DNA of 64,000 nt from an uncultured Litoreibacter sp. (lineage in GTDB: Bacteria > Pseudomonadota > Alphaproteobacteria > Rhodobacterales > Rhodobacteraceae): contig CANLOU010000001.1 of the NCBI GenBank assembly GCA_947492995.1, forward strand, positions 372,001 to 436,000, given 5' to 3'. Every line of letters starts with the position of its first letter. Position 1 is the first letter of the stretch. The notes beneath the pieces are model-generated. The model was not told the origin of the DNA, searched no databases, and worked only from the letters and a program-made list of their open reading frames with translations. Positions 1 through 64,000 of the stretch are shown here, one piece after another. The position numbers and the translations under genes are program-made.

Positions 1-757
1 CCGTCTCCGCAATCGCGCCCTGCCCTGACACGGTCGTCGCGATCGGCAAATCCAGCATGTCCGCCAGCTGCTTCAAAGCATCAAACGCGCACGAGATCAC
101 CGGCCCGCCGCCACACACGGCGATAGCCGATTTGGCCCCCGCCAACAGGGTCGCCGCCTCTTTCACCGCGTCCAGATCCGGCCCCGCCCGCTCTGCGGGG
201 AAGGATTGGTGTCGCGCGTCGGCCCACACCTCGCCGCTATCGACAAACGCCTTCTGCGTGTCAAAAGGCAGCGCCAAATGCGTGGCCCCGGGCCGCCCCG
301 TGGTCATCGCGCGAAACGCGGCGCGTATCATCGCGGGCAGGCGCGTCGCGTCATCCAACGACGCGTTCCACTTGGTCAATGGTCGGAACAGCGCCACCTG
401 ATCCAGCTCCGTCAGCGGGTATTTCCCGCGTGAGGTCGTGGCCACATCCGTGGTAATCGCCAAAATCGGGACAGAGCTTTCGTTGGCCTCGACCACGCCC
501 GGCAAAATATAGGTGGCACCGCCGCCCGACGGCCCTTCGCACACGCCCGGCTTGCCGGTGACCCGTGCATAGGCGTCCGCCATGTAGCCTGCATGCCTTT
601 CGTCGCGGGTCAGTATGTGTTTGATGCCGTGGTCCAGCTTGGCCATCGCGTCGTAGAACGGCAGCGTGGTGTCGCCGCACAGGCCAAACATCGTCTCCAC
701 GCCATGCGCCTGCAACATGCGCACCGTGGCCTCGGCGCCGGTCATCTCGTTTTTCAT
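1..757 (-). CDS. ThDP-dependent enzyme, acetolactate synthase-like (3' end cut by window)
   Basis: The gene begins at an ATG at 757 and runs off the left edge, so about 252 N-terminal residues are visible. They form the pyrimidine-binding domain of the acetolactate synthase/benzoylformate decarboxylase superfamily: the GLCGD segment near residue 25, the ERHAGYMADAYAR segment whose Glu (about residue 53) is normally the cofactor-activating glutamate, and the GPSGGGATYILPGV loop. A second domain starts near residue 190. The substrate cannot be told because the C-terminal half is missing. It is transcribed divergently from the racemase-like gene, with about 70 bp between them. It is not Xsc, which is encoded separately at 11.3 kb. 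Confidence 0.85.
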   Translation of the reverse strand, partial: MKNEMTGAEATVRMLQAHGVETMFGLCGDTTLPFYDAMAKLDHGIKHILTRDERHAGYMADAYARVTGKPGVCEGPSGGGATYILPGVVEANESSVPILAITTDVATTSRGKYPLTELDQVALFRPLTKWNASLDDATRLPAMIRAAFRAMTTGRPGATHLALPFDTQKAFVDSGEVWADARHQSFPAERAGPDLDAVKEAATLLAGAKSAIAVCGGGPVISCAFDALKQLADMLDLPIATTVSGQGAIAET

Positions 758-830
758 AGTGCCCCCAATGAGACGTGAATGTTGCGCCTGCCGCCGCCTT
801 GGTGTCAATTCCTTGATGAAAGGGGCCGAT

Positions 831-1550
831 ATGAAAACCAAGGGCGGCAAATCCATCTACGGCGCGTCGGTGGGCATCTTGATGCTGGACGCGCAATTCC
901 CCCGCATCCCCGGAGATATGGGGAATGCGCTGACATGGCCCTTCCCGGTGCATTACAAAATCGTGCGCGACGCGTCACCCGACCGGGTGGTGCGCCAGGG
1001 GGCCGAGGGGCTGCTGGACAATTTCATTGACGCGGCGCGGGAGCTGGTGCGCGACGGCGTTGACGGCATCACCACCAATTGTGGGTTCCTGTCGCTCTAT
1101 CAAGAGGCGCTGGCCGCCGCCGTGCCGGTCCCTGTGGCGACGTCCTCCCTGATGCAGGTCAGCATGGTCAACGCGGTGTTGCCTGAAGGCAAACACGCGG
1201 GCGTTTTGACCATTTCTGCGTCGACCCTGACACAGGCGCATCTCCGCAAAGCGAAGGTGCCGCCCGACACGCCGATCCATTCCACCGAAGGTGGTCAGGA
1301 ATTCACCCGCGCCATTCTCGGCAATGAGCTTGAGCTGGACGTGACCCTTGCCCGCGCCGACAACGTCGCGGCCGCGCTGGAATTGCAAAGGGCCAATCCG
1401 CGCCTCGGGGCCATCGTGTTGGAATGCACCAACATGATCCCCTACGCCGCCGACATCCGCGCAGCCACAGGCCTGCCGGTCTTCACCATCGAGAGCTTTG
1501 TCAGCTGGTTTCAATCTGGACTGTCGCCACGCAGATACCCCGCGCCCTAG
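831..1550 (+). CDS. Aspartate/glutamate (hydantoin) racemase-family protein
   Basis: This is a 239-residue cytosolic protein with the two-cysteine racemase layout: a TTNCGF segment near residue 84 and a VLECTNM segment near residue 205, the usual positions of the two catalytic cysteines in Asp/Glu/hydantoin racemases. The start at 831 is chosen because an AAAGGGG ribosome site precedes it by about 6 bases; an in-frame ATG at 816 is less well placed. It is divergent from the ThDP enzyme gene and may share its regulation. The substrate is unknown; family members act on amino acids, hydantoins or maleate. Confidence 0.75.
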   Translation: MKTKGGKSIYGASVGILMLDAQFPRIPGDMGNALTWPFPVHYKIVRDASPDRVVRQGAEGLLDNFIDAARELVRDGVDGITTNCGFLSLYQEALAAAVPVPVATSSLMQVSMVNAVLPEGKHAGVLTISASTLTQAHLRKAKVPPDTPIHSTEGGQEFTRAILGNELELDVTLARADNVAAALELQRANPRLGAIVLECTNMIPYAADIRAATGLPVFTIESFVSWFQSGLSPRRYPAP

Positions 1551-1599
1551 GGGCCGGGCTGTGGCTTGTGGCCTCAGGGTTTGCGCCGCGGCCGCGCTT

Positions 1600-1678
1600 G
1601 CGCGCCTCGCCCAGGCAGGGGGCTTTGCCCCCTCGTCGCTGCCGCTCCTCACCCCCAGGATATTTTTGAACGAAGGAA
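1600..1678. repeat. Dispersed intergenic repeat, inverted copy
   Basis: This non-coding stretch, read on the minus strand, gives TTCAAAAATATCC, then a G-rich run, then GGGGGCAAAGCCCCC and a CCTGCCTGGGCGAGGCG tail. The same order of blocks recurs at 63239-63313, and the AT-rich core recurs at about 17670 and 24282. The flanking region 1551-1763 holds no recognisable gene. Confidence 0.6.
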
Positions 1679-1763
1679 AGGGACGGGGACAGGTTTGTAC
1701 ATGTGCTGAGTGATTTTGGCGCGCGGGGGAGGGCGGGTGGGCCGTGTGCCAAAATCACGTGTC

Positions 1764-3164
1764 TCAACATTCAGGGATATTCACCGCCAGCCCACCTTGG
1801 CTGGTTTCTTTGTATTTGGTGCTCATGTCGATGCCGGTCTGGCGCATCGCCTCGATACAATTGTCGAGCGGCATGAAATGTGTGCCATCACCGCGCAAGG
1901 AAAGCGAAGCGGCAGACACGGCCTTGATCGCGCCAAGCCCGTTGCGTTCGATGCAAGGAACCTGCACCAGCCCCGCAACCGGGTCGCATGTCATGCCAAG
2001 GTGGTGCTCAAGCGCAATTTCGGCGGCGTTCTCGATTTGCGCGTTCGTCCCACCCAGCGCCGCACAAAGGCCAGCGGCGGCCATGGAGGATGCGGACCCG
2101 ACCTCCCCCTGACAGCCAACCTCGGCCCCTGAGATGGATGCGTTGTGCTTGATGAGCCCGCCAATCGCCGCCGCGGTCAGCAGGAAGTCTCGCATGCCGG
2201 CGTCAGATGCGCCGATGCAGTGGTCGCGGTAGTAGCGCAGCACCGCCGGCAGCACGCCTGCCGCGCCGTTGGTGGGCGAGGTCACAACCTTCCCGCCAGC
2301 CGCGTTCTCTTCGTTCACGGCCATGGCGTAGACGCTCATCCAGTCGTTGATGGTATGCGGCTGGCCCCGGTTGACGCCTTGTTCGGCGGTCAGCTGGTCG
2401 TGGATATGTTTGGCGCGGCGTTTGACCCGCAGCCCGCCGGGCAGCTCGCCCTCCATGCGCAGCCCGCGGTCGATGCAGTCGAACATGGCGCGGCGCAGCA
2501 CTTCAAGGTCGCGGTCCAGTTCGGCGCGGGTCATGGAGGCCAGTTCGTTGGCCTCCTTCATCTGGGCCACCGATTTGCCGGACGCGGCCCCCATCTCCAA
2601 CATCTCCAGGGCGGAGCCGAACGGGTACGGGAAGCCCGCCTCTTCTTTCTGCGCATGCAGGTCGGTGTGCACGCCGGACAGTTCGGCCTCCGTCACGACA
2701 AAGCCGCCGCCCACGGAATAATACGTCTCCTGCAAAAACAGGTTCCCGGCGGCGTCAAACGCTTTGAAGATCATGCCGTTGGCGTGGCCGTCCAGCACAA
2801 GGTCGTAGTCAAAGACCAGGTCCGTGGCGGGGTCGAAGCGCAGCGTGCCAAGGCCCGCAACCTCCACGGTCTTTTCCACCGCCAGACCGGCCACCAATCC
2901 GGCCACCGCGTCAGGGTCCAGGGTCGCCGGTTCAAACCCCAAGAACCCCAGCATCACTGCTTGATCTGATGCATGCCCTTTGCCGGTGAAGGCCAGTGAT
3001 CCGTGCAGGGACGCGGCCAATGCCGCGACATCGCCCGCCCCCGGCTCCCGTTCCCCAACACGCAGCTGGTCCAGAAACCGGGCGGCGGCGGTCATCGGGC
3101 CCATCGTGTGGGACGAGGATGGGCCGACGCCCACTTTGAATATGTCGAAGATGCTTAGAAACAT
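1764..3164 (-). CDS. sdaA: L-serine dehydratase (L-serine ammonia-lyase), single chain
   Basis: The 466-residue protein deaminates L-serine to pyruvate and ammonia. The N-terminus carries the [11 protein letters not shown] signature of the beta domain, and the C-terminal alpha domain carries the cysteines expected to hold a [4Fe-4S] cluster ([26 protein letters not shown]). Its length fits the fused single-chain type. The gene lies directly downstream of tauABC on the same strand but is separated from tauC by a strong terminator, so it probably has its own promoter. Pyruvate made here could feed taurine transamination, but that link is only inferred from position. Confidence 0.95.
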
Positions 3165-3187
3165 GACCTCATCCTAGACCCCAAACG

Positions 3188-3223
3188 AAAAACCGCCGCC
3201 AGTCCTAAACAGACTGACGGCGG
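3188..3223 (-). terminator. Rho-independent terminator after tauC
   Basis: The arms CCGCCGCCAGTC (3193-3204) and GACTGACGGCGG (3212-3223) pair with one mismatch. Read on the minus strand the hairpin is followed by five T's (3188-3192). It ends the tauABC transcript before sdaA. Confidence 0.85.
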
Positions 3224-3276
3224 GGTAAAAGCGACGTGTCCCGTGAGCGGTTTTGCCGCGGAACTGGTTAATTACC

Positions 3277-4584
3277 TTAGCCGCGCCCCTTCCAGGGGAC
3301 GAGCTTGTTCTCTGCGCCACGCATAATCATGTCGATACCATAACCGATAACGCCGATAATGATAATACCAATGATGACAATGTCGGTAAGCTGGAATTTG
3401 GATGCCGCAATAATCATCTTGCCGGCCCCTTTTTCAGCAGCAACAAGTTCCGCCGCAACCACGGTGCCCCAGCAAACGCCCATCGCCACCCGCGCGCCGG
3501 TGAAGATTTCCGGCAGGGAGTTGGGCAGGATCACCTTCGACAGAATCTGCCGTTTGGTGGCGCCCAGCGAATAGGCCGCATGCACCTTCGAGATGCTCAC
3601 GCCGGACACACCGGCCCGCGCCGCGATGGTCATAATCCACAGGGCGGCAAGGAACAGCAGGGAAATCTTGCCCTGCTCGCCAATGCCGAACCAGATGATA
3701 ATCAGCGGGATCAGCGCCAGCGGCGGCACCGGGCGCATGAATTCCACGATCGGGTCAAACCAGCCGCGCAGCCAGCCGTTCAGGCCCATGGCAAAGCCCA
3801 GCGGGATGCCAAACAGGCAGCCCAGCGCGAAGCCGATGACCACGCGGATCAGGGACCAGAACACGTTCTCCCACAGGCCGACGCCTTGGTAGCCGTTCTT
3901 GTTAAGGTCGATGAAGCGCGACCAAACGGCCTCTGGCGGCGGCAGGTACAGCGCCTCCATGGTCAGGCCGACATCGGGTTCCACCGACAGCGACCCGCGC
4001 GTGGTGACAAAGACGTTGCCGCCGTCAAAATTCACGGTTTCGCCGGGGCTGACGGCTTGGCCGTCAATCTCGGTGAAGGCGAAGCCTTCATCGGCTTGGG
4101 TCTTAATCAAGGCCTTGCGGCGCTGGGCCACGATAAGCGACTGGTTCATCGCAAAGTCGCCGTCTTCGGCGGCCACGGGGGGCACCTCTGGCTTCTCGCC
4201 AAACTGATGCACCAGCATGTCGATGCGGCCGGTGCCTGTCTCTCCGGCGGCGTTGGTCGCGGTGTATTCGAACGAGACTGTGCCCTCTACCGGGCCGGGC
4301 AGCAGGTTCGGGGTCAGCTTGGACCCCGTGGCCACTCCCCAGATCAGGAAAATCGCGATCACGGCGGCAATCGACGCGATGCGGTTGGCCACAACCGCGC
4401 TTTCGTCGCCGAAGGTCACGGTTTTCAACGAGGTGTAGCCCTTGGCTTTTTCGCGGCCACGCGAATACAGGCCCCAGACAAAATAACAGACGCCCGAGAT
4501 GGCAAGGTACAGCGCAAAGATCAGGGCGATGCCGACGATCATCCAAAGCGACGAGCCGATGAGTTCCAGAATTTCTTGTCCCAT
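3277..4584 (-). CDS. tauC: Taurine ABC transporter permease with long N-terminal extension
   Basis: The C-terminal part, from about residue 220, is a normal binding-protein-dependent permease domain with about six membrane helices and a cytoplasmic-loop motif near YSLGATKRQILSKVILP. Before it lie two extra membrane helices (about residues 10-38 and 65-88) and a soluble, probably periplasmic, region (about 90-205). The total of 435 residues compares with roughly 275-300 for classical TauC. The start overlaps the tauB stop (TAATG), so the genes are translationally coupled. The taurine assignment comes from the family and from divergent tpa next to tauA. Confidence 0.88.
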   Translation of the reverse strand: MGQEILELIGSSLWMIVGIALIFALYLAISGVCYFVWGLYSRGREKAKGYTSLKTVTFGDESAVVANRIASIAAVIAIFLIWGVATGSKLTPNLLPGPVEGTVSFEYTATNAAGETGTGRIDMLVHQFGEKPEVPPVAAEDGDFAMNQSLIVAQRRKALIKTQADEGFAFTEIDGQAVSPGETVNFDGGNVFVTTRGSLSVEPDVGLTMEALYLPPPEAVWSRFIDLNKNGYQGVGLWENVFWSLIRVVIGFALGCLFGIPLGFAMGLNGWLRGWFDPIVEFMRPVPPLALIPLIIIWFGIGEQGKISLLFLAALWIMTIAARAGVSGVSISKVHAAYSLGATKRQILSKVILPNSLPEIFTGARVAMGVCWGTVVAAELVAAEKGAGKMIIAASKFQLTDIVIIGIIIIGVIGYGIDMIMRGAENKLVPWKGRG

Positions 4585-5387
4585 TACGCTGTCTCCGTCC
4601 GGCCCATAATTTCTTCTTCCATGTCCCAGATCATGTTGAGGATCTCGTCACGGGTTGGCCCAAAATCTTTGTGCCGCTTCACTTCGCGCAGGTCCGCACC
4701 GACGCCCAGCTCGGCGAATGGCAGGCGGTATTCTTTGTGAACGCGGCCCGGACGGGGGGCCATGACCAGCAGCCGCTCGCCCAGAAGCAGCGCTTCCTCG
4801 ACCGAGTGGGTAATCAAAATGATGGTCTTGCCGGTCTTCTTCCAGATGTCCAAAACCAGCGATTGCATCTTCTCCCGCGTCAGCGCGTCCAACGCGCCAA
4901 GCGGCTCATCCATCAAGATCACGTCGGGGTCGTTGCACAGGCAGCGGGCCAGGGCCACACGCTGCTGCATGCCGCCCGACAGCTCGTAAATCATCTTTTG
5001 GCCGAAATCCTGCAGGCCAACGATGCCCAGCAGTTCTTCGACGCTGGCGGCGATCTCGGCTTTGGGGGTGCCCTTCATCGACGGACCGAAGCCGATGTTT
5101 TCTTCAACGCTCATCCATTCGAACAGTGCGCCTTGCTGGAACACCATGCCGCGCGCGGGGTGGGGGCCGACGACCTTGTCGCCGTTCAGGTCAATCTCGC
5201 CGCCGGTGGGGGCCAGAAAGCCCGCCAAAATGTTCAGCAGGGTGGTTTTGCCGCAGCCTGACGGGCCAAGCACGGAAAGCAGCTCGCCTTCCTTGATGTT
5301 TAAATTGATGTTTTTCAGCGCCTCGACCGATCCGCCATTTGGCAGCTCAAAGGTCATTGAGACGTCATTGATTGTCAGACCCGACAT
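4584..5387 (-). CDS. tauB: Taurine ABC transporter ATP-binding protein
   Basis: This 267-residue ABC ATPase has a Walker A (GPSGCGKTT, near residue 44), signature (LSGGMQQRVALAR), Walker B (VILMDEPLGALDA) and switch histidine (LITHSVEEA). It is closest in layout to the TauB/SsuB family that powers uptake of alkane sulfonates and taurine. It is followed without a gap by tauC and preceded by tauA after an 87-bp spacer holding a strong hairpin. Confidence 0.9.
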   Translation of the reverse strand: MSGLTINDVSMTFELPNGGSVEALKNINLNIKEGELLSVLGPSGCGKTTLLNILAGFLAPTGGEIDLNGDKVVGPHPARGMVFQQGALFEWMSVEENIGFGPSMKGTPKAEIAASVEELLGIVGLQDFGQKMIYELSGGMQQRVALARCLCNDPDVILMDEPLGALDALTREKMQSLVLDIWKKTGKTIILITHSVEEALLLGERLLVMAPRPGRVHKEYRLPFAELGVGADLREVKRHKDFGPTRDEILNMIWDMEEEIMGRTETA

Positions 5388-5416
5388 AGACCACCCCTGT
5401 CCCTAGTGTGTGGTAG

Positions 5417-5452
5417 AAAAGGGGCGCGGCATCATGGATGATGCCGCGCCCC
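5417..5452 (-). terminator. Perfect 15-bp hairpin with T-run between tauA and tauB
   Basis: GGGGCGCGGCATCAT (5421-5435) and its exact complement (5438-5452) flank a 2-base loop. On the minus strand the hairpin is followed by four T's (5417-5420). Such an element between a binding-protein gene and the rest of its operon usually stops part of transcription or protects the upstream mRNA, giving more TauA than TauBC. Confidence 0.75.
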
Positions 5453-5474
5453 GCATTACGAAGCCGGTTATGGC

Positions 5475-6479
5475 TTACATCTTGGAAGCAGCTTCCAGGT
5501 AAGAGCCGTCAACCAGTGGCGCGTAGTCGTCCAGCGCGGTGATTTGACCAGCTTCTTCCAGCTTGGCAGCCGAAGACGCCATGTACTCGGTCACGCCGCC
5601 AGCCATCCAGTAGTCGGACAGCTTTTCTTCCATTGTCGGGTAGCCGAACTCAGCCGCAGTGGAGCGCACCGCGTCCACGTCCATGCCAGCCGCTTCTGCG
5701 ATTGCCGGGAACATGGATTCTGCGTCTTTGGCGTACATTGCTTCCATGTCGGCGTTCACCTTCAGGAATTTTGCAACCAGCTCTGGGTTCTCAGCGCCGA
5801 AGGCTGCTGGGATCGACACGACGTCGAACACGCGGCCAACAACGGCTTCTTTTTCAGCGCCGGACAGCAGCACGTTGCCGTGCTCTTTCATACGCTGCAA
5901 TGGGCCGGACCAGCCGCAGGCCATGTCCAGCTCGCCAGCTGCAAACGCAGCCGCAGAGTCGACAGGTGCCATGTCCACGATCTTCATCGAATCCACATCA
6001 ACACCGAAGTGCTTCATCTGGGCAAGGAAGCCGGAATGCGCAGCGGTGCCCAAAGGTACGCCAACCTGCTTGCCAGGAAGCTCGGCACCAGCGTTGGATG
6101 CGTCGATTTCAAGCGAGCCGCGCACAACGCAGTTGTCGTTGTCGGAGTAGGACACAGCCACGTCGATGGCCTTCAGGTCCTGACCAGCAGCCGTTGCCAC
6201 CAGGAACGGTGTCACACCCTGGCTGTAGGAAATGTGCACGTCGCCCGACGCCATGGCGGCAGACATCGCAGTACCGGCGTCAAAGGACACCCAGTTGATT
6301 TTGACGCCCATGGCTTCTTCGTACAGCTTGTTTTGCTGCGCAAACTGGTTTGGCGTTGGCCACTCCAGGAAGTAGGCGACGGTGATTTCTTCGAGGTGGC
6401 CGTCAGCAACAGCGGCGGTGGCGCCGGTCAGCAGCGCGACGCCGGCAACGGCACCCATCAATTTTGTGGTCAGTTTCAT
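5475..6479 (-). CDS. tauA: Taurine ABC transporter periplasmic binding protein
   Basis: The 334-residue protein has a Sec signal peptide (about residues 1-25, cleaved after AVADG or close by) followed by an NMT1/SsuA-type two-lobed binding domain (AYFLEWPTPNQFA, then VGVPLGTAAHSGFL). It captures taurine in the periplasm for TauBC. A GGGAGA ribosome site lies before the ATG at 6479. It is the first gene of the tauABC operon and is divergent from tpa across a 516-bp regulatory region. Confidence 0.92.
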   Translation of the reverse strand: MKLTTKLMGAVAGVALLTGATAAVADGHLEEITVAYFLEWPTPNQFAQQNKLYEEAMGVKINWVSFDAGTAMSAAMASGDVHISYSQGVTPFLVATAAGQDLKAIDVAVSYSDNDNCVVRGSLEIDASNAGAELPGKQVGVPLGTAAHSGFLAQMKHFGVDVDSMKIVDMAPVDSAAAFAAGELDMACGWSGPLQRMKEHGNVLLSGAEKEAVVGRVFDVVSIPAAFGAENPELVAKFLKVNADMEAMYAKDAESMFPAIAEAAGMDVDAVRSTAAEFGYPTMEEKLSDYWMAGGVTEYMASSAAKLEEAGQITALDDYAPLVDGSYLEAASKM

Positions 6480-6995
6480 GTGTGTTCATCTCCCATGTTG
6501 AACAGGTCTTCTTTTGTGTTTCCGGACCCTCGTTGGCACCCGGCCTTCTTGCAAAGCCTGAATGTCGTGAGGGGCTTGCAGAGCAAAGCACAGGTCCGGC
6601 GGGATTGCCAATCACTATGCAGGGCTCGTTGGGCCGCTTTCCGAAAGTCCGGACAATCCTTTCGGATCGCGCGGTTGGCATCAAACAGGAAAAGATTCCC
6701 GGTTGAGTCAATCCTTTCTTTCGGAACGCGGGCAGGTTGACGCATCCAAAAGCGACATGAGGCACTCAGGCGCGACACCCTTGTTTATAGGGGCAAGGCC
6801 CGGTCGGCGCGCCGCTTAATGTCGCAAACTGGCTATTCTTCTGGACCTAATCATATGGCGAACTGGCCCTATCAGATTGCTCAATCTATGTGCTGCTTGG
6901 TTATAGGCTTACACTGTTGGTGCGCGGGCAGATTCGCAGGCCCGCCCCATCGCACAAAAATTCTACGGACTGCACATATAAAGGGAGCACTCGTC
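6480..6995. other. Divergent tauA/tpa regulatory region without genes
   Basis: This 516-bp stretch between the tauA and tpa starts holds no convincing gene. It contains the TauR-type direct repeats at 6841-6872 and a long tpa leader. A strong AAGGGAG ribosome site lies at 6981-6987, just before the tpa ATG. Confidence 0.6.
6841..6872 (+). promoter_or_regulatory. TauR operator: two direct repeats 22 bp apart
   Basis: CTGGACCTAA (6841-6850) and CTGGCCCTAT (6863-6872) lie in the same orientation with starts 22 bp apart. The first matches the CTGGACYTAA direct-repeat consensus that I recall for TauR upstream of tpa in Rhodobacter capsulatus. A similar pair with the same 22-bp phase lies before xsc. 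Activation of tpa, and perhaps of tauABC, by TauR is the likely role. Confidence 0.7.
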
Positions 6996-8411
6996 ATGGA
7001 CGGCAATCTATCACCAAACGACATGTCGGCAATCGTCGAAGCCGACCGCGCGCATGTCTGGCACCACCTCAGCCAGCACGCTCCCTATATGGCCGAGGGC
7101 GAGGGCCGCACCGACCCCAAGATCATCGTTGAGGGCAAGGGCATCAACGTCTGGGACCAGCATGGCCGCAAGCATATCGACGCGGTGTCGGGCGGGGTCT
7201 GGACCGTCAATGTGGGCTACGGGCGCGAAAGCATCGCCGATGCGGTGCGCGACCAGCTGGTGAAAATGAACTTCTTCGGTGGCACCGTGGGGTCGATCCC
7301 GGCCGCGCAATTCTCCGAACGCTTGCTCAGCAAAATGCCCGGCATGAGCCGCGTCTATTACGCAAACTCCGGCTCCGAGGCGAATGAGAAGGGCTTCAAA
7401 ATGGTCCGTCAAATCGCGCATAAGCGCTATGGCGGCAAGAAGCACAAAATTCTCTACCGTGACCGCGACTACCACGGCACCACAATCGCCTGTTTGTCCG
7501 GCGGCGGTCAGGACGAGCGCAACGCGCAATATGGCCCCTTTACGCCGGGCTTCATCAAGGTGCCGCACTGCCTGGAATACCGCGCCATGGACCAGGGCTT
7601 GGGCGATCTGTCGGGCGAGGCCTACGGGATCGCCGCTGCAAACGCGATCGAAGAGGTCATCCTGCGCGAAGGCCCCGACACGGTCGGCGCGCTTTGCCTT
7701 GAGCCGGTCACCGCAGGCGGCGGCGTCATCACGCCCCCCGAAGGCTACTGGCCCCGCGTGCAGGAGATTTGCAAAAAATACGACATCTTGCTGCATATCG
7801 ACGAGGTCGTCTGCGGCATGGGCCGCACCGGCACATGGTTCGGCTACCAGCATTACGGCATCCAGCCCGACATCGTGACCATGGCGAAAGGCGTGGCGTC
7901 GGGCTATGCAGCCATTTCGTGCTGCGTCACCACCGAGGCCGTGTTCGACATGTTCAAGGACGACACGTCGGACCACCTGAACTACTTCCGCGACATCTCG
8001 ACCTTTGGGGGCTGCACCGCAGGCCCTGCGGCGGCGCTGGAAAATATGCGCATCCTTGAGGATGAGAACCTGCTCGAAAACACCATCCAGATGGGCGACT
8101 ACATGATGGAGCAGATGCACGTCTTGGCCGAAAAGCACGCCTGCGTCGGCGACGTGCGCGGCAAGGGCCTGTTCACCGGGATGGAGCTGGTCGCAGACCG
8201 CGAAACCCGTGCGCCATTGGCCGAACCCCTTGTGGCCCAAATCGTGGGCACATCCATGAAGAACGACGCGACCATCATTGGCATGACCAACCGGTCTGTG
8301 CCGGGGCACAACAACACGCTGTGCTTCTCGCCTGCGCTGATCGCCACCAAGGATGACATCGACGCAATCCTGTCCTCTGTGGACAGCTCCATCACCGCGG
8401 TGATGGGCTAA
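6996..8411 (+). CDS. tpa: Taurine:pyruvate aminotransferase
   Basis: This 471-residue class III aminotransferase converts taurine and pyruvate to sulfoacetaldehyde and L-alanine. Visible features are the SGSEANEKGFKMVRQ segment, the PLP-contacting LLHIDEVVCGMGRTG segment and the Schiff-base lysine in TMAKGVASGY. The start at 6996 is chosen for its AAGGGAG ribosome site; the open frame extends upstream to 6819 but that part is leader. The family assignment to taurine rests on neighbours tauABC, tauR and xsc. No alanine dehydrogenase, needed to recycle alanine, lies in the window. Confidence 0.92.
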   Translation: MDGNLSPNDMSAIVEADRAHVWHHLSQHAPYMAEGEGRTDPKIIVEGKGINVWDQHGRKHIDAVSGGVWTVNVGYGRESIADAVRDQLVKMNFFGGTVGSIPAAQFSERLLSKMPGMSRVYYANSGSEANEKGFKMVRQIAHKRYGGKKHKILYRDRDYHGTTIACLSGGGQDERNAQYGPFTPGFIKVPHCLEYRAMDQGLGDLSGEAYGIAAANAIEEVILREGPDTVGALCLEPVTAGGGVITPPEGYWPRVQEICKKYDILLHIDEVVCGMGRTGTWFGYQHYGIQPDIVTMAKGVASGYAAISCCVTTEAVFDMFKDDTSDHLNYFRDISTFGGCTAGPAAALENMRILEDENLLENTIQMGDYMMEQMHVLAEKHACVGDVRGKGLFTGMELVADRETRAPLAEPLVAQIVGTSMKNDATIIGMTNRSVPGHNNTLCFSPALIATKDDIDAILSSVDSSITAVMG

Positions 8412-8416
8412 GGTGT

Positions 8417-8440
8417 AATTTTCTTCTGCCGAAGAAAATT
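8417..8440. repeat. AT-rich palindrome, AATTTTCTTC type
   Basis: AATTTTCTTC (8417-8426), loop TGCC, and exact complement GAAGAAAATT (8431-8440) lie just after the tpa stop. The palindrome has no T-run of its own and is followed at once by a GC-rich terminator. It is a half-unit of the two-hairpin repeat at 17702 and 32830. Confidence 0.7.
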
Positions 8441-8474
8441 AAGCCCGCCCCTTTTCAAGGTGGCGGGCTTTTCT
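8441..8474 (+). terminator. Rho-independent terminator after tpa
   Basis: AAGCCCGCC (8441-8449) pairs exactly with GGCGGGCTT (8462-8470); the loop contains a further CCTT/AAGG pairing, and T-rich sequence follows. It ends the monocistronic tpa transcript. Confidence 0.85.
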
Positions 8475-8525
8475 GACAGGTTTGTTTAAGTCCAGCGAAA
8501 TGACTAACCCAGAAACCGGTTCACT

Positions 8526-8795
8526 CTAGTTGGGTTTCCAGCCCTGCTTGATCATGGCGCGCCGCCATTTCTTGTAATTCTTGGAACCACCTTCGCCCAG
8601 CCTTTGCAAAGAACCAAGTGGGTCAGGGGTCCCAGCGTCGGTTAGCTGGATGACATAGCATCCGTCATTCGAACACTCCAACGATACCTTTACACCGTTT
8701 CTTTCCATTTTCCCTTCCCCCGCAACCGCAACCGCAGGCAAAACAACGCCCATGGACAGCAAGAGGATCGCAGCACCCTTAGATAGAATTCTCAT
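8526..8795 (-). CDS. Small secreted protein of unknown function
   Basis: The 89-residue product starts at 8795, 7 bases after a GAGGGA ribosome site; two codons upstream is another ATG that sits too close to it. Residues 1-26 form a Sec signal peptide (positive start, then ILLLSMGVVLPAVAVAG). The mature part is short, basic at the end (KNYKKWRRAMIKQGWKP) and contains one cysteine pair (LECSNDGCYV), which could form a disulfide in the periplasm. I do not recognise a family. It lies between tpa and tauR, but no taurine role can be shown. Confidence 0.6.
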   Translation of the reverse strand: MRILSKGAAILLLSMGVVLPAVAVAGEGKMERNGVKVSLECSNDGCYVIQLTDAGTPDPLGSLQRLGEGGSKNYKKWRRAMIKQGWKPN

Positions 8796-8884
8796 TTCCA
8801 TTCCCTCGTTCAAATACAGTACGCTCTCAGACTGCACTCAACACACCTTAGGTTCAATGCTGCGTTCAGTTTTACCACGCAAAC

Positions 8885-8910
8885 AAAAAACGCCCCGTCA
8901 CCGGGGCGTT
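8885..8910 (-). terminator. Terminator for the 8939-9217 gene
   Basis: AACGCCCCG (8889-8897) and CGGGGCGTT (8902-8910) form a perfect 9-bp stem. On the minus strand it is followed by six T's (8885-8890). Confidence 0.85.
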
Positions 8911-8938
8911 CGTGGACTCATCGGATATGAGGTCTAAC

Positions 8939-9217
8939 TCAGCGCCCCAACAGGCGCCCCAGAAAAGATTTTGGCCTTTCAGCGGGCACTTCGGGATCAG
9001 CCAAGGGCGCAAATGCCACTTTGACGGACTCATCGCTACGGGCTTGCGCTTGTGGAGGTTGTTCAACTCCTGCCGCCGCAACTGGTTCGCGTTGAAGCTG
9101 TGCTTCAGAGGCGTCAACACCCTCCTCGGCCAAAAGCTCTTTGATCGTTTTCTTCGTAAAGGCTGTCGGCTCCGGTGCCGAATTGCCTTTCAACGGTTCC
9201 AGACGTCCATATTCCAT
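8939..9217 (-). CDS. Small hypothetical protein
   Basis: This 92-residue protein starts at 9217 after a GGGAG ribosome site. It has no signal peptide or membrane helix. The middle is rich in Pro, Ala, Glu and Gln and looks disordered (about residues 40-75); the end is basic (PKSFLGRLLGR), and the front carries a short helix-like KKTIKELLAEEG segment. I do not recognise it. It is followed by its own terminator and is divergent from tauR across a 329-bp spacer. Confidence 0.55.
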   Translation of the reverse strand: MEYGRLEPLKGNSAPEPTAFTKKTIKELLAEEGVDASEAQLQREPVAAAGVEQPPQAQARSDESVKVAFAPLADPEVPAERPKSFLGRLLGR

Positions 9218-9546
9218 ATCGCTGCTCTCCCGTATTGTGGGCAAAATAGTTAAAATTGGCGCGATTTACTGTCGCGTGGGAAGGAACTTGCCCTCCAATT
9301 GTGGCAATTTTGGGAAAATTAGCGGGCCAAAAGATGCCGAAGGGTCAGGTCCACGCCCTCAAACTGCGGCGTTAACCTTCTGGGCCGTCGCTTTTCCGCA
9401 AACGCAATGCGCATGAAATACACATCAAATACATACGAAATACACATTTCGAAAAACGCGGCAAAATCGCCTGTTAACAAATGAAAACTTTGCCTGTTGC
9501 GCCGTCTATAGTATATCCAAAATGGAACTCTAATTAAGGCCAGCTG
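9218..9546. other. Intergenic region upstream of tauR, with an 11-bp tandem repeat
   Basis: No gene is visible in this 329-bp divergent promoter region. It holds three tandem 11-bp units at 9415-9447 and an AT-rich stretch immediately before tauR (about 9505-9535), which probably includes its promoter. Confidence 0.5.
9415..9447 (+). promoter_or_regulatory. Three tandem 11-bp repeats
   Basis: GAAATACACAT (9415-9425), CAAATACATAC (9426-9436) and GAAATACACAT (9437-9447) follow each other with an 11-bp period, so the two identical copies lie on the same DNA face 22 bp apart. This suggests a binding site for a regulator. It differs in sequence from the TauR-type repeats. Confidence 0.45.
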
Positions 9547-11010
9547 ATGTCCATCGCCGTCGAGACCTTCTTTCTTGACCCTGCCTTTGAAGGCACGTTG
9601 CAGCAACAAATCCAACAGATGGTTGCGGGCGGCATTTTGTCGGGCAGATTTCGATTGGGGGAGAAACTTCCGTCGTCTCGGCGTCTTGCCAAACACCTTG
9701 GGGTCAGCCGGATCACGGTGACTTTGGCGTATAACGAGCTGATGGCCGATGACTATCTGACCTCCGCCGGCCGGTCAGGCTACTACGTGTCAGAGAACGC
9801 GCCGGAGCCGCCCCAGATCACCTCGCGCGCCAGTCAGGACACCGTCGATTGGTCCCGCGCCATCGGCAACCGCTTCTCCGGCAGCCTGAGCGTCGAGAAA
9901 CCGGTGGATTGGCGGAAATACAAATATCCGTTTCTCTACGGCCAAGTGGACCCGTCGCTGTTTGACCGCCAAAACTGGCGTCTCTGCGCCGTAAGGGCCC
10001 TTGGACAAAGGGATTTTGACAGTCTGACGGCGGATCAGGTTGACCGCGACGACCCCCAGCTTTTGGAATTTATCGCGCGCAATACGCTGCCGCGTCGCGG
10101 GATTTTGGCGAACCCGGACGAGATTTTGGTCACTGTCGGCGCGCAGAATGCGCTGTGGCTGACGGCGCAAGTTTTGCTGACTCAGCGCCGGATGGCGACG
10201 CATGAGGACCCCTGCTACCCCGGCCTGCGCCACATTTTGAAACAGTCGCGCTGCCACCGCACGCCGATCAAAGTGGATGACGGCGGCATTCTGCCCGACA
10301 AGGTGCCACCCGAGACGGACGTGCTGTTCACCACCCCCAGCCACCAGTGCCCGACCACCGCCACCATGCCCTTGGACCGCCGCAACGAGCTGTTGCGCCG
10401 CGCCCGTGAAGACGACTTTTTGATCGTCGAAGACGATTACGAGTTTGAGATGTCGTTCCTCAAGCCCCCGTCCCCAGCCTTGAAATCACTGGATGAAGAC
10501 GGGCGGGTCATTTACATCGGTTCCTTCTCCAAATCGCTCTTTCCCGGCCTGCGCCTTGGATATTTGGTCGGCCCCGCCCCCTTCATCCGCGAAGCCCGCG
10601 CCCTCCGCTCCGCGGTGCTAAGGCACCCCCCCGGACATATGCAGCGCACCGCCGCTTATTTCCTGTCACTGGGCCATTATGACGCCCTGATCCGCCGCCT
10701 GCGAAACGCGTTTCACGACCGCCGCAGGCTCATGGATAAAGCAATTGACGAACACGGGCTGGAGGTCGCCGGCGTCGGCACGTTTGGCGGGTCCAGCTAT
10801 TGGATGCGCTCGCCGGAAGGCGTTGACACCATGCGCTTGGCCGCCGCCCTGAAGGAGCAATCTGTCCTCATCGAACCAGGCGCCCCGTTCTGCGAAGGTA
10901 CCGGCCGCGTCTACAGGCATTACCGCCTTGCGTATTCATCCATATCGGCCGCCCAGATCTCTCCTGGCATCGCAAAAATTGCCGAGACGATCCGAAGTCT
11001 TAGGGCATAA
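9547..11010 (+). CDS. tauR: TauR, MocR/GntR-type PLP-dependent regulator of taurine genes
   Basis: The 487-residue protein has an N-terminal GntR winged-helix domain (about residues 10-80, with LPSSRRLAKHLGVSRITV as recognition part) and a C-terminal fold-type-I aminotransferase domain. The PLP lysine lies in GSFSKSLFPGLRLGY near residue 325. MocR-type TauR proteins activate taurine genes when taurine is present. The location between tpa and xsc, both preceded by paired CTGG direct repeats, supports the name. An AAGG ribosome site precedes the ATG. Confidence 0.88.
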   Translation: MSIAVETFFLDPAFEGTLQQQIQQMVAGGILSGRFRLGEKLPSSRRLAKHLGVSRITVTLAYNELMADDYLTSAGRSGYYVSENAPEPPQITSRASQDTVDWSRAIGNRFSGSLSVEKPVDWRKYKYPFLYGQVDPSLFDRQNWRLCAVRALGQRDFDSLTADQVDRDDPQLLEFIARNTLPRRGILANPDEILVTVGAQNALWLTAQVLLTQRRMATHEDPCYPGLRHILKQSRCHRTPIKVDDGGILPDKVPPETDVLFTTPSHQCPTTATMPLDRRNELLRRAREDDFLIVEDDYEFEMSFLKPPSPALKSLDEDGRVIYIGSFSKSLFPGLRLGYLVGPAPFIREARALRSAVLRHPPGHMQRTAAYFLSLGHYDALIRRLRNAFHDRRRLMDKAIDEHGLEVAGVGTFGGSSYWMRSPEGVDTMRLAAALKEQSVLIEPGAPFCEGTGRVYRHYRLAYSSISAAQISPGIAKIAETIRSLRA

Positions 11011-11141
11011 ACTGGGACTCCAGTGCGTCATTAATTGATTCTTGGGCTCTCCCATATTTGAGAAAAACCAACCGAATACGGTGCCGCTGCCCCGTACACA
11101 AAGTCCCATTTTTCAACAATAGAAGCGGAACCCAGAATTTT

Positions 11142-11173
11142 CTGGATCCATGCACCCCGTCAACTGGCTCTAA
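11142..11173 (+). promoter_or_regulatory. Probable TauR operator before xsc
   Basis: CTGGATCCAT (11142-11151) and CTGGCTCTAA (11164-11173) lie in the same orientation with starts 22 bp apart, the same phase as the pair before tpa. The rest of the 11011-11265 spacer holds no gene; a GGGAG ribosome site lies near 11250. Confidence 0.5.
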
Positions 11174-11265
11174 CCTAGACAGTGGTACGACGCTAGGTTA
11201 GCCCCAACGTCAATACGGGCCCGCAAAGCCCCGCGTTCCACCTCACGTTTAAGGGAGAAACCCCC

Positions 11266-13035
11266 ATGAAGATGACGACCGAAGAAGCCTTCGTCAAAAC
11301 CCTGCAAATGCACGGCATCCGCCACGCCTTCGGGATTATCGGTTCGGCCATGATGCCGATTTCCGACCTGTTCCCAACCTCTGGCATCAAGTTCTGGGAC
11401 TGCGCCCACGAGATGACCGCTGGCATGATGTCGGACGGCTACACCCGCGCCACCGGCGAGATGTCGATGATGATCGCGCAAAACGGCCCCGGCATCACCA
11501 ACTTCGTGACCTCCGTCAAAACCGCTTACTGGAACCACACTCCGCTGCTGCTGGTCACGCCTCAAGCGGCCAACAAAACCATCGGCCAAGGCGGCTTCCA
11601 GGAGATGGAGCAGATGAACCTGTTCGCCGACTGCGTCGCCTATCAAGAAGAAGTGCGCGACCCGTCCCGCATCGCCGAAACGCTGAACCGCGTCATCATG
11701 CAAGCCTACCGCGCCTCAGCGCCCGCGCAGATCAACGTCCCACGCGATTTCTGGACCCAGGTGATCGACATTGAACTGCCAGTCGCCGTTGATTTCGAAC
11801 GCCCCTCCGGTGGCGAAGAAGCGGTCAAGAAAGCAGCCGACCTGCTGTCTTCCGCCAAATTCCCTGTCATCCTGAACGGCGCTGGCGTTGTTCTGGCCGG
11901 CGGGATTGAGGCTTCCGCCAAGCTGGCAGAAACGCTCGACGCGCCTGTTTGCGTTGGGTACCAGCACAATGACGCGTTCCCCGGCAACCACCCGTTATTC
12001 GCGGGGCCGCTGGGCTATAACGGCTCCAAAGCCGGGATGGAGCTGATCTCGAAAGCCGATGTCGTGCTGGCCTTGGGCACCCGCCTGAACCCGTTCTCGA
12101 CCCTGCCGGGCTACGGCATGGATTACTGGCCGACTGAGGCGAAAATCATTCAGGTCGACATCAACCCTGACCGTATCGGCCTGACCAAGAAGGTCACCGT
12201 GGGCATCGTGGGCGACGCCAAAAAGGTTGCCGAAGGCATCATGGGGCATCTGGCCGATGGCGCGGGCGACGCAGGCCGCGCGGACCGCAAGGCCCTGATC
12301 GCACAAACCAAATCGGCTTGGGCGCAGGAACTGACCTCGCTGGACCACGAAGAGGACGATCCGGGCACCACCTGGAACGAGCGCGCCCGCACCGCCGAGC
12401 CAAACAAAATGTCCCCGCGTCAGGCATGGCGTGCGATCCAATCGGCCCTGCCGAAGAACGCGATCATCTCGTCCGACATCGGCAACAACTGCGCCATCGG
12501 CAACGCCTACCCGTCCTTTGAGGAAAGCCGCAAATACCTGGCACCGGGGCTGTTTGGCCCCTGCGGCTACGGCTTCCCGGCCATTGTTGGTGCAAAAATC
12601 GGCTGCCCTGATGTGCCGGTGGTGGGCTTCGCAGGCGACGGCGCCTTCGGCATCTCGATGAACGAAATGGTGTCGGTGGGGCGCGGTGACTGGCCGGCCA
12701 TGACCATGATTATTTTCCGCAACTACCAATGGGGCGCGGAAAAGCGGAACACCACCTTGTGGTTCGACGACAACTTCGTGGGCACCGAGTTGGACACCAA
12801 CGTGTCCTACGCCAAAATCGCGGACGCCTGTGGTCTGAAAGGTGTGCAAGTCGACAGCATGGACGCGTTGACCGACGCGTTGAACGAGGCGATCAAGGGC
12901 CAGATGGAAGGCAATGTCACAACCTTCATCGAGGTTCTGCTCAACAAAGAGCTGGGCGAGCCGTTCCGCCGCGACGCGATGAAAAAGCCTGTCGCAGTGG
13001 CTGGCGTCTCCGCATCGGACATGGCCGCCGAGTAA
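11266..13035 (+). CDS. xsc: Sulfoacetaldehyde acetyltransferase
   Basis: This 589-residue ThDP enzyme cleaves sulfoacetaldehyde with phosphate to acetyl phosphate and sulfite, the step that breaks the C-S bond of taurine. It has the Pyr domain with the activating Glu in CAHEMTAGMMSDGYTRATG, a central domain, and the ThDP/Mg motif GDGAFGISMNEMVSV in the C-terminal domain near residue 460. The SIGxxMPISDLFPTSG-like start and the length fit Xsc. It is transcribed alone: a terminator follows before pta. Confidence 0.95.
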   Translation: MKMTTEEAFVKTLQMHGIRHAFGIIGSAMMPISDLFPTSGIKFWDCAHEMTAGMMSDGYTRATGEMSMMIAQNGPGITNFVTSVKTAYWNHTPLLLVTPQAANKTIGQGGFQEMEQMNLFADCVAYQEEVRDPSRIAETLNRVIMQAYRASAPAQINVPRDFWTQVIDIELPVAVDFERPSGGEEAVKKAADLLSSAKFPVILNGAGVVLAGGIEASAKLAETLDAPVCVGYQHNDAFPGNHPLFAGPLGYNGSKAGMELISKADVVLALGTRLNPFSTLPGYGMDYWPTEAKIIQVDINPDRIGLTKKVTVGIVGDAKKVAEGIMGHLADGAGDAGRADRKALIAQTKSAWAQELTSLDHEEDDPGTTWNERARTAEPNKMSPRQAWRAIQSALPKNAIISSDIGNNCAIGNAYPSFEESRKYLAPGLFGPCGYGFPAIVGAKIGCPDVPVVGFAGDGAFGISMNEMVSVGRGDWPAMTMIIFRNYQWGAEKRNTTLWFDDNFVGTELDTNVSYAKIADACGLKGVQVDSMDALTDALNEAIKGQMEGNVTTFIEVLLNKELGEPFRRDAMKKPVAVAGVSASDMAAE

Positions 13036-13047
13036 ATCTGGGCGCGC

Positions 13048-13071
13048 AAAATTTTTCGATCGAAAAATTTT
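13048..13071. repeat. AT-rich palindrome with central TTCGATCGAA
   Basis: A perfect 24-bp palindrome around TTTTCGATCGAAAA lies between the xsc stop and its GC terminator. It is related to the second half of the two-hairpin unit at 32855-32878. Confidence 0.7.
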
Positions 13072-13072
13072 A

Positions 13073-13100
13073 CCCGTCCCGCGAAAGCGGGGCGGGTTTT
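13073..13100 (+). terminator. Rho-independent terminator after xsc
   Basis: CCCGTCCCGC (13073-13082), tetraloop GAAA, and GCGGGGCGGG (13087-13096) pair fully with one G-T wobble and are followed by TTTT. The terminator separates xsc from pta, so pta needs read-through or its own promoter. Confidence 0.85.
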
Positions 13101-13138
13101 CGGGTGAAAAGACCAGAGTTTTGGGAGAGAGTGGCCAG

Positions 13139-14077
13139 ATGACACATAACAATCCGTTCCTATCGACCCGCGAAGCCGTCTGCCCGCCTAGCTTGCTTGA
13201 GATGGCGCAAAAAGCGCCTTCCCCCCGCGTGGCCATCGCCCGCGCTGGTGCGCCGTTGCCGATGGAAGCCGCGCGTGACGCGACCGAAGCCAATATCATG
13301 GAGCCCGTTTTCACAGGCGAGCGCGCAATGATCAAAGCTGAGGCCGAAAAGCTGAATTGGGACATTTCCCAATTTCAACTGATTGAGGCGGAAGGTGAAG
13401 CCGATAGCGGCAAAGCTGCCGCCATGGCCTGCGGCGAGGGTCGCGCCGATGTGATGATGAAGGGCCAGTTGCACTCAGACACGTTTATGCGGGCGGCCCT
13501 GAGCCGCGACGCAGGCTTGCGCACCGGCAATCGACTTGTCCATATCTTCCATGTCAGCCACCCCGATGGCGGGCCGTCCGTCACCATCTCGGACTGCGCG
13601 GTTAACGTGGACCCCAACATCGAAACCCGCAAAGACGCCACCCGCGAAGTGGTCAAGCTGTTGCACATGATCGGCAATGACCGCCCCAAAGTGGCGTTCC
13701 TGTCGGCCACCGAAAGTGTCCTCCCCGCCGTGCCATCCTCGGTCGAGGCTGACGATCTGGCAACTTGGGCAAAAGGTGAAGTCGACAATGCGGACTTCTC
13801 CGGCCCGCTGGCGTTGGACCTGATCCTCAGCCCGTCCGCCGTGGCCACCAAGAAGCTGACCGCCGACCCCGTCGCGGGCAAGGCGGACGCGATTATCGTG
13901 CCCGACATCGTCTCCGGCAACGCGCTGTTCAAAGCCTTTGTCTACCTCACCGGCGGCTGCGCCGCTGGCATCGTCATGGGCGCTAAGGTACCGGTCCTGC
14001 TGACGTCGCGCGCCGACCCGCCTGCCGCCCGTATGGCGTCCATCTGCCTCGCCGCGATCGCGAACGCATCCAAATGA
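13139..14077 (+). CDS. pta: Phosphate acetyltransferase
   Basis: The 312-residue enzyme transfers acetyl from acetyl phosphate to CoA, completing taurine carbon entry after Xsc. It is the short single-domain type (PTA_PTB family), without the extra N-terminal domain of E. coli Pta. A MMKGQLHSDTFMRA segment and a GAKVPVLLTSRADP end match the family. ATG 13139 is chosen because GGGAGAG lies 9 bases upstream; a TTG-initiated extension to 13121 would cover that ribosome site. Its stop overlaps the tauE start (ATGA). Confidence 0.9.
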   Translation: MTHNNPFLSTREAVCPPSLLEMAQKAPSPRVAIARAGAPLPMEAARDATEANIMEPVFTGERAMIKAEAEKLNWDISQFQLIEAEGEADSGKAAAMACGEGRADVMMKGQLHSDTFMRAALSRDAGLRTGNRLVHIFHVSHPDGGPSVTISDCAVNVDPNIETRKDATREVVKLLHMIGNDRPKVAFLSATESVLPAVPSSVEADDLATWAKGEVDNADFSGPLALDLILSPSAVATKKLTADPVAGKADAIIVPDIVSGNALFKAFVYLTGGCAAGIVMGAKVPVLLTSRADPPAARMASICLAAIANASK

Positions 14078-14835
14078 ACCTGCTTGCCGATCTCACCAAC
14101 CTGACCACGACAGAGGTTCTGCTGCTGAGCGGCATCATCTTCGTGGCCTCCATGGTGCGCGGCTTTTCCGGCTTTGGGCTGTCTGCCGTGGTCATGGCAT
14201 CGGCTATCTTCATCCTGCCACCCCTGGCCTTGATCCCAATGCTGTGGTTCCTCGAAATGGCGGGCAGCCTCGCCATGTTCAAAGGCGGCATCAAGGACGC
14301 CGACAAACCGACAGCGAAGGGCCTCATCATCGGCTCGGCCATCGGATTGCCCGTCGGCCTGCTTATCAACATGCAACTGGTAACTGAGACCTCCAAGGCA
14401 CTTGCCCTGTCCATCCTGATCGTTCTCGCTATCAGCCAACTTGCTAAAGTTAAGCTGCCCTTCCTAGCGACCACGTTTGGCACATACGGCACGGGCTTCG
14501 GCGCGGGTGTCGTTACCGGTTTCGCAGGCGCGGGCGGCATGCTGATCGCGCTTTACACGCTGGCCCGCGACCTGCCCGCCCGCACCATGCGCGGCACACT
14601 CAGCATCTATCTGCTTGGCGCTGGCTTGCTGGGCATCATCACCCATATCCTCGTCGGCACGATGGACCAAACTGCCATCGCCCGTGGGTTGTTCTTCATC
14701 ATCCCAACGCTTCTGGGCCTCTACGCGGGCCGCGCGCTCTTCATTCCGCGCTTGGAACCTTACTACAAACCCTTCTGCCTGACGCTGTTGCTTGGCCTCG
14801 CCTCGCTTGGCCTCATCCGCACCGTATCCAATTAG
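14074..14835 (+). CDS. tauE: TauE/SafE (TSUP) family sulfite exporter
   Basis: This 253-residue inner-membrane protein has about eight hydrophobic segments and the TSUP-type RGFSGFGLSAVVMA motif near residue 28, with its internal repeat GFAGAGGMLIALY near residue 150. Members placed beside xsc and pta are thought to export the sulfite set free by Xsc. It is coupled to pta by an ATGA overlap, and its stop lies inside the soeA ribosome site, so export and oxidation of sulfite appear to be one transcription unit. Confidence 0.85.
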   Translation: MNLLADLTNLTTTEVLLLSGIIFVASMVRGFSGFGLSAVVMASAIFILPPLALIPMLWFLEMAGSLAMFKGGIKDADKPTAKGLIIGSAIGLPVGLLINMQLVTETSKALALSILIVLAISQLAKVKLPFLATTFGTYGTGFGAGVVTGFAGAGGMLIALYTLARDLPARTMRGTLSIYLLGAGLLGIITHILVGTMDQTAIARGLFFIIPTLLGLYAGRALFIPRLEPYYKPFCLTLLLGLASLGLIRTVSN

Positions 14836-14845
14836 GAGATCCGCC

Positions 14846-17662
14846 ATGAACCAGCCAGTGATCGACCTGTCGCCCAAGGTCAGTGACGAGGTCCGCAAGA
14901 CCACCTGCTACATGTGCGCCTGCCGTTGTGGGATCAACGTGCATATGAAGGAAGGGAAAGTCGCCTATATCGAGGGCAACAAAGACCACCCCGTCAACCA
15001 AGGCGTGCTCTGCGCCAAAGGCTCTGCGGGCATCATGCAGCACAATGCGCCGTCCCGCCTGAAAGCCCCGATGAAACGTGTAGGCCCGCGAGGCTCAGGC
15101 GAGTTCGAGGAGATCACATGGGAAGAGGCCTACGACATCGCCGTCGGCATCTTGGAGCCCGTGCGCCGCGACAACCCTGAAAAGCTGGCCTTTTTCACAG
15201 GCCGCGACCAGTCGCAAAGCTTCACATCCCTCTGGGCACAAGGTTTCGGCACGCCAAACTACGCGGCACATGGCGGGTTTTGCTCCGTCAACATGGCCGC
15301 CGCGGGCATCTACACAATGGGCGGCGCGTTTTGGGAGTTCGGCCAGCCCGACTGGGACCGCACCAAAATGGTGATGATCTTCGGCGTCGCGGAAGACCAC
15401 GACAGCAACCCCATCAAAATGGGCCTCGGCAAGGTCAAAGCGCGCGGCGCCAAGGTCTACGGCGTCAACCCGATCCGGTCGGGCTACAACGCGGTCGCCG
15501 ACGAATGGGTCGGCATCACCCCCGGCACCGACGGGTTATTCATCCTGTCCCTCGTCCACGAGCTGTTCAAGGCCGGCAAGCTGGACCTGCATTACCTCGC
15601 CCAATGGACCAACGCGCCGGTCCTCGTGAATGGCGATGAGAAATCTGAGGATTTCGGCCTTCTGATGCGCGACAAGGACAACAAGCTGTTGGTCATCGAC
15701 CGCGCCACCAGCAAGCCCGCCGCTTTTGATAAGAAGGGCGTCAAACCAGATCTGGCAGGCTCCCAACGCGTCAAAGGGGTGACGCATCGGTCTGTCTTCC
15801 AGCACATGGCGGAGAAATATCTCGACCCGCAATACGCCCCCGAAGCCGTCGCCGCAAAAACCGGCATTTCCGCTGAGCGCATCAAGCGCATCGCGGCTGA
15901 GCTGGCAGACGTGGCCTTCAACCAAGCCATCGAGGTCAAGCAAAGCTGGACAGATTTCCGCGGCGAAACCCATGATAAATTCGTCGGTCGTCCGGTAAGC
16001 TTCCACGCCATGCGCGGCATCTCTGCGCACGCCAACGGCTTCCAGACCTGCCGCGCGCTGCACATGTTGCAGATCATCCTTGGCACCGTGGAAACCCCCG
16101 GCGGCATGCGATTCAAACCGCCCTACCCCAAGCCGCCAGAGGCGCATCCGAAACCCCATTGCAAGGTGACACCCGGCCAAGCGCTCGACGGCCCGCATTT
16201 GGGTTTCACCCACGGCCCCGACGATTTGGCGCTCAAGGAAGACGGCTCCCCCGCCCGCATCGACAAGGCATTCACATGGGAAAACCCAATGTCGTCGCAC
16301 GGCATGATGCACATGGTCATTTCCAACGCGCACGCGGGTGTTCCTTACAAAATCGACACGCTGTTCATGTATATGGCCAACATGTCGTGGAACTCGTCCA
16401 TGAACACGCGCGGCGTGATCGACATGCTGACCGACAAAGATGAAAACGGCGATTATGTCATCCCGAACATCATCTATTCCGACGCCTATAGCTCCGAAAT
16501 GGTCAGCTACGCCGACCTGATCCTGCCCGACACGACATATCTGGAACGCCACGACTGCATCAGCCTTCTGGACCGCCCGATCTGCGAAGCCGACGCCGTC
16601 GCCGACGCCATCCGCTGGCCAGTGGTGGAGCCTGACCGCGACGTCAAAGGCTTCCAATCAGCGCTCTGCGACCTCGGCGCGCGCCTCGGCCTGCCGGGCT
16701 TCGTCAACGAGGACGGATCGCAAAAATACCAAGACTACGCCAACTACATTACGAACCACATCCGCCGCCCCGGCGTCGGCCCGCTGGCCGGTTTCCGTGG
16801 CAATGGCGACGAGCACGGGCGCGGCGAAAGCAATCCCGCGCAACTCGACCGCTACATAGAAAACGGCGGCTTCTGGATGGAGCACGTCCCCGAGGACGCC
16901 GCCTTCTTCAAGCCGTGGAACATGAACTACCAAGACTGGGCCGTGAAGAAGAGCTTCTTCGACAAGCCCATGCCGTACCTGTTCAACCTCTACGTCGAAC
17001 CCATGCGCAAATTCCAACTCGCCGCCGAAGGCCACGGCACAAGACAGCCCCCAGACCATCTGCGCGAGCGGATCAAGGCCACGATGGACCCGCTGCCGAT
17101 CTGGTACGCCAACGAGGACGAGAACAAAGCCGACGAGTTCCCCGTCACCGCCCTCACCCAACGCCCCATGGCGATGTACCATTCATGGGGCAGCCAAAAC
17201 GCATGGCTGCGCCAAATCCACGGCCACAACCCGCTCTACGTGCCGACCAAGATTTGGGAAGAAAACAACTTCTCCGAAGGCGATTGGGCCAAGGTGACCT
17301 CCCCCCATGGCGAAATCACCGTCCCCGTCGCACATCAGGCCGCGCTCAACGAGAACACCATCTGGACATGGAACGCCATCGGCAAACGCAAAGGCGCCTG
17401 GGCGCTGGAAGAGGATGCGCCGGAAACCACCAAAGGCTTCCTGCTCAATCACCTGATCCACGAGCTGCTGCCTCCAAAGGGCGACGGCCTGCGGTGGTCC
17501 AACTCCGATCCGATCACGGGCCAAGCCGCATGGTTCGACCTGAAGGTCCGCGTGGCCCGCGCAGACGCGCCGGCAGACATGCAAACACAGCCCAACATCC
17601 CTGCACAGACGTCGCCCGTCGGCACGGGCCCGAAAAATCTGACTTGGAAGCTCAACAAATGA
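14846..17662 (+). CDS. soeA: SoeA, molybdopterin subunit of membrane sulfite dehydrogenase
   Basis: The 938-residue protein belongs to the complex iron-sulfur molybdoenzyme (DMSO reductase) family. Cysteines 21, 24, 28 and 56 near the start bind a [4Fe-4S] cluster; molybdopterin guanine dinucleotide domains follow, with the C-terminal binding domain beginning near FPVTALTQRPMAMYHSWG. There is no twin-arginine signal, as expected for SoeA, which acts on the cytoplasmic face. It oxidises sulfite to sulfate. The ATG at 14846 follows AGGAG by 7 bases. Its position after tauE and before ferredoxin and NrfD-type subunits supports SoeA over polysulfide or DMSO reductase. Confidence 0.88.
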   Translation: MNQPVIDLSPKVSDEVRKTTCYMCACRCGINVHMKEGKVAYIEGNKDHPVNQGVLCAKGSAGIMQHNAPSRLKAPMKRVGPRGSGEFEEITWEEAYDIAVGILEPVRRDNPEKLAFFTGRDQSQSFTSLWAQGFGTPNYAAHGGFCSVNMAAAGIYTMGGAFWEFGQPDWDRTKMVMIFGVAEDHDSNPIKMGLGKVKARGAKVYGVNPIRSGYNAVADEWVGITPGTDGLFILSLVHELFKAGKLDLHYLAQWTNAPVLVNGDEKSEDFGLLMRDKDNKLLVIDRATSKPAAFDKKGVKPDLAGSQRVKGVTHRSVFQHMAEKYLDPQYAPEAVAAKTGISAERIKRIAAELADVAFNQAIEVKQSWTDFRGETHDKFVGRPVSFHAMRGISAHANGFQTCRALHMLQIILGTVETPGGMRFKPPYPKPPEAHPKPHCKVTPGQALDGPHLGFTHGPDDLALKEDGSPARIDKAFTWENPMSSHGMMHMVISNAHAGVPYKIDTLFMYMANMSWNSSMNTRGVIDMLTDKDENGDYVIPNIIYSDAYSSEMVSYADLILPDTTYLERHDCISLLDRPICEADAVADAIRWPVVEPDRDVKGFQSALCDLGARLGLPGFVNEDGSQKYQDYANYITNHIRRPGVGPLAGFRGNGDEHGRGESNPAQLDRYIENGGFWMEHVPEDAAFFKPWNMNYQDWAVKKSFFDKPMPYLFNLYVEPMRKFQLAAEGHGTRQPPDHLRERIKATMDPLPIWYANEDENKADEFPVTALTQRPMAMYHSWGSQNAWLRQIHGHNPLYVPTKIWEENNFSEGDWAKVTSPHGEITVPVAHQAALNENTIWTWNAIGKRKGAWALEEDAPETTKGFLLNHLIHELLPPKGDGLRWSNSDPITGQAAWFDLKVRVARADAPADMQTQPNIPAQTSPVGTGPKNLTWKLNK

Positions 17663-17671
17663 CCTCTTCCC

Positions 17672-17749
17672 ATGTTTCAAAATATCCCCGCCGGAGGCAG
17701 AAATTTTCTTCTACGAAGAAAATTGCAAGAATTTTCGACGAAAATTCTT
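17672..17749. repeat. Dispersed repeat core plus two-hairpin AT palindrome unit
   Basis: The soeA-soeB spacer holds CCCATGTTTCAAAATATCC (about 17670-17688), then palindromes AATTTTCTTC/GAAGAAAATT (17702-17724) and AAGAATTTTCG/CGAAAATTCTT (17727-17749) separated by two bases. The same hairpin pair lies at 32830-32878. Being inside an operon without a T-run, it is more likely an mRNA-stability or REP-like element than a terminator. Confidence 0.65.
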
Positions 17750-17777
17750 CCTCCCTCCATGCATCGGAGGTCACGCT

Positions 17778-18518
17778 ATGACCCAACTCCCCGCCCAAAC
17801 CGACAAAAAGCTCGGCCTCGTCATCGACCTCGACACTTGCGTCGGCTGCCATGCCTGCGTTGTGTCCTGCAAAGGTTGGAACACCGAAAACTACGGTGCG
17901 GCGCTATCCGACCAAAACGCCTATGGCAAGGACCCGTCCGGCACCTTCCTGAACCGTGTGCACAGCTACGAGGTGCAGCCAGACCAGGGTGCCGCCCAAA
18001 CCATCCACTTCCCTAAATCCTGCCTGCATTGCGAAGATGCCCCATGCGTCACCGTCTGCCCCACAGGCGCCAGCTACAAACGTGTCGAAGACGGCATCGT
18101 GCTGGTCAACGAGAGCGACTGCATCGGCTGCGGCCTCTGCGCATGGGCCTGCCCCTACGGTGCGCGCGAGCTGGACCAAGCCGAGGGCGTCATGAAGAAA
18201 TGCACCCTCTGCGTGGATCGCATCTATAACGAGAACCTGCCTAAGGAAGACCGCCAGCCCGCTTGCGTCAGAACCTGCCCCGCAGGCGCCCGCCATTTCG
18301 GTGACCTGGGCGACGAAAATTCTGACGTCTCTATCCTCGTCAAAACCCGCGGCGGCTTCGATCTGATGCCCGAACAAGGCACCAAACCGGTCAACAAATA
18401 CCTGCCGCCCCGCCCAAAGGACGAGCAGATCGACATCCTCGCGCCCCTCTTGGAACCTGTGGCCGCTGAGCCCACAGGCTTCCTCGGCTGGCTCGACAAA
18501 ACTTTGGAGAAGCTCTGA
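17778..18518 (+). CDS. soeB: SoeB, four-cluster ferredoxin subunit of sulfite dehydrogenase
   Basis: This 246-residue protein carries four cysteine clusters: CVGCHACVVSC near residue 21, CLHCEDAPCVTVC near 82, CIGCGLCAWACP near 115 and CTLCVDR...CVRTCP near 143-166. It passes electrons from SoeA to the membrane subunit. Its stop overlaps the soeC start (TGATG). Confidence 0.9.
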   Translation: MTQLPAQTDKKLGLVIDLDTCVGCHACVVSCKGWNTENYGAALSDQNAYGKDPSGTFLNRVHSYEVQPDQGAAQTIHFPKSCLHCEDAPCVTVCPTGASYKRVEDGIVLVNESDCIGCGLCAWACPYGARELDQAEGVMKKCTLCVDRIYNENLPKEDRQPACVRTCPAGARHFGDLGDENSDVSILVKTRGGFDLMPEQGTKPVNKYLPPRPKDEQIDILAPLLEPVAAEPTGFLGWLDKTLEKL

Positions 18519-19393
18519 TGCACCCCGCACCCTCAATCATCTTCTTCACCGTCTTCTCAGGCCTCGGCTTTGGCATGCTGGCCTTTATGGGCCTTGGCAA
18601 ACCTGATGTTTCCGGCTTCACAGCCTTCATCTTCTTCTTCATCGCATACGCACTGGCCGTCGGCGGGCTGATCTCGTCAACCTTCCACCTCGGCAATCCA
18701 CAAAGGGCGCTGAAAGCCTTCAGCCAATGGAAAACCAGCTGGCTGTCGCGGGAGGGCTGCTTGGCCGTCGCCACCCTCTTGGTGATGGGCCTCTACGCCA
18801 TCGGCATCATCTTCTTCAACACTCGCATCGGCCTGCTGGGCCTCTTGGGGGCAATCCTCGCCTTCTGCACCGTGATCGGCACATCCATGATCTACGGCCA
18901 GATCAAAACCGTGCCCCGCTGGCACCATTGGACCACGCCGCTGATCTATATCGGCTACGCAATGACGGGTGGCGCTTTGATGACCGGCCAGCTGCGCATC
19001 GCAACAGCCGGGTTGGTCACCATCGGCGCGCTGCAGGTCGTGGCATGGATCATCGGCGACAAACGCTTTGCCGAAGAGGGCTCCACGATCGAGACAGCAA
19101 CGGGTCTTGGCACCATCGGCAAGGTGCGCATGTTCGAGGCCCCGCATTCCTCAAAGAACTACCTGATGAAGGAAATGGTCCACGTCATCGGCCGCAAGCA
19201 TGCCCGCAACCTGCGCATCATCGGGGTGCTGCTGGTCAGCCTGATCCCATGGGCGCTGTTGATGTTCTTCCCGTTCAATCATTTTATGGCGCTGCTCGCT
19301 GTGCTCGCCCATGTCGCAGGCGCGCTCACCACCCGCTGGCTGTTTTTCGCGGAAGCCGAACACACCGTCGGCCTTTACTACGGCCAACGTTAG
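18518..19393 (+). CDS. soeC: SoeC, DmsC/NrfD-type membrane anchor of sulfite dehydrogenase
   Basis: The 291-residue protein has about eight membrane helices and a histidine-bearing cytoplasmic middle part (RWHHWTTPLIYIGYA). It anchors SoeAB and hands electrons to the quinone pool. It is the last gene of the pta-tauE-soeABC run. Confidence 0.88.
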   Translation: MHPAPSIIFFTVFSGLGFGMLAFMGLGKPDVSGFTAFIFFFIAYALAVGGLISSTFHLGNPQRALKAFSQWKTSWLSREGCLAVATLLVMGLYAIGIIFFNTRIGLLGLLGAILAFCTVIGTSMIYGQIKTVPRWHHWTTPLIYIGYAMTGGALMTGQLRIATAGLVTIGALQVVAWIIGDKRFAEEGSTIETATGLGTIGKVRMFEAPHSSKNYLMKEMVHVIGRKHARNLRIIGVLLVSLIPWALLMFFPFNHFMALLAVLAHVAGALTTRWLFFAEAEHTVGLYYGQR

Positions 19394-19469
19394 GGTTTCA
19401 TCTTGGCAGAAATACCTTCAAGGGGATGCCCGCGTGGCGGGGGGGAACCTCCCCAAGAACGCAAAACAA

Positions 19470-19512
19470 AACGCGCACCGTAAGGTGCCCATTTGGACCA
19501 ACGGTGCGCGTT
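19470..19512. repeat. Inverted repeat after soeC
   Basis: AACGCGCACCGT (19470-19481) and its exact complement (19501-19512) flank a 19-base loop with GGTGCCCATTTGGACC. No T-run follows directly on either strand. It lies between the convergent soeC and hpsN ends and may slow transcription in both directions. Confidence 0.55.
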
Positions 19513-19585
19513 AATATCTGGTTACCAAAAATCGCAGAAACGTCTGGTTTCAGCAGCTTACCCCATTCCGGCGCACGCGCCGAAA

Positions 19586-20893
19586 TCAGTCATACCGCTC
19601 TTGATGCGACACCTCGAAATCAAAGCTGTTCTTCCCGCTGAACTTCTGAAGCCGCCAATCGCACGCCCGCGCATGCCCGTCCATGCCCTCCAGCCGCGAC
19701 AGCCGTGAGCCCACCTCCGACATCTCGGGATCCGCATCTGTCCCGATCTCCTGCCAGGTCAGGATCTTCAAAAACTTCATCACATTCAGCCCGCCGGTAT
19801 AGCGCGCGGCCTGCCGCGTCGGCAGGATATGGTTGGTCCCCGAACACTTGTCCCCGTGGGATACGGTCGACCCCTCGCCCAGGAACAGCGAGCCATAATT
19901 CTTCAGCCGGTCCCGCCACCAAACCAAATCCTTGGCCTGCACCTGCAAATGCTCGCAGGCATATTTGTCCGACACCACCGCCATCTCCTCATTGTCCTCG
20001 CAGACAATAATTTCGCCGTAGTCGCGCCACGAAATCATTGCAACCTCTCCGGTCGGCCAGTCCGCCGCAACCTTGGGCAATATCTCGTTCACCTGATCCG
20101 CCAGCTTCGCTGACGTCGTGAACAGCCAAACCGGCGAGTTCACCCCATGCTCCGCCTGAGACAGCAAATCAATCGCCACCGTCATCGGGTCCGCCGTCTC
20201 ATCCGCAATCACTGCGCTCTCGGTTGGCCCCGCGAACAGGTCGATCCCAACGCCCCCAAACAGCTGCAGCTTGGCCTCCGCCACAAAGGCGTTGCCCGGC
20301 CCAACCAAAATGTCTGCCGGCCGCGTTCCAAACAGCCCAAATGCCATCGACGCCACGGCCTGCACGCCGCCCATTTCCAAAATCACGTCGGCGCCTGCCA
20401 AGGTCATCGCGTAACACACCGCCGGATCAATCGCGTCGCCGCGCGGTGGGGAGGCGGCCGTGACAAATTCAACCCCTGCCGCCTTCGCAGTCGCCACGCT
20501 CATCAGGGCTGATGCTACATGCGCGTAGCGACCGCCCGGCACGTAGCAGCCAGCGGCTTCCACGGGCACACATTTCTGGCCCAGCGTCACACCCGGTTCG
20601 GTCTCCAACGAGAAATCGCTCAAGCTCGCGCGCTGCGCCTCGGCAAAGCGCTTGATCTGGCGATGCGCAAATTGGATGTCGCGCTTGGCTTGTTCAGGCA
20701 CCTGCGCGTTCAGCATCTCCCGTTTGGTGTCTGACAAGACAAACTCGCCGTCCCAGCCGTCCAAGGTCTTGGCGTAGTCTCGCACCGCATCTTCGCCCCC
20801 CGCCCGAATGGTATTGAGCATGTCGAGCACCAATCCGCGGGTCTTCGTATCCTCAGCAACTTTGTCGACGATTGGGGTTTTGATATGTTTCAT
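19586..20893 (-). CDS. hpsN: Sulfopropanediol 3-dehydrogenase-like (histidinol dehydrogenase family)
   Basis: The 435-residue protein is a full histidinol-dehydrogenase fold: zinc ligands expected at Gln246, His249, Asp348 and His407, and the catalytic pair Glu314-His315 (YACEHLQV), are all present. There are no his genes nearby; instead the context is organosulfonate catabolism. HpsN members oxidise (R)-2,3-dihydroxypropane-1-sulfonate to sulfolactate with NAD, so this is the best reading. No hpsO/hpsP or sulfolactate lyase genes lie in the window. An AAAGG ribosome site precedes the ATG. The alternative is another sugar-alcohol dehydrogenase of this family. Confidence 0.72.
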   Translation of the reverse strand: MKHIKTPIVDKVAEDTKTRGLVLDMLNTIRAGGEDAVRDYAKTLDGWDGEFVLSDTKREMLNAQVPEQAKRDIQFAHRQIKRFAEAQRASLSDFSLETEPGVTLGQKCVPVEAAGCYVPGGRYAHVASALMSVATAKAAGVEFVTAASPPRGDAIDPAVCYAMTLAGADVILEMGGVQAVASMAFGLFGTRPADILVGPGNAFVAEAKLQLFGGVGIDLFAGPTESAVIADETADPMTVAIDLLSQAEHGVNSPVWLFTTSAKLADQVNEILPKVAADWPTGEVAMISWRDYGEIIVCEDNEEMAVVSDKYACEHLQVQAKDLVWWRDRLKNYGSLFLGEGSTVSHGDKCSGTNHILPTRQAARYTGGLNVMKFLKILTWQEIGTDADPEMSEVGSRLSRLEGMDGHARACDWRLQKFSGKNSFDFEVSHQERYD

Positions 20894-21003
20894 GAGCGCA
20901 CCTTTGACCAGACGTTACGTCCAGATGCGGGTGATTTCAGGCTGCATTCAATCAGTTTCGGGCAAGCCCTGACTACTATCAGGAATCCCGAAAGAAGCCT
21001 TCG

Positions 21004-21609
21004 TCAGTCATTATCGGTCAGCCCTGCGCCGGCACCGGCTGCGCGCGACGCCTCAGAGGCCGGAACGTAGGTCTTGGCCGCCAAACCGTTCAGGCGGTCC
21101 AACACATCCAACGGCACGGCTTGCGGCGCCCCAAACGGCTCCAGCTCATCTTCGTCCGCAACGGTGACCATGACAGTGCCCTTGCCCGAATTCGACAGCG
21201 CAAACTTCATGTCATAGACCTGCCCCGCATGGGCAAGAAACGGCCAAAGCAATAGCGGCCAGTCAAGATTATGCATGACCACGCGTCTGGTTCCAGCAAC
21301 CAGCGCATCAATGACCATTGGTGCCGCCATCAAGACGTCGGATCGTTCAACAACGGCATGATCGTCGGTCCCCTCGATGCCGGGTCGATGATGCCCTCCA
21401 TCCAAAGCGGCGGCGGCCATAGCAAGCAATTGCGGGTCACTCATCAGAAGCGGCGCAAGTCCGGACAGGTCTTGCGCATGCCCAAGCGGCAAGCCGTCCC
21501 CGATGCCCGCTTTAAGCAACAAGGCCTGAACCTCTGCGACAGATAGACGGCGGCCGTCATAGGTCGGGCCGTCGGCGACAAATCGGTCATACCAAATGCG
21601 GCCGGTCAT
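21004..21609 (-). CDS. Probable DUF3726 protein, unknown function
   Basis: This 201-residue soluble protein begins MTGRIWYDRFV and has an alpha/beta look, with an AL-rich middle (MVIDALVAGTRRVVMH) and a Gly/Ala-rich C-terminus. I associate it with DUF3726, but only from memory of the sequence style. Its start overlaps the stop of the 547-aa gene upstream (ATGA), and hpsN follows after 110 bp, so it belongs to the M19-547aa-DUF3726(-hpsN) unit. The function is unknown. Confidence 0.65.
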   Translation of the reverse strand: MTGRIWYDRFVADGPTYDGRRLSVAEVQALLLKAGIGDGLPLGHAQDLSGLAPLLMSDPQLLAMAAAALDGGHHRPGIEGTDDHAVVERSDVLMAAPMVIDALVAGTRRVVMHNLDWPLLLWPFLAHAGQVYDMKFALSNSGKGTVMVTVADEDELEPFGAPQAVPLDVLDRLNGLAAKTYVPASEASRAAGAGAGLTDND

Positions 21610-23249
21610 TCAGAAAATACCGGCAGCCACCAATTGTCTGCATCAACCAGCTCGTCGCGCAAAGGCGCGCCTTGCGCCAGGGTGATCCGGGTCCAACGGT
21701 CAGACTTAGGATCAAATTTGGAGGCCCCGAAAAAGGACAGTTTGCAGCGAAGCATATCAATGGGTTTGCAGGCCTCGCAGATCAGATTGTCCCGAATTTC
21801 TGCGTAGGGGTGGGTCTCAAGCCGCTGGACACGGCGGATGGCTGCCCGGTGCTGCGGGAATTCTCGAAGGAAATTCACCAAAGGCTTTTCGTAGTCGTTC
21901 AGGTCAAACGACATGGCCTGAACCTGCCGCGCAATGTCGAGGGGGCTTTCCAGCTCGCCACCGTCTTCCTCGTAGCGCAGCCCCAACCGGGGCTCCAGCT
22001 TCTCCTCGGACACATACCAAAACTGCGCGGTCTCCCGCTGGCATTCAAAATCCAGTGGCAGTGCCCAACCGAAATGCCGGTCTATCAGGTCTCGCAGGTC
22101 CGCGACATCCATGGTCGGGTTAAGCGGGGTCGGGGTCGTCATCCCCATACAGTCCGTCAGCCCATCAATCATCTTGCCAAAGGGCTCAAGGGCCAGGCTG
22201 ACAACCAGTTCCTGACACTCCATGCCAAAGGCTTCGCTGACGCGTATCAGTTGATCCAACGGTTTTGGCTGGCGCAGCAGCGTGCCAAGTTCTCCGGTCA
22301 GGTCGGCCCAGTCACGGCGCAGCTCTTCTATCCGCGCCTGCTGCTGCGCGTCGGGAACCTGCCATTCTTCCAAATGCCGCGCAGCCCGCCCCGCCAACCG
22401 TATCACGTCCGCTATCTGGGTGTCATTCAAATGCCGCACGGCGCGCACGCGCGCCAGGGCCGTTTCCCGAACCATCATCCAGTTGTTCAAAAGCTCGGGG
22501 TGGGAGACCAGAAACGGGGCCATCCCTAGGCCGGTCGAATTGCCCACACCGATATGCCGTTTCAGTCGGCGGTCCAAATCTGCGCGGCCGACATGCTCTA
22601 CGAGGTCATGGGTGAATCCGCGGATCAGCCAGACGGTCAGCATCTCGGCCATGAAGGGGCCCTCAAGCCCGGGCCGCTGCGCAATCACGCTGCGATCGGC
22701 GATGCCGAATTTGCCGTTTCCATAAACGGCAGTGGTGCGCATCAAGTAGCCAATCCGGGCGACCATTTCCTCGTCAATCTCGGTGCCGTTGCGCAAGGCC
22801 TCGGCCACATGGGCGAACAGGCGAACCGATTTGTTGGCGCGGCTCAGCACAAGGTCTTTGGCAGTGAAGCGGCCCGCTTCCTGCAGCGGCGCATTGGCGT
22901 GCAGACGAGCTATGTCGTCAGCACCCGGAACGCCATCATACAACACAAAGGCACTGTCCCATGCCTCGGCAATAACGCGGTCGGTGCGCCGGCTCGGGTC
23001 CAGCCGGTTTGAGAACGCCACCAATGAATAGGTGAACCCGCCTAATGTCAGGGAATAGACGCCATGTCCGTAGCCGTCCTCGTCCATCTGCCAGACAGGC
23101 CTTGTGACGGTCACCTGCTCCTCCGAAAGCCGCCGCATCAGGCTGCGCAAAAAGCTCAATCGCGTCGGGAACATTGATCCCATCCGCTGCAACCGCATCA
23201 CCTGCGACGCCGGGCGCAGTGGCTCTTGGGGAGGCAGCGGCGCGTTCAT
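21606..23249 (-). CDS. Conserved-looking 547-residue protein of unknown function
   Basis: I do not recognise a domain. The product is soluble, without signal peptide or membrane segments, acidic overall with Arg-rich stretches near residues 25-50. The C-terminal third has three cysteines in NLICEACKPIDMLRC (about residues 480-500), which could bind a metal, and a Trp-rich tail (ADNWWLPVFSE). It overlaps both neighbours by ATGA, so it is stoichiometrically coupled to the M19 protein upstream and the DUF3726 protein downstream. Such coupling suggests a complex or a three-step conversion. Confidence 0.8.
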   Translation of the reverse strand: MNAPLPPQEPLRPASQVMRLQRMGSMFPTRLSFLRSLMRRLSEEQVTVTRPVWQMDEDGYGHGVYSLTLGGFTYSLVAFSNRLDPSRRTDRVIAEAWDSAFVLYDGVPGADDIARLHANAPLQEAGRFTAKDLVLSRANKSVRLFAHVAEALRNGTEIDEEMVARIGYLMRTTAVYGNGKFGIADRSVIAQRPGLEGPFMAEMLTVWLIRGFTHDLVEHVGRADLDRRLKRHIGVGNSTGLGMAPFLVSHPELLNNWMMVRETALARVRAVRHLNDTQIADVIRLAGRAARHLEEWQVPDAQQQARIEELRRDWADLTGELGTLLRQPKPLDQLIRVSEAFGMECQELVVSLALEPFGKMIDGLTDCMGMTTPTPLNPTMDVADLRDLIDRHFGWALPLDFECQRETAQFWYVSEEKLEPRLGLRYEEDGGELESPLDIARQVQAMSFDLNDYEKPLVNFLREFPQHRAAIRRVQRLETHPYAEIRDNLICEACKPIDMLRCKLSFFGASKFDPKSDRWTRITLAQGAPLRDELVDADNWWLPVFSE

Positions 23250-24226
23250 GCCGGCCCAAAGGAGCTGTCATAGAACCGCAGCCAATTCCCACCCATTATG
23301 CCGTCCACCTCGGCTTGCGAAAACCCGGCGGCCAGCAGGCCACGCGGCAGGTTTGGCATATCCCGGTTGTCGACAAACCAGTCCGGTTGGTCAGGGAACC
23401 CCGCCGCAGCGGCCGAGCCTTCGCCGTAATCCATCTCTTTTGACCACCGCCCGTTGCGCATCCATGTCACGACGCTGTCGGGCTGATCCTGACACAGGTC
23501 GGATCCGATCCCCAAATTCTGCGCGCCGTAGCGCGACGCCGCCTCCGCAATCATTTCGCAGAAACTTTGCAATGTGCAGGCTGTCCCGTCTTTCAGGTGA
23601 TGCGGATACATGGAAAAGCCAAGCATCCCGCCGCGCCCCGTCAGCGCCCTCAACACGTCATCAGATTTGTTGCGCAGCGCGGGATGCCACCAATCGGGAT
23701 TGGCATGGGTGATCGCGATGGGCCGCGAAGATTGGTCAATCGCCTCCAGGGTGGACCGGTCCGCCGAGTGGCTCATATCCACCACCATCCCGACACGGTT
23801 CATCTCAGCCACGGCCTGTTTGCCAAAGCGCGTCAGGCCGGTGTCTTCATCTTCATAGCACCCCGTCGCCAGCAAGGATTGGTTGTTATATGTCAGCTGA
23901 ATGAACCGCACGCCCAGCTGATGGCAAATCTCAATCAGCCCAATGTCATCTTCTATCGGCGATGGGTTCTGGAACCCGAAAAATACAGCCGTGCGTCCCG
24001 CATCAACTGCCTTGCGGACGTCGTCACCTGATGTCCCACGCATAATCAAACCAGGGTATTTCTCAAACCAACGGTTCCACTGCGACAGGTTCAAAACGAC
24101 CTCTCGAAAGCTCTCGTGATAGGCGATGGTGACATGGATCGCGTCCACGCCGCCTTCCCGCAGTTGGCGAAACGCCTTCTCCGACCAATTCACGTATTGC
24201 AGGTTATCAATAACGGGGACTCTCAT
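23246..24226 (-). CDS. Atypical M19 (membrane dipeptidase) family protein lacking usual metal ligands
   Basis: The 326-residue protein has the renal-dipeptidase TIM-barrel pattern: GVRFIQLTYNNQS, VVDMSHSADRS, ITHANP and IGSDLCQD. The two later metal histidines (DMSH and ITH) are present. The N-terminal HxD metal motif is replaced by IDNLQYVNW, and the bridging-Glu position appears as Gln in FFGFQNPSP. A standard dinuclear zinc peptidase site is therefore unlikely; a mononuclear or different hydrolase function is possible. There is no signal peptide, so it is cytosolic. It starts the three-gene overlapping unit. Confidence 0.75.
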   Translation of the reverse strand: MRVPVIDNLQYVNWSEKAFRQLREGGVDAIHVTIAYHESFREVVLNLSQWNRWFEKYPGLIMRGTSGDDVRKAVDAGRTAVFFGFQNPSPIEDDIGLIEICHQLGVRFIQLTYNNQSLLATGCYEDEDTGLTRFGKQAVAEMNRVGMVVDMSHSADRSTLEAIDQSSRPIAITHANPDWWHPALRNKSDDVLRALTGRGGMLGFSMYPHHLKDGTACTLQSFCEMIAEAASRYGAQNLGIGSDLCQDQPDSVVTWMRNGRWSKEMDYGEGSAAAAGFPDQPDWFVDNRDMPNLPRGLLAAGFSQAEVDGIMGGNWLRFYDSSFGPA

Positions 24227-24281
24227 ATCGGCACCCTGTCACAAAATTGCTCAAACGCAAGAAAAAGGGGCACCGCAGCGC

Positions 24282-24322
24282 CCCTTCCCATGTTCAAAAA
24301 TATCCGCCCCGCAGGGCCGGGC
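24282..24322. repeat. Dispersed repeat core between gabD-like and M19 genes
   Basis: TTCCCATGTTCAAAAATATCC (first 20 bases from about 24286) followed by a GC-rich block belongs to the same family as the copies at 1600, 17670 and 63239. It fills much of the 99-bp gap. Confidence 0.55.
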
Positions 24323-24325
24323 AGA

Positions 24326-25768
24326 TCAAAAGTCGACCGCCATGTATTTGGTCTCCATGTAGTCCTCAAGACCCTGGCTGCCGCCCTCTTTGCCAAGGCC
24401 GCTTTCCTTGACCCCGCCAAAGGGCGTTTCAACGGTTGTAATGAGCCCCGAGTTGATCCCGATCATGCCGTATTGCAGCTTTTCGTTCAGCTTGAAGATG
24501 CGGCCAATGTCGCGGGTATAGGCGTAGGACGCCAACCCGAACTCGGTGTCATTGGCCCATGCAATCGCGTCGTCCTCGTCCTCGAACTTGAACACCGGAG
24601 CGATGGGGCCAAAGATTTCCTCTTTGGCAAACATCATGTCCTGCGTCGCATCGGTGATGATGGTGGGGTTGAAGAAGCTGTGGCCCTGCGCGTTGCGGTC
24701 CCCGCCGAAGGCCACGTTGCCGCCCTTGGCGGTCGCGTCTGCGATGAATTCTTCCACCTTCTCGACCGCGTCCATGTCGATCATCGGGCCTTGCTCCACG
24801 CCCGCTTCCAGACCGTTGCCGACCTTCATCTTGGCCGTGGCCGCTGTCAGCTTTTTAACAAATTCGTCGTAAACGCCCGCCTGCACATACATGCGGTTGG
24901 CGCAGACGCAGGTTTGGCCCGAGTTGCGGAATTTCGACACCATCGCGCCCTGCACTGCGGCATCAATGTCCGCGTCATCGAAAACCAAGAACGGCGCGTT
25001 GCCGCCCAATTCCATCGACACTTTCTTCACGGTTCCGGCCGACTGGCGGATCAGCTCTTTGCCAACCTCGGTGGAGCCCGTGAAGGTCACCTTGCGCACG
25101 CGCGGGTCTTCCATGATCGCGCCGCCGATTTTGCGGGCAGACCCTGTCACCACATTGACCGACCCCGCAGGGAAGCCTGCTTCTTCGGCCAATGCGCCCC
25201 ACGCCAGACCGGAATACGGCGTCGCCGTCGCAGGCTTGGCCACAACGGTGCAGCCAATCGCCAGCGCAGGCGCCACTTTGCGCGCCAGCATCGAGGACGG
25301 GAAGTTCCAAGGCGTAATCATCCCAACCACCCCGATGGGGTGTTTGGTCACAAGGAAGCGGCGCCCGTTGGTCGGCGCAGGAACAATCTCGCCCTTGGCG
25401 CGGCGGACTTCTTCGGCAAACCAGCGCACGTAGGCCGCCCCAATGCCAATCTCGCCCATCGACTCCGCCAGCGGCTTGCCCATTTCAACGGTCAGCAGCT
25501 CGGCCAGCGTCTTTTGGTTGTCCATCAGGGCGTCATGCATCTTCATCAACATGCCCACACGTTCCATCAGGCCCATGCCTGCCAGCCCGTCGAATGCCGC
25601 GTCCGCCGCGTCAATCGCCCGCAAGGCCTCAACGTCGCCAGAGTTCGGGACGGTCCCGATCACCTCACCCGTCGCGGGGTTGGTCACGTCGATGGTGTCG
25701 CCGCTGTCAGCCGCAACCCATTTGCCGCCAATGAAGTTCGCCTCTTTCATGTATTGTGTGTAGCTCAT
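24326..25768 (-). CDS. GabD-like aldehyde dehydrogenase, candidate sulfolactaldehyde dehydrogenase
   Basis: This 480-residue NAD(P)-dependent dehydrogenase is most like succinate-semialdehyde dehydrogenase. The general-base Glu lies in ELGGNAPFLVF and the catalytic Cys in NSGQTCVCANR. In sulfosugar pathways GabD-type enzymes oxidise 3-sulfolactaldehyde to sulfolactate, and here the gene closes an operon with a sulfofructose-kinase-like kinase and an aldolase, so that role is favoured. Ordinary succinate-semialdehyde or lactaldehyde oxidation cannot be excluded. The gene starts only a few bases after the mutarotase stop. Confidence 0.8.
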   Translation of the reverse strand: MSYTQYMKEANFIGGKWVAADSGDTIDVTNPATGEVIGTVPNSGDVEALRAIDAADAAFDGLAGMGLMERVGMLMKMHDALMDNQKTLAELLTVEMGKPLAESMGEIGIGAAYVRWFAEEVRRAKGEIVPAPTNGRRFLVTKHPIGVVGMITPWNFPSSMLARKVAPALAIGCTVVAKPATATPYSGLAWGALAEEAGFPAGSVNVVTGSARKIGGAIMEDPRVRKVTFTGSTEVGKELIRQSAGTVKKVSMELGGNAPFLVFDDADIDAAVQGAMVSKFRNSGQTCVCANRMYVQAGVYDEFVKKLTAATAKMKVGNGLEAGVEQGPMIDMDAVEKVEEFIADATAKGGNVAFGGDRNAQGHSFFNPTIITDATQDMMFAKEEIFGPIAPVFKFEDEDDAIAWANDTEFGLASYAYTRDIGRIFKLNEKLQYGMIGINSGLITTVETPFGGVKESGLGKEGGSQGLEDYMETKYMAVDF

Positions 25769-25775
25769 CGCTCAT

Positions 25776-26762
25776 TCATCCTTTGGAAAACGCAAATTGC
25801 GTGTGTTGTTCATAAACTTCGCCGGGGCGCAGCACCGCGTTGGGGAAGGCCGGGTGGTTCACCGCATCCGGCCAAACCTGAGGCTCCAACGCGACACCCG
25901 CATTCTTGCCATAGCGACGCCCCCCAAGGCCCGCAGGCCCGACATCTAACTTGAACCCGTCATAAACCTGCAGCCCCGTCTCGGTCGAGCGTATTTGCAT
26001 CGAAATGCCGGATTTTTGAGAGGTTAAAGTCCCAATTTTCCGTAAATCCATGCGTCCGTTAGAAAGGCACAGGTTGTGGTCGATGAAGACCTCGTCCTTG
26101 ATCGGCCGCATTTGTCGGAAATCATACCGAGTCCCATCGACGTGAACACTTTCGCCCGTCGGGATAAACCCGTCATCGACTTGCGTCATGTGCTCCGCAT
26201 CGACCTGCATAAGGTGGTCATCCGTGGTCGGCCCACCGTCCAGATTCCAATAGGTGTGATGGGCGAAGTTGCACAGCGTCGGCGCGTCGCTTTCCGCAGA
26301 AATCTGAATATCGAACACGCCGCCCGCCAGGCAGGCATAGGTGCAGCGCGCCACCATATTGCCGGGGTAGCCCATCTCGCCATCCGCCAGCTCGATCCGC
26401 AGGGTGATCCGGTCCACGCCCGCGCTTTCCACCGTCCAGTTCCGCTTTCCCACCCCTGTCGCGCCGCCATGCAAATGATGGCGCTCCTGAAAATTCCGGT
26501 CCACCTGATAGGCGGTCCCGTCAATGGAAAACCGTCCGTCGCCAATCCGGTTGGCGCAGCGCCCGGCAATGGCCCCAAAGTAGGGCGAGTCCGTCAGGTA
26601 GGGCGCAAACTCCTCAAACCCCAAGACCAGCGGCGCGTCATGCCCCTCCAATCGCAGGTCCTGCAAGACCGCGCCGTAAGACAACACATGCGCGGTCAGC
26701 CCGCCGCCTTGAATGGTATGGCGTTCCACCGCCCCGCCATCCGGCATGACACCAAAGCTCAC
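25776..26762 (-). CDS. Aldose 1-epimerase (mutarotase), probably for sulfoquinovose
   Basis: The 328-residue protein has the GalM pattern: catalytic-site histidines in RHHLHGG and FAHHTYWNLDGG, and the ALEPQVWPDAVNHP segment containing the catalytic Glu. It interconverts anomers of a free sugar. It starts with GTG and overlaps the upstream gene's stop (GTGA), directly between a putative glycosidase and a dehydrogenase. In the proposed pathway it would equilibrate sulfoquinovose anomers before isomerisation; the sugar is inferred from the operon. Confidence 0.85.
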   Translation of the reverse strand: MSFGVMPDGGAVERHTIQGGGLTAHVLSYGAVLQDLRLEGHDAPLVLGFEEFAPYLTDSPYFGAIAGRCANRIGDGRFSIDGTAYQVDRNFQERHHLHGGATGVGKRNWTVESAGVDRITLRIELADGEMGYPGNMVARCTYACLAGGVFDIQISAESDAPTLCNFAHHTYWNLDGGPTTDDHLMQVDAEHMTQVDDGFIPTGESVHVDGTRYDFRQMRPIKDEVFIDHNLCLSNGRMDLRKIGTLTSQKSGISMQIRSTETGLQVYDGFKLDVGPAGLGGRRYGKNAGVALEPQVWPDAVNHPAFPNAVLRPGEVYEQHTQFAFSKG

Positions 26763-27850
26763 GGACCCTTCCCCCGCAGATCAATCGCCTGACCGGACCG
26801 CGCGGATTCCTCCGCCGCCTCACCGACCAACACGGACCAGTAGCCATCCATCACCGACACCTCCGGCGCGCCGTGCCCCGTGCGCACCAGTTCCAAAAAC
26901 TTCTCATGCTGGAAAAATGTGGACCCATGATGGTCGCCAGCCGCCAGAATATGCTCCGGAACATGCACCACCTCGCGCACCTCTTCCTTCAGCGCGCGCA
27001 ACGACATCACGAACTCCGCCTCGCGTTCTTTCCCATCCGGCGAGAACCGCGCTGGCCCCGGCACAAACGCCTCCACCCGCGCCTTTTCTCCTGTGACCGC
27101 AATCGTTTCCTGCCAGAACGATCCTTCGGCAAACATGCACAAATCCAGCATGCCGCGCGACCCGTTGTCAAAATCCACCACCACATAGGCGTTGTCGATA
27201 ATGTCCGGCATCTGCCCCATATACCGCTCGTCGCGGTGGTTTACGTCCACACCTGCTGACGCGTAGACCCGCACCGGATCGGATTTCAAAACCAGCCGCA
27301 TCAGGTCCCAGAAATGGCAACATTTCTCGGTCAACGTGCCGCCGGTCCGCGCATTGAACCGGTTCCAGTCGTCCACCTTCGGCAGGAATGGGAAGCGGTG
27401 CTCGCGGATCGACATCATGCGCGGGGTGCCCACCGCGCCCTGATCCACGGCCTGCATCAGCCGCTGCAGCGGCGGCATATAGCGGTATTCCATCGCCACC
27501 CAAACCGGGGCCACCCGCCCCTTGGACATGTTCAGCAAGTCCCGGCAATCGGCAGAGGTCGTGGCCAGCGGCTTCTCCACCAAGATCGGCTTCTCCGTCG
27601 CCAACAGCTTTTGCATAATCCCCGCATGGGTGTCATTCGGCGCGGCCACCAGCACCACATCGCAGGCGTCAGCCGCCAGCATTTCCTCCATCGAGGCATA
27701 GCCCGCGCCGCCGGACGTCTTTACCGACAGCGCCCGCATCTCTTCATTCGGGTCGGCAATCGCGCCCACACACGCGCCCTCAAGCAGCGATATGTTGCGG
27801 ATGTGCTCCTGGCCCATCATGCCAGAGCCAATGATCCCGTATCTAATCAC
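26759..27850 (-). CDS. Gfo/Idh/MocA oxidoreductase-fold protein, candidate NAD-dependent sulfoquinovosidase
   Basis: The 363-residue protein has an N-terminal Rossmann motif (GIIGSGMMGQEH), the EKPLA lysine motif near residue 95 and a C-terminal alpha/beta domain with REHRFPFLP and TLTEKCCHFWDLMRL segments. The family contains dehydrogenases and also NAD-dependent glycosidases; family GH188 sulfoquinovosidases, as I recall, have this fold and occur with sulfo-EMP2 genes. Placement between a mutarotase and a fucose-isomerase-like gene fits that role. It starts with GTG and overlaps both neighbours. A plain sugar dehydrogenase is the alternative. Confidence 0.7.
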   Translation of the reverse strand: MIRYGIIGSGMMGQEHIRNISLLEGACVGAIADPNEEMRALSVKTSGGAGYASMEEMLAADACDVVLVAAPNDTHAGIMQKLLATEKPILVEKPLATTSADCRDLLNMSKGRVAPVWVAMEYRYMPPLQRLMQAVDQGAVGTPRMMSIREHRFPFLPKVDDWNRFNARTGGTLTEKCCHFWDLMRLVLKSDPVRVYASAGVDVNHRDERYMGQMPDIIDNAYVVVDFDNGSRGMLDLCMFAEGSFWQETIAVTGEKARVEAFVPGPARFSPDGKEREAEFVMSLRALKEEVREVVHVPEHILAAGDHHGSTFFQHEKFLELVRTGHGAPEVSVMDGYWSVLVGEAAEESARSGQAIDLRGKGP

Positions 27851-29199
27851 GCGCCCAGCTCCACCACATTCAGCCCCATTCCGGCGGCAATCCCACGCAA
27901 CGCGTCACGGTGGTCACCATAGGCAATCGCCATGTGATGCTCCAACCCGCAATCCATGACGTCGCCCAGAATTTTCTGCGCAGCATGGTCAAACCGCACC
28001 ACGCCGGAGGTCCCCGTGAACGCCATTTCGCTGCGCAGCATTTCTCCGCCTGCAATGATGATTTTTGGCGTGCCATATGCTTGCGACAGCCGGAAGAACG
28101 TCACCCGCCCCGGCTTCAAGGTGAACTCGTAAAGCAGCGCTTGCTTGCGGTTGGTATGCACCGTCGCCATCGGCTCATCATCCGTCATCGACAGCGGGGC
28201 CTGCCCGCAATGCCAGACAACGCCTGTGTCGTCTTCGACGTCCATATCGACCAAATCAGCCAGGAAAACAGGGCTATCTGCCACTTTTTGTAGGATCGCC
28301 TGCGTCACCGCGCCGTAGACATCCGCCTCGCAAGCGCATGGCACCCGCGCCTCGCCCATCATCGAAACGGGGCCGCACACGGCGCCGCCATATTCGGTAA
28401 ACGTCTCGGGCCAGCAGCGGATTGCAAAGGCGTCATAGCTGTTTTCGCTGCGCAGCATTTCCAACGCGCCTGCCAGCCGCAAAGATCGGTCCAACTCGCC
28501 CGCGTCCATGTCTTTCAGGTTCGGCACATCCGCGACCTTGTCGCGGTAAGGCGCGACCGCAGCATCGTCCAGCCCCCGCGCAGCGTCGAACATGTCCTCC
28601 AGCGCCAATTCATCGACCGACGCCCCGGTCAGCGCCTTCAGCTCCACCTTGTCATAGGCGCAGGTGTCAAACCCAACGGGATGCGCCCCGATCCGCGCAA
28701 TCTTCAAATCCGGCACCGGCATGTCAGACGCGGCCACGCCCGCGGCGCTGCCGTCAATCCGCGACACCGCATAGTCGCCCGCCAAAAGCCCTGCCAAATC
28801 CGCCTTGCCCGGGTCGCCATAAAGCCAGCCAAAGCCAACCCCGTTGCGCCCCAAGGCGTGGCCCGCAAGGTTCAGCCCACAAAACGCGTTCAGCCGCAAC
28901 CGGCCCCCAAGCCGGGGCTCCGGCACCGCCCAGATCGCAAGCGGCACGCCCAGCTTGGACGCCTCCACCACGAAGGCCGCGTCGGTGAATGTCACCTGCA
29001 GCACCAACACCAGATCAGCCGACGCAACGCTCGATAATGCCTCCGGCGACCCCTCCATCAGCAGAGCGCGCGGCCCGATGACCTCGTGGCCCTCCCGGGA
29101 TGCAAGCGCATCAATATCCGCCAGCATCCCCGCCAGTTTCTCCTCGGCGTAAGGCACGTCAAAGGTTGGCCGCCCCAGCGGCAGCAATCCGATTTTCAT
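27847..29199 (-). CDS. L-fucose/arabinose isomerase-like protein, candidate sulfoquinovose isomerase
   Basis: This 450-residue protein has the layout of the fucose-isomerase superfamily (COG2407-like): Glu265 in RCWPETFTEYGG, Asp293 in CEADVYGAVTQ and His421/His422 in GLEHHMAIAYGD sit where the metal ligands of L-fucose isomerase fall. It should convert an aldose to a ketose with a divalent metal. In the sulfo-EMP2 pathway the isomerase (SqvD, as I recall) is of this kind rather than YihS. It abuts the aldolase gene with no gap and overlaps the next gene by GTGA. Confidence 0.75.
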   Translation of the reverse strand: MKIGLLPLGRPTFDVPYAEEKLAGMLADIDALASREGHEVIGPRALLMEGSPEALSSVASADLVLVLQVTFTDAAFVVEASKLGVPLAIWAVPEPRLGGRLRLNAFCGLNLAGHALGRNGVGFGWLYGDPGKADLAGLLAGDYAVSRIDGSAAGVAASDMPVPDLKIARIGAHPVGFDTCAYDKVELKALTGASVDELALEDMFDAARGLDDAAVAPYRDKVADVPNLKDMDAGELDRSLRLAGALEMLRSENSYDAFAIRCWPETFTEYGGAVCGPVSMMGEARVPCACEADVYGAVTQAILQKVADSPVFLADLVDMDVEDDTGVVWHCGQAPLSMTDDEPMATVHTNRKQALLYEFTLKPGRVTFFRLSQAYGTPKIIIAGGEMLRSEMAFTGTSGVVRFDHAAQKILGDVMDCGLEHHMAIAYGDHRDALRGIAAGMGLNVVELGA

Positions 29200-30225
29200 C
29201 TAGATGCCCTCATAGCCATGCCGGAAAGATGCGTCCGCAGGCGCAAACTGTGCGCCACCTTCACCCCAACACGCATGCTGATCCCACGCCGTGGCTTTCG
29301 CATCCGCCAACGCCGAAATCTCGGCCATATAGGCGGCACTTTCGCCCTCAAGCCCGGCCCGCACCGCGTCCCAATCCGGGAACGCCTGAAAGGCGTCCAG
29401 CCAAATGGCGCGCCCGGCCAGAAAGCCGGAGGCCCCAGCCGCAAACGCATGTTCCAAAATCTGCTTGAACTCCGGCTTGCCTGCGCCTGCCGACAACATC
29501 ACCCAAGGCCGGCCGCTCAAACGCCCCATCTCGTCAAACAGGGCCTGAACGCCGTCTGTCGTTGCCACATCTTTCGCGGGCACCGGGCTTTCCAGCTTGA
29601 ACACGTCCACGCCGTAATCGGCATGCGCGAACTCTTCGACCGACTTCAAAACGTCATCCGCCCGCTTGGTGTTCATTTCCACATATTCCGAGGTCTGCTC
29701 TGCATCGCTGTCAATCGGATGCACCAGCAGTTCAAACAGAAACGGGATGTCGTACTGGGCGCAGGCCTCGCCGATCCGCTTGGTCCAGTCCCGCTGCGCT
29801 TGGTTGACTTCGGCGCTGGCATCCGGCCGGTACCACGCCAGCACCTTCACCGCGTCGCCGCCCATGCGTTTGATCTTGCCCACGTCCCAATCGTCAATGG
29901 ACGACGACAGCCGCCCCATCCCCGTCTCCTCGAACAGCGAGTCCTCCAGCGTCACGATCAGACCCTTCGTGGGCGACAAATACTTCAACCCAACCGGTAT
30001 CGCGTAATGGGGGTCCAGAAGCATGGCGGATGATCCGCCCTGTAACGTCTCCACCAGCATCGCCTTGAACCGCGCCACGTCGTCATAAGGCGCTTCGTCA
30101 GTGCCATAATGGGCCGCAATCGGCCCCTTGATCGGTGGCCGCTGGTCCACCGCGGTCATCTTGAAGACCCCATTCGCGTCGGCCATGCGCCGCATGCCCC
30201 ATAGTTTGCCTGCTGTCAGCTGCAT
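29200..30225 (-). CDS. Class I LacD/YihT-like aldolase, candidate sulfofructose-phosphate aldolase
   Basis: The 341-residue protein resembles tagatose-1,6-bisphosphate aldolase LacD. KMTAVDQRPP lies near residue 22, and the probable Schiff-base lysine is Lys210 in YGVDVFKLESPV. It would split a ketose-1-phosphate to dihydroxyacetone phosphate and an aldehyde; with a sulfofructose kinase upstream the aldehyde would be sulfolactaldehyde. YihT, the sulfofructose-phosphate aldolase of E. coli, is in the same superfamily. It is preceded by GAGAGAG and separated from the kinase by one base. Confidence 0.82.
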   Translation of the reverse strand: MQLTAGKLWGMRRMADANGVFKMTAVDQRPPIKGPIAAHYGTDEAPYDDVARFKAMLVETLQGGSSAMLLDPHYAIPVGLKYLSPTKGLIVTLEDSLFEETGMGRLSSSIDDWDVGKIKRMGGDAVKVLAWYRPDASAEVNQAQRDWTKRIGEACAQYDIPFLFELLVHPIDSDAEQTSEYVEMNTKRADDVLKSVEEFAHADYGVDVFKLESPVPAKDVATTDGVQALFDEMGRLSGRPWVMLSAGAGKPEFKQILEHAFAAGASGFLAGRAIWLDAFQAFPDWDAVRAGLEGESAAYMAEISALADAKATAWDQHACWGEGGAQFAPADASFRHGYEGI

Positions 30226-30226
30226 C

Positions 30227-31087
30227 TCATGCTCTCTCTTTCAAAAACTGTTCCACGGCGGCCCGCGAGGGCGCCGCTTTGCGCCCCCCGAAGCCCGTGC
30301 ATTTCAGGGCGGCCGCCGCATGGGCAAACCGCATCGCCTCTTCTTCGCCGGCACCTTCGCCCAGCAGCAGGGTAAACGCCCCGTGCCACACATCGCCTGC
30401 GCCAAGCGTGTCTTTCACATCCACCTTGAACCCCGGCATCACGCCGCCCGGATGCAACACGCCATCCGCCCCCAGCGTCACAGCGCACCAGCCCGGAAGG
30501 TCGAGCGCGGCGTAGGCCGCGCGGACATCGTCCAAGCCGGTGAAATCCATCAATCCCTGCTCGGAAAACACCACATGGGACGCCGCTGCCGCCAATGCCA
30601 CCGGCACCGGAGCCTCCCCATCCAGCACCGCAGGCACGCCCAGGGCGCGCCCCATCTCAATCACCTGCCGCGCGGCTTCCGGCCAGCGGGTGTCGGTCAG
30701 AACGGCGTCGGCGCGCAATTCCGACAGACCCGGGTCCTCAGCCAGCCCCGCCCCACGAAACGCCATGATCTGCCTCTCGCCCGAGGCATCCACATAGACC
30801 GAGGACATGGCTGACCGCGCGCCCTTGGTGATCACACAGGTTGATGTGTCAACATTCTCTGACAGAATATCCCCAAGAACGATCTCAGATATTTCATCTT
30901 TGCCAAATCTCGCTAATAATTGGGACTTTCCGCCCAATCGCGCGATACCCACAGCGGCGTTCGCGGCGCATCCGCCCCCAACTATATCCACAGCCTTGGC
31001 CGCGTATTTTTCGGCCCGCTGGGGCAGTGCGTCTACCTGATAGACAAAATCTAACGCGGCGGAGCCCGCGACCATCACGCGTGTCAT
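30227..31087 (-). CDS. PfkB-family kinase resembling sulfofructose kinase YihV
   Basis: The 286-residue kinase has VGGGCAANAAVGIARLGG near residue 36 and the ATP/anion-hole motif DTLGAGDVWHGA. Compared from memory with E. coli YihV, Lys27 (in PQRAEKYAAK) aligns with YihV Lys27 and Arg134 (in LTDTRWPEA) with YihV Arg138, two of the three residues recalled to bind the sulfonate; the third, YihV Asn109, is Ala109 here. ATG 31087 is used; it shares one base with the stop of the peroxidase gene (TGATG). The product would be a ketose 1-phosphate. Confidence 0.82.
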   Translation of the reverse strand: MTRVMVAGSAALDFVYQVDALPQRAEKYAAKAVDIVGGGCAANAAVGIARLGGKSQLLARFGKDEISEIVLGDILSENVDTSTCVITKGARSAMSSVYVDASGERQIMAFRGAGLAEDPGLSELRADAVLTDTRWPEAARQVIEMGRALGVPAVLDGEAPVPVALAAAASHVVFSEQGLMDFTGLDDVRAAYAALDLPGWCAVTLGADGVLHPGGVMPGFKVDVKDTLGAGDVWHGAFTLLLGEGAGEEEAMRFAHAAAALKCTGFGGRKAAPSRAAVEQFLKERA

Positions 31088-32340
31088 CAATCCACCTTCA
31101 GCCCGCTGGGAACGGCCTTTGGCTTGCCCAGCCGCCCATAGATCGACTGCTTGCCGGTCAAGGCCCCCATGAAGGTCACAAGGTCCATGACCTCATCATC
31201 GCTCAACGCCTTCGGCTCCAGATCAATCGACGCACGGACCCGCGCCATCTCGCGTCTGTCTTGGTGGATGATAAAATCAGCGCTCTGCAGCCAAGGCACG
31301 GATGGCAGCTGCGCCATATCGCCAACCCACGCGTCCAAGCCCGACACGGGGTCCAGATGATGACGAATGATCCCCTCCAACGTGGCGTAGGCGCCGTTAT
31401 GCCCGTAGGGCCCCGTCAGCGCGACGTTGCGCAAAGACGGCGTGCGGAACCGGTAGGCATCCTCCAAGGCATCGCTTTCCGCCATGCGTCCCACATCGCG
31501 TGGCATCGGGTCAAACCGCCTTGTGCGCCCCGGCCCAAAGGGCGGCAGCCCAATGGCGTGGAAGTCCTGATCGGTGAATAGTGGCCCGCTATGGCAGTCC
31601 GCGCAGCCTGCCTTGCCAAAAAACAGGTCCTGCCCGCGAGCCTGCGCCGCATCCAGAACGCCCGCATCATAGGCACTGTCAAACGACCGCCATTCGGCGT
31701 CCATGAACGCGCCCAGGGCGTTGCCGATATCGGCAATCGTGACCTTTTCGACGCCAGCGCCGGCAAACATCTCGCGGTATTCATCAATGATCCGCACCCG
31801 CTTGGCCAGGATCGGCCAGGCCATGTCAATGCGGTCGTGAATGGCACCGGCGACCTCGTTTTCCTTCGGGTTGCCCGCCATTTCAAACTGCGATGTCATC
31901 GGGAACAACGCCTGCGCCGCCAGCAAACTCGCAACCCCGTCCGGCAGAAATTCTTCCGCGGGGGAATTCACCCCATTGCCGTAATCCGGCGACGAGCCCA
32001 ACCGACCGTCGTGGAAAAACACATCCAGCGCGCCGACATTGAACAAGGCCTGCGCGTTGCGTGGAATGCGCTTCTTGATGCGGTTTGGCCCGTCCAAGGC
32101 GATGCGTTTTGGCCCGATGCCAACACCGCCCTCGCCGATCCCGAGGCTCACGCCATCGGCTGAAAACGTATCATGGTTGTGGCATGTCCCGCATGAGATG
32201 TTGCGGTTCCCCGACAGGATCGGGTCATAAAACAGCAGCTGCCCGATCGCGGCCATATCCTCGTCAATCGGGGCAAACATGCCGTCTGGCGCTTGGGCCA
32301 TTGCAGGTCCCGCCGCCGCCAGCCAAACTGCGCCCAACAA
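31087..32340 (-). CDS. Di-haem cytochrome c peroxidase/MauG-family protein at the head of the sugar operon
   Basis: Two haem-binding motifs are visible: CGTCH near the mature N-terminus and CADCH in the middle (GKAGCADCHSG). The length, about 417 residues, fits bacterial cytochrome c peroxidase/MauG proteins. A Sec signal (LGAVWLAAAGPAMAQ) targets it to the periplasm. The start is uncertain: no ATG is well placed, and TTG at 32340 (or the next codon) is the most plausible. The open frame continues upstream, but that part is antisense to the Sel1 gene. The gene is coupled to the kinase by TGATG, so it is cotranscribed with sugar catabolism. Confidence 0.82.
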   Translation of the reverse strand: MLGAVWLAAAGPAMAQAPDGMFAPIDEDMAAIGQLLFYDPILSGNRNISCGTCHNHDTFSADGVSLGIGEGGVGIGPKRIALDGPNRIKKRIPRNAQALFNVGALDVFFHDGRLGSSPDYGNGVNSPAEEFLPDGVASLLAAQALFPMTSQFEMAGNPKENEVAGAIHDRIDMAWPILAKRVRIIDEYREMFAGAGVEKVTIADIGNALGAFMDAEWRSFDSAYDAGVLDAAQARGQDLFFGKAGCADCHSGPLFTDQDFHAIGLPPFGPGRTRRFDPMPRDVGRMAESDALEDAYRFRTPSLRNVALTGPYGHNGAYATLEGIIRHHLDPVSGLDAWVGDMAQLPSVPWLQSADFIIHQDRREMARVRASIDLEPKALSDDEVMDLVTFMGALTGKQSIYGRLGKPKAVPSGLKVD

Positions 32341-32352
32341 ACGGAGACTGAC

Positions 32353-32820
32353 ATGCGCTTTCTTGCCATCCTTGCCCTGATGACGCTGCCCGCGGGTGCG
32401 GACATTGAAAAGGCCCGCGACCTGATGGACGCGAATAAATTCGAAGAGGCGCGCGAGGCGCTTTGGCCCGCCGCCCGTTCCGGCAACGCCGACGCGGAGG
32501 AGCTGATTGGCGTCATGTACGCCCTCGGCCTCGGCGTCGAGAAGGACCCGGTCCGCGCGTTTGAATGGTATCTGCGCAGCTCGATGAAGGGCCATCCCGG
32601 CGCGCAATCCGGTATCGGTTGGTATTATGAAGAAGGCATCGGCATGCCCGCGCCGGACCTCGTCCGCGCTTACATGTGGTACGCCCTGAGCGCCATCGGC
32701 GGTGATCCCGACGCAGCTATCTCCCAGGAGGAGGTGGTCAAGAAGATGACCAAAGAGCAGATTGACCACGCGCATGAGCTAATCGCCGATTACAAAGTTT
32801 GGATGTATCCGTTCCGTTGA
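32353..32820 (+). CDS. Secreted Sel1-repeat protein
   Basis: The 155-residue protein has a short hydrophobic start (MRFLAILALMTLPAGA) as signal peptide and then Sel1/TPR-like repeats (IGVMYALGLGVEKDPVRAFEWY, then a GWYYEEGIGMP...RAYMWY repeat). GGAG lies 6 bases before the ATG. It is divergent from the peroxidase gene, and the two 5' ends lie within about 15 bp of each other. Sel1 proteins usually scaffold other proteins; the partner is unknown. Confidence 0.8.
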   Translation: MRFLAILALMTLPAGADIEKARDLMDANKFEEAREALWPAARSGNADAEELIGVMYALGLGVEKDPVRAFEWYLRSSMKGHPGAQSGIGWYYEEGIGMPAPDLVRAYMWYALSAIGGDPDAAISQEEVVKKMTKEQIDHAHELIADYKVWMYPFR

Positions 32821-32829
32821 CGAAGGAGT

Positions 32830-32878
32830 AAATTTCTTCTCCGAAGAAATTTGTAAGAATTTTCGATCGAAAATTCTT
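32830..32878. repeat. Two-hairpin AT-rich palindrome unit
   Basis: AAATTTCTTC/GAAGAAATTT (32830-32852) is followed by a palindrome centred on TTCGATCGAA (32855-32878). The order and 2-base spacer match the pair in the soeA-soeB gap. The unit lies between the convergent Sel1 and dctP ends. Confidence 0.75.
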
Positions 32879-32885
32879 CCCCCGC

Positions 32886-32915
32886 AAAAAGCCGCAGCGG
32901 GACACCCGCTGCGGC
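32886..32915 (-). terminator. Rho-independent terminator after dctP
   Basis: GCCGCAGCGGG (32891-32901) and its exact complement CCCGCTGCGGC (32905-32915) form an 11-bp stem with a 3-base loop. On the minus strand five T's follow (32886-32890). It separates the TRAP transporter transcript from the sugar operon. Confidence 0.9.
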
Positions 32916-32923
32916 TTGGCTCT

Positions 32924-33997
32924 TTACTTCAGGTCCGCATCACGCGCGGCATTCACCGCAGCTTCCGCGTCCGCGACAGCCGCCGTCAGCGCATCAAACG
33001 CCGCTTCGCCACCGTCAACATTGCCTTTGAACCAGTCATAAACAGGGGCAGCCGCGTCCTTGAACGCCGCTTTCTGCTCTGGTGTTGGCACGTACAGATC
33101 ACCACCTGCCGCGACGAAGTCTTCGTAGGCTTGGATCGACTTGCGCTTAGGTGACGCAAATGTGGCCTGCTGCAACTGGTAGAACCCGTCCACAACAACG
33201 CGCTTCAGCCCGTCATCCATCGACTGGAACTTCTCGTTGTTCATGAACCACAGCGCGCCCATATAGGCGTGCCCGTCCAGCGTCACGTATTTCAGGCCGG
33301 CATCGGGGAACTTCATGTTCATGATGTCGGTGATGCCGTTTTTGGATCCTTCCACAACGCCCGTCTGAAACGAGGTGAACAGCTCAGGCCATGGGATCGG
33401 GGTTGGCGACGCGCCTAGCGCTTTGACCAGCTCCTGCGGCAGGTCGGCCACAACGGTGCGGATTTTCAGCCCGTCCATGTCAGCAGGCTCAGCCACACGG
33501 CGCTTGGTGTTGGCAAAGTTGCGCCAGCCGCCGGTGTTGCCGATCGTCATCAGGCGGATGCTGTCGCCCGACGCTTCCTTAACCATATCCTGCATGGTGG
33601 TGGTGAAGCCCGACCCGTTGGCCAAAGCGGCCTCCGCAATCCGGTCATCCGCCATCAGGTAGGGCAGGTCCAGCACTTGAATGAACGGGAAGATGCCCGA
33701 CACGCCGCCCGAAGTGGACACATAGACGTCAATCGTGCCGTCGCCCACGCCCTGCAGACACTCAGCGCCGTTGCCGCACAGCTGCGTGCCGATGAACAGC
33801 TCAACCGTGATTGCGCCGTTGGAGGCCGCTTCCACGTAGTTTTTGAACACGACCAGACCGTCATAATCCTCGTCGTTCTCGTTCGAGTTCGCGGTCGCAC
33901 GAATGGTCATCGCATGACCGTCCGCCCAGGCCGCGACGCTGGTCGAGGCCATCATGGCCGCAAGGCCCAGCGCCTTCAAAGTGGTTCCTAATTTCAT
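32924..33997 (-). CDS. dctP: TRAP transporter substrate-binding protein, candidate sulfosugar binder
   Basis: This 357-residue periplasmic protein has a signal peptide (MKLGTTLKALGLAAMMASTSVAA, about 30 residues) and a DctP fold (VELFIGTQLCGN, VRTVVADLPQELVKALGASPTPIPWPE with the conserved Arg of TRAP binders). ATG 33997 follows GGGAGG by 7 bases. It is the last gene of a Q-M-P operon and probably takes up the sugar or sulfosugar of the adjacent operon; the substrate cannot be read from the sequence. Two cysteines (QLCGNGAECLQG) may form a disulfide. Confidence 0.9.
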   Translation of the reverse strand: MKLGTTLKALGLAAMMASTSVAAWADGHAMTIRATANSNENDEDYDGLVVFKNYVEAASNGAITVELFIGTQLCGNGAECLQGVGDGTIDVYVSTSGGVSGIFPFIQVLDLPYLMADDRIAEAALANGSGFTTTMQDMVKEASGDSIRLMTIGNTGGWRNFANTKRRVAEPADMDGLKIRTVVADLPQELVKALGASPTPIPWPELFTSFQTGVVEGSKNGITDIMNMKFPDAGLKYVTLDGHAYMGALWFMNNEKFQSMDDGLKRVVVDGFYQLQQATFASPKRKSIQAYEDFVAAGGDLYVPTPEQKAAFKDAAAPVYDWFKGNVDGGEAAFDALTAAVADAEAAVNAARDADLK

Positions 33998-34028
33998 AAG
34001 TAATCCTCCCATTGGATCTTTTGGTTAT

Positions 34029-35315
34029 TTACAGAAAGCCGAACAGCCCCGGCACGAACAGCGAGATCGCCGGCACGTAGGTTATCAGGAATATCACCGC
34101 AATTTCGACGGCGAGGAAAGGCAGAATCGCTTTGGCAATGGCCTCTACCCGCTCGCCCGACACGGAGGACGCCACAAACAGCACCAGCCCCATCGGCGGC
34201 GTCGCCAGCCCCACGGTCAGGTTCACCGACATGATGATCGCGAAATGTACGGGGTCCACGCCAAGCGACGTAAAGATGGGGGCCAGGATTGGCCCCAGAA
34301 TGATGATCGCGGGGCCCGCGTCCAGAAACATGCCAACGATAAACAGCAGCAGGTTGATGAGGAACAGAAGCACCAGCGGGTTCGAGGACAGCGACAAGAT
34401 GTAGGCGGCCAAAGTCTCCGGCGCGTGGGACAGGCTCACCACCGTTTTGAATGCCATGGCCGCGCCCACCAGCAGCAGCACCACTGACGAGGTCAGCGCC
34501 GCCTTAATCAACACGTCCGGCAGGTCCTTCAAAGACATCTCTTTCAGGATGAAGATTGATACGAGGAAGGCGTAGAACACCGCAACTGCCGCCGCCTCGG
34601 TGGGGGTGAACACGCCGCCCAAAATGCCGCCCAAAATGATAACAGGCGTCAGCAGCGGGAAGAACGCTTTGAGCGAGGCCTGCCCTTTTTCGGACCATGA
34701 CGCCCGTTCCCGCGACTTGGGGAAGTCGGCAGAATTGGCCATGTAGGACGTCATCGCCATCAGGCCCGCGCCCACCAGAACCCCTGGCACGATGCCCGCA
34801 AGGAACAGGGCCGCCACGCTTTCGCCCATCACATAGGCGTAGATAATCATGATGCCCGAGGGCGGGATGATCGGCCCAATCACCGAGGACGCCGCCGTGA
34901 TCGCCGCCGCGAAGCGGCGGGTGTAGCCCTCTTTCTCCATCGCGGGGATCAGCATCGAGCCCAGCGCAGACGTATCCGCCACAGCCGACCCGCTCAACCC
35001 GGCAAACAGCATCGACGACAGAATGTTCACCTGCGCCAAGCCGCCCTTCAGGTGACCCACGCATGCCTGCGAGAATTCCACCAGCCGCATCGTGATGCCA
35101 CCGCGGTTCATCATCTCGCCCGCCAGCATGAAGAACGGGATCGCCATCAGCGGGAAGCTGTCGATGCCGTTATAGACGTTGCGGTACAGCAGCGTGATGT
35201 CCTTTTCCTGCCCGTTGGCCCACAGCAGCAGGCCCGGCGCGGCAACAAGGCCAAAGAACACCGGCAGGCCGATGCACAGAAACAGCAAAAACAGCGGAAG
35301 GAACCATACCAGCAT
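34029..35315 (-). CDS. dctM: TRAP transporter large permease
   Basis: The 428-residue protein has about 12 membrane helices and DctM signatures (FAGLSGSAVADTSALGS, IGPIIPPSGIMI). It forms the transport channel, driven by an ion gradient. The start at 35315 overlaps the dctQ stop (TGATG); an upstream in-frame extension is antisense-like noise inside dctQ. It has the normal family length. Confidence 0.93.
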   Translation of the reverse strand: MLVWFLPLFLLFLCIGLPVFFGLVAAPGLLLWANGQEKDITLLYRNVYNGIDSFPLMAIPFFMLAGEMMNRGGITMRLVEFSQACVGHLKGGLAQVNILSSMLFAGLSGSAVADTSALGSMLIPAMEKEGYTRRFAAAITAASSVIGPIIPPSGIMIIYAYVMGESVAALFLAGIVPGVLVGAGLMAMTSYMANSADFPKSRERASWSEKGQASLKAFFPLLTPVIILGGILGGVFTPTEAAAVAVFYAFLVSIFILKEMSLKDLPDVLIKAALTSSVVLLLVGAAMAFKTVVSLSHAPETLAAYILSLSSNPLVLLFLINLLLFIVGMFLDAGPAIIILGPILAPIFTSLGVDPVHFAIIMSVNLTVGLATPPMGLVLFVASSVSGERVEAIAKAILPFLAVEIAVIFLITYVPAISLFVPGLFGFL

Positions 35316-35905
35316 CAGTCGGCTCCCAACGTCGCGGCTTCGGGGATCACCGGCAGGTCGTCGCCATGCCCCAGCATGATCGCGATCTGGCGCAGGATCA
35401 TCTCGACCGTGACGGACACCATCAAGGTGAAGCCCACCAGCAGGGACGCCATCATCCACGACCGCGGCACGCGGAACCATTCGGTGAAGGACACGTTCGT
35501 CGGCAGCCACAGGGCCGCCGTTTTGAACCGCCCGCCAAAGCCTGTGACCTCGCCCCAGCCGATTTTGACGGCGGTGACCAGCACCAGCAAGGCGATGAAC
35601 AGCAGGAACATGTTCAGCAGGGCCGCCACGATCCGGGGCATCATCAGCACCAGCATGTCAATCGCCACGAACCCGCCACGCCGGTAGGCGGTGGGTGCCA
35701 CCAATCCTGTCATCCACAACATCATGAAACGCGCGGCCTCGTCCGGCCATGGAAGGGCGTTGTTCAGGACGTAGCGAAAGAAAACCTGCAGCAGGATTGC
35801 AAAGACCATCAACCCAATCAGCACAACCGAGATATGCCGGCCAATGGCCAACAAAGCGCTGTTGATAAGCGCCAGCACACGAGCTGCCCCCAATATCGCT
35901 GTCAT
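35315..35905 (-). CDS. dctQ: TRAP transporter small permease
   Basis: This 196-residue, four-helix DctQ-type membrane protein has a conserved WPDEAARFMMLWM segment near residue 53. It pairs with DctM. GGGAGG lies 4 bases before the ATG. It is the first gene of the TRAP operon; an inverted repeat rich in TTTCG/CGAAA lies at 35941-35970 upstream and is the likely operator. Confidence 0.9.
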   Translation of the reverse strand: MTAILGAARVLALINSALLAIGRHISVVLIGLMVFAILLQVFFRYVLNNALPWPDEAARFMMLWMTGLVAPTAYRRGGFVAIDMLVLMMPRIVAALLNMFLLFIALLVLVTAVKIGWGEVTGFGGRFKTAALWLPTNVSFTEWFRVPRSWMMASLLVGFTLMVSVTVEMILRQIAIMLGHGDDLPVIPEAATLGAD

Positions 35906-35940
35906 AGTCCTCCCGGGCGCCTCACTTCATTGAAAGCGCG

Positions 35941-35970
35941 TTACTTTCGATTAGTCGTAATCCGAAAGAA
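35941..35970. promoter_or_regulatory. Inverted repeat before the TRAP operon, candidate DeoR operator
   Basis: TTACTTTCGATTA (35941-35953) and TAATCCGAAAGAA (35958-35970) form a near-perfect inverted repeat with a 4-base centre. The TTTCG/CGAAA words recur before the deoR-type gene itself. Confidence 0.55.
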
Positions 35971-35987
35971 CCTGTCAAGACTCGTTT

Positions 35988-36749
35988 TCAGCGATGCGCC
36001 TGCACAAGCTCTACTTCATGGGCCCGGCAAAGCGGCATAACCCACGGGTCATGCACCTGATCGGTCACCACAGTGTGTACATCCGCCAGATGCCCCAGCT
36101 TCACAGGCGCGCTGCGCCCGAACTTGCCTGCATCAATCGCCAATATCACGTGCCGGGCATGGGACATCATCGCGCGGCAGACCTGCACCTCGGCCAAATC
36201 GAAATCCAGCAAGGTGCCATCCTCAGCAAGGGCTGCCGCGCCAATTACGGCGAAATCGACGCGGAACTGCCGGATGTAATCCACGGCCTCCGCGCCAAGG
36301 ATCGCGCCATCGGAACGGCGCACCGCGCCGCCGGGCACAATCACCTCAAGGCCAGGAAAAACACGGATTTCGGCCGCTAGATCAACATTGTCGGTGATAA
36401 CCCGCAGCTGTTGATGGCCCGACATCATCCGCGCCACTTGCGCGGTTGTGGTGCCCGCGTTCAAAAACACTGCGCAGGTCTGCGGGATGCGGCCCGCCAC
36501 CGCCGCGCCGATTGCCTGCTTCTGGTTCAGCGCGTCGCCTTCCCGCTCGGCGGGAGCCGCATATTCGACGCCGCCCACGACGGTCGCGCCGCCGTGAAAC
36601 CGCACCACGTGATGCAGCTCGGCCAACACCTGAAGGTCCTTGCGAATGGTCTGCGGAGAGGTGGCAAATTGCTCTGCCAAATCCTCCACCCGCACCCGTT
36701 GTTGGGCTTCAATTAAATTCAGAATTTTGCGCTGTCGTTGGCTGAGCAT
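35988..36749 (-). CDS. DeoR/GlpR-family regulator of the sugar operon
   Basis: The 253-residue regulator has an N-terminal DeoR helix-turn-helix (residues about 5-57, VRVEDLAEQFATSPQTIRKDL) and a C-terminal DeoR sensor domain (NAGTTTAQVARMM, LGAEAVDYIRQF), which normally binds a phosphorylated sugar. ATG 36749 follows GAGGGG. The sulfoquinovose operon of E. coli is also controlled by a DeoR-type protein (CsqR/YihW), which agrees with the proposed pathway. It lies immediately upstream of the TRAP genes on the same strand. Confidence 0.85.
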   Translation of the reverse strand: MLSQRQRKILNLIEAQQRVRVEDLAEQFATSPQTIRKDLQVLAELHHVVRFHGGATVVGGVEYAAPAEREGDALNQKQAIGAAVAGRIPQTCAVFLNAGTTTAQVARMMSGHQQLRVITDNVDLAAEIRVFPGLEVIVPGGAVRRSDGAILGAEAVDYIRQFRVDFAVIGAAALAEDGTLLDFDLAEVQVCRAMMSHARHVILAIDAGKFGRSAPVKLGHLADVHTVVTDQVHDPWVMPLCRAHEVELVQAHR

Positions 36750-36779
36750 ATGACCCCTCACCCAACCCAAACACAAAAA

Positions 36780-36823
36780 CGAAACTAACGAAAGTCTTTC
36801 TGTTTCGCCAAGTTTCGTTTTCG
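36780..36823. promoter_or_regulatory. Cluster of CGAAA/TTTCG words before the DeoR gene
   Basis: Five CGAAA or TTTCG words occur in 44 bp (starts 36780, 36789, 36803, 36813, 36819), including the palindrome GAAAGTCTTTC at 36790-36800. This fits an autoregulatory DeoR-type operator. Confidence 0.5.
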
Positions 36824-36827
36824 TCAG

Positions 36828-37505
36828 TTACGGCGATGGATTCGCGGCCAACCAGCCTGCGATCAGACGGCGGTCATCCTCTGACCCGACTTTGAAATTC
36901 ATCTTGGTCCCTTGCGCAAAGCCCGCAGGGTTGGTCAGCCACTCTTTCAGGGCCTCTTCCGTCCAAACCTGCCCTTCGGCGTTCAAGGCCTGCAGCGCGT
37001 CCGAGTATCTATAGTCCTCGACCGCCCCAATGGGCCGCCCCATGACGCCCACCAGATGCGGGCCAACGCCGTTGCGCTCCCGCTCCAACTGATGGCACGC
37101 CTTGCACTTTCGCATCTGCCGGTCAGCATCGGCAAGTTCCGCCTCGCTCAACGGCGTGCCGGCAACCGCCACAGGCGCATCTTCGGCAGCCTCAGCCTCG
37201 GGCGCAGCCGTGTCTTCTGCAGCAACCTCGTCAGCTTCAGGTTCTGGTGCCGCCTCGGCCTCAGGGGCCGCCTCTGCGACATCCTCGGCGGGGTCTTCCA
37301 CCGGTTCAGATGCCGCCTCTTCAACCGCAGGCTCTTCTTCAACCGCTTCAATCTCTTCCTCGGCAGGCTCCTCCGGCTCGACAACCACATAGGCCAGCTC
37401 GTCCGAGGTCAGGTCTTTCTGGAAAACATAGGCGCTGTCCTTCAACATCAGAAAGGCCATAAGCGGCAGGCCGAGGCCGAACACAATTTTTGTAAAGCGG
37501 TTCAC
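36828..37505 (-). CDS. Membrane-anchored class I cytochrome c with long acidic linker
   Basis: The 225-residue protein has one N-terminal membrane helix (KIVFGLGLPLMAFLML), then about 90 residues made almost only of Glu, Ala, Pro, Val and Asp (about 40-125), then a cytochrome c domain with CKACH haem attachment and the distal Met in GTKMNFKV. It resembles c552/CycM-type electron carriers to cytochrome oxidase. GTG 37505 is chosen because AAGGA lies 6 bases upstream; an earlier GTG at 37532 has no ribosome site. A second CycM-like gene lies at 61.7 kb. Confidence 0.82.
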   Translation of the reverse strand: MNRFTKIVFGLGLPLMAFLMLKDSAYVFQKDLTSDELAYVVVEPEEPAEEEIEAVEEEPAVEEAASEPVEDPAEDVAEAAPEAEAAPEPEADEVAAEDTAAPEAEAAEDAPVAVAGTPLSEAELADADRQMRKCKACHQLERERNGVGPHLVGVMGRPIGAVEDYRYSDALQALNAEGQVWTEEALKEWLTNPAGFAQGTKMNFKVGSEDDRRLIAGWLAANPSP

Positions 37506-37564
37506 ACGGGGTATCCTTCTTGAAACAGACACTGCAGAAATGGGGCGAAACCAGCACCAAACAA

Positions 37565-37599
37565 CCCGCCCGCGTCAAAATATAGCACGTCCGGGCGGG
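37565..37599 (-). terminator. Terminator after the MmcQ/YjbR gene
   Basis: CCCGCCCG (37565-37572) pairs with CGGGCGGG (37592-37599) across a 19-base loop; on the minus strand TTGTTT follows. It ends the iclR-ATPase-yjbR unit. Confidence 0.65.
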
Positions 37600-37953
37600 C
37601 TAAACGCCCAATTCCGCCCGCAGCTTCTTGGTCAGCTTCTCAACCACCATGTCGTAGGACGCTTTGATGTGGCGCTTTAGCTCGTCGTCGCTCAGCCCCG
37701 GCTCTGCATAATGCTGTATCCACTTCATGCCGCGCGACGCCAGATAGGGGGCGGGGCGCAGCCCGTCCATGTCCGGCAGTATCTCGAACGCCATGTCAGA
37801 CACTTTGAAGGTGAAGGCCGGCGCATCGTCTGCCCAGCCGCAGACCGCAAACAGCTTGCCGCCGATCTTCCAGACGTCGGAATTGCCCCACTGCACCACA
37901 TGGGTGGTGGGGCCGATGCTCTTGCAATAGGCGTTGAATTCGTCGCGGGTCAT
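37600..37953 (-). CDS. MmcQ/YjbR-family protein
   Basis: This 117-residue small cytosolic protein is of the MmcQ/YjbR fold (WGNSDVWKIGGKLFAVCGW and RPAPYLASRGMKWIQHY). The family has a double-wing DNA-binding-like fold but no firm function. It starts 3 bases after the ABC ATPase stop, so it is the last gene of that operon, probably a passenger. Confidence 0.85.
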   Translation of the reverse strand: MTRDEFNAYCKSIGPTTHVVQWGNSDVWKIGGKLFAVCGWADDAPAFTFKVSDMAFEILPDMDGLRPAPYLASRGMKWIQHYAEPGLSDDELKRHIKASYDMVVEKLTKKLRAELGV

Positions 37954-37956
37954 GCC

Positions 37957-39015
37957 CTAACGAATACGCGCTTCGCTGGTCGCGTCAAACACCATCGCGC
38001 GTGGCAAATCCAAGGTCAGGCCCACGCGGGTCCCTTCCTCCGAGCGCACGTCGCCGCGTTCCTCCACGATGATCTTCTCGCCGGTGTCGCTCATCAGGTA
38101 GGCGTAGGACACGCCGCCCAAGGCTTCCGTTAGTTCCACCGAATGGGTGTCGCCCGCCGGGTCAATCACCAGATGCTCGGGCCGCAGCCCGAGGGACACG
38201 GCAGCCCCGTCGCCCGGCAAAGACACGTCCACCGCGCAGTCCTGGCGCAGGGCGGGCACGGTGATCTTCCCGCCCGACACGGTCCCGTCAAGGAAGTTCA
38301 TCGCGGGCGATCCAATGAACCCGGCCACAAACTTGTTGTCCGGGTCGCGGTACAATTCCAGCGGGGCGCCCACCTGTTCAATGCGGCCGGCCCGCAGCAC
38401 CACGATCTTGTCGGCCAGCGTCATGGCTTCCACCTGGTCGTGGGTCACGTAAATCATGGTCGCGCCAATTTCCTTGTGCAGGCGCGCGATCTCCACCCGC
38501 ATTTCGACCCGCAGCTCGGCATCCAAATTCGACAGCGGCTCATCAAACAGGAAGACTTCCGGCCCCCGGACAATGGCGCGCCCAATCGACACCCGCTGGC
38601 GCTGACCGCCCGACAGGGCGGCCGGTTTGCGCGACAGATACTCTTCCAGCTTCAGGATGCGGGTGGCCTCCGCCACCTTCTCTTCGATCACGGCCTTGGG
38701 GTGGCCGTTCATCTTCAACCCGAACCCCATGTTCTCTTTCACCGTCATATGTGGGTACAAAGCGTAGGTCTGGAACACCATGGCCACGCCGCGCTCTGAT
38801 GGGTCCATCCGCGTCACGTCCCGCTCCCCAATGGCGACCGAGCCCTCGGTAATTTCCTCAAGCCCTGCAATCATCCGCAACAAGGTCGACTTGCCGCAGC
38901 CCGAGGGCCCCACGAAGACGCAGAATTCACCGTCGCCAATATCCAAATCAACGCCATGCATAACCTGCACGTCGCCGTAGCGCTTGATAACGTCTCTGAT
39001 GGTCAAACCTGACAT
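37957..39015 (-). CDS. UgpC/MalK-type sugar ABC transporter ATPase
   Basis: The 352-residue protein has Walker A (GPSGCGKST), signature ([14 protein letters not shown]), Walker B (VFLFDEPLSNLDA) and the C-terminal TOBE regulatory domain (from about residue 235) of the MalK/UgpC subfamily. It powers the galactoside importer whose binding protein and permeases lie divergently at 39.9-43.4 kb. ATG 39015 follows GGGAG. It is cotranscribed with the IclR regulator. Confidence 0.92.
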   Translation of the reverse strand: MSGLTIRDVIKRYGDVQVMHGVDLDIGDGEFCVFVGPSGCGKSTLLRMIAGLEEITEGSVAIGERDVTRMDPSERGVAMVFQTYALYPHMTVKENMGFGLKMNGHPKAVIEEKVAEATRILKLEEYLSRKPAALSGGQRQRVSIGRAIVRGPEVFLFDEPLSNLDAELRVEMRVEIARLHKEIGATMIYVTHDQVEAMTLADKIVVLRAGRIEQVGAPLELYRDPDNKFVAGFIGSPAMNFLDGTVSGGKITVPALRQDCAVDVSLPGDGAAVSLGLRPEHLVIDPAGDTHSVELTEALGGVSYAYLMSDTGEKIIVEERGDVRSEEGTRVGLTLDLPRAMVFDATSEARIR

Positions 39016-39038
39016 GGGTGGTCTCCCTTTCTGGGGCT

Positions 39039-39836
39039 TCAAGCGTGTTCTTTGATCTGTTCGGGGAAGCGCCAGCTTTCGGCGTCTTCGGCAATGCGGC
39101 TGACGGTGGACTTCATATGCGGCACCAGTTTCGCGAGGCTTTCAAGCGAGTGCCGCGCGGTGGTGGATGTCACCGACAGCCCCCCCAGCACATGCCCGCC
39201 CTGCGTCAGGATCGGCAGCGCCACGCAGATGATGCCCGGCTCGTGCTCCTCGTTGTCATAGGCGAAGCCACGGCTGCAAATGATGTCCAGCTCCGCGCGC
39301 AACGCGCGTCGGCTGGTCAGCGTGTTGTCGGTGAACTTGTGGTAGCTTTGCTGCTCGATGATGCGGGATTGCGCCTCGATCCGGCTCCAGGCCAGCATCG
39401 CTTTGCCAACGCCGGTGCAATAGACGGGGCCAACCTTGCCGGCTTGGCTATACATCTCAACCGGAACGGCGGCGTTGCGTTTGTCGACATACAGAACCTG
39501 CGCGTGGTCCAGCTGCGCCAGATGCACGGTTTCGCCAATCTCCAACGACAAGGCGTCCAGATAGGGCCGGGCAACGGGTGCTATGGACGCGGTCTGCCAC
39601 GCCTGATGGGCCAGTCGTACCAAACGGACACCCAAAGCGTAAACGCCGCGTTCCGACTCAAAGGACACCATCCCCTGCTGCACCAAGGTTTGCAAAAGCC
39701 GGTACAAAGTGGCCTTCGGGTACTCACTTGATTCGAGCAGGTCCGAGAACCGGACCGGGCGCCCAAACGCGGCCACTTGGTCCAGCACATTCAATGCTTT
39801 ACCGACTGTTCCCGCCTCGTTTCCACGCTCAGACAT
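39039..39836 (-). CDS. IclR-family regulator of the galactoside regulon
   Basis: The 265-residue protein has an IclR winged helix (residues about 8-65, ALNVLDQVAAFGRPVRFSDLL) and an effector-binding IclR domain (YCTGVGKAMLAW, ALRAELDIICSRGFAYDNEEHEPGI region). ATG 39836 follows GGGAGG. It is divergent from the binding-protein gene; two inverted repeats in the 120-bp spacer are its likely targets. Confidence 0.88.
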   Translation of the reverse strand: MSERGNEAGTVGKALNVLDQVAAFGRPVRFSDLLESSEYPKATLYRLLQTLVQQGMVSFESERGVYALGVRLVRLAHQAWQTASIAPVARPYLDALSLEIGETVHLAQLDHAQVLYVDKRNAAVPVEMYSQAGKVGPVYCTGVGKAMLAWSRIEAQSRIIEQQSYHKFTDNTLTSRRALRAELDIICSRGFAYDNEEHEPGIICVALPILTQGGHVLGGLSVTSTTARHSLESLAKLVPHMKSTVSRIAEDAESWRFPEQIKEHA

Positions 39837-39872
39837 AGTACCTCCCAAGGCCGCTCCTCCCCGAGTTGCCTG

Positions 39873-39940
39873 TTGACAAGCCTAGCCGAGTCACGGTTAA
39901 GTTTTCAATATGCAAAACTAAGTTTCACTATTTGGAACTT
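39873..39940 (+). promoter_or_regulatory. Promoter and paired inverted repeats in the IclR/binding-protein spacer
   Basis: TTGACA (39873-39878) is a good -35 box for the rightward operon. Downstream lie two inverted repeats: AGTTTT...AAAACT (39900-39919) and AAGTT...AACTT (39920-39940). Position over or just after the start of transcription suggests repression by IclR in the absence of sugar. Confidence 0.5.
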
Positions 39941-39956
39941 ACCTAGGGAGGAAAAG

Positions 39957-41216
39957 ATGCATAAATTTTTGAAAGCGTCCACTGCGGCGCTTGCATTGGC
40001 CGTTGCGGCAACCGGCGCAAATGCAGATGGCCACGCGCTGTCTGGTGACCTCGTCATCTTCTCGGACATGTCCAACCCCGCGCCCCGCGCGGTGATGGAA
40101 GGCATGGTCGAGCGTTTCGGCGAAATGCACCCGGACCTGAACATCGAGCTGACGGTCATCGACCGCGAAGCCTACAAAACCCAGATCCGCAACTTCCTGA
40201 CGGCGAACACGCCTGACGTTGCCAACTGGTACGCCGCCAACCGTATGCGTCCTTACGTGGATGCGGGCCTGTTCGAAGACATCTCCGATGTTTGGGAAGG
40301 CACGTTGTCCGAGGAACTGGCATCGACCAAAGGTGCGATGACCCTCGACGGCAAGCAGTGGGGCGTCCCCTACACATATTACCAGTGGGGCGTGTACTAC
40401 CGCAAAGACATCTATGAAGAGCTGGGCCTGACAGAGCCTACCTCCTTCGACGAGATGAAGGCCAACTGCCAGGCGATCCTGGATTCGGGCCGCAAGTGCT
40501 ACACCATCGGCACCAAGTTCCTTTGGACTGCTGGCGGCTGGTTCGACTACCTGAACATGCGCACCAACGGCTACGACTTCCACTCGGAGCTGATGGCTGG
40601 CAAGCACAAATGGGACAGCCCGGAAGTCCGCGCCACCTTCGCGAACTGGAAAGAGCTGCTGGATATGGGGGCCTTCGTGGACAACCACACATCCTACAGC
40701 TGGCAGGAATCCCTGCCCTTCATCGTCAATGGTGAGGCCGCAGCAATCCTGAAAGGCAACTTCGCCGTGGCTCCGCTGCGCGAAGCGGGTCTGGATGACA
40801 GCAAACTGGACTTCTACCAGTTCCCGGCGATCAACCCTGCCGTTGAATTGGCAGAGGACGCGCCAACCGACACGTTCCACATCCCATCGGGTGCGGCGAA
40901 CAAAGACAACGCAAAAGCGTTCTTGAAGTTCGTCACATCGGCTGAGAACCAAACCATGATTAACGCAGGCGACGCGCTGGGCCAGCTTCCGGTGAACTCC
41001 AAGTCCTCCGTGGATGATGACAAGTTCCTGCTGGAAGGCTTTGAAATGCTCTCCTCCAACTCGCCTGGCGGCGTGGCACAGTTCTTCGACCGTGACGCAC
41101 CTGCTGAAATGGCGAAAGTTGGCATGGAAGGCCTGCAAGAGTTCATGGTCAAGCCAGACAACTTGGACAACATCCTTGCCCGTTTGGATAAAGCCGCAGA
41201 GCGTATCTACAAGTAA
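39957..41216 (+). CDS. Sugar ABC transporter periplasmic binding protein (galactoside)
   Basis: This 419-residue family-1 extracellular binding protein has a signal peptide (about 24 residues, ending near TGANADG) and the MalE-like TAGGWFDYLNMRTNG segment. ATG 39957 follows GGGAGG. It starts the transport-catabolism operon. Substrate is inferred from GH36 and GH42 glycosidases downstream: an alpha- or beta-galactoside, for example a galactosylglycerol or raffinose-type sugar. Confidence 0.9.
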   Translation: MHKFLKASTAALALAVAATGANADGHALSGDLVIFSDMSNPAPRAVMEGMVERFGEMHPDLNIELTVIDREAYKTQIRNFLTANTPDVANWYAANRMRPYVDAGLFEDISDVWEGTLSEELASTKGAMTLDGKQWGVPYTYYQWGVYYRKDIYEELGLTEPTSFDEMKANCQAILDSGRKCYTIGTKFLWTAGGWFDYLNMRTNGYDFHSELMAGKHKWDSPEVRATFANWKELLDMGAFVDNHTSYSWQESLPFIVNGEAAAILKGNFAVAPLREAGLDDSKLDFYQFPAINPAVELAEDAPTDTFHIPSGAANKDNAKAFLKFVTSAENQTMINAGDALGQLPVNSKSSVDDDKFLLEGFEMLSSNSPGGVAQFFDRDAPAEMAKVGMEGLQEFMVKPDNLDNILARLDKAAERIYK

Positions 41217-41223
41217 GCGCGGT

Positions 41224-41285
41224 GGTGGGCAGATTTGCCCACCCTACGCAATGCACATTGTAGGGTGGGCAACACTTGCCCACCC
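41224..41285. repeat. GGTGGGCA/TGCCCACC repeat cluster
   Basis: GGTGGGCA...TTGCCCACC (41224-41242) and GGGTGGGC...GCCCACCC (41263-41285) are two stem-loops. In addition CCCACCCTAC (from 41238) pairs with GTAGGGTGGG (to 41270), so alternative folds exist. It lies between the binding-protein and permease genes and may set the ratio of binding protein to permease. The word GTAGGGTGGGC is common in dispersed proteobacterial repeats. Confidence 0.6.
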
Positions 41286-41379
41286 TCACCCTCCAACAAC
41301 GTATCTGCAAAAGCCCGCATAGGCTTTTTCAAATGCGCTGATTTTATTCCGCATCGACCGACCCGTGGGAGGATCCGTC

Positions 41380-42300
41380 ATGGCAGACGCCACAGTCTCA
41401 ACCGGCACCAGCCAACGCGGCTGGTACAAGCGAAACGAGATCGCGGTCACCCCGTGGCTCTTCCTGATCCCCGGCATCATCTTCTTCATGGTCTACGTGA
41501 TCATCCCGATCTTTCAGTCCTTCTACTATTCCACCCTGTCATGGGACGGCCTCGGACAGGCGCAAAATATCGGGCTGGCCAACTATGCCGAGCTTTGGGA
41601 CGACGACGCTTTCTATACCTCGCTGCGGAACAACTTCATTTGGCTGGCGCTCTATCTGCTGGCCATCCCTGCGGGCCTCGCCATCGCGTTGCTGCTGAAC
41701 CAAACCGTCTTTGGCATCCGGCTCTACAAGTCGCTGTTCTTCTTCCCCTTCGTGATTTCGCAGGTGGTGGTCGGCCTCGTCTTCGGCTGGTTCTACGACC
41801 CCACATTCGGGCTGTTCAACATCGCGCTGGGCACTGTCGGCCTCGGCCCCATCAATGTGCTGGGCGACGAGGCTTACGTCACCTACGGCATCATCGCCGC
41901 CGGCCTCTGGCCGCAAACGGCCTATTGCATGATCCTCTACCTTACCGGGCTGAACGCTGTGGACCCCGAACAGATCGAGGCCGCCCGCCTTGACGGCGCC
42001 AAGCGTTTCAAAATGCTGTGGTATGTCGTCATCCCGCAGCTCAAGCCCGCCACCTTCATCGCCTTCGTGGTGACCATCATCGGGGCGCTGCGGTCGTTCG
42101 ACCTGATCTCCATCATGACCAATGGCGGGCCGTTCGGCTCCAGCCGCGTGCTGTCCTTCTACATGTTCGAGGTCGCGCTGTCGGAATACGGGTTCCGCAT
42201 GGGCTATGGTGCTGCCATCGCCGTGGTGCTGTTCCTCATCATGCTGATCTTCATCACCTACTTCCTCTACTCGATGTATAACGAAGAGAAGGGGCGGTAG
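41380..42300 (+). CDS. Sugar ABC transporter permease, MalF/UgpA type
   Basis: The 306-residue protein has six membrane helices and the EAA-type loop EQIEAARLDGAKRFKMLWYVVIPQL. ATG 41380 follows GGGAGG. The stop codon TAG is created by a mobile element: TA belongs to the gene and G is the first base of the 267-bp insertion; without it the codon would read TAA. The protein end is therefore unchanged. Confidence 0.9.
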   Translation: MADATVSTGTSQRGWYKRNEIAVTPWLFLIPGIIFFMVYVIIPIFQSFYYSTLSWDGLGQAQNIGLANYAELWDDDAFYTSLRNNFIWLALYLLAIPAGLAIALLLNQTVFGIRLYKSLFFFPFVISQVVVGLVFGWFYDPTFGLFNIALGTVGLGPINVLGDEAYVTYGIIAAGLWPQTAYCMILYLTGLNAVDPEQIEAARLDGAKRFKMLWYVVIPQLKPATFIAFVVTIIGALRSFDLISIMTNGGPFGSSRVLSFYMFEVALSEYGFRMGYGAAIAVVLFLIMLIFITYFLYSMYNEEKGR

Positions 42301-42566
42301 GGCCTATGACCTTTCATTTCACACCTTTGGCTTCAGACCAAAATCCATCAGCTCGAGGAGTTTATGCGCAGGCAGGGTGGCCCCCTTCCAAGCATGGACG
42401 ACGAAGTGATGATGGATTTTGGCGAAGTCCTGAAAGGACGCGGCGGAAGGTGCCCCTGCCGTCGTCATTCAGCGCCGACGTTCAACCAGAACGCTGCGCG
42501 CAGAACTCCTTGCCAGAAGCACCTTCCGACACGCGCCAAAGCTGCGAAATGAAAGGTCATAGGCCC
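42300..42566. mobile_element. 267-bp MITE-like element with perfect 21-bp ends and TA duplication
   Basis: The ends are exact inverted copies over 21 bases (GGGCCTATGACCTTTCATTT... at 42300 and its complement ending at 42566), with weaker matching out to about 33 bases. TA lies on both sides (42298-42299 and 42567-42568), the target duplication of IS630/Tc1-mariner-type elements. Inside, CCAAAATCCATCA (42339-42351) and TGATGGATTTTGG (42409-42421) are a second inverted pair. No transposase is encoded. It lies between two permease genes of one operon. Confidence 0.8.
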
Positions 42567-42570
42567 TAAC

Positions 42571-43416
42571 ATGTTTCCGACCCCAATCGAAAAGTCGTCC
42601 CCCGGCGTGCAGATCGCGTATAAAACGCTGCTGCCCATCTCGCTGCTGGTCTGGCTGGCCCCGCTCCTTGCGGTCGCGCTCTTCTCCATCAAGCCCGACG
42701 CGGATTTCACGCAGGGCAACTACTGGGGCATGCCCTCCAGCTTCGAGGGCTTCACCAATTACGGGCTGGTCTTCGGCTCCGACATGCCGCGCTACATGCT
42801 CAACTCGGTGCTCATCACCGTCCCCACCGTCATCGGCTGTATCATCCTCAGCTCCATGACCGGCTTCGCGCTGGGCATCTACAAGTTCAAGGCCAATATC
42901 TGGGTCTTCTTCATGTTCGTCGCGGGCAACTTCGTGCCGTTCCAAATCCTCATGGTCCCCGTCCGCGACCTGACGCTAGACCTCGGCCTCTACAACACAA
43001 TCCCCGGGCTGGTGCTGTTCCACATCGCGTTCCAAACCGGGTTCTGCACGCTGTTCATGCGCAACTTCATCCGGGCGCTGCCGTTCGAGTTGGTCGAGGC
43101 CGCCCGCGTCGAGGGCATCTCCGAATGGCGCATCTTCGTCTTCGTCATCATGCCGCTGATGAAGCCCGCGCTGGCCGCGCTGGCGGTGCTGATCTTCACC
43201 TTCATCTGGAACGACTATTTCTGGGCGGTGGTGCTGACCCAGGGCGTTGAATCACAACCTGTTACAGCGGGCATTACCTCTTTCAACGCGCAGTTCCGTG
43301 CGGCATATCACCTGATGAGCGCGGGCTCCATTGTCGCGGCATTACCGCCGGTGGCCATGTTCTTCCTGATGCAGAAACACTTCATCGCGGGCCTCACCCT
43401 CGGAGCAGTTAAATAA
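42571..43416 (+). CDS. Sugar ABC transporter permease, MalG/UgpE type
   Basis: The 281-residue protein has six membrane helices and the EAA loop PFELVEAARVEGISEWRIFVFVIMPLM. It forms the channel with the upstream permease. The MITE-like insertion removed its original ribosome site, which lay at the end of the upstream gene (AAGGGG); only a weak AAAGG about 15 bases before the ATG remains, so its translation may be reduced. Confidence 0.9.
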   Translation: MFPTPIEKSSPGVQIAYKTLLPISLLVWLAPLLAVALFSIKPDADFTQGNYWGMPSSFEGFTNYGLVFGSDMPRYMLNSVLITVPTVIGCIILSSMTGFALGIYKFKANIWVFFMFVAGNFVPFQILMVPVRDLTLDLGLYNTIPGLVLFHIAFQTGFCTLFMRNFIRALPFELVEAARVEGISEWRIFVFVIMPLMKPALAALAVLIFTFIWNDYFWAVVLTQGVESQPVTAGITSFNAQFRAAYHLMSAGSIVAALPPVAMFFLMQKHFIAGLTLGAVK

Positions 43417-43417
43417 A

Positions 43418-45517
43418 ATGATCGACGAGACTTTCCAGGCATGGCGCTTGGACGATGTGCGGCAGACCTTGGTGCTGGCCGCACGTCGGACACGGTTGCC
43501 CGAAGTGGTCTATTGGGGCCCGCCGCTGCCAAAGGGCGAGGACCTCGGCACGCTCTATCACGCCCACGCGTTGGACGTCACAGGCGGCATGCTGGATGAA
43601 AACCCCGACCTGTCGATCCTGCCGGAGGCATCGCGCACCTTCCCCGGCCAACCCGGCCTTATCATCCGCTCCCAAAACGGCACGCCGCTGCTGCCCAAAT
43701 TCTGCTTTGACGGGGCCGATGAAACCGACTGCAGCCTGACGCTGCATTACAAAGACGCCGACACCAACCTGCGCTACACCGCCAAATTCGAAACCGACCC
43801 CGACACACGGATTATCACCGCCAAGGCCATTCTCGACAGCGACGCACCCGTGCACCTGCACTGGCTCTCGGCCCCCGTGATCCCCGGCCCCCAGCTCTCT
43901 GACGAGATGATCGACGTCGCGGGCCGCTGGACGGGTGAATTCCAACTCAACCGCACCGCATGGTCACCCGGCATGCGCTACCGCGAAAACCGCACCGGCC
44001 GCACAGGGCATGAACATTTCCCCGGCCTCATCGTGCCCTGCCGCGGGGCCACCAACACCCAAGGCCACGCCTACGCCTTCCATTACGGCTGGTCCGGTGG
44101 CCACAAAATGATCGCAGAAGAGCTCCCCGATGGTCGCCGTCAAATCCAGTTCGGCCACGCCGCGCGGATGGAGGTCAACGCCGCCACCCATTTCGAATCC
44201 GCGTCGCTCTACCTGACCTTCTCCGATGATGGGCTCAACGGCTGCGCCGTCGCCTTCCAACGCCACCTGCGTGACCGCATCATCACCCCGGCCAACGACA
44301 AACCGCGCCCCGTGCATTACAATTGCTGGGAAGCCGTCTATTTCGACCACAAGCTCGACATCCTGCAAGACATCGCCACCCGCGCGGCGAAACTCGGGGC
44401 TGAACGCTTCGTCCTTGATGACGGCTGGTTCGGCCAACGCGACGACGACACCACGTCGCTGTCAGACTGGCAGGTCGACCCGCGCAAATACCCCGACGGG
44501 CTCGGCCCGCTGATCGACCATGTCCACGGGACCGGCATGACCTTCGGCATCTGGTTCGAACCCGAAATGATTAACCCCGACAGCGACATCCACCGCGCCC
44601 ATCCCGACTGGGCCCTAGGGTCCGAAGACCAAACGCTTGGTCGCCAGCAAAAGGCCCTCAACATGGGTCTGTCCGAGGTGCGCGATTTCATCTACGACCG
44701 CATGGCCGCGATCCTGACCGAATACCCGATCGACTACATCAAATGGGACCACAACCGTGTGCTCCCCGCCCCTGACGCCGATCAAACGCGCGGCTCCTAC
44801 GCCCTGCTTGATCGCTTGCGCGCCGACTTCCCGCATGTCGAAATTGAAAGCTGCGCGTCGGGCGGCGGGCGCATCGACTTCGGCATCCTCAAACGCACGC
44901 AGCGCGTTTGGCTCAGCGACAGCAATGACGCGCTTGAACGCCTCAAGATGCAGCATAACGCCGCCCTGTTCCTGCCCATGTCGGTCACCGGCTCCCATGT
45001 CGGGCCGCGCAAATGTCATACCTCCGGTCGTATCCTTGATATTTCCTTCCGTGCCTGGGTCGCCGCGCAGCGGCATATGGGGTTTGAAATGGACCCCCGC
45101 GAGTTGGACGAACACGAGCAAGCCGTGCTGACCGAGGTCACTTCATGGTGGAAACATAACCGCGAATGGTTACTAAAATCTGACATTTTGAGATTGGATT
45201 CAGCCGACCCCGCCGTGATCGCAGAACAGCAGCTTGCCCGCGACGGGTCGCGCTTTGTCATTTTCGCCGGGAAGGCCGAAACCTCGACCCAAATCGCGCC
45301 CCGCCCGTTGCGTCTTACCCGCCTGTTCCCCGACGCGACCTACCGCGTCCGCCTCATCAACCGCGACAGCGGCGCGCCCGCCACCCTGTCGCGCGGCAAT
45401 CCCATTCTCAAAGAAAAATCCATCGAGGTCTCCGGCACCTGGCTGATGACCCAGGGCATCACCTTGCCGTGGTCCTTCCCTGAATCGATGTGGGTTCTTG
45501 AAGGGGAGCAGCTTTGA
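43418..45517 (+). CDS. GH36 alpha-galactosidase
   Basis: The 699-residue cytosolic enzyme releases alpha-linked galactose. The central barrel shows RFVLDDGWFGQRDDD, the nucleophile Asp444 in YIKWDHNR and the acid/base Asp501 in WLSDSND. N-terminal beta-sandwich and C-terminal domain are of normal length for bacterial GH36. There is no signal peptide, so the substrate is imported first. It starts two bases after the permease stop. Possible substrates include digalactosylglycerol, floridoside and raffinose-type sugars. Confidence 0.92.
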   Translation: MIDETFQAWRLDDVRQTLVLAARRTRLPEVVYWGPPLPKGEDLGTLYHAHALDVTGGMLDENPDLSILPEASRTFPGQPGLIIRSQNGTPLLPKFCFDGADETDCSLTLHYKDADTNLRYTAKFETDPDTRIITAKAILDSDAPVHLHWLSAPVIPGPQLSDEMIDVAGRWTGEFQLNRTAWSPGMRYRENRTGRTGHEHFPGLIVPCRGATNTQGHAYAFHYGWSGGHKMIAEELPDGRRQIQFGHAARMEVNAATHFESASLYLTFSDDGLNGCAVAFQRHLRDRIITPANDKPRPVHYNCWEAVYFDHKLDILQDIATRAAKLGAERFVLDDGWFGQRDDDTTSLSDWQVDPRKYPDGLGPLIDHVHGTGMTFGIWFEPEMINPDSDIHRAHPDWALGSEDQTLGRQQKALNMGLSEVRDFIYDRMAAILTEYPIDYIKWDHNRVLPAPDADQTRGSYALLDRLRADFPHVEIESCASGGGRIDFGILKRTQRVWLSDSNDALERLKMQHNAALFLPMSVTGSHVGPRKCHTSGRILDISFRAWVAAQRHMGFEMDPRELDEHEQAVLTEVTSWWKHNREWLLKSDILRLDSADPAVIAEQQLARDGSRFVIFAGKAETSTQIAPRPLRLTRLFPDATYRVRLINRDSGAPATLSRGNPILKEKSIEVSGTWLMTQGITLPWSFPESMWVLEGEQL

Positions 45518-45615
45518 TGAACAAACCGTTAAAAAATTCGCTCAATGAAATTGTACAAAATGGGTTTCAGGCCGAAAAGTTTTGCCCCAATTTGTACAAA
45601 AAGGGGGTCGCATGA
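45517..45615 (+). CDS. Possible 32-residue coupled micro-ORF
   Basis: ATG 45517 shares a base with the GH36 stop (TGATG), GGGGAG lies about 9 bases upstream, and the TGA at 45613-45615 overlaps the SDR start (ATGA). The predicted peptide begins MNKPLKNSLNEIV and has no known match. It could be a leader peptide, a relic of a larger gene, or chance; the two TTGTACAA sites lie inside it. Confidence 0.3.
   Translation: MNKPLKNSLNEIVQNGFQAEKFCPNLYKKGVA
45551..45599. promoter_or_regulatory. Two TTGTACAA palindromes, candidate GntR-type operators
   Basis: TTGTACAA occurs at 45551-45558 and 45592-45599, 41 bp apart, close to four helical turns. Both lie between the GH36 and dehydrogenase genes, suggesting internal regulation of the galactose genes. 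No GntR-type sugar regulator gene is seen in the cluster. Confidence 0.4.
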
Positions 45616-46382
45616 CCAAATTCGCCACATTCCACGATCTCAAGGACGCCTCTGTGTTCATAACAGGTGGCGGCTCCGGCATCGGCGCGTCGTTAACGGA
45701 TGGATTCATGGCCCAAGGCGCAAAAGTGGCCTTCATCGGTCGGTCCGATGCCTCTGAATTTGTCAAGGAAATGCTGGAAAAACATCGGGTTGCGCCGATG
45801 TTCATCCAAGGCGACATTACCGATAACGACGCGCTCACCGCCGCAATCACTAAGGCCGCAGCCGCCCATGGCCCGATCACCTGTTTGGTTAACAACGCCG
45901 CCAATGACAAACGCCACAGCACCGAGGAGGTCGACGAAGACTTCTGGAACTGGATGATGGCCGTCAATCTCAAAGCCTATTTCTTCGCCTGCCAAGCCAT
46001 TGTTCCGCATATGAAAAAAGCCGGTTTCGGCTCGATCATCAACTTCTCTTCCATCAGCTACATGATGGGCATGGCAGGCTATCCGCTCTACACCACAGCC
46101 AATTCCGGCATTAACGGTTTGACGAGATCCCTCGCCCGCGAATTCGGCCCCGACAAAATCCGCGTTAACGCTTTGGCACCGGGATGGGTGCTGACCCAGA
46201 AGCAAAAAGACCTCTGGGTTACCCCTGAAGGACTGGAAAATCACCTTTCCCGTCAATGCCTTAAGGACACTTTGGACCCTGACGACATGATAAACGGGGT
46301 GCTTTTCCTGGCCTCCAACACCTCCAAAATGATGACCGGCCAAGCCCTCGTGATCGATGGCGGCGTCGTGGTAACTGGTTGA
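45612..46382 (+). CDS. SDR-family galactose dehydrogenase-like, catalytic Lys replaced
   Basis: The 256-residue short-chain dehydrogenase has the NAD motif TGGGSGIG near residue 18, NNAAN in the middle, the catalytic Ser in NFSSISYM and Tyr160. The residue four places on, normally Lys, is Asn164 (YTTANS; codon AAT). In the operon it would oxidise D-galactose to galactonolactone. Loss of the lysine would be expected to weaken or abolish activity. ATG 45612 follows AAGGGGG; its stop shares a base with the dgoK start. Confidence 0.82.
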   Translation: MTKFATFHDLKDASVFITGGGSGIGASLTDGFMAQGAKVAFIGRSDASEFVKEMLEKHRVAPMFIQGDITDNDALTAAITKAAAAHGPITCLVNNAANDKRHSTEEVDEDFWNWMMAVNLKAYFFACQAIVPHMKKAGFGSIINFSSISYMMGMAGYPLYTTANSGINGLTRSLAREFGPDKIRVNALAPGWVLTQKQKDLWVTPEGLENHLSRQCLKDTLDPDDMINGVLFLASNTSKMMTGQALVIDGGVVVTG

Positions 46383-47287
46383 TGTCAGGGCAAAAATCAT
46401 ACGCCGACTGGATCGCCGTCGACTGGGGCACCTCCAACATGCGCGCATGGGCGATGACCTCTGATGGCGCTGTAAAAGACAAAATCACCTGCAACAAAGG
46501 CATGTCCGGCCTCACCCAAGACGCGTTCGAACCAACACTAATTTCCCAAATAGAACAATGGCTTGGCACGTCCGAGACGCCCGTGATCGCCTGCGGAATG
46601 GTCGGTTCCCGCCAAGGCTGGGCTGAGGCCCCCTACCGCGCCGTCCCCACCACGCCCCACGGCACCCTGAGCCCATGTTCTACCAAGGATAGTCGCATCA
46701 CGATGCACATCCTGCCGGGCCTGAAACAAGCCAAGCCCGCCGACGTCATGCGCGGCGAAGAAACCCAGATCGCTGGATTTTTGACGGACAACCCCGACTT
46801 CGACGGGGTCCTTTGCATGCCCGGCACCCACACCAAATGGGTCCACATCTCAGCCAAAGAAATCGTTTCGTTTCAGACGTTTATGACAGGTGAAACCTTC
46901 GCGCTGCTGTCCGATTATTCGGTCCTGAAACACTCCGTCACCACGAAGGATTGGGACCAAGACACGTTCATGGACGCAGTCGGCAACACCCTCTCCCGCC
47001 CTGAAAGCCTCGCGGCGCAACTGTTCCAAATCCGAGCCTGTGATCTGCTGGACGGAACTCAACCCGCTGTGTCCAAAGCAAAACTCTCCGGCGCATTGAT
47101 TGGCGCAGAACTCGCCGCCGCCAAACCCTACTGGCTTGGCCGCGAGATCGCGATAATCGGCGACCCGCGCCTCAATGACCTCTACGCCTCCGCCCTTACG
47201 GCCCAAGGCCTCGACCCAGAAGTTCACAGCGGCGACGAAACGACCCTCAAAGGCCTGAGCGCCGCCTATAAGGACTTGATTTTATGA
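46382..47287 (+). CDS. dgoK: 2-dehydro-3-deoxygalactonokinase
   Basis: The 301-residue DgoK-family kinase has the sugar-kinase phosphate motif [12 protein letters not shown] at the start and MPGTHTKWV near residue 145. It phosphorylates 2-keto-3-deoxygalactonate, feeding DgoA. ATG 46382 (TGATG overlap) is used, and the stop overlaps dgoA by ATGA. Confidence 0.93.
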
Positions 47288-47889
47288 GTAGAAACCTCAT
47301 CGCCATCCTCCGAGGCATCACCCCATCCGAGGCGCTGCCCGTCTGCGAGGCGTTGATTGAGGCTGGCATTACAACCATCGAAGTCCCACTGAATTCGCCA
47401 GATCCGCTTGATAGCATTGGCGCAATGGCAAAGGCCTTTGGCGACAAAGCCTTGATCGGCGCAGGCACAGTCCTCAGCCCACAAGACGTCGCAGCGGTTG
47501 CGGGGGTTGGTGGCAAATTGATCGTGTCCCCGAACACTGACCCAGAGGTCATTCAGGCCACCAAATCCGCAGGCCTCGAAAGCTGGCCCGGCGTACTGAC
47601 ACCGACCGAATGTTTCGCGGCGCTTAAAGCCGGTGCCACTGGCCTCAAGGTCTTTCCCGGGTTCGCAATGGGCATCGACGGGTTGAAGGCTATCAGAGCC
47701 GTTTTGCCAAAAGAAACAAGCGTCTACATGGTCGGTGGCGTTGGCCCGGATGGGTTCGCCGATTGGAAAGCCGCAGGTGCTGATGGATTTGGGATTGGCT
47801 CCGCCCTGTACAAGCCGGGCCGGACCGCTGCCGAGATTACGCCCATCGCACGCGAGATGGTTGCAGCCTATGACGCCGCCTTCTCATGA
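47284..47889 (+). CDS. dgoA: 2-dehydro-3-deoxy-6-phosphogalactonate aldolase
   Basis: This 201-residue class I KDPG/KDPGal aldolase has LRGITPSEA, the catalytic Glu in [10 protein letters not shown] near residue 38 and the Schiff-base lysine in [11 protein letters not shown] near residue 120. It splits KDPGal to pyruvate and glyceraldehyde 3-phosphate. It overlaps both neighbours by ATGA. Confidence 0.93.
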
Positions 47890-48737
47890 CGGCAAAACCT
47901 GTAGATGATCGCACCTGCGCGCTTGGCGAGGGGCCGCTATGGCACCCCGAACGCAAGCAGCTCTATTGGTTTGATATAGTTGGCAAACGCCTGCACCGCG
48001 ACGACGGCAAAGAGTGGCAATTTGACCAACATGTTTCAGCAGCCGGATGGGTGGACCGCGACCATCTGCTGATTGCCGATCAAACCTCTCTTTTCAAGTT
48101 TAACACGGAAACAGCGGCGCAAACCTCTATTTGCGCCCTTGAGGACGACGACCCGGACACCCGCAGCAATGACGGTCGCGCTGATCCGTGGGGGGGATTT
48201 TGGATCGGGACAATGCGCTTGGACGGGCGAAGCGCGGGGGGTGCAATTTATCGTTATTACAAAGGGGAGTTGCGGCAATTGTTTGCGCCTTTGTCCATCA
48301 CTAACGCCATCGCATTCGCCCCCGACAAATCCTGTGCCTACTGGGGTGATACTGGCCCACAAAAGGTGTTCCGGGTCGCGCTCGACAAGGACGGCTGGCC
48401 CGCGGCACCCCCAACCATATTCCTTGATCTTGCGGCAGACGATCTGAACCCAGATGGCGCAATTGTCGCCGCGGATGGCAGCTTTCTGAATGCACAATGG
48501 GGGGCATCACGGGTTGCGCGTTACACCGCAGACGGCGCCTTCATTGAGGCTTTTGATCTGCCGACCAGCCATGTGACCTGCCCTGCCCTCGGCGGGCAAG
48601 ACTTGAGAACGCTCTATGCCACATCTGCCACGCAGGGACTGACGGAGGAGCAACTTGCGCACCAACCGCATGCCGGCAAGACCTTCAAGATTGAAACCAA
48701 CATCGAAGGTCTTCCAGAATATCAGGTGATCCTATGA
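47886..48737 (+). CDS. SMP-30/gluconolactonase-family lactonase (galactonolactonase)
   Basis: The 283-residue six-bladed beta-propeller of the SMP-30 family has an [12 protein letters not shown] start with the first metal Glu, [16 protein letters not shown] in the middle, and the later metal Asp in [14 protein letters not shown]. It should hydrolyse galactono-lactone made by the SDR enzyme. It overlaps both neighbours by ATGA. Confidence 0.88.
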
Positions 48738-50635
48738 CCCGGGCGCTGGGGGTTTGCTATTACCCTGAGCACTGGCCGGAAGACGTTTGGGAACAAGACG
48801 CCTCAGACATGGTCAAAGCAGGGCTGACATGGGTCCGCATCGGGGAATTTGCTTGGGCGCGAATGGAGCCAACCCCCGGAGACATTCAGCTTGACTGGCT
48901 TGATCGAAGCATCGCGATCCTAGGGAAGGCCGGGCTTAAAGTGGTCCTTGGGACGCCCACCGCAACCCCACCGCGTTGGATGGCTGACAAGCATCCTGAT
49001 ATGTTCGCCGTGGACGAAAACGGCCATGTTAGGGGCTTTGGATCCCGTCGCCACTACTGCTTCAGCCACCAAGGTTTCCGTGCCGAGAGCCGCCGCATCA
49101 CAGAAATCCTCGCGAAGCGCTACGGCAACAACCCACACGTCGCCGCTTGGCAGACCGACAACGAATACGGCTGCCATGACACCACATTATCGTACTCAGA
49201 TGCGGCCAAAGACGCTTTCCAAGACTGGCTGGCCCAGAAATACCAATCCACAGCTGCATTGAACCGTGCCTGGGGCAATGTGTTTTGGTCTATGGACTAT
49301 GACGAATTTGACCAGATTGGCCTGCCAAACCTGACTGTGACGGAGCCAAACCCGTCGCACGCCCTTGCTTTTCGCCGGTTCAGTTCCGATCAGGTGGTCG
49401 CATTCAACCGAGAGCAGGCGCAGATCATAAAGGCCCATTCCGATGCGCCGTTGATCCATAATTACATGGGCAGGATCACCGATTTCGACCATTACGACGT
49501 TGGTGCGGACCTTGATATTGCGTCATGGGACAGCTACCCGCTTGGGTTCCTCGAAGACCGGATGGAAGATGGCGACGCCCACAAACGCGCATATGCGCAG
49601 CAGGGTGATCCAGACCTACAGGCCTTTCACCACGATCTTTACCGTGCAGTTGGAAAGGGCCGTTGGTGGATCATGGAACAACAGCCCGGCCCAGTAAATT
49701 GGGCGCCCGTCAATCCTGCTCCGTTGCCGGGCATGTGTCGTTTATGGGCGTGGGAGGCCTTCGCCCATGGGGCCGAAGCCGTCTGCTATTTCCGCTGGCG
49801 GCAGGCCCCGTTCGCCCAAGAGCAGATGCATGCGGGATTGCTGAGATCAGACCGTGAACCGGCACCTGCCTTGGCCGAGGCTGCGCAGGTTGCCAGGGAA
49901 CTGACGCAAATACCTGACTGCGGCACCACAAACGCGTCGGTTGGTTTGGTTTTCGATTATGCATCCGCTTGGGCTTGGGAAGTGCAACCTCAGGGTACGG
50001 GGTTTGACTATTTCCGGATCGTGTTCGAAACCTATCGCGCCCTGCGCAAGCTGGGCTTGGACATCGACATCCTCCCCCCAAATTGCGCGGACCTCACTGC
50101 CTACAAGCTGGTTCTGGCCCCGGGCCTGCTGGCGCTGTCAGATGATCTTAAGAATGCGCTGACAGCATTCAACGGCGTTGCCGTCATCGGCCCCCGCGCA
50201 AACAGCAAAACCGAGGAATTGACGATCCCGACGCCGCTGCCGCCCAACTTGCCAAAGCTCGACCTGACCATCACACGGTCCGAAACTTTCCGCGCGGACA
50301 TGGATCGCCCACTCCAAGGGAGTGGCCACATACGGCACTGGCTCGATCATGTGGACACCAACGCCCCTGTCCTTGAACATACCAAAGCAGGCGATCCCGT
50401 CCTGATCGGCAATGGCCCAATCCGCTACCTTGCCGGCTGGCTGGACGAGACCGCATTGGACCGCGTCCTCACCAATATCTGCGCCGAGCAACAGATCGAA
50501 ACGACGCCCGTCCAGGACGGCCTGCGCATCCGCCGAACAGATACGCACGTCTTTGCGTTCAATTACGGATTGGAAACGGCGACCTTCCAAGGGCAGGACA
50601 TCCCGTCTGCAGGCGTCTACTGGGCCCCCAAATAA
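48734..50635 (+). CDS. GH42 beta-galactosidase
   Basis: The 633-residue enzyme begins with the GH42 pattern GVCYYPEHWPEDVW. The acid/base Glu lies in WQTDNEYGCHD near residue 145, and the nucleophile Glu in IMEQQPGPVNWAP near residue 315. There is no signal peptide. It releases beta-galactose inside the cell, complementing GH36. It is the last gene of the operon and is followed by a terminator. Confidence 0.93.
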   Translation: MTRALGVCYYPEHWPEDVWEQDASDMVKAGLTWVRIGEFAWARMEPTPGDIQLDWLDRSIAILGKAGLKVVLGTPTATPPRWMADKHPDMFAVDENGHVRGFGSRRHYCFSHQGFRAESRRITEILAKRYGNNPHVAAWQTDNEYGCHDTTLSYSDAAKDAFQDWLAQKYQSTAALNRAWGNVFWSMDYDEFDQIGLPNLTVTEPNPSHALAFRRFSSDQVVAFNREQAQIIKAHSDAPLIHNYMGRITDFDHYDVGADLDIASWDSYPLGFLEDRMEDGDAHKRAYAQQGDPDLQAFHHDLYRAVGKGRWWIMEQQPGPVNWAPVNPAPLPGMCRLWAWEAFAHGAEAVCYFRWRQAPFAQEQMHAGLLRSDREPAPALAEAAQVARELTQIPDCGTTNASVGLVFDYASAWAWEVQPQGTGFDYFRIVFETYRALRKLGLDIDILPPNCADLTAYKLVLAPGLLALSDDLKNALTAFNGVAVIGPRANSKTEELTIPTPLPPNLPKLDLTITRSETFRADMDRPLQGSGHIRHWLDHVDTNAPVLEHTKAGDPVLIGNGPIRYLAGWLDETALDRVLTNICAEQQIETTPVQDGLRIRRTDTHVFAFNYGLETATFQGQDIPSAGVYWAPK

Positions 50636-50669
50636 CAAAAAACCCGCGTCCAACGGGACACGGGCTTTT

Positions 50670-50670
<1 letters not shown>
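50636..50670. terminator. Bidirectional terminator between GH42 and tRNA-Met
   Basis: CCCG-C-GTCC (50643-50651) pairs with GGAC-A-CGGG (50656-50664) with one mismatch; CTTTTT follows on the plus strand and six T's on the minus strand. It can end both the galactose operon and the tRNA transcript. Confidence 0.7.
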
Positions 50671-50746
<76 letters not shown>

Positions 50747-50860
50747 AATGGGCGGGGGATATGAAAAGCGGGCGGCAGGGTCAAGCACGAATCCGCCCCA
50801 GCGCCCCTTGCCTTTTCACTTTCAGGATGGACAGTGGCCTTGACGTTAGGGGAGGTCGCG

Positions 50861-52273
50861 ATGGAACTGCTGGATAGCTTGAAAGAACTGGTGGGCCCGG
50901 ACCATGTCCTGACCGGCGCGGATGCAGCGCCGTTTGGGAAGGACTGGACCGGCAAATACATCTCCACCCCGCTGGCCGTCATCCGTCCGGCCAACACCGC
51001 CGAGGTCAGCGCGGTCGTGAAAGCCTGCGCGGCGGCCAAGACCTCGATTGTCCCCGTCTCCGGCAACACGGGCCTGTCGGGCGGCACTTTTGCCGATGGT
51101 GCCGTGATGATCTCTATGGCCCGCATGAATTCAATCCGTGAAATCCGACCCGAGGCGCGGGTCGCGATTGTGGATGCGGGCGTCATCCTGTCTTCTTTGC
51201 ATGACGCCGTTGACGATCACGGGCTTGTCTTCCCGCTGTTTTTCGGCGCGCGTGGCTCCGCCATGATCGGCGGGGTGTTGTCGACAAATGCCGGTGGCTC
51301 CAATGTCCTGCGCTACGGCAACACCCGCGCGCTGTGTTTGGGGTTAGAGGTCGTTCTGCCCGATGGCCGCGTTATGGATCTGATGAGCGAGCTGCACAAA
51401 GACAACACCGGCTACGACCTGAAACATCTGATGATTGGGGCCGAAGGTACGCTTGGTCTCATCACCGCTGCCGTTTTGAAACTTGCGCCCAAGCCGCTGG
51501 CCTACGCCACAGCGATGGTGGCGACGCCCAAGCTGGAGGACGCCTTGAGCCTTCTCAACGCTTTGCAGGCGGCAACTGGCGGCGCCGTTGAAGCCTTCGA
51601 ATACATGCCACGCGCCTACGTCCAACGGCATATGTCCCATGTGAAAGAGGCGCGCGAGCCGTTTGACGCACCCTATGATGTGAACATCCTGGTCGAGGTC
51701 GGCACGACCTCCCCCAAAGAAGGCACAGCGCGAGACGACGGATCCATCCCGGTGGTGGACTACCTCGAGGAGGTTCTCGCAAGCATGATGGAAGACGGCT
51801 CCGTGCTGGATGCCGTTGTCGCCAAGTCAGACGGTCAGCGCCGCGAAATGTGGGACCGCCGCGAGCAAGCCGCTGAAATTACGCTGACGACACCAACCTT
51901 GGTGGACAGCGACGTGTCAGTGCCGGTGGACCTTGTGGCTACGTTTCTGGACCGCATAACCGTTCGGGTGCAGGAAACTGACCCGGGCGCGGAAGAACTG
52001 GTCATATCGCATCTTGGTGACGGCAACCTTCACTATACTGTCTACCCGACCAAACCCGACCTCGACCACCGCGACCGGATACGCCGTGATGTTGAAGATG
52101 TCGTGCGTGAGCTTGGTGGCAGCTTCTCTGCTGAACACGGCATAGGCCTGACCAAGCTGCCCAGCATGAGCCGCAACAAGGACGCCGTCAGCATGGATGT
52201 CATGCGTGCGATCAAGGCAACGCTTGATCCCGACAACATCATGAACCCCGGCAAGGTTGTCCCCGAGGCCTAA
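50861..52273 (+). CDS. FAD-linked D-2-hydroxyacid dehydrogenase (GlcD/D-lactate type)
   Basis: This 470-residue flavoprotein has a PCMH-type FAD-binding domain (VSGNTGLSGGT near residue 70, GGVLSTNAGGSN near 140) and a C-terminal FAD-oxidase domain ending in SAEHGIGLTKL. It oxidises a D-2-hydroxyacid such as D-lactate, glycolate or 2-hydroxyglutarate. ATG 50861 follows GGGGAGG; an in-frame upstream extension to 50834 is not supported. It stands alone after the tRNA. Confidence 0.85.
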   Translation: MELLDSLKELVGPDHVLTGADAAPFGKDWTGKYISTPLAVIRPANTAEVSAVVKACAAAKTSIVPVSGNTGLSGGTFADGAVMISMARMNSIREIRPEARVAIVDAGVILSSLHDAVDDHGLVFPLFFGARGSAMIGGVLSTNAGGSNVLRYGNTRALCLGLEVVLPDGRVMDLMSELHKDNTGYDLKHLMIGAEGTLGLITAAVLKLAPKPLAYATAMVATPKLEDALSLLNALQAATGGAVEAFEYMPRAYVQRHMSHVKEAREPFDAPYDVNILVEVGTTSPKEGTARDDGSIPVVDYLEEVLASMMEDGSVLDAVVAKSDGQRREMWDRREQAAEITLTTPTLVDSDVSVPVDLVATFLDRITVRVQETDPGAEELVISHLGDGNLHYTVYPTKPDLDHRDRIRRDVEDVVRELGGSFSAEHGIGLTKLPSMSRNKDAVSMDVMRAIKATLDPDNIMNPGKVVPEA

Positions 52274-52316
52274 TTCATGCTGGCATGTCAAAGCCGCCTG
52301 ACATTAGGATTACCCC

Positions 52317-53732
52317 ATGTTGATACGTTTCCTATTCGCGCTTTGCGCCGCTTTCGTCCTTTCCGTTTCGCTGGTGATGTCCCCGGTCGCTGCACAGGAG
52401 CAAGCCACCGAAACAACCGATGCCGATATCGAGGTCACCGACCCGACGGCGTCCGTCTCTGTTGAACCCGTCGCCAGAGATGAGGAAATCGAGGCCCGCA
52501 TCCTTGAGATCCTGCGGGCAACGGGCTGGTTTACCGGGGCTCAGGTCAACGCCACCGACGGAATCGTCTTTCTGGACGGGCTGGCGAAGACAGACGAGCA
52601 TAAGACATGGGCGCGCAATCTGGCATCCAATACGCAGGACGTTGTCGCGGTGGTCAACCGCATCTCTGTCACGCAAGAGGTCAACTGGTCCTTCGCCCCG
52701 GCCCTGAAGGAGATCAAGACAGTCACTCTGCGCGCGGCGACGTCTCTGCCGTTGATTATCTTCGCAATCGTGATCCTTCCTATCGCCTGGTGGCTCTCTG
52801 CCGCGGTCGCGGGCTTGTTGCGTCGCTGGCTTCTGGGCGGGATGGAATCCCCGCTGCTGCGCGATATTTTCTCTCGGTTGCTGGCCCTGCCCATATTCCT
52901 GATCGGGCTCTACGTGGTCCTGCAGGTTGCCGGCCTGACGCAGTTGGCGTTCTCGCTTCTGGGTGGTGCCGGTGTCTTGGGTATCATCGTGGGTTTCGCC
53001 TTCCGCGATATTGCGGAGAACTTTCTTGCCTCCCTGCTGCTGTCCATTCGCCGCCCCTTTAGGTCAGGTGACTTTTTGGATGTGGGGGGAATGCAGGGAT
53101 CGGTTCAATCCATGAACACGCGTTCAACGGTGCTGCTCTCTTCCGAAGGCAATCACATCCAAATTCCGAATGCGACGATCTTTAAGTCAACAATCATCAA
53201 CTACTCGGCCTCGCCAATTCGCCGAGAGACAATCGAGGTTGGCGTGGGCTACGAAGCCTCGATCGCGCGGGCGCAGGAAATTGTCATGAATATGCTCGAT
53301 GCGCATGAGGCCGTGACCAAGGAGCCGCAGCCGATGGTGCTGGTGGATTCCCTTGGCGCGTCAACCGTGAACATAAAAGCCTATTTCTGGATTGATGCGC
53401 GCAACTATTCAGTCCTCAAGGTCAAGTCAGCGATCCTGCGACAGGTCAAACGTGTTCTGACAGAGGAAGGCATATCAATGCCGGATGACGCCCGCGAGGT
53501 GATATTCCCGCAGGGCGTGCCCATCGTCCAACTTGCAGGCGCTGCCGAAGAAAACGCGAAGGCCATCGCCAGCCGGGAGATCAAGGACAGCGCCGCAGAA
53601 GGCAAGGTGGCCGAACCAAGCGTGTCAGAAGCGGAATCCAACCTCACCAACGAACAAGAAGAGCTGGAAATCGCGACAGCCGATGCCGTCACGCCTGACG
53701 ATGAACCGGATTTGTTGGCGGAGAAAAGCTAA
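52317..53732 (+). CDS. Mechanosensitive channel (MscS) with periplasmic BON domain
   Basis: The 471-residue protein has a signal peptide (about 26 residues), a BON-like domain (about 55-125, VNATDGIVFLDGLAKTDEHK), three membrane helices and the MscS pore and beta domain (RDIAENFLASLLLSIRRPF, FLDVGGMQGSV). The acidic C-terminal tail after residue 415 looks disordered. It should open on membrane stretch. An AGGAT ribosome site precedes the ATG. Confidence 0.88.
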   Translation: MLIRFLFALCAAFVLSVSLVMSPVAAQEQATETTDADIEVTDPTASVSVEPVARDEEIEARILEILRATGWFTGAQVNATDGIVFLDGLAKTDEHKTWARNLASNTQDVVAVVNRISVTQEVNWSFAPALKEIKTVTLRAATSLPLIIFAIVILPIAWWLSAAVAGLLRRWLLGGMESPLLRDIFSRLLALPIFLIGLYVVLQVAGLTQLAFSLLGGAGVLGIIVGFAFRDIAENFLASLLLSIRRPFRSGDFLDVGGMQGSVQSMNTRSTVLLSSEGNHIQIPNATIFKSTIINYSASPIRRETIEVGVGYEASIARAQEIVMNMLDAHEAVTKEPQPMVLVDSLGASTVNIKAYFWIDARNYSVLKVKSAILRQVKRVLTEEGISMPDDAREVIFPQGVPIVQLAGAAEENAKAIASREIKDSAAEGKVAEPSVSEAESNLTNEQEELEIATADAVTPDDEPDLLAEKS

Positions 53733-53782
53733 CGGGGAATGGAAACCCTTTCTTCATGGCTTTTATGTCCTATGCTTTTGAT

Positions 53783-54169
53783 ATGAAGACGCTCACCGCC
53801 CTCACTTGTCTGACATTACTGGTCGCCTGCGCCGATGCACGCCAGTCCTGCATCACCGATGCTGGCAAGGACCTTGTGATCGTTCAGGGGCTGATTTCGG
53901 ATACGCAAGCCACTTTGGATCGTGGTTATGCCGTGCAAACACAAACCCGCGCTGTCCTTTACACCGACTTTTGCATCGGAACAGGCATACGCAATGGCCG
54001 GTTTAGCTTTTGCAATCGCGTCCAGCCGGTAACCAGCCGCACGCCTGTCGCTGTCGATCTTGACGCTGAACGCCGCAAACTGCGCTCACTCCAGCGTAAG
54101 GAGGTCGAGCTAAAGGCGAAGACGGCCAACGAAATCCAGCGGTGCGAATTGGCCCATCCAGCCACTTAG
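53783..54169 (+). CDS. Small lipoprotein of unknown function
   Basis: The 128-residue product has a lipoprotein signal with lipobox LVAC (Cys16) when started at ATG 53783; ATGs at 53756 and 53768 in the same frame would give a longer signal. The mature part has a predicted helical Arg/Lys/Glu-rich C-terminus (AERRKLRSLQRKEVELKAK) and several cysteines. I do not recognise a family. The 54170-54378 stretch after it holds no gene. Confidence 0.6.
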   Translation: MKTLTALTCLTLLVACADARQSCITDAGKDLVIVQGLISDTQATLDRGYAVQTQTRAVLYTDFCIGTGIRNGRFSFCNRVQPVTSRTPVAVDLDAERRKLRSLQRKEVELKAKTANEIQRCELAHPAT

Positions 54170-54378
54170 GCCGCTGATGCAGCCCCGTCACGCAAATGCG
54201 GCAACAATGTGGCAGGCTCGCTTCCCAAGCAACATATAGACGGTGCTGGGCCTTATCACACTATATATGCCAAACAGACATCAACAAAAACTGCAAACTC
54301 ATTGAAACTAAAGTGTTTTCTGAAAAGCGCTTTTGTGTTAGGTATCGAAAAAGGCCGAAAATCGGCAAATAAAAATAA

Positions 54379-55830
54379 ATGGGAGATGCAACGACATCTC
54401 CTGAGGCAGAAACGGGCAGTCGAGTGCATCTACGACTTTTGGAATTGGTCCGCATGGGCCTATGTGTTTTGGCGTTTGCGGTCACCGCAACGTCAGCGGG
54501 CGCGGCACCCTATGCTGCGATGGTTATGGACGCGCGGTCCGGCGAGGTGCTCCATGCACGCAACGCCGATACCCGACTTCATCCGGCGTCTTTGACCAAA
54601 ATGATGACGCTCTATGTTGCGTTTGAAGCCATACGTCGTGGCGAAATTTCCCTTGATACCAAGGTGAAAATCTCTCGTAAGGCCGCCGCTGAACAGCCTT
54701 CCAAGCTGGGGCTGAAATCTGGTCAACGCATCGCATTCCGCTACCTGATCCGCGCCGCAGCGGTGAAATCAGCAAATGATGCAGCCACTGCAATCGGCGA
54801 GTCGATCTCGGGCAGCGAGGCAGCTTTTGCCCGCCGCATGACCCGCACCGCCAAGGCGCTTGGCATGACCAAGACCACTTTCAAGAATGCACACGGCCTG
54901 ACCGAAAGCGGCCACATGTCCACCGCGCGTGACATGACGATCCTTGGCCGACACATGATCTACGACTACCCGCAGTATTATAACCTGTTCTCCCGCCAGA
55001 CGACCCATGCGGGCGTCAAGCAAGTGTCCAACACAAACCGGCGCTTCCTGCAGAACTATCGCGGTGCTGACGGGATCAAGACCGGCTATACTCGCGCTGC
55101 AGGTTTCAACCTCGTTTCCTCTGCGGAACGCGGCAACGAGCGCATCATTGCCACCATGTTTGGGGGCAGTTCTACTGCGGCTCGCAACGCGCGGGTGGCC
55201 GAATTGTTGGATATGGGCTTTAAGCGCGCGCCAAGCCGCACGCCCCTCAGCAAACCCTCTTTGCCGACCTATCAGGGCACCGGCCGCGTTAAGGAAGAGC
55301 CCAAGGTTATCAAGGTCAAGCCAACCATCACGGCGGTGCCGAAAAGTCAGCGCCCACAAATGCGACCGATTGCTGAGCCTTCCCCAGAGATGCTGTTGGC
55401 TGTCGTCAAGGATGTAGACGCGCAGGTCAAAACGGCGCGGGAAGAAGTTCAAGTCGCCAAGGCGCCAAGCACACCTATTGTGACCCCGGTGAAGCGGCCA
55501 ACTGATTTGGTTCAGGCAGCTTTGGACCCGGCGCCCCAAGTGCGCAAACCCGCACCTCGGCAGATCATTACGCGGGCCTCCACCTCCGGCGGGCGGCATT
55601 GGGGCATCACGTTGGGTTACCACACCACGCGCCACTCGGCTGAGCGGATGTTGCTGCAAACAGCGTTGCAAGAAATTGAAACCCTCAGCGAAGCCTTGCG
55701 CAAAGTCGCAAATAAACCGCGCGGCTGGGAGGCCAATTTTGTCGGCATGACAAAAGAACGCGCTGATCTCGCCTGTGCGCGCCTGTCCTCACGTGGCCAG
55801 AAATGCGAGACGCGCGGCCCAACCGGCTAA
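54379..55830 (+). CDS. D-alanyl-D-alanine carboxypeptidase (S11) with C-terminal SPOR-like part
   Basis: The penicillin-binding domain shows SLTK, SAN and KTG catalytic motifs (HPASLTKMM, AAVKSANDAAT, DGIKTGYT). It trims D-Ala from peptidoglycan pentapeptides in the periplasm. After a Pro-rich linker with Lys/Val repeats (about residues 290-395) comes a SPOR-like segment (HWGITLGYHTTRHSAERML). The start is uncertain: ATG 54379 lacks a ribosome site, and GTG 54424 or ATG 54454 give better signal peptides. Confidence 0.88.
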   Translation: MGDATTSPEAETGSRVHLRLLELVRMGLCVLAFAVTATSAGAAPYAAMVMDARSGEVLHARNADTRLHPASLTKMMTLYVAFEAIRRGEISLDTKVKISRKAAAEQPSKLGLKSGQRIAFRYLIRAAAVKSANDAATAIGESISGSEAAFARRMTRTAKALGMTKTTFKNAHGLTESGHMSTARDMTILGRHMIYDYPQYYNLFSRQTTHAGVKQVSNTNRRFLQNYRGADGIKTGYTRAAGFNLVSSAERGNERIIATMFGGSSTAARNARVAELLDMGFKRAPSRTPLSKPSLPTYQGTGRVKEEPKVIKVKPTITAVPKSQRPQMRPIAEPSPEMLLAVVKDVDAQVKTAREEVQVAKAPSTPIVTPVKRPTDLVQAALDPAPQVRKPAPRQIITRASTSGGRHWGITLGYHTTRHSAERMLLQTALQEIETLSEALRKVANKPRGWEANFVGMTKERADLACARLSSRGQKCETRGPTG

Positions 55831-55845
55831 CACAACCGGGCTGTC

Positions 55846-57438
55846 TCAGGATTTAAGGTCTAACGCCGCAGCCAATAGTTTGCGGGTGTAATCCGTCTTC
55901 GGATTGGTGAACACGTCATCCGCCAGCCCCGTTTCGACGACGTCGCCTCGCTTCATCACCATCACCTTGTGGCTCAGCGCACGGACGACTTTCAGGTCGT
56001 GGCTGATGAACAGGTAGGCCAGCTGGTACTTCTTCTGCAGGCTCCTCAACAGATCAACAATCTGCACCTGCACCGTCATGTCCAACGCCGAGGTCGGCTC
56101 GTCCAGGACGACCAGCTTGGGGCGCAGGATCATCGCGCGTGCGATGGCGATCCGTTGGCGCTGCCCGCCCGAAAATTCATGCGGGTATCGGTGCATCATC
56201 TCGGGGCTCAGCCCGACCTCTTCCATGATTTCGGCAACCATCTCACGGGTGTCGCGCCCCGGCGCGGTCCCATGGACAGAGAGACCCTCGGCGATGATTT
56301 GCTCGACCGTCATGCGCGGGCTTAGGGAGCCGTAAGGGTCCTGAAACACGATCTGCATATCCGCCCGTAGGGGCCGCAGCTCTTTGGATTTAAGCCCGTC
56401 TATGCGGTTGCTCAGAAATGTGATCGGGCCTTCGCTCGAAATCAGCCGCATCACCGCCAGCGCGACCGTGGTCTTGCCAGAGCCGGATTCGCCGACAATC
56501 CCCAAGGTTTCGCCTGCTCGAACGCTGATTGTTGCTGCGTTGACTGCCTTCACGTGGCCAACGGTCCGTTTCAATAGGCCGCGATAAATTGGAAACCATA
56601 TTCGAAGGTCTTCGGTCGACACGATCTCAGCGGCGTTTGACGGCACCGGCGCAGGATCGCCTGTCGCTTCGGCGTCCAGCAAGGTCTTGGTGTAAGGGTG
56701 CTGCGGATTGTCGAATATCTCAGCGGTCTTCCCATGCTCGACAATCTCGCCCTGCTTCATGACGTAGACACGGTCGGCAATCTTACGCACCACGCCAAGG
56801 TCGTGCGTAATGAACAGCAGCCCCATATCCTCGGTCTTTTTTAGGTCGGCCAGCAGTTCCAGAATCTGCGCCTGGATCGTGACGTCCAATGCCGTTGTCG
56901 GCTCGTCGGCGATCAACAGCTCCGGCCCATTGGCCAGCGCCATCGCAATCATGATCCGTTGGCGCTGCCCGCCTGACAATTGATGCGGGTAAGACGACAA
57001 ACGCTCCGCTGCGTTATGTATCCCAACCTTTTCGAGCAGCTCGATCACGCGGTCGCGCGCGGCTTGGCCGGACAGGCCCTGGTGCAAGGTCAAACTCTCG
57101 GTGATCTGCTTTTCTAGCGTGTGCAGCGGGTTCAACGAGGTCATAGGCTCTTGGAAAATGAAGCTGATGTCATTGCCCCGCACCTGCATCAGCTCGCGCT
57201 CTGTTGCCTCCGACAGGTTGCGCCCATCATAGGTGACCGCGCCGGACACATTGGCGCTGTCAGGCAGCAGTTGCACCGTGCTCAAGGCCGATACGGACTT
57301 GCCCGAGCCGCTTTCACCAACCAGCGCGACCGTTTCGCCTTTGTCGACATGAAAGGTCACGCCCTTCACTGCATCCGTCGTCTCGCCGTCTTGGCGAAAG
57401 CTCACGCGTAAGTCGCGCACATCCAGAAGCCGTGTCAT
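55846..57438 (-). CDS. yejF: Peptide ABC transporter ATPase with two ABC domains
   Basis: This 530-residue protein contains two complete ABC modules: [26 protein letters not shown] and [12 protein letters not shown] first; [26 protein letters not shown] and [12 protein letters not shown] second. That is the YejF layout. It powers the YejABE importer for oligopeptides or peptide antibiotics. It is the last gene of the operon and overlaps yejE by ATGA. Confidence 0.93.
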
Positions 57439-58541
57439 TGAAAGGTCTTTCTGGGGTCAAACGCGTCGCGAATGCCTTCGAAGACGAAGACAAGCAGCGA
57501 CAGCATGATGGCGAAGGTAAAGAATGCGGTGAAGGCCAGCCAAGGCGCTTGCAGGTTCTGTTTGGCCTGCAAAGTCAGCTCTCCCAACGACGGCGCAGAG
57601 GACGGCAGACCGAAGCCTAAAAAGTCCAGCGTTGCCAGCGACCCTATGGTTCCGGTCACAATAAACGGCAAGATGGTCAGCGTCGCGACCATGGCGTTCG
57701 GCAACATGTGCCGGAACATGATGGTGGTGTTGGAGACACCCAACGCCCGCGCCGCGCGCACGTATTCAAAGTTGCGCGCCCGCAGGAATTCGGCCCTGAC
57801 CACACCTGTCAAAGCGGGCCAGCCAAACAGGATGGTGAGGAACACCAGCAGCCAAAAACTTCGGCCCAAAATGGCAAACATGATGATGATGACATATAAG
57901 CCCGGGGTCGAGGACCAGATCTCCAGAATGCGCTGGAAGATCAGATCGGTCAGTCCGCCGAAATAGCCCTGCACCGCACCTGCGATAACGCCAATCACGG
58001 ACGCAATGACCGTCACGATCAGGGTGAACACAATCGACAGTCGGAACCCGTAAATAACCCGCGCCAAAACGTCCCGCGCCGAGTTATCGGTGCCAAGAAG
58101 GTGCTTGCTGTCCGGGGCGGACGGCGCGGTCCCATCAATGTCGTTAATAGTGTTGTAGCTGTAGGGCAGCAGCGGATTGAGGACGAAGCCTTTGTTGATC
58201 TGCTCACCGTTGATCTCGCCGTCTTGCGCGTCCTCAATCAGCACTTCGGGGTCGTCCCAACATTCCTCAAGCCCGCCCGTAACGATCAGGCATTTGATCT
58301 CTATGTCGCGGTAGACGGCCTCTGACCTCAGATCGCCACCAAAGGTCGTTTCGGGGTAAAACTTGGCAATCGGCGTGAAGTATTCGCCTTGGTATTTGAC
58401 CAGCAATGGGCGGTCATTGGCGATGAGTTCCGCAAACAGTGACAGGCCAAACAAAATCGCGAATATCCAAAGCGACCACAACGCGCGGCGGTTGCGTTTG
58501 AAGTTCGACCAGCGGCGTTGGTTAAGCGGAGACAGCCTCAT
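57435..58541 (-). CDS. yejE: Peptide ABC transporter permease
   Basis: The 368-residue permease has the long YejE-type periplasmic segment (about residues 40-135) between the first helix and the transporter domain, and the [17 protein letters not shown] motif before the core. It overlaps both neighbours by ATGA. Confidence 0.92.
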
Positions 58542-59623
58542 GTTTCGCGGCTCTCAAAATCAATACGGGGGTCCACAAAGACATACATCAGGTCCGACAA
58601 GATCCCGACCAGCAGCCCGATGAGCCCAAAGAAGTAGAGCGTGCCAAACACAATCGGGTAGTCTCTTGCAACCGCAGCTTCAAAGGTCAGGCGACCCAAC
58701 CCGTCCAAGGAGAACACGGTCTCGATAATCAGCGAGCCGGAGATGAAAACCCCCAAAAACACCGCCGGAAAGCCAGAGATGATAATCAGCATCGCGTTGC
58801 GGAACACATGGCCATAAAGGACCTGCCGCTCCGACAGGCCTTTGGCCTTGGCGGTGATGACATATTGTTTGGATATCTCGTCCAGAAAGCTGTTCTTGGT
58901 CAGCAGCGTCATCGTCGCAAAGCCGGAAATGGTCACCGCGGTCACCGGCAAAATGATGTGCCACAGGTAATCCAGCACTTTGCCGATCAGCGACAGCTGC
59001 TCCCAATTGTCGGAGGTCAGCCCCCTGAGCGGGAAAATCTGGTAGAAGGACCCACCAGCAAACAGCACCAGCAGCAGAATCGCGAACAGGAAGCCCGGGA
59101 TGGCGTAAGCCACAATGATCGTGGCCGATGTCCATGTGTCAAAGCTGGACCCGTCACGGATCGCCTTGCGGATACCAAGCGGGATCGAAATGAGGTAAGT
59201 AATCAGCGTTGACCACAGCCCAAGCGTTATCGACACTGGCAGCTTGTCGGCCACCAGCTCCAACACGCCTTGGGATCTGAAATAGCTCTCTCCGAAGTCG
59301 AAGACCAGGTAGTTACCCATCATCAGGAAGAAGCGTTCCACAGGCGGTTTGTCAAAGCCAAATTCCTTCTCCAGCTCCGCAATAAAGTCAGCGGGCAGGC
59401 CCCGCGCACCTTCATAGCCGCTGTTCTCGCCACCAAGATCACCGCTATCGACGCTATCGGCCCCGTTGATCCCGACGAACGCGTCACCGCCGCCTTCAAT
59501 CTGGGCAATGATTTGCTCGATCGGCCCGCCGGGCACGAACTGGGTCAGCGTGAAGTTGACCACCATGATGCCAAACAGCGTCGGGAGGATCAGCAAAAGC
59601 CGTCTGAGGATATAGGCAGCCAC
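58538..59623 (-). CDS. yejB: Peptide ABC transporter permease
   Basis: This 361-residue permease of the DppB/YejB type begins with the typical [17 protein letters not shown] helix and FVPGGP motif and has a Gly/Asp-rich insert near residues 45-70. It starts 15 bases after the yejA stop. Confidence 0.92.
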
Positions 59624-59638
59624 TTGGGTGTTCCCGTC

Positions 59639-61552
59639 TTACCGCAGCACGCCGGAGGCTTTCAGCTTGTCAGCCGCCTCTTGGTCATACCACCAGAAAT
59701 CATAGACGCCCACACCAAGCGGCGGAAGCTCAGCCGGACGACGGTAAACGTCATAATAGGCCAGCCAGTTTTCCTTCTTGTACCATTGCGGGATGGCAAA
59801 CCGCAGCGACAGCAGCACACGGTCCAGCGCCCGCGTTGCGGTCTTCAGGTCCTCTAGGCTTTCCGCATCCACAATCGCAGGGATGATCTTGTCCACCGCC
59901 GGGTCGCGCAGGCGCATCAGGTTACGCGAGCTGTTGTCAGCAGTTTTTGAACTGAACCACTGCTCCATTCCAAGGGACGGCTCAAACGGCATTTGGAAGC
60001 CTTGATTGGTCATGTCGAAGTCACCGCTGCGGCGACGCTCGATATATTGCGCACGGTCGATCCGTTCCAAAGTGGCGTCGACGCCCAACGCTTTGAGGTT
60101 TTCGATATACGGGTTCACCACGCGGTCATAGAGCGGGTTGAACTGGATGATGTTCAGCTTCAGCGTCTCGCCGTCCTTCATCCGGAACGGGCCATCTCCA
60201 AATTCCCAACCCGCTTCGTCCAACATCTTGGAGGCCTGACGCAACAACCTGCGCGGCGGGCGGTTGGTATCAGCCTCTTGTATCGCTTGCGCCGTGACCT
60301 CATCCGTCAGAATGGACGCAGGCAGCAGACCCTCATCAACCAATGGCTTCAGGATCGCAATCTCGCCCTCGCTTGGGACGCCGGTCGCGGCCAGATCGGT
60401 GTTGGGCCAGAACGAATCCGGCCGTTCGAACAGGTCATAAAACAACGCCTTGTTGGACCATTCGAAGTTGAACATCAGGCTCACTGCTTCGCGCACCTTG
60501 ATATCCTGCCATGGCGCACGGTCCAGATTGAACACAAAGGACAGTGCCTGGCCAACGGTCCCATCCACCGGTGTGTCCAGCTTCACCGACCCGTTTTTGA
60601 CGTTGTCAAAGCCGTAGCCTGTTGCCCATTCCTTCGGGTCAGTTTCTGCCTTGAACAGATATGCGCCGGTTTTGAAGGCCTCAAAGGCCGCAGTGCGGTC
60701 GGCGAAGTATTCGGTGCGGATCGTCTCGAAATTGTAGTGGCCAATACTGAACGGGTGGTCGGCGCCCCAAAAATCGGGTTTCAGTCGGTAAATCACCTGT
60801 CGGTTATAGTCAAAACTGTCCAGCACATATGGCCCGGTGCTCATGAACGGCGCGTCAGTGGCTTTGTCTAGCTCCGCCCCCGTCTCCTCGAACCACTTTT
60901 TGGAGAATGACGGTGTGATGCCCGCAATAGAGACACGGTCGCGCTTCGACGACTCAGGGTTAAAGCTGAACTTGATGGTGAAATCGTCAATCACCTCGAC
61001 CTTCTCAAAGAAGTTCTCAACGATCCGGCGGTACTCGGGGATGCCTTTGGTGCGGAACAATTCATTGGTGAATTTCAGGTCATGCGCCGTCAGCTGGGTG
61101 CCATCCCAAAACCGCACATCCTCGCGCAGGTTGAACTGCACATAGGTCAGCTCCTCGTCATATTCGAGGGTCGTGCACAGATAGCAATACATCCCATAGG
61201 GATCGTCTGAGGTGCTGGTCAGAATACGTTCTGAGCCGATGGTGTTCAACGCAGCCGGGTTCCCGTCACGTGCGTATTGGTTGAAGCTGTCAAATGTTCC
61301 CAACGCCCATGTCGACATCTCGCCACCCTTTGGCGCGTCCGGGTTGACGTAGGGCAGATGGGTGATGTCTGGGCCGTGCTTCAAATCCCCAAAGCTGGAA
61401 TACCCGTGACTGACGATAACCTCATTGGCCTTCGCCGGCCCCGCAACGGTGACGGCCAGCGCCCCCAGTATCGCTATGCCCGACCATTTCAACATCGCTA
61501 CACTCGGGAAGGCGGACGATGCGACAGCGGCGCGGGCTTTGGGGTTGGTCAT
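59639..61552 (-). CDS. yejA: Peptide ABC transporter periplasmic binding protein
   Basis: The 637-residue family-5 binding protein has the YejA start of the mature part (HGYSSFGDLKHGPDI) and the LRFAIPQWYKKENWLAYYD end. ATG 61552 follows GGAGA by 7 bases; the signal hydrophobic core lies around residues 22-41 (SGIAILGALAVTVAGPAKA). It is the first gene of yejABEF. Confidence 0.9.
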   Translation of the reverse strand: MTNPKARAAVASSAFPSVAMLKWSGIAILGALAVTVAGPAKANEVIVSHGYSSFGDLKHGPDITHLPYVNPDAPKGGEMSTWALGTFDSFNQYARDGNPAALNTIGSERILTSTSDDPYGMYCYLCTTLEYDEELTYVQFNLREDVRFWDGTQLTAHDLKFTNELFRTKGIPEYRRIVENFFEKVEVIDDFTIKFSFNPESSKRDRVSIAGITPSFSKKWFEETGAELDKATDAPFMSTGPYVLDSFDYNRQVIYRLKPDFWGADHPFSIGHYNFETIRTEYFADRTAAFEAFKTGAYLFKAETDPKEWATGYGFDNVKNGSVKLDTPVDGTVGQALSFVFNLDRAPWQDIKVREAVSLMFNFEWSNKALFYDLFERPDSFWPNTDLAATGVPSEGEIAILKPLVDEGLLPASILTDEVTAQAIQEADTNRPPRRLLRQASKMLDEAGWEFGDGPFRMKDGETLKLNIIQFNPLYDRVVNPYIENLKALGVDATLERIDRAQYIERRRSGDFDMTNQGFQMPFEPSLGMEQWFSSKTADNSSRNLMRLRDPAVDKIIPAIVDAESLEDLKTATRALDRVLLSLRFAIPQWYKKENWLAYYDVYRRPAELPPLGVGVYDFWWYDQEAADKLKASGVLR

Positions 61553-61671
61553 CAAGTGGTCTCCGACAAGGAACATCTGTGTGTTGGTAAATATAGAGCA
61601 GAAAAAATGCGTTTCACCTAACAATCAAGCGCTCATTGCGGGAATGTGACCGGATTTGTCTCGCTGGAAAC

Positions 61672-61699
61672 AAAAAGACCGCCCCCAAGTAGGGCGGTC
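61672..61699 (-). terminator. Terminator after cycM
   Basis: GACCGCCC (61677-61684) and GGGCGGTC (61692-61699) form a perfect stem; on the minus strand five T's follow (61672-61676). Confidence 0.88.
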
Positions 61700-61729
61700 T
61701 CAAATGTCTCAAGGCCTAAGGTGATCCCC

Positions 61730-62254
61730 TTAGCCGCCGATCGTTTGCAAATACGCAATCAGGTTGGCGCGGTCATCAACCTTTTTCAGACCGGCGAAGC
61801 CCATCTTGGTCCCTGGTGCCCAGCCTTTGGGATCTTCCAGAAAACCGTTCAGGTTTTCAGCGTTCCAGTCCCCGTCATTCGACGCCAAAACGTCCGAATA
61901 GCCATACCCGTCAATGGCCCCAATGCTCCGGCCGACAATGTTCCACAGATGTGGGCCTGTGCCGTTCGCGCCGTCTTCAAGCTTGTGGCAGGCCTTGCAT
62001 TTGTTGAACACTTTTTCGCCCTGGGCAGCGTCCGCAGAGGCCATAACAAGGGAAAAATCAATCTCTTCCTCTTCTTCCTCTTCGACATCGCTTTCCGCCA
62101 CTTCAATGACGTAGCCTTGCGCATGATCTTCGCCGTCACCATGGCCTCCGCCGCCGTGATAGATCAGCTCGGCGCCCCATCCACCCAGAAGGAACAAAAG
62201 CAACGCGCCGCAACCGGCGCCCAGGATCTTTGTGAATGTCATCGTATCGAACAT
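61730..62254 (-). CDS. cycM: Membrane-bound cytochrome c (CycM/c552 type)
   Basis: The 174-residue protein has an N-terminal anchor (KILGAGCGALLLFLLGGW), a His/Gly/Glu-rich linker (about 30-68, including a seven-Glu run) and a cytochrome c domain with CKACH and the distal Met in GTKMGFAG. CycM proteins carry electrons from the bc1 complex to cytochrome oxidase. Start 62254 is used, with AAGGT 10 bases upstream. It is divergent from pheA. Confidence 0.88.
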   Translation of the reverse strand: MFDTMTFTKILGAGCGALLLFLLGGWGAELIYHGGGGHGDGEDHAQGYVIEVAESDVEEEEEEEIDFSLVMASADAAQGEKVFNKCKACHKLEDGANGTGPHLWNIVGRSIGAIDGYGYSDVLASNDGDWNAENLNGFLEDPKGWAPGTKMGFAGLKKVDDRANLIAYLQTIGG

Positions 62255-62385
62255 TTGTCGTCTTACCTTGGCTGGCGCGGAGGGATTCCCTGCCGCATTG
62301 AGTTCGCGCGTATGTAGCGGGTTCCCCTGCCCTTTATCAAGGTGTAGAAGGCGCGACGAAACGCCCAATCTGTGAGAAAATTCCC

Positions 62386-63231
62386 ATGGCCTCTGACGCG
62401 GCACCAAAAATCGCCTTCCAAGGGGAGCTTGGGGCCTATTCTCACGAGGCCTGCGCCGCTGCGCGGCCCAACCACACGCCTCTGCCATGCGCCACTTTTG
62501 AGGACGTCATCGACGCCGTGCGTGCGGGGGACGCAGAACTTGCAATGTTGCCGGTCGAAAATACCACCTATGGCCGCGTCGCGGACATGCACCGGCTTTT
62601 GCCTGACTCCGGCCTGCATATCATTGACGAGGCTTTCGTGCGGGTCCGCATCGCGCTTTTGGCCAATAAAGGCGTCACGCTCAATCAGGTCAAAACGGTC
62701 AGGGCCCATCTGGTTCTTATCCCTCAATGTCGCGGCTTTCTGTCCAAACACGCAATCCGCGGGGAAGCCGCCGCCGACAACGCCGGTGCGGCCGCCGAAA
62801 TTGCCGCCAGCGGCGCGACGGATACCGGTGCGCTCGCATCGCCCTTGGCTGCCAAGACCTATGGGCTGAACGTGCTCGCTGATGGCATCGAGGACAACGA
62901 CACCAACACAACACGGTTCCTCGTGATGTCGCGGCAGGAGGACATGTCGCGCCGTGGCACAACGCATATGCTGACCTCCTTCGTGTTCCGCGTCCGCAAC
63001 ATTCCGGCGGCCCTCTACAAAGCCATGGGCGGGTTTGCGACCAATGGTGTGAACATGGTGAAGCTGGAAAGCTATATGGTCGATGGCGCATTCACCGCGA
63101 CGCAGTTCTATGCAGACATCACCGGCCATCCTGATGATCCCGCTGTGCAACGGGCGATGGAAGAGCTGTCCTACTTCACCACAGAGCTGAAAATTCTCGG
63201 CACCTATCCGGCGGCCTTCACACGCAGCTAG
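62386..63231 (+). CDS. pheA: Prephenate dehydratase
   Basis: This 281-residue monofunctional enzyme of phenylalanine synthesis has the prephenate dehydratase domain (FQGELGAYSHEAC at the start, LPVENTTYGRV, DNDTNTTRFLVM with the catalytic Thr-Arg-Phe) and a C-terminal ACT regulatory domain (about 195-275, MVKLESYMV), which binds phenylalanine. Confidence 0.93.
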   Translation: MASDAAPKIAFQGELGAYSHEACAAARPNHTPLPCATFEDVIDAVRAGDAELAMLPVENTTYGRVADMHRLLPDSGLHIIDEAFVRVRIALLANKGVTLNQVKTVRAHLVLIPQCRGFLSKHAIRGEAAADNAGAAAEIAASGATDTGALASPLAAKTYGLNVLADGIEDNDTNTTRFLVMSRQEDMSRRGTTHMLTSFVFRVRNIPAALYKAMGGFATNGVNMVKLESYMVDGAFTATQFYADITGHPDDPAVQRAMEELSYFTTELKILGTYPAAFTRS

Positions 63232-63238
63232 CCTGGCT

Positions 63239-63313
63239 TCCCATGTTCGGAAATATCCCGGGGGAGGAGCGCAAGCGACGGGGGCAGAGCCCCAGCCTGC
63301 GTGGCGAACGCAA
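63239..63313. repeat. Dispersed intergenic repeat, direct copy
   Basis: TTCCCATGTTCGGAAATATCC (first 20 bases from about 63239), GGGGGAGGAGCGCAAGCGAC and a CAGAGCCCCAGCCTGCGTGGCGA block repeat the order found inverted at 1600-1678. It lies between the convergent pheA and SRPBCC genes. Confidence 0.6.
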
Positions 63314-63339
63314 AAACATCATGCGCGCGCAGCGCACAT

Positions 63340-63819
63340 TCAGGTTGTGGCGCGCAGCCCCCGCTTGTGACGGTCCTCAAGATCTTCGGCAAAATGGGCA
63401 ATCCGGGTTTTGTAGCGGCGGTTCAGGGTGTTGCGCGCCAGCTTGGCAGATTGCATCAGCAATCGTGCGGACAGGGTTTTGGGCCGCACGTCCAGTTCGG
63501 CCCGCATCCGTGTCCGGTTGCGCGACAACGCTACCAACTCCACAAGAAACGTCGCCTCCATCCCGTTGGACCGGGCGTCAAAAGTCATCTGGTTGGGCCG
63601 GTCATATTCGGACAAGGTCACGTTGAAGTCCCGCAACTTGCCCCGGAAGGTGGCCTTCACCCGCCAGCCAAGCCCGGCCCCCATGACCCCTTCGTCGCCG
63701 GTCCGGGAGATCTCGGCACCATGGCGCATGGCGGCACGTTCAAAGCCTTCAAAATCCGACAACATGTCGAATACATCGTCAATCGGGACCTCAAGGTCTT
63801 CTTTGGTCGAAAACTTCAT
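63340..63819 (-). CDS. SRPBCC-family protein
   Basis: The 159-residue soluble protein has the START/SRPBCC lipid-pocket layout (DLEVPIDDVFDMLSDFEGFE start, MTFDARSNGMEATFLVEL core, long C-terminal helix). Its ligand is unknown. It is preceded by GAGAG and lies next to nudC on the same strand. Confidence 0.8.
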   Translation of the reverse strand: MKFSTKEDLEVPIDDVFDMLSDFEGFERAAMRHGAEISRTGDEGVMGAGLGWRVKATFRGKLRDFNVTLSEYDRPNQMTFDARSNGMEATFLVELVALSRNRTRMRAELDVRPKTLSARLLMQSAKLARNTLNRRYKTRIAHFAEDLEDRHKRGLRATT

Positions 63820-63857
63820 ATTTTGCTGCTCTCACAAGACGTCTAACGCGTTTGAGG

Positions 63858-64000
63858 TCAGTCTAGCGTATCACGCAGCCAGTTAAGCAATATGAAATGC
63901 GCAATTGCGCCCTTTCGGGCAGGCTTCATTTTCGGATTGTTGCCCGCAAACGTCTCTAACATCTCTTCGCGGGTCACCCAGAGGGCGTCTTCGATCTCTT
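63858..64000 (-). CDS. nudC: NADH pyrophosphatase (Nudix), C-terminal 47 residues only
   Basis: The reading frame enters from the right edge and stops at 63858-63860. The visible EIEDALWVTREEM and AIAHFILLNWL segments match the C-terminal end of NudC-type Nudix hydrolases that cleave NADH. The Nudix box itself lies outside the window, so the name is tentative. Confidence 0.6.
   Translation of the reverse strand, partial: EIEDALWVTREEMLETFAGNNPKMKPARKGAIAHFILLNWLRDTLD

Follow-up and report, generated by a model that had tools for sequence, protein, structure and literature searches.

A probable sulfoquinovose import and degradation cassette of hybrid sulfo-EMP type with an exchangeable TRAP/di-haem/Sel1 front end in an uncultured Litoreibacter

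The window analysed here is a stretch of 64,000 nucleotides from an uncultured Litoreibacter sp. (Rhodobacteraceae; assembly GCA_947492995.1, contig CANLOU010000001.1, positions 372,001–436,000 of the forward strand). An initial annotation placed a TRAP transporter, a DeoR-family regulator and a run of seven minus-strand genes at 24326..36749. All named genes were found there and on the strand claimed, and their families agree with Pfam and NCBIfam profile matches (CCP_MauG PF03150, PfkB PF00294, DeoC/LacD PF01791, Fucose_iso_C PF02952, GFO_IDH_MocA, Aldose_epim, Aldedh, DctP, DctQ and DeoR). Spacing within the run is indeed tight, with gaps of -4, +1, 0, -4, -4 and +7 bases from the di-haem gene to the dehydrogenase gene. 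What had been overlooked is a plus-strand gene for a small secreted Sel1-repeat protein of 155 aa (32353..32820; PF08238, E = 1.4e-15), which lies between the DctP and di-haem genes and is divergent from the latter; the seven genes of the run and those of the TRAP transporter are therefore not one unbroken same-strand operon. The minus strand further encodes the TRAP solute-binding protein DctP (32924..34012; PF03480, E = 4.8e-51), the large membrane subunit DctM (34029..35315, starting at ATG 35315; TIGR00786, 440 bits against a cut-off of 268.45), the small membrane subunit DctQ (35315..35905; PF04290, E = 6.7e-22) and the DeoR-family regulator (35988..36749; DeoRC PF00455, E = 1.3e-44, and HTH_DeoR). 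The regulator's start at 36749, as first annotated, fits an internal ATG of the frame 35988–36776.

Sulfoquinovose (SQ), the sugar head of the sulfolipid of plants and algae, ranks with the most abundant organosulfur compounds. The minus-strand gene at 26759..27850, initially listed as Gfo/Idh/MocA, is predicted to encode an NAD-dependent sulfoquinovosidase of family GH188, the identity already suspected; its top matches among solved structures are 8zn9 (389 bits), 8qc3 (367) and 8qc2 (361). The contact residues reported for ArSqgA are Lys107, Tyr136, Arg166, Leu170, Lys172, Glu189, His193 and His321, and also Glu163 (PMC10755693; here and below, comparisons with the literature refer to the available excerpts of the papers cited). 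At a constant offset of 14, Lys107, Tyr136, Glu189, His193 and His321 correspond to positions 93, 122, 175, 179 and 307 of the Litoreibacter protein, and the sulfonate-binding Arg166, Leu170 and Lys172 to Arg152, Leu156 and Lys158. These eight residues are identical in 79/79 GH188 matches (E≤1e-40) among 93 loci. Glu163 is unmatched at this offset, where Arg149 stands; Glu150, one place on, aligns with a glutamate of ArSqgA. The neighbouring minus-strand genes encode a GalM-like aldose mutarotase, predicted to act on SQ (25776..26762; PF01263, E = 2.7e-72; TIGR02636, 222.8 bits, below its cut-off), and a fucose-isomerase-like protein, predicted to be an SQ isomerase of the SftI/SqvD type (27847..29199). 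At E≤1e-5, NCBIfam gives the latter a single match, to the sulfoquinovose isomerase model NF048012 (E = 8.7e-71); its score of 238.9 bits is well under the curated cut-off of 700.

The PfkB kinase (30227..31090, minus strand; start TTG 31090 or ATG 31087) scores 158.9 bits with the sulfofructose kinase 7ag6, against 84.5 bits with the best ribokinase; its top-scoring relative, 2rbc (166.9 bits), is a sugar kinase of unstated function. By sequence score it is of the YihV type, and is predicted to be a sulfofructose kinase. Beside it lies a class I LacD-like aldolase (29200..30225, minus strand), a predicted sulfofructose-1-phosphate aldolase, which matches the unnamed DUF2090 protein 8tnf with 296 bits, LacD with about 124 and YihT, a member of the same Pfam superfamily, with about 68–69; Lys210, placed from the sequence, is presumably its Schiff-base lysine. 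The run ends with a GabD-like dehydrogenase (24326..25768, minus strand; PF00171), whose best solved relative is the succinate-semialdehyde dehydrogenase 3jz4 (575.6 bits). In RlGabD, Trp162, Arg171, Arg289 and Cys295 are reported, with the Arg171/Arg289 pair and a Trp-Asn-Phe motif (PMC10599462). Their counterparts here, placed by motif with the offset staying at 8, are Trp154, Arg163, Arg281 and Cys287; succinate-semialdehyde dehydrogenase shares these motifs, and the residues fail to separate the two activities. The enzyme is predicted to oxidise sulfolactaldehyde, as proposed at the outset. The GH188 contact residues, the SQ-isomerase profile and a kinase score far above those of ribokinases speak for the original proposal that SQ or its glycoside is the substrate.

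The same cannot be said of the sulfo-EMP2 label. By its definition, that pathway relies on SqiK (PF00365), which is a PfkA-type kinase, and on SqiA (PF01116), an aldolase of class II (PMC9594981). The SqvD-type isomerase, with NF048012 as lone match under its cut-off, is all that the present locus has in common with it; the kinase (PF00294) and aldolase (PF01791) belong to other families, and the assignment was dropped on these grounds. By sequence family, the enzyme set is a hybrid sulfo-EMP pathway with an SftI/SqvD-like isomerase, a sulfofructose-kinase-like PfkB protein and a class I LacD-like aldolase. A search of the window's own genome for the SQ monooxygenase that marks sulfo-SMO gave no match at E≤1e-60.

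The cassette recurs in Rhodobacterales and some Hyphomicrobiales. In the best 80 of 199 confirmed isomerase loci, many of which are contig fragments, tblastn (E≤1e-8, a threshold that lets in a few paralogues, such as a 23% GH188 match in locus L097) gave matches to GH188 and to the aldolase in 70 loci each, to the PfkB kinase in 73, to DctP in 63, to Sel1 in 59 and to the di-haem enzyme in 58. This grouping is beyond chance. A DeoR homologue accompanies 47/72 EMP-type loci versus 0/30 SMO-type loci, the latter picked mostly from Sel1-bearing genomes.

Such a cluster seems to have been published already: the one with GH188 that Kaur et al. (2023, PMC10755693) name in Jannaschia faecimaris is very probably the same cassette. 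Locus L041 is from J. faecimaris and carries the cassette, and the genome corresponding to it by contig position holds one GH188 gene at E≤1e-60; the available excerpts cover its SQase and pathway class, and the di-haem gene, the Sel1 gene and the TRAP front end are not discussed in them. Sulfo-EMP2 (SqvD, SqiK, SqiA; Bacillus urumqiensis, Megamonas) shares the fucose-isomerase-type SQ isomerase and, in its aerobic version, the conversion of sulfolactaldehyde to sulfolactate, but it differs in kinase and aldolase families and in using GH31 YihQ rather than GH188, and TRAP is nowhere named in that paper (PMC9594981). The sulfo-EMP pathways of E. coli and Arthrobacter have a YihV-family kinase and a class I aldolase in common with the present one, and that of Arthrobacter also a sulfolactaldehyde dehydrogenase and GH188; they differ in their YihS-type isomerase and their ABC or other importers, and the aldolase here is nearer to LacD than to YihT (PMC8873060, PMC12890257). 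Actinobacterial clusters with the Tyr variant of GH188 resemble the locus in fucose isomerase, sulfofructose kinase, sulfolactaldehyde dehydrogenase, a phosphoglycerate-dehydrogenase-like gene and, in one of two, an SFP aldolase, whereas they carry ABC transporters and a sulfolactate sulfo-lyase, and the variable GH188 site is Leu here (PMC11465081).

Several genes for sulfonate metabolism lie outside the cassette. HpsN, a predicted DHPS dehydrogenase (19586..20893, minus strand), had been named correctly: it matches the sulfopropanediol 3-dehydrogenase 8v35 with 502.3 bits versus 235.5 for the top histidinol dehydrogenase. A homologue occurs in 5/80 isomerase loci (best 80 of 199). On the plus strand, Xsc sulfoacetaldehyde acetyltransferase (11266..13035; TIGR03457, 930 bits, cut-off 676.4) is followed by genes for molybdopterin, iron-sulfur and membrane subunits (14792..19393), which we take to be the sulfite dehydrogenase SoeABC; their PhsA/DmsA- and DmsB-like matches are below cut-offs, and the third gene gave no profile match. 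Elsewhere in the genome, ComE (238.4 bits, over the cut-off) and ComD (143.8, just under) both sit beside an SlcC-like gene. Among the same 80 loci, a D-2-hydroxyacid dehydrogenase family was found in 32, ComE-like genes in 10 and ComD-like genes in 7, and one member of each Com family exceeds its cut-off (238.9 versus 221.5 and 154.6 versus 147.95). With SlcC-like and ComDE proteins in the genome and Xsc in the window, the sulfolactate endpoint initially proposed is probably too short.

SQ import has been termed poorly characterised (PMC8873060). The best solved relative of DctP is 4p47 (124.9 bits), the isethionate-binding 8t9t scores 98.5, and none with a stated ligand is close. DctP (E≤1e-120) is present in 114/292 Rhodobacterales genomes, 113 of which carry GH188, within 20 kb in 108. 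A close Sel1 homologue occurs in 91/292 of the genomes, all 91 of which have this DctP and GH188, and the di-haem gene lies within 2.5 kb of Sel1 in 90 of the 91. Among GH188 genomes, Sel1 is found in 0/44 without this DctP versus 91/113 with it. At least 84 Sel1 genomes have GH188 within 20 kb, and 65 of these are without the isomerase; in the isomerase-less genomes examined, sulfo-SMO genes adjoin the front end, at its other end. In a sample whose SMO loci were picked mostly from Sel1-bearing genomes, the di-haem end faces the backend in 49/52 EMP-type loci and the DctQ end does so in 25/25 SMO-type loci, and in the DctP tree (88 rows) the backend label switches 10 times (9–11 in bootstraps; branches with good support account for no fewer than 5). 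At E≤1e-60 the SMO monooxygenase is missing from all 18 genomes in which the isomerase lies next to GH188; it is present in 9/9 chosen isomerase-less genomes. Roseobacter-clade sulfo-SMO clusters are known to contain GH188 (PMC10755693, PMC13372026); we find the same TRAP-Sel1-di-haem front end in them, joined to a different backend of monooxygenase, aldo/keto reductase and flavin reductase. Ruegeria sp. TM1040 is a named, annotated example. The TRAP transporter and peroxidase, first regarded as unusual additions, are instead part of a conserved module: judged by synteny, TRAP, Sel1 and di-haem genes are one front end, kept together and joined either to this pathway or to sulfo-SMO. Some lineages can dispense with the pair, since 22/113 DctP + GH188 genomes are without Sel1 and three core loci have DctP and no di-haem gene. 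Two genomes have neither GH188 nor a Sel1 partner for their close di-haem homologue.

Because of this co-occurrence and the repeated change of backend, the TRAP system, as had been suggested, is a likely importer of SQ or its glycoside, and the di-haem/Sel1 pair a likely part of uptake; that backends swap behind one conserved TRAP is an independent argument that draws on none of the enzymes. Most probably, the genes here make up a complete cassette for importing and degrading SQ, of hybrid sulfo-EMP type and with an exchangeable front end. DctPQM would bring in SQ or sulfoquinovosyl glycerol, GH188 would release SQ, and the mutarotase and SqvD-type isomerase would yield sulfofructose. The PfkB kinase would form sulfofructose-1-phosphate, and its cleavage by the aldolase would give DHAP for the cell's own use together with sulfolactaldehyde. 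Oxidation of the latter by the GabD-like enzyme would yield sulfolactate, from which SlcC-like and ComDE enzymes and then Xsc could lead to sulfite. DctP, Sel1 and di-haem genes together would serve as a metagenome marker for SQ users of any pathway.

The periplasmic di-haem enzyme (31087..32340, minus strand; PF03150, E = 1e-28; start uncertain, TTG at about 32340) belongs to the bCCP/MauG superfamily, with two CxxCH motifs invariant in 34/34 sequences. It may be an ordinary H2O2 peroxidase, of benefit where photosynthetic debris comes in together with SQ, and Sel1 may be its electron-transfer or anchoring partner; we regard this as a serious possibility, if somewhat short of an even chance. 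Gln143, Pro147 and Glu153, equivalents of MauG Gln103, Pro107 and Glu113 in the five-coordinate haem pocket, are invariant (34/34). His328 takes, in 34/34, the place of MauG Tyr294, the ligand of the six-coordinate haem (BthA Tyr463), an alignment with the P. denitrificans sequence that three MAFFT modes agree on; the inter-haem Trp93 is replaced by His in 33/34. In BthA, Tyr463His keeps peroxidase activity and loses the bis-Fe(IV) signature, and MauG Y294H is reported to behave alike (PMC6405878). Only two CCP_MauG proteins, this enzyme and one paralogue, were found in the genome, which thus yielded no separate classical peroxidase. Yet a general peroxidase need not track one TRAP system and one small protein in 90/91 genomes, the paralogue (50% identity) adjoins an unrelated protein rather than Sel1, and Tyr occupies the ligand position in two annotated cytochrome c peroxidases, of Ruegeria pomeroyi and Rhizobium.

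Rather unlikely is a MauG-like role, in which the enzyme would oxidatively mature the Sel1 protein or DctP. MauG, like MbnH with MbnP, matures a partner protein. The two genes are paired and divergent in 58/58 loci, MauG complexes head the fold search, which also returned bCCP and the copper-linked MauG-like 6e1c, and Trp72, Trp90, Trp109 and Trp150 of Sel1 are kept in 41/41 sequences. Several such Trp are normal in Sel1 repeats, however, and the His residues at the Tyr294 and Trp93 places speak against the known bis-Fe(IV) route, so that MauG-type maturation is disfavoured on sequence grounds. MauG and BthA (PMC6405878) share the di-haem fold, pocket residues and possible protein partner, and differ in the two His replacements and in the partner, which here is a Sel1-repeat protein (72% mean column identity over 41 sequences; AlphaFold pLDDT 90.3). 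We tentatively raise the possibility that many marine Alphaproteobacteria depend for SQ uptake on a dedicated periplasmic oxidation by a new functional class of bis-His di-haem enzyme, within a front end repeatedly joined to two unrelated SQ pathways; the target might be the Sel1 partner, the TRAP binding protein or a sulfolipid-derived ligand before import. The di-haem enzyme, with its near-constant small partner, is a testable target.

Another 6-deoxy-6-sulfo sugar (sulfofucose, sulforhamnose) or a 6-deoxyhexose is a very improbable substrate for the cassette. The fucose-isomerase and LacD-like folds would suit it, LacD acting on the tagatose series, but the eight GH188 contact residues are kept, and this DctP has been coupled to sulfo-SMO genes several times over. 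A Paracoccus does degrade sulfofucose, by an Entner-Doudoroff type route with other enzymes (PMC12421959). Finally, it is most improbable that the front end merely accompanies GH188 by vertical descent, with no functional tie to SQ uptake: the sampled genomes are related and near copies inflate the counts, but the well supported DctP branches require at least five backend changes, attachment is mostly at opposite module ends, and in 6/6 matches outside the family Sel1 has both DctP and the di-haem gene next to it.

All genes named in the initial annotation were found where it had placed them, both as reading frames and by Pfam/NCBIfam matches. The GC content of the window is 57–63% (in 4-kb steps), and it belongs to a 3.84-Mb genome whose nearest named relatives, judged by the isomerase, are Litoreibacter. 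The genes running from the di-haem to the GabD-like one are tightly packed, with intergenic gaps of −4 to +7 bases. One gene had, however, been overlooked. It encodes a secreted Sel1-repeat protein of 155 aa (32353–32820, plus strand), is flanked by the DctP and di-haem genes and is oriented divergently from the di-haem gene. The start codon of the di-haem gene is uncertain; a TTG in frame near position 32340 lies almost directly against the start of Sel1. Hereafter, the TRAP genes (DctPQM) together with the Sel1 and di-haem genes are referred to as the front end, and the attached sulfoquinovose (SQ) pathway genes as the backend.

The proposal that the cassette acts on SQ gained support from the GH188, sulfofructose kinase and SQ isomerase matches, whereas the aldolase proved to be nearer to LacD than to YihT. 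The Gfo/Idh/MocA protein scored 389, 367 and 361 bits against the solved GH188 enzymes 8zn9, 8qc3 and 8qc2, respectively, and 87 bits against the next relative. Eight contact residues of the GH188 enzyme ArSqgA, taken from the accessible text of PMC10755693, recur in the window's protein, each shifted by 14 positions, and are identical in all 79 GH188 matches (E≤1e-40) from the 93 loci examined. For a ninth residue of the same text, Glu163, this shift leads to Arg149, with a Glu one position on; since ArSqgA itself has a Glu opposite Glu150, the number Glu163 as printed may be off by one. The isomerase matched a single model, that for sulfoquinovose isomerase, scoring 238.9 bits versus a cut-off of 700, and comparison with PDB sequences yielded no useful match. 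The kinase scored 158.9 bits against sulfofructose kinase 7ag6, 166.9 against 2rbc, a sugar kinase of unstated function, and 84.5 against ribokinase. Scores of the aldolase were 296 bits for 8tnf, about 124 for LacD and about 68 for YihT, the most distant of the three. Finally, the dehydrogenase is SSADH-like; it has kept the residues proposed for sulfolactaldehyde (SLA) binding in the accessible part of PMC10599462, which SSADH carries too.

The operon had been labelled sulfo-EMP2. As defined in the available portion of PMC9594981, that pathway requires a kinase of family PF00365 and an aldolase of family PF01116, both absent from the cassette, and the label is rejected because the kinase and aldolase belong to other families, although the isomerase is of the EMP2 type. 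Judged by sequence similarity, the cassette is a hybrid set comprising an EMP2-type isomerase, a YihV-like kinase, a LacD-type class I aldolase, SLA oxidation and GH188. Hybridity alone is already known, since hybrid combinations are stated to occur in Proteobacteria and Actinobacteria in the accessible text of a review (PMC12890257).

Scanning one genome per species yielded 199 confirmed isomerase loci, and the best 80 of these were analysed. PfkB, aldolase, isomerase and GH188 genes are all present in 60 of these 80. Among the 50 four-gene loci with at least 9 kb upstream, DctP was found in 48 and the di-haem gene with Sel1 in 45; the di-haem gene is missing both from the two loci that lack DctP and from three that have it. 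Within the best 80 of 199, all 58 loci with the di-haem gene also have Sel1, divergent from it, and one Sel1 gene occurs without a di-haem gene; loci bearing the pair include those of Litoreibacter, Jannaschia, Shimia, Thalassobacter, Ahrensia and Hoeflea. No di-haem gene was found in any of ten isomerase loci lacking GH188. Six isomerase loci with PfkB and GabD (L069, L075, L082, L090, L099 and L103) yielded no GH188, aldolase or di-haem gene at the locus; the gene set of L075 is PfkB, isomerase and GabD, then an SlcC-like gene. Five cassettes (L043, L056, L063, L070 and L072) gave no PfkB homologue by tblastn, and their kinase may have been replaced or be located elsewhere.

That the di-haem/Sel1 pair forms part of the sulfo-EMP backend is rejected in view of its occurrence in isomerase-less genomes. 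In a sample of 292 Rhodobacterales genomes, an isomerase orthologue (E<1e-150) is present in 19 (24 at 1e-20), DctP (E≤1e-120) in 114 and GH188 (E≤1e-60) in 157. Sel1 matches (E≤1e-8) occur in 127 genomes, with a separate group of 91 at E≤1e-59 (next match, 1.5e-28), and di-haem matches (E≤1e-20) in 183, with a separate group of 92 at E≤1e-139. All 91 Sel1 genomes contain both GH188 and window-type DctP; a close di-haem gene lies within 2.5 kb of Sel1 in 90 of them, DctP within 12 kb in 87 and GH188 within 20 kb in at least 84 (elsewhere in five), and the isomerase is absent from the genome in 65 of these 84. GH188 is found in 113 of the 114 DctP genomes, and Sel1 in 91 of the 113 GH188 genomes with window-type DctP versus 0 of the 44 without. 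Several genomes speak against this association: in G075 no close di-haem gene accompanies Sel1, in G087 and G216 a close di-haem homologue (E≤1e-139) stands with no Sel1 partner and no GH188, and 22 genomes carry DctP and GH188 without a close Sel1. The front end is not tied to the sulfo-EMP-type pathway. A sample of 385 Alphaproteobacteria gave 11 Sel1 matches (E≤1e-40), six of them beyond Rhodobacteraceae, in five other families. In all six, the di-haem gene and DctP adjoin Sel1; two have sulfo-EMP and two sulfo-SMO backends, one, on a contig of 3.2 kb, comes from a 64%-complete genome in which no GH188 was found, and one has a GH188 of 46% on another contig.

The make-up of sulfo-SMO was recognised in genome G161, where the front end adjoins genes for a flavin reductase, an aldo/keto reductase, a luciferase-like monooxygenase, a GntR regulator and GH188. 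The annotated record of Ruegeria sp. TM1040 displays the same order, its di-haem gene being annotated as cytochrome c peroxidase and its Sel1 gene as tetratricopeptide repeat protein. In this megaplasmid locus (L185, SMO form), the di-haem gene is followed by a gene annotated as a putative sulfate exporter family transporter, and a gene of the Dabb family separates DctP from Sel1. At E≤1e-60, the SQ monooxygenase was not found in any of the 18 genomes that carry the isomerase next to GH188, including that of the window (17 of the 18 also have the aldolase in the stretch examined), and was present in nine of nine chosen isomerase-less genomes. It is also present in G052, whose isomerase locus is of a different type, without GH188.

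A DctP tree was constructed from 88 rows, comprising the window, 58 EMP-type loci (of 62 carrying DctP; four short or weak ones were left out) and 29 loci of the SMO type. The backend label switches 10 times in this tree, the bootstrap of which is not fully settled (9–11 in bootstrap trees; 24.6 in shuffles), and at least five switches are forced by well supported branches. G219, a genome of the same genus as the window, is of the SMO type (L162). The inner order of the front end is constant in both backend types, whereas the point of attachment differs: of 52 EMP-type loci, 49 have the backend next to the di-haem gene and three next to DctQ, and in all 25 SMO-type loci it lies next to DctQ. 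These counts show arrangement, not frequency, because SMO loci were picked mostly for having Sel1. One EMP contig was entered twice (L100 and L157) here and in the tree.

The enzyme part of the cassette is very probably in print, since the GH188 cluster of Jannaschia faecimaris is named as representative in a legend within the accessible text of PMC10755693, and this species carries a window-type cassette, with a single GH188 gene in the genome matched to it. Among the papers listed by literature searches, none was found to mention the pairing of di-haem and Sel1 genes or a TRAP front end common to two SQ pathways, which is no proof of novelty.

Both the Sel1 and the di-haem proteins have, by eye, signal-like N-termini and are expected in the periplasm, like DctP. 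For Sel1, the structural model has high confidence (pLDDT 90.3), with Sel1-repeat proteins as fold matches; those of the di-haem model (pLDDT 75.5) are MauG, bCCP and 6e1c. The di-haem pocket was placed by eye and then aligned with Paracoccus denitrificans MauG and two CCP-annotated proteins using three MAFFT modes, which concur on the pocket and ligand columns; phmmer pairwise alignments instead set other residues opposite the pocket of 1eb7. Gln143, Pro147 and Glu153 of the di-haem protein, invariant in 34 of 34 sequences, correspond to MauG Gln103, Pro107 and Glu113 (numbered as in the mature protein; precursor index minus 20). The place of the MauG ligand Tyr294 is occupied by His328 in all 34 di-haem sequences, and that of Trp93 by His110 in 33. 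The two CCP-annotated comparison proteins have Tyr at the ligand place; His at the Trp place is seen in one of them, that of R. pomeroyi, and is thus not special. A simple MauG-type maturation is weakened by the His aligned with Tyr294 of P. denitrificans MauG. When the ligand Tyr of BthA is changed to His, the near-infrared bis-Fe(IV) feature is lost and peroxide reduction stays, and a like loss is cited for MauG (accessible text of PMC6405878). Owing to the ligand-place His and these BthA results, we rate a peroxide-using enzyme above MauG-type maturation as a candidate role. The genome encodes just one further CCP_MauG protein (L140:8861-10177, on contig G000:C2; 50% identity), which likewise has His at the ligand place; its gene adjoins that of a 520-aa protein, by eye of FG-GAP/CRTAC1 type, not Sel1.

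HpsN, which had been reported next door, was upheld by the PDB comparison (8v35, 502 bits), which decided the matter as NCBIfam does not separate HpsN from HisD (TIGR00069 above its cut-off). Genes on the plus strand at 9547–19393 encode a MocR-like regulator, Xsc (above cut-off), a phosphotransacetylase-like protein (below cut-offs), a protein without match and a molybdopterin/iron-sulfur/membrane enzyme set, which we take to be SoeABC. This region is likely to be a sulfonate-to-sulfite-to-sulfate island beside the SQ cassette. ComE (238.4 bits; cut-off 221.5), ComD (143.8; cut-off 147.95) and SlcC-like genes lie side by side on another contig of the window's genome. A SuyB route for sulfolactate was set aside, the sole PF04295 match being in a 510-aa frame, presumably an altronate/galactarate-type dehydratase. 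Given the ComDE/SlcC-like genes, Xsc, the sulfite-oxidising-type set and HpsN, we infer that full SQ mineralisation in one cell is plausible. Among the best 80 of 199 isomerase loci, with crude longest-frame gene calls that include antisense frames, 32 contain a D-2-hydroxyacid dehydrogenase family (34 members in total, three of them on the opposite strand), 10 a ComE-like family and 7 a ComD-like family; the one member scored from each of the latter two exceeded its own cut-off.

Directly downstream of the cassette is an M19 dipeptidase gene (23246–24226), next after two minus-strand genes (21004–23249) for proteins of 201 aa, without NCBIfam match, and 547 aa, without Pfam match; the latter has a homologue in 9 of the same 80 loci. 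Translations judged by eye suggest that the region 37957–45517 encodes an ABC-type sugar importer, an IclR-like regulator and a large glycosidase-like protein (43418–45517).
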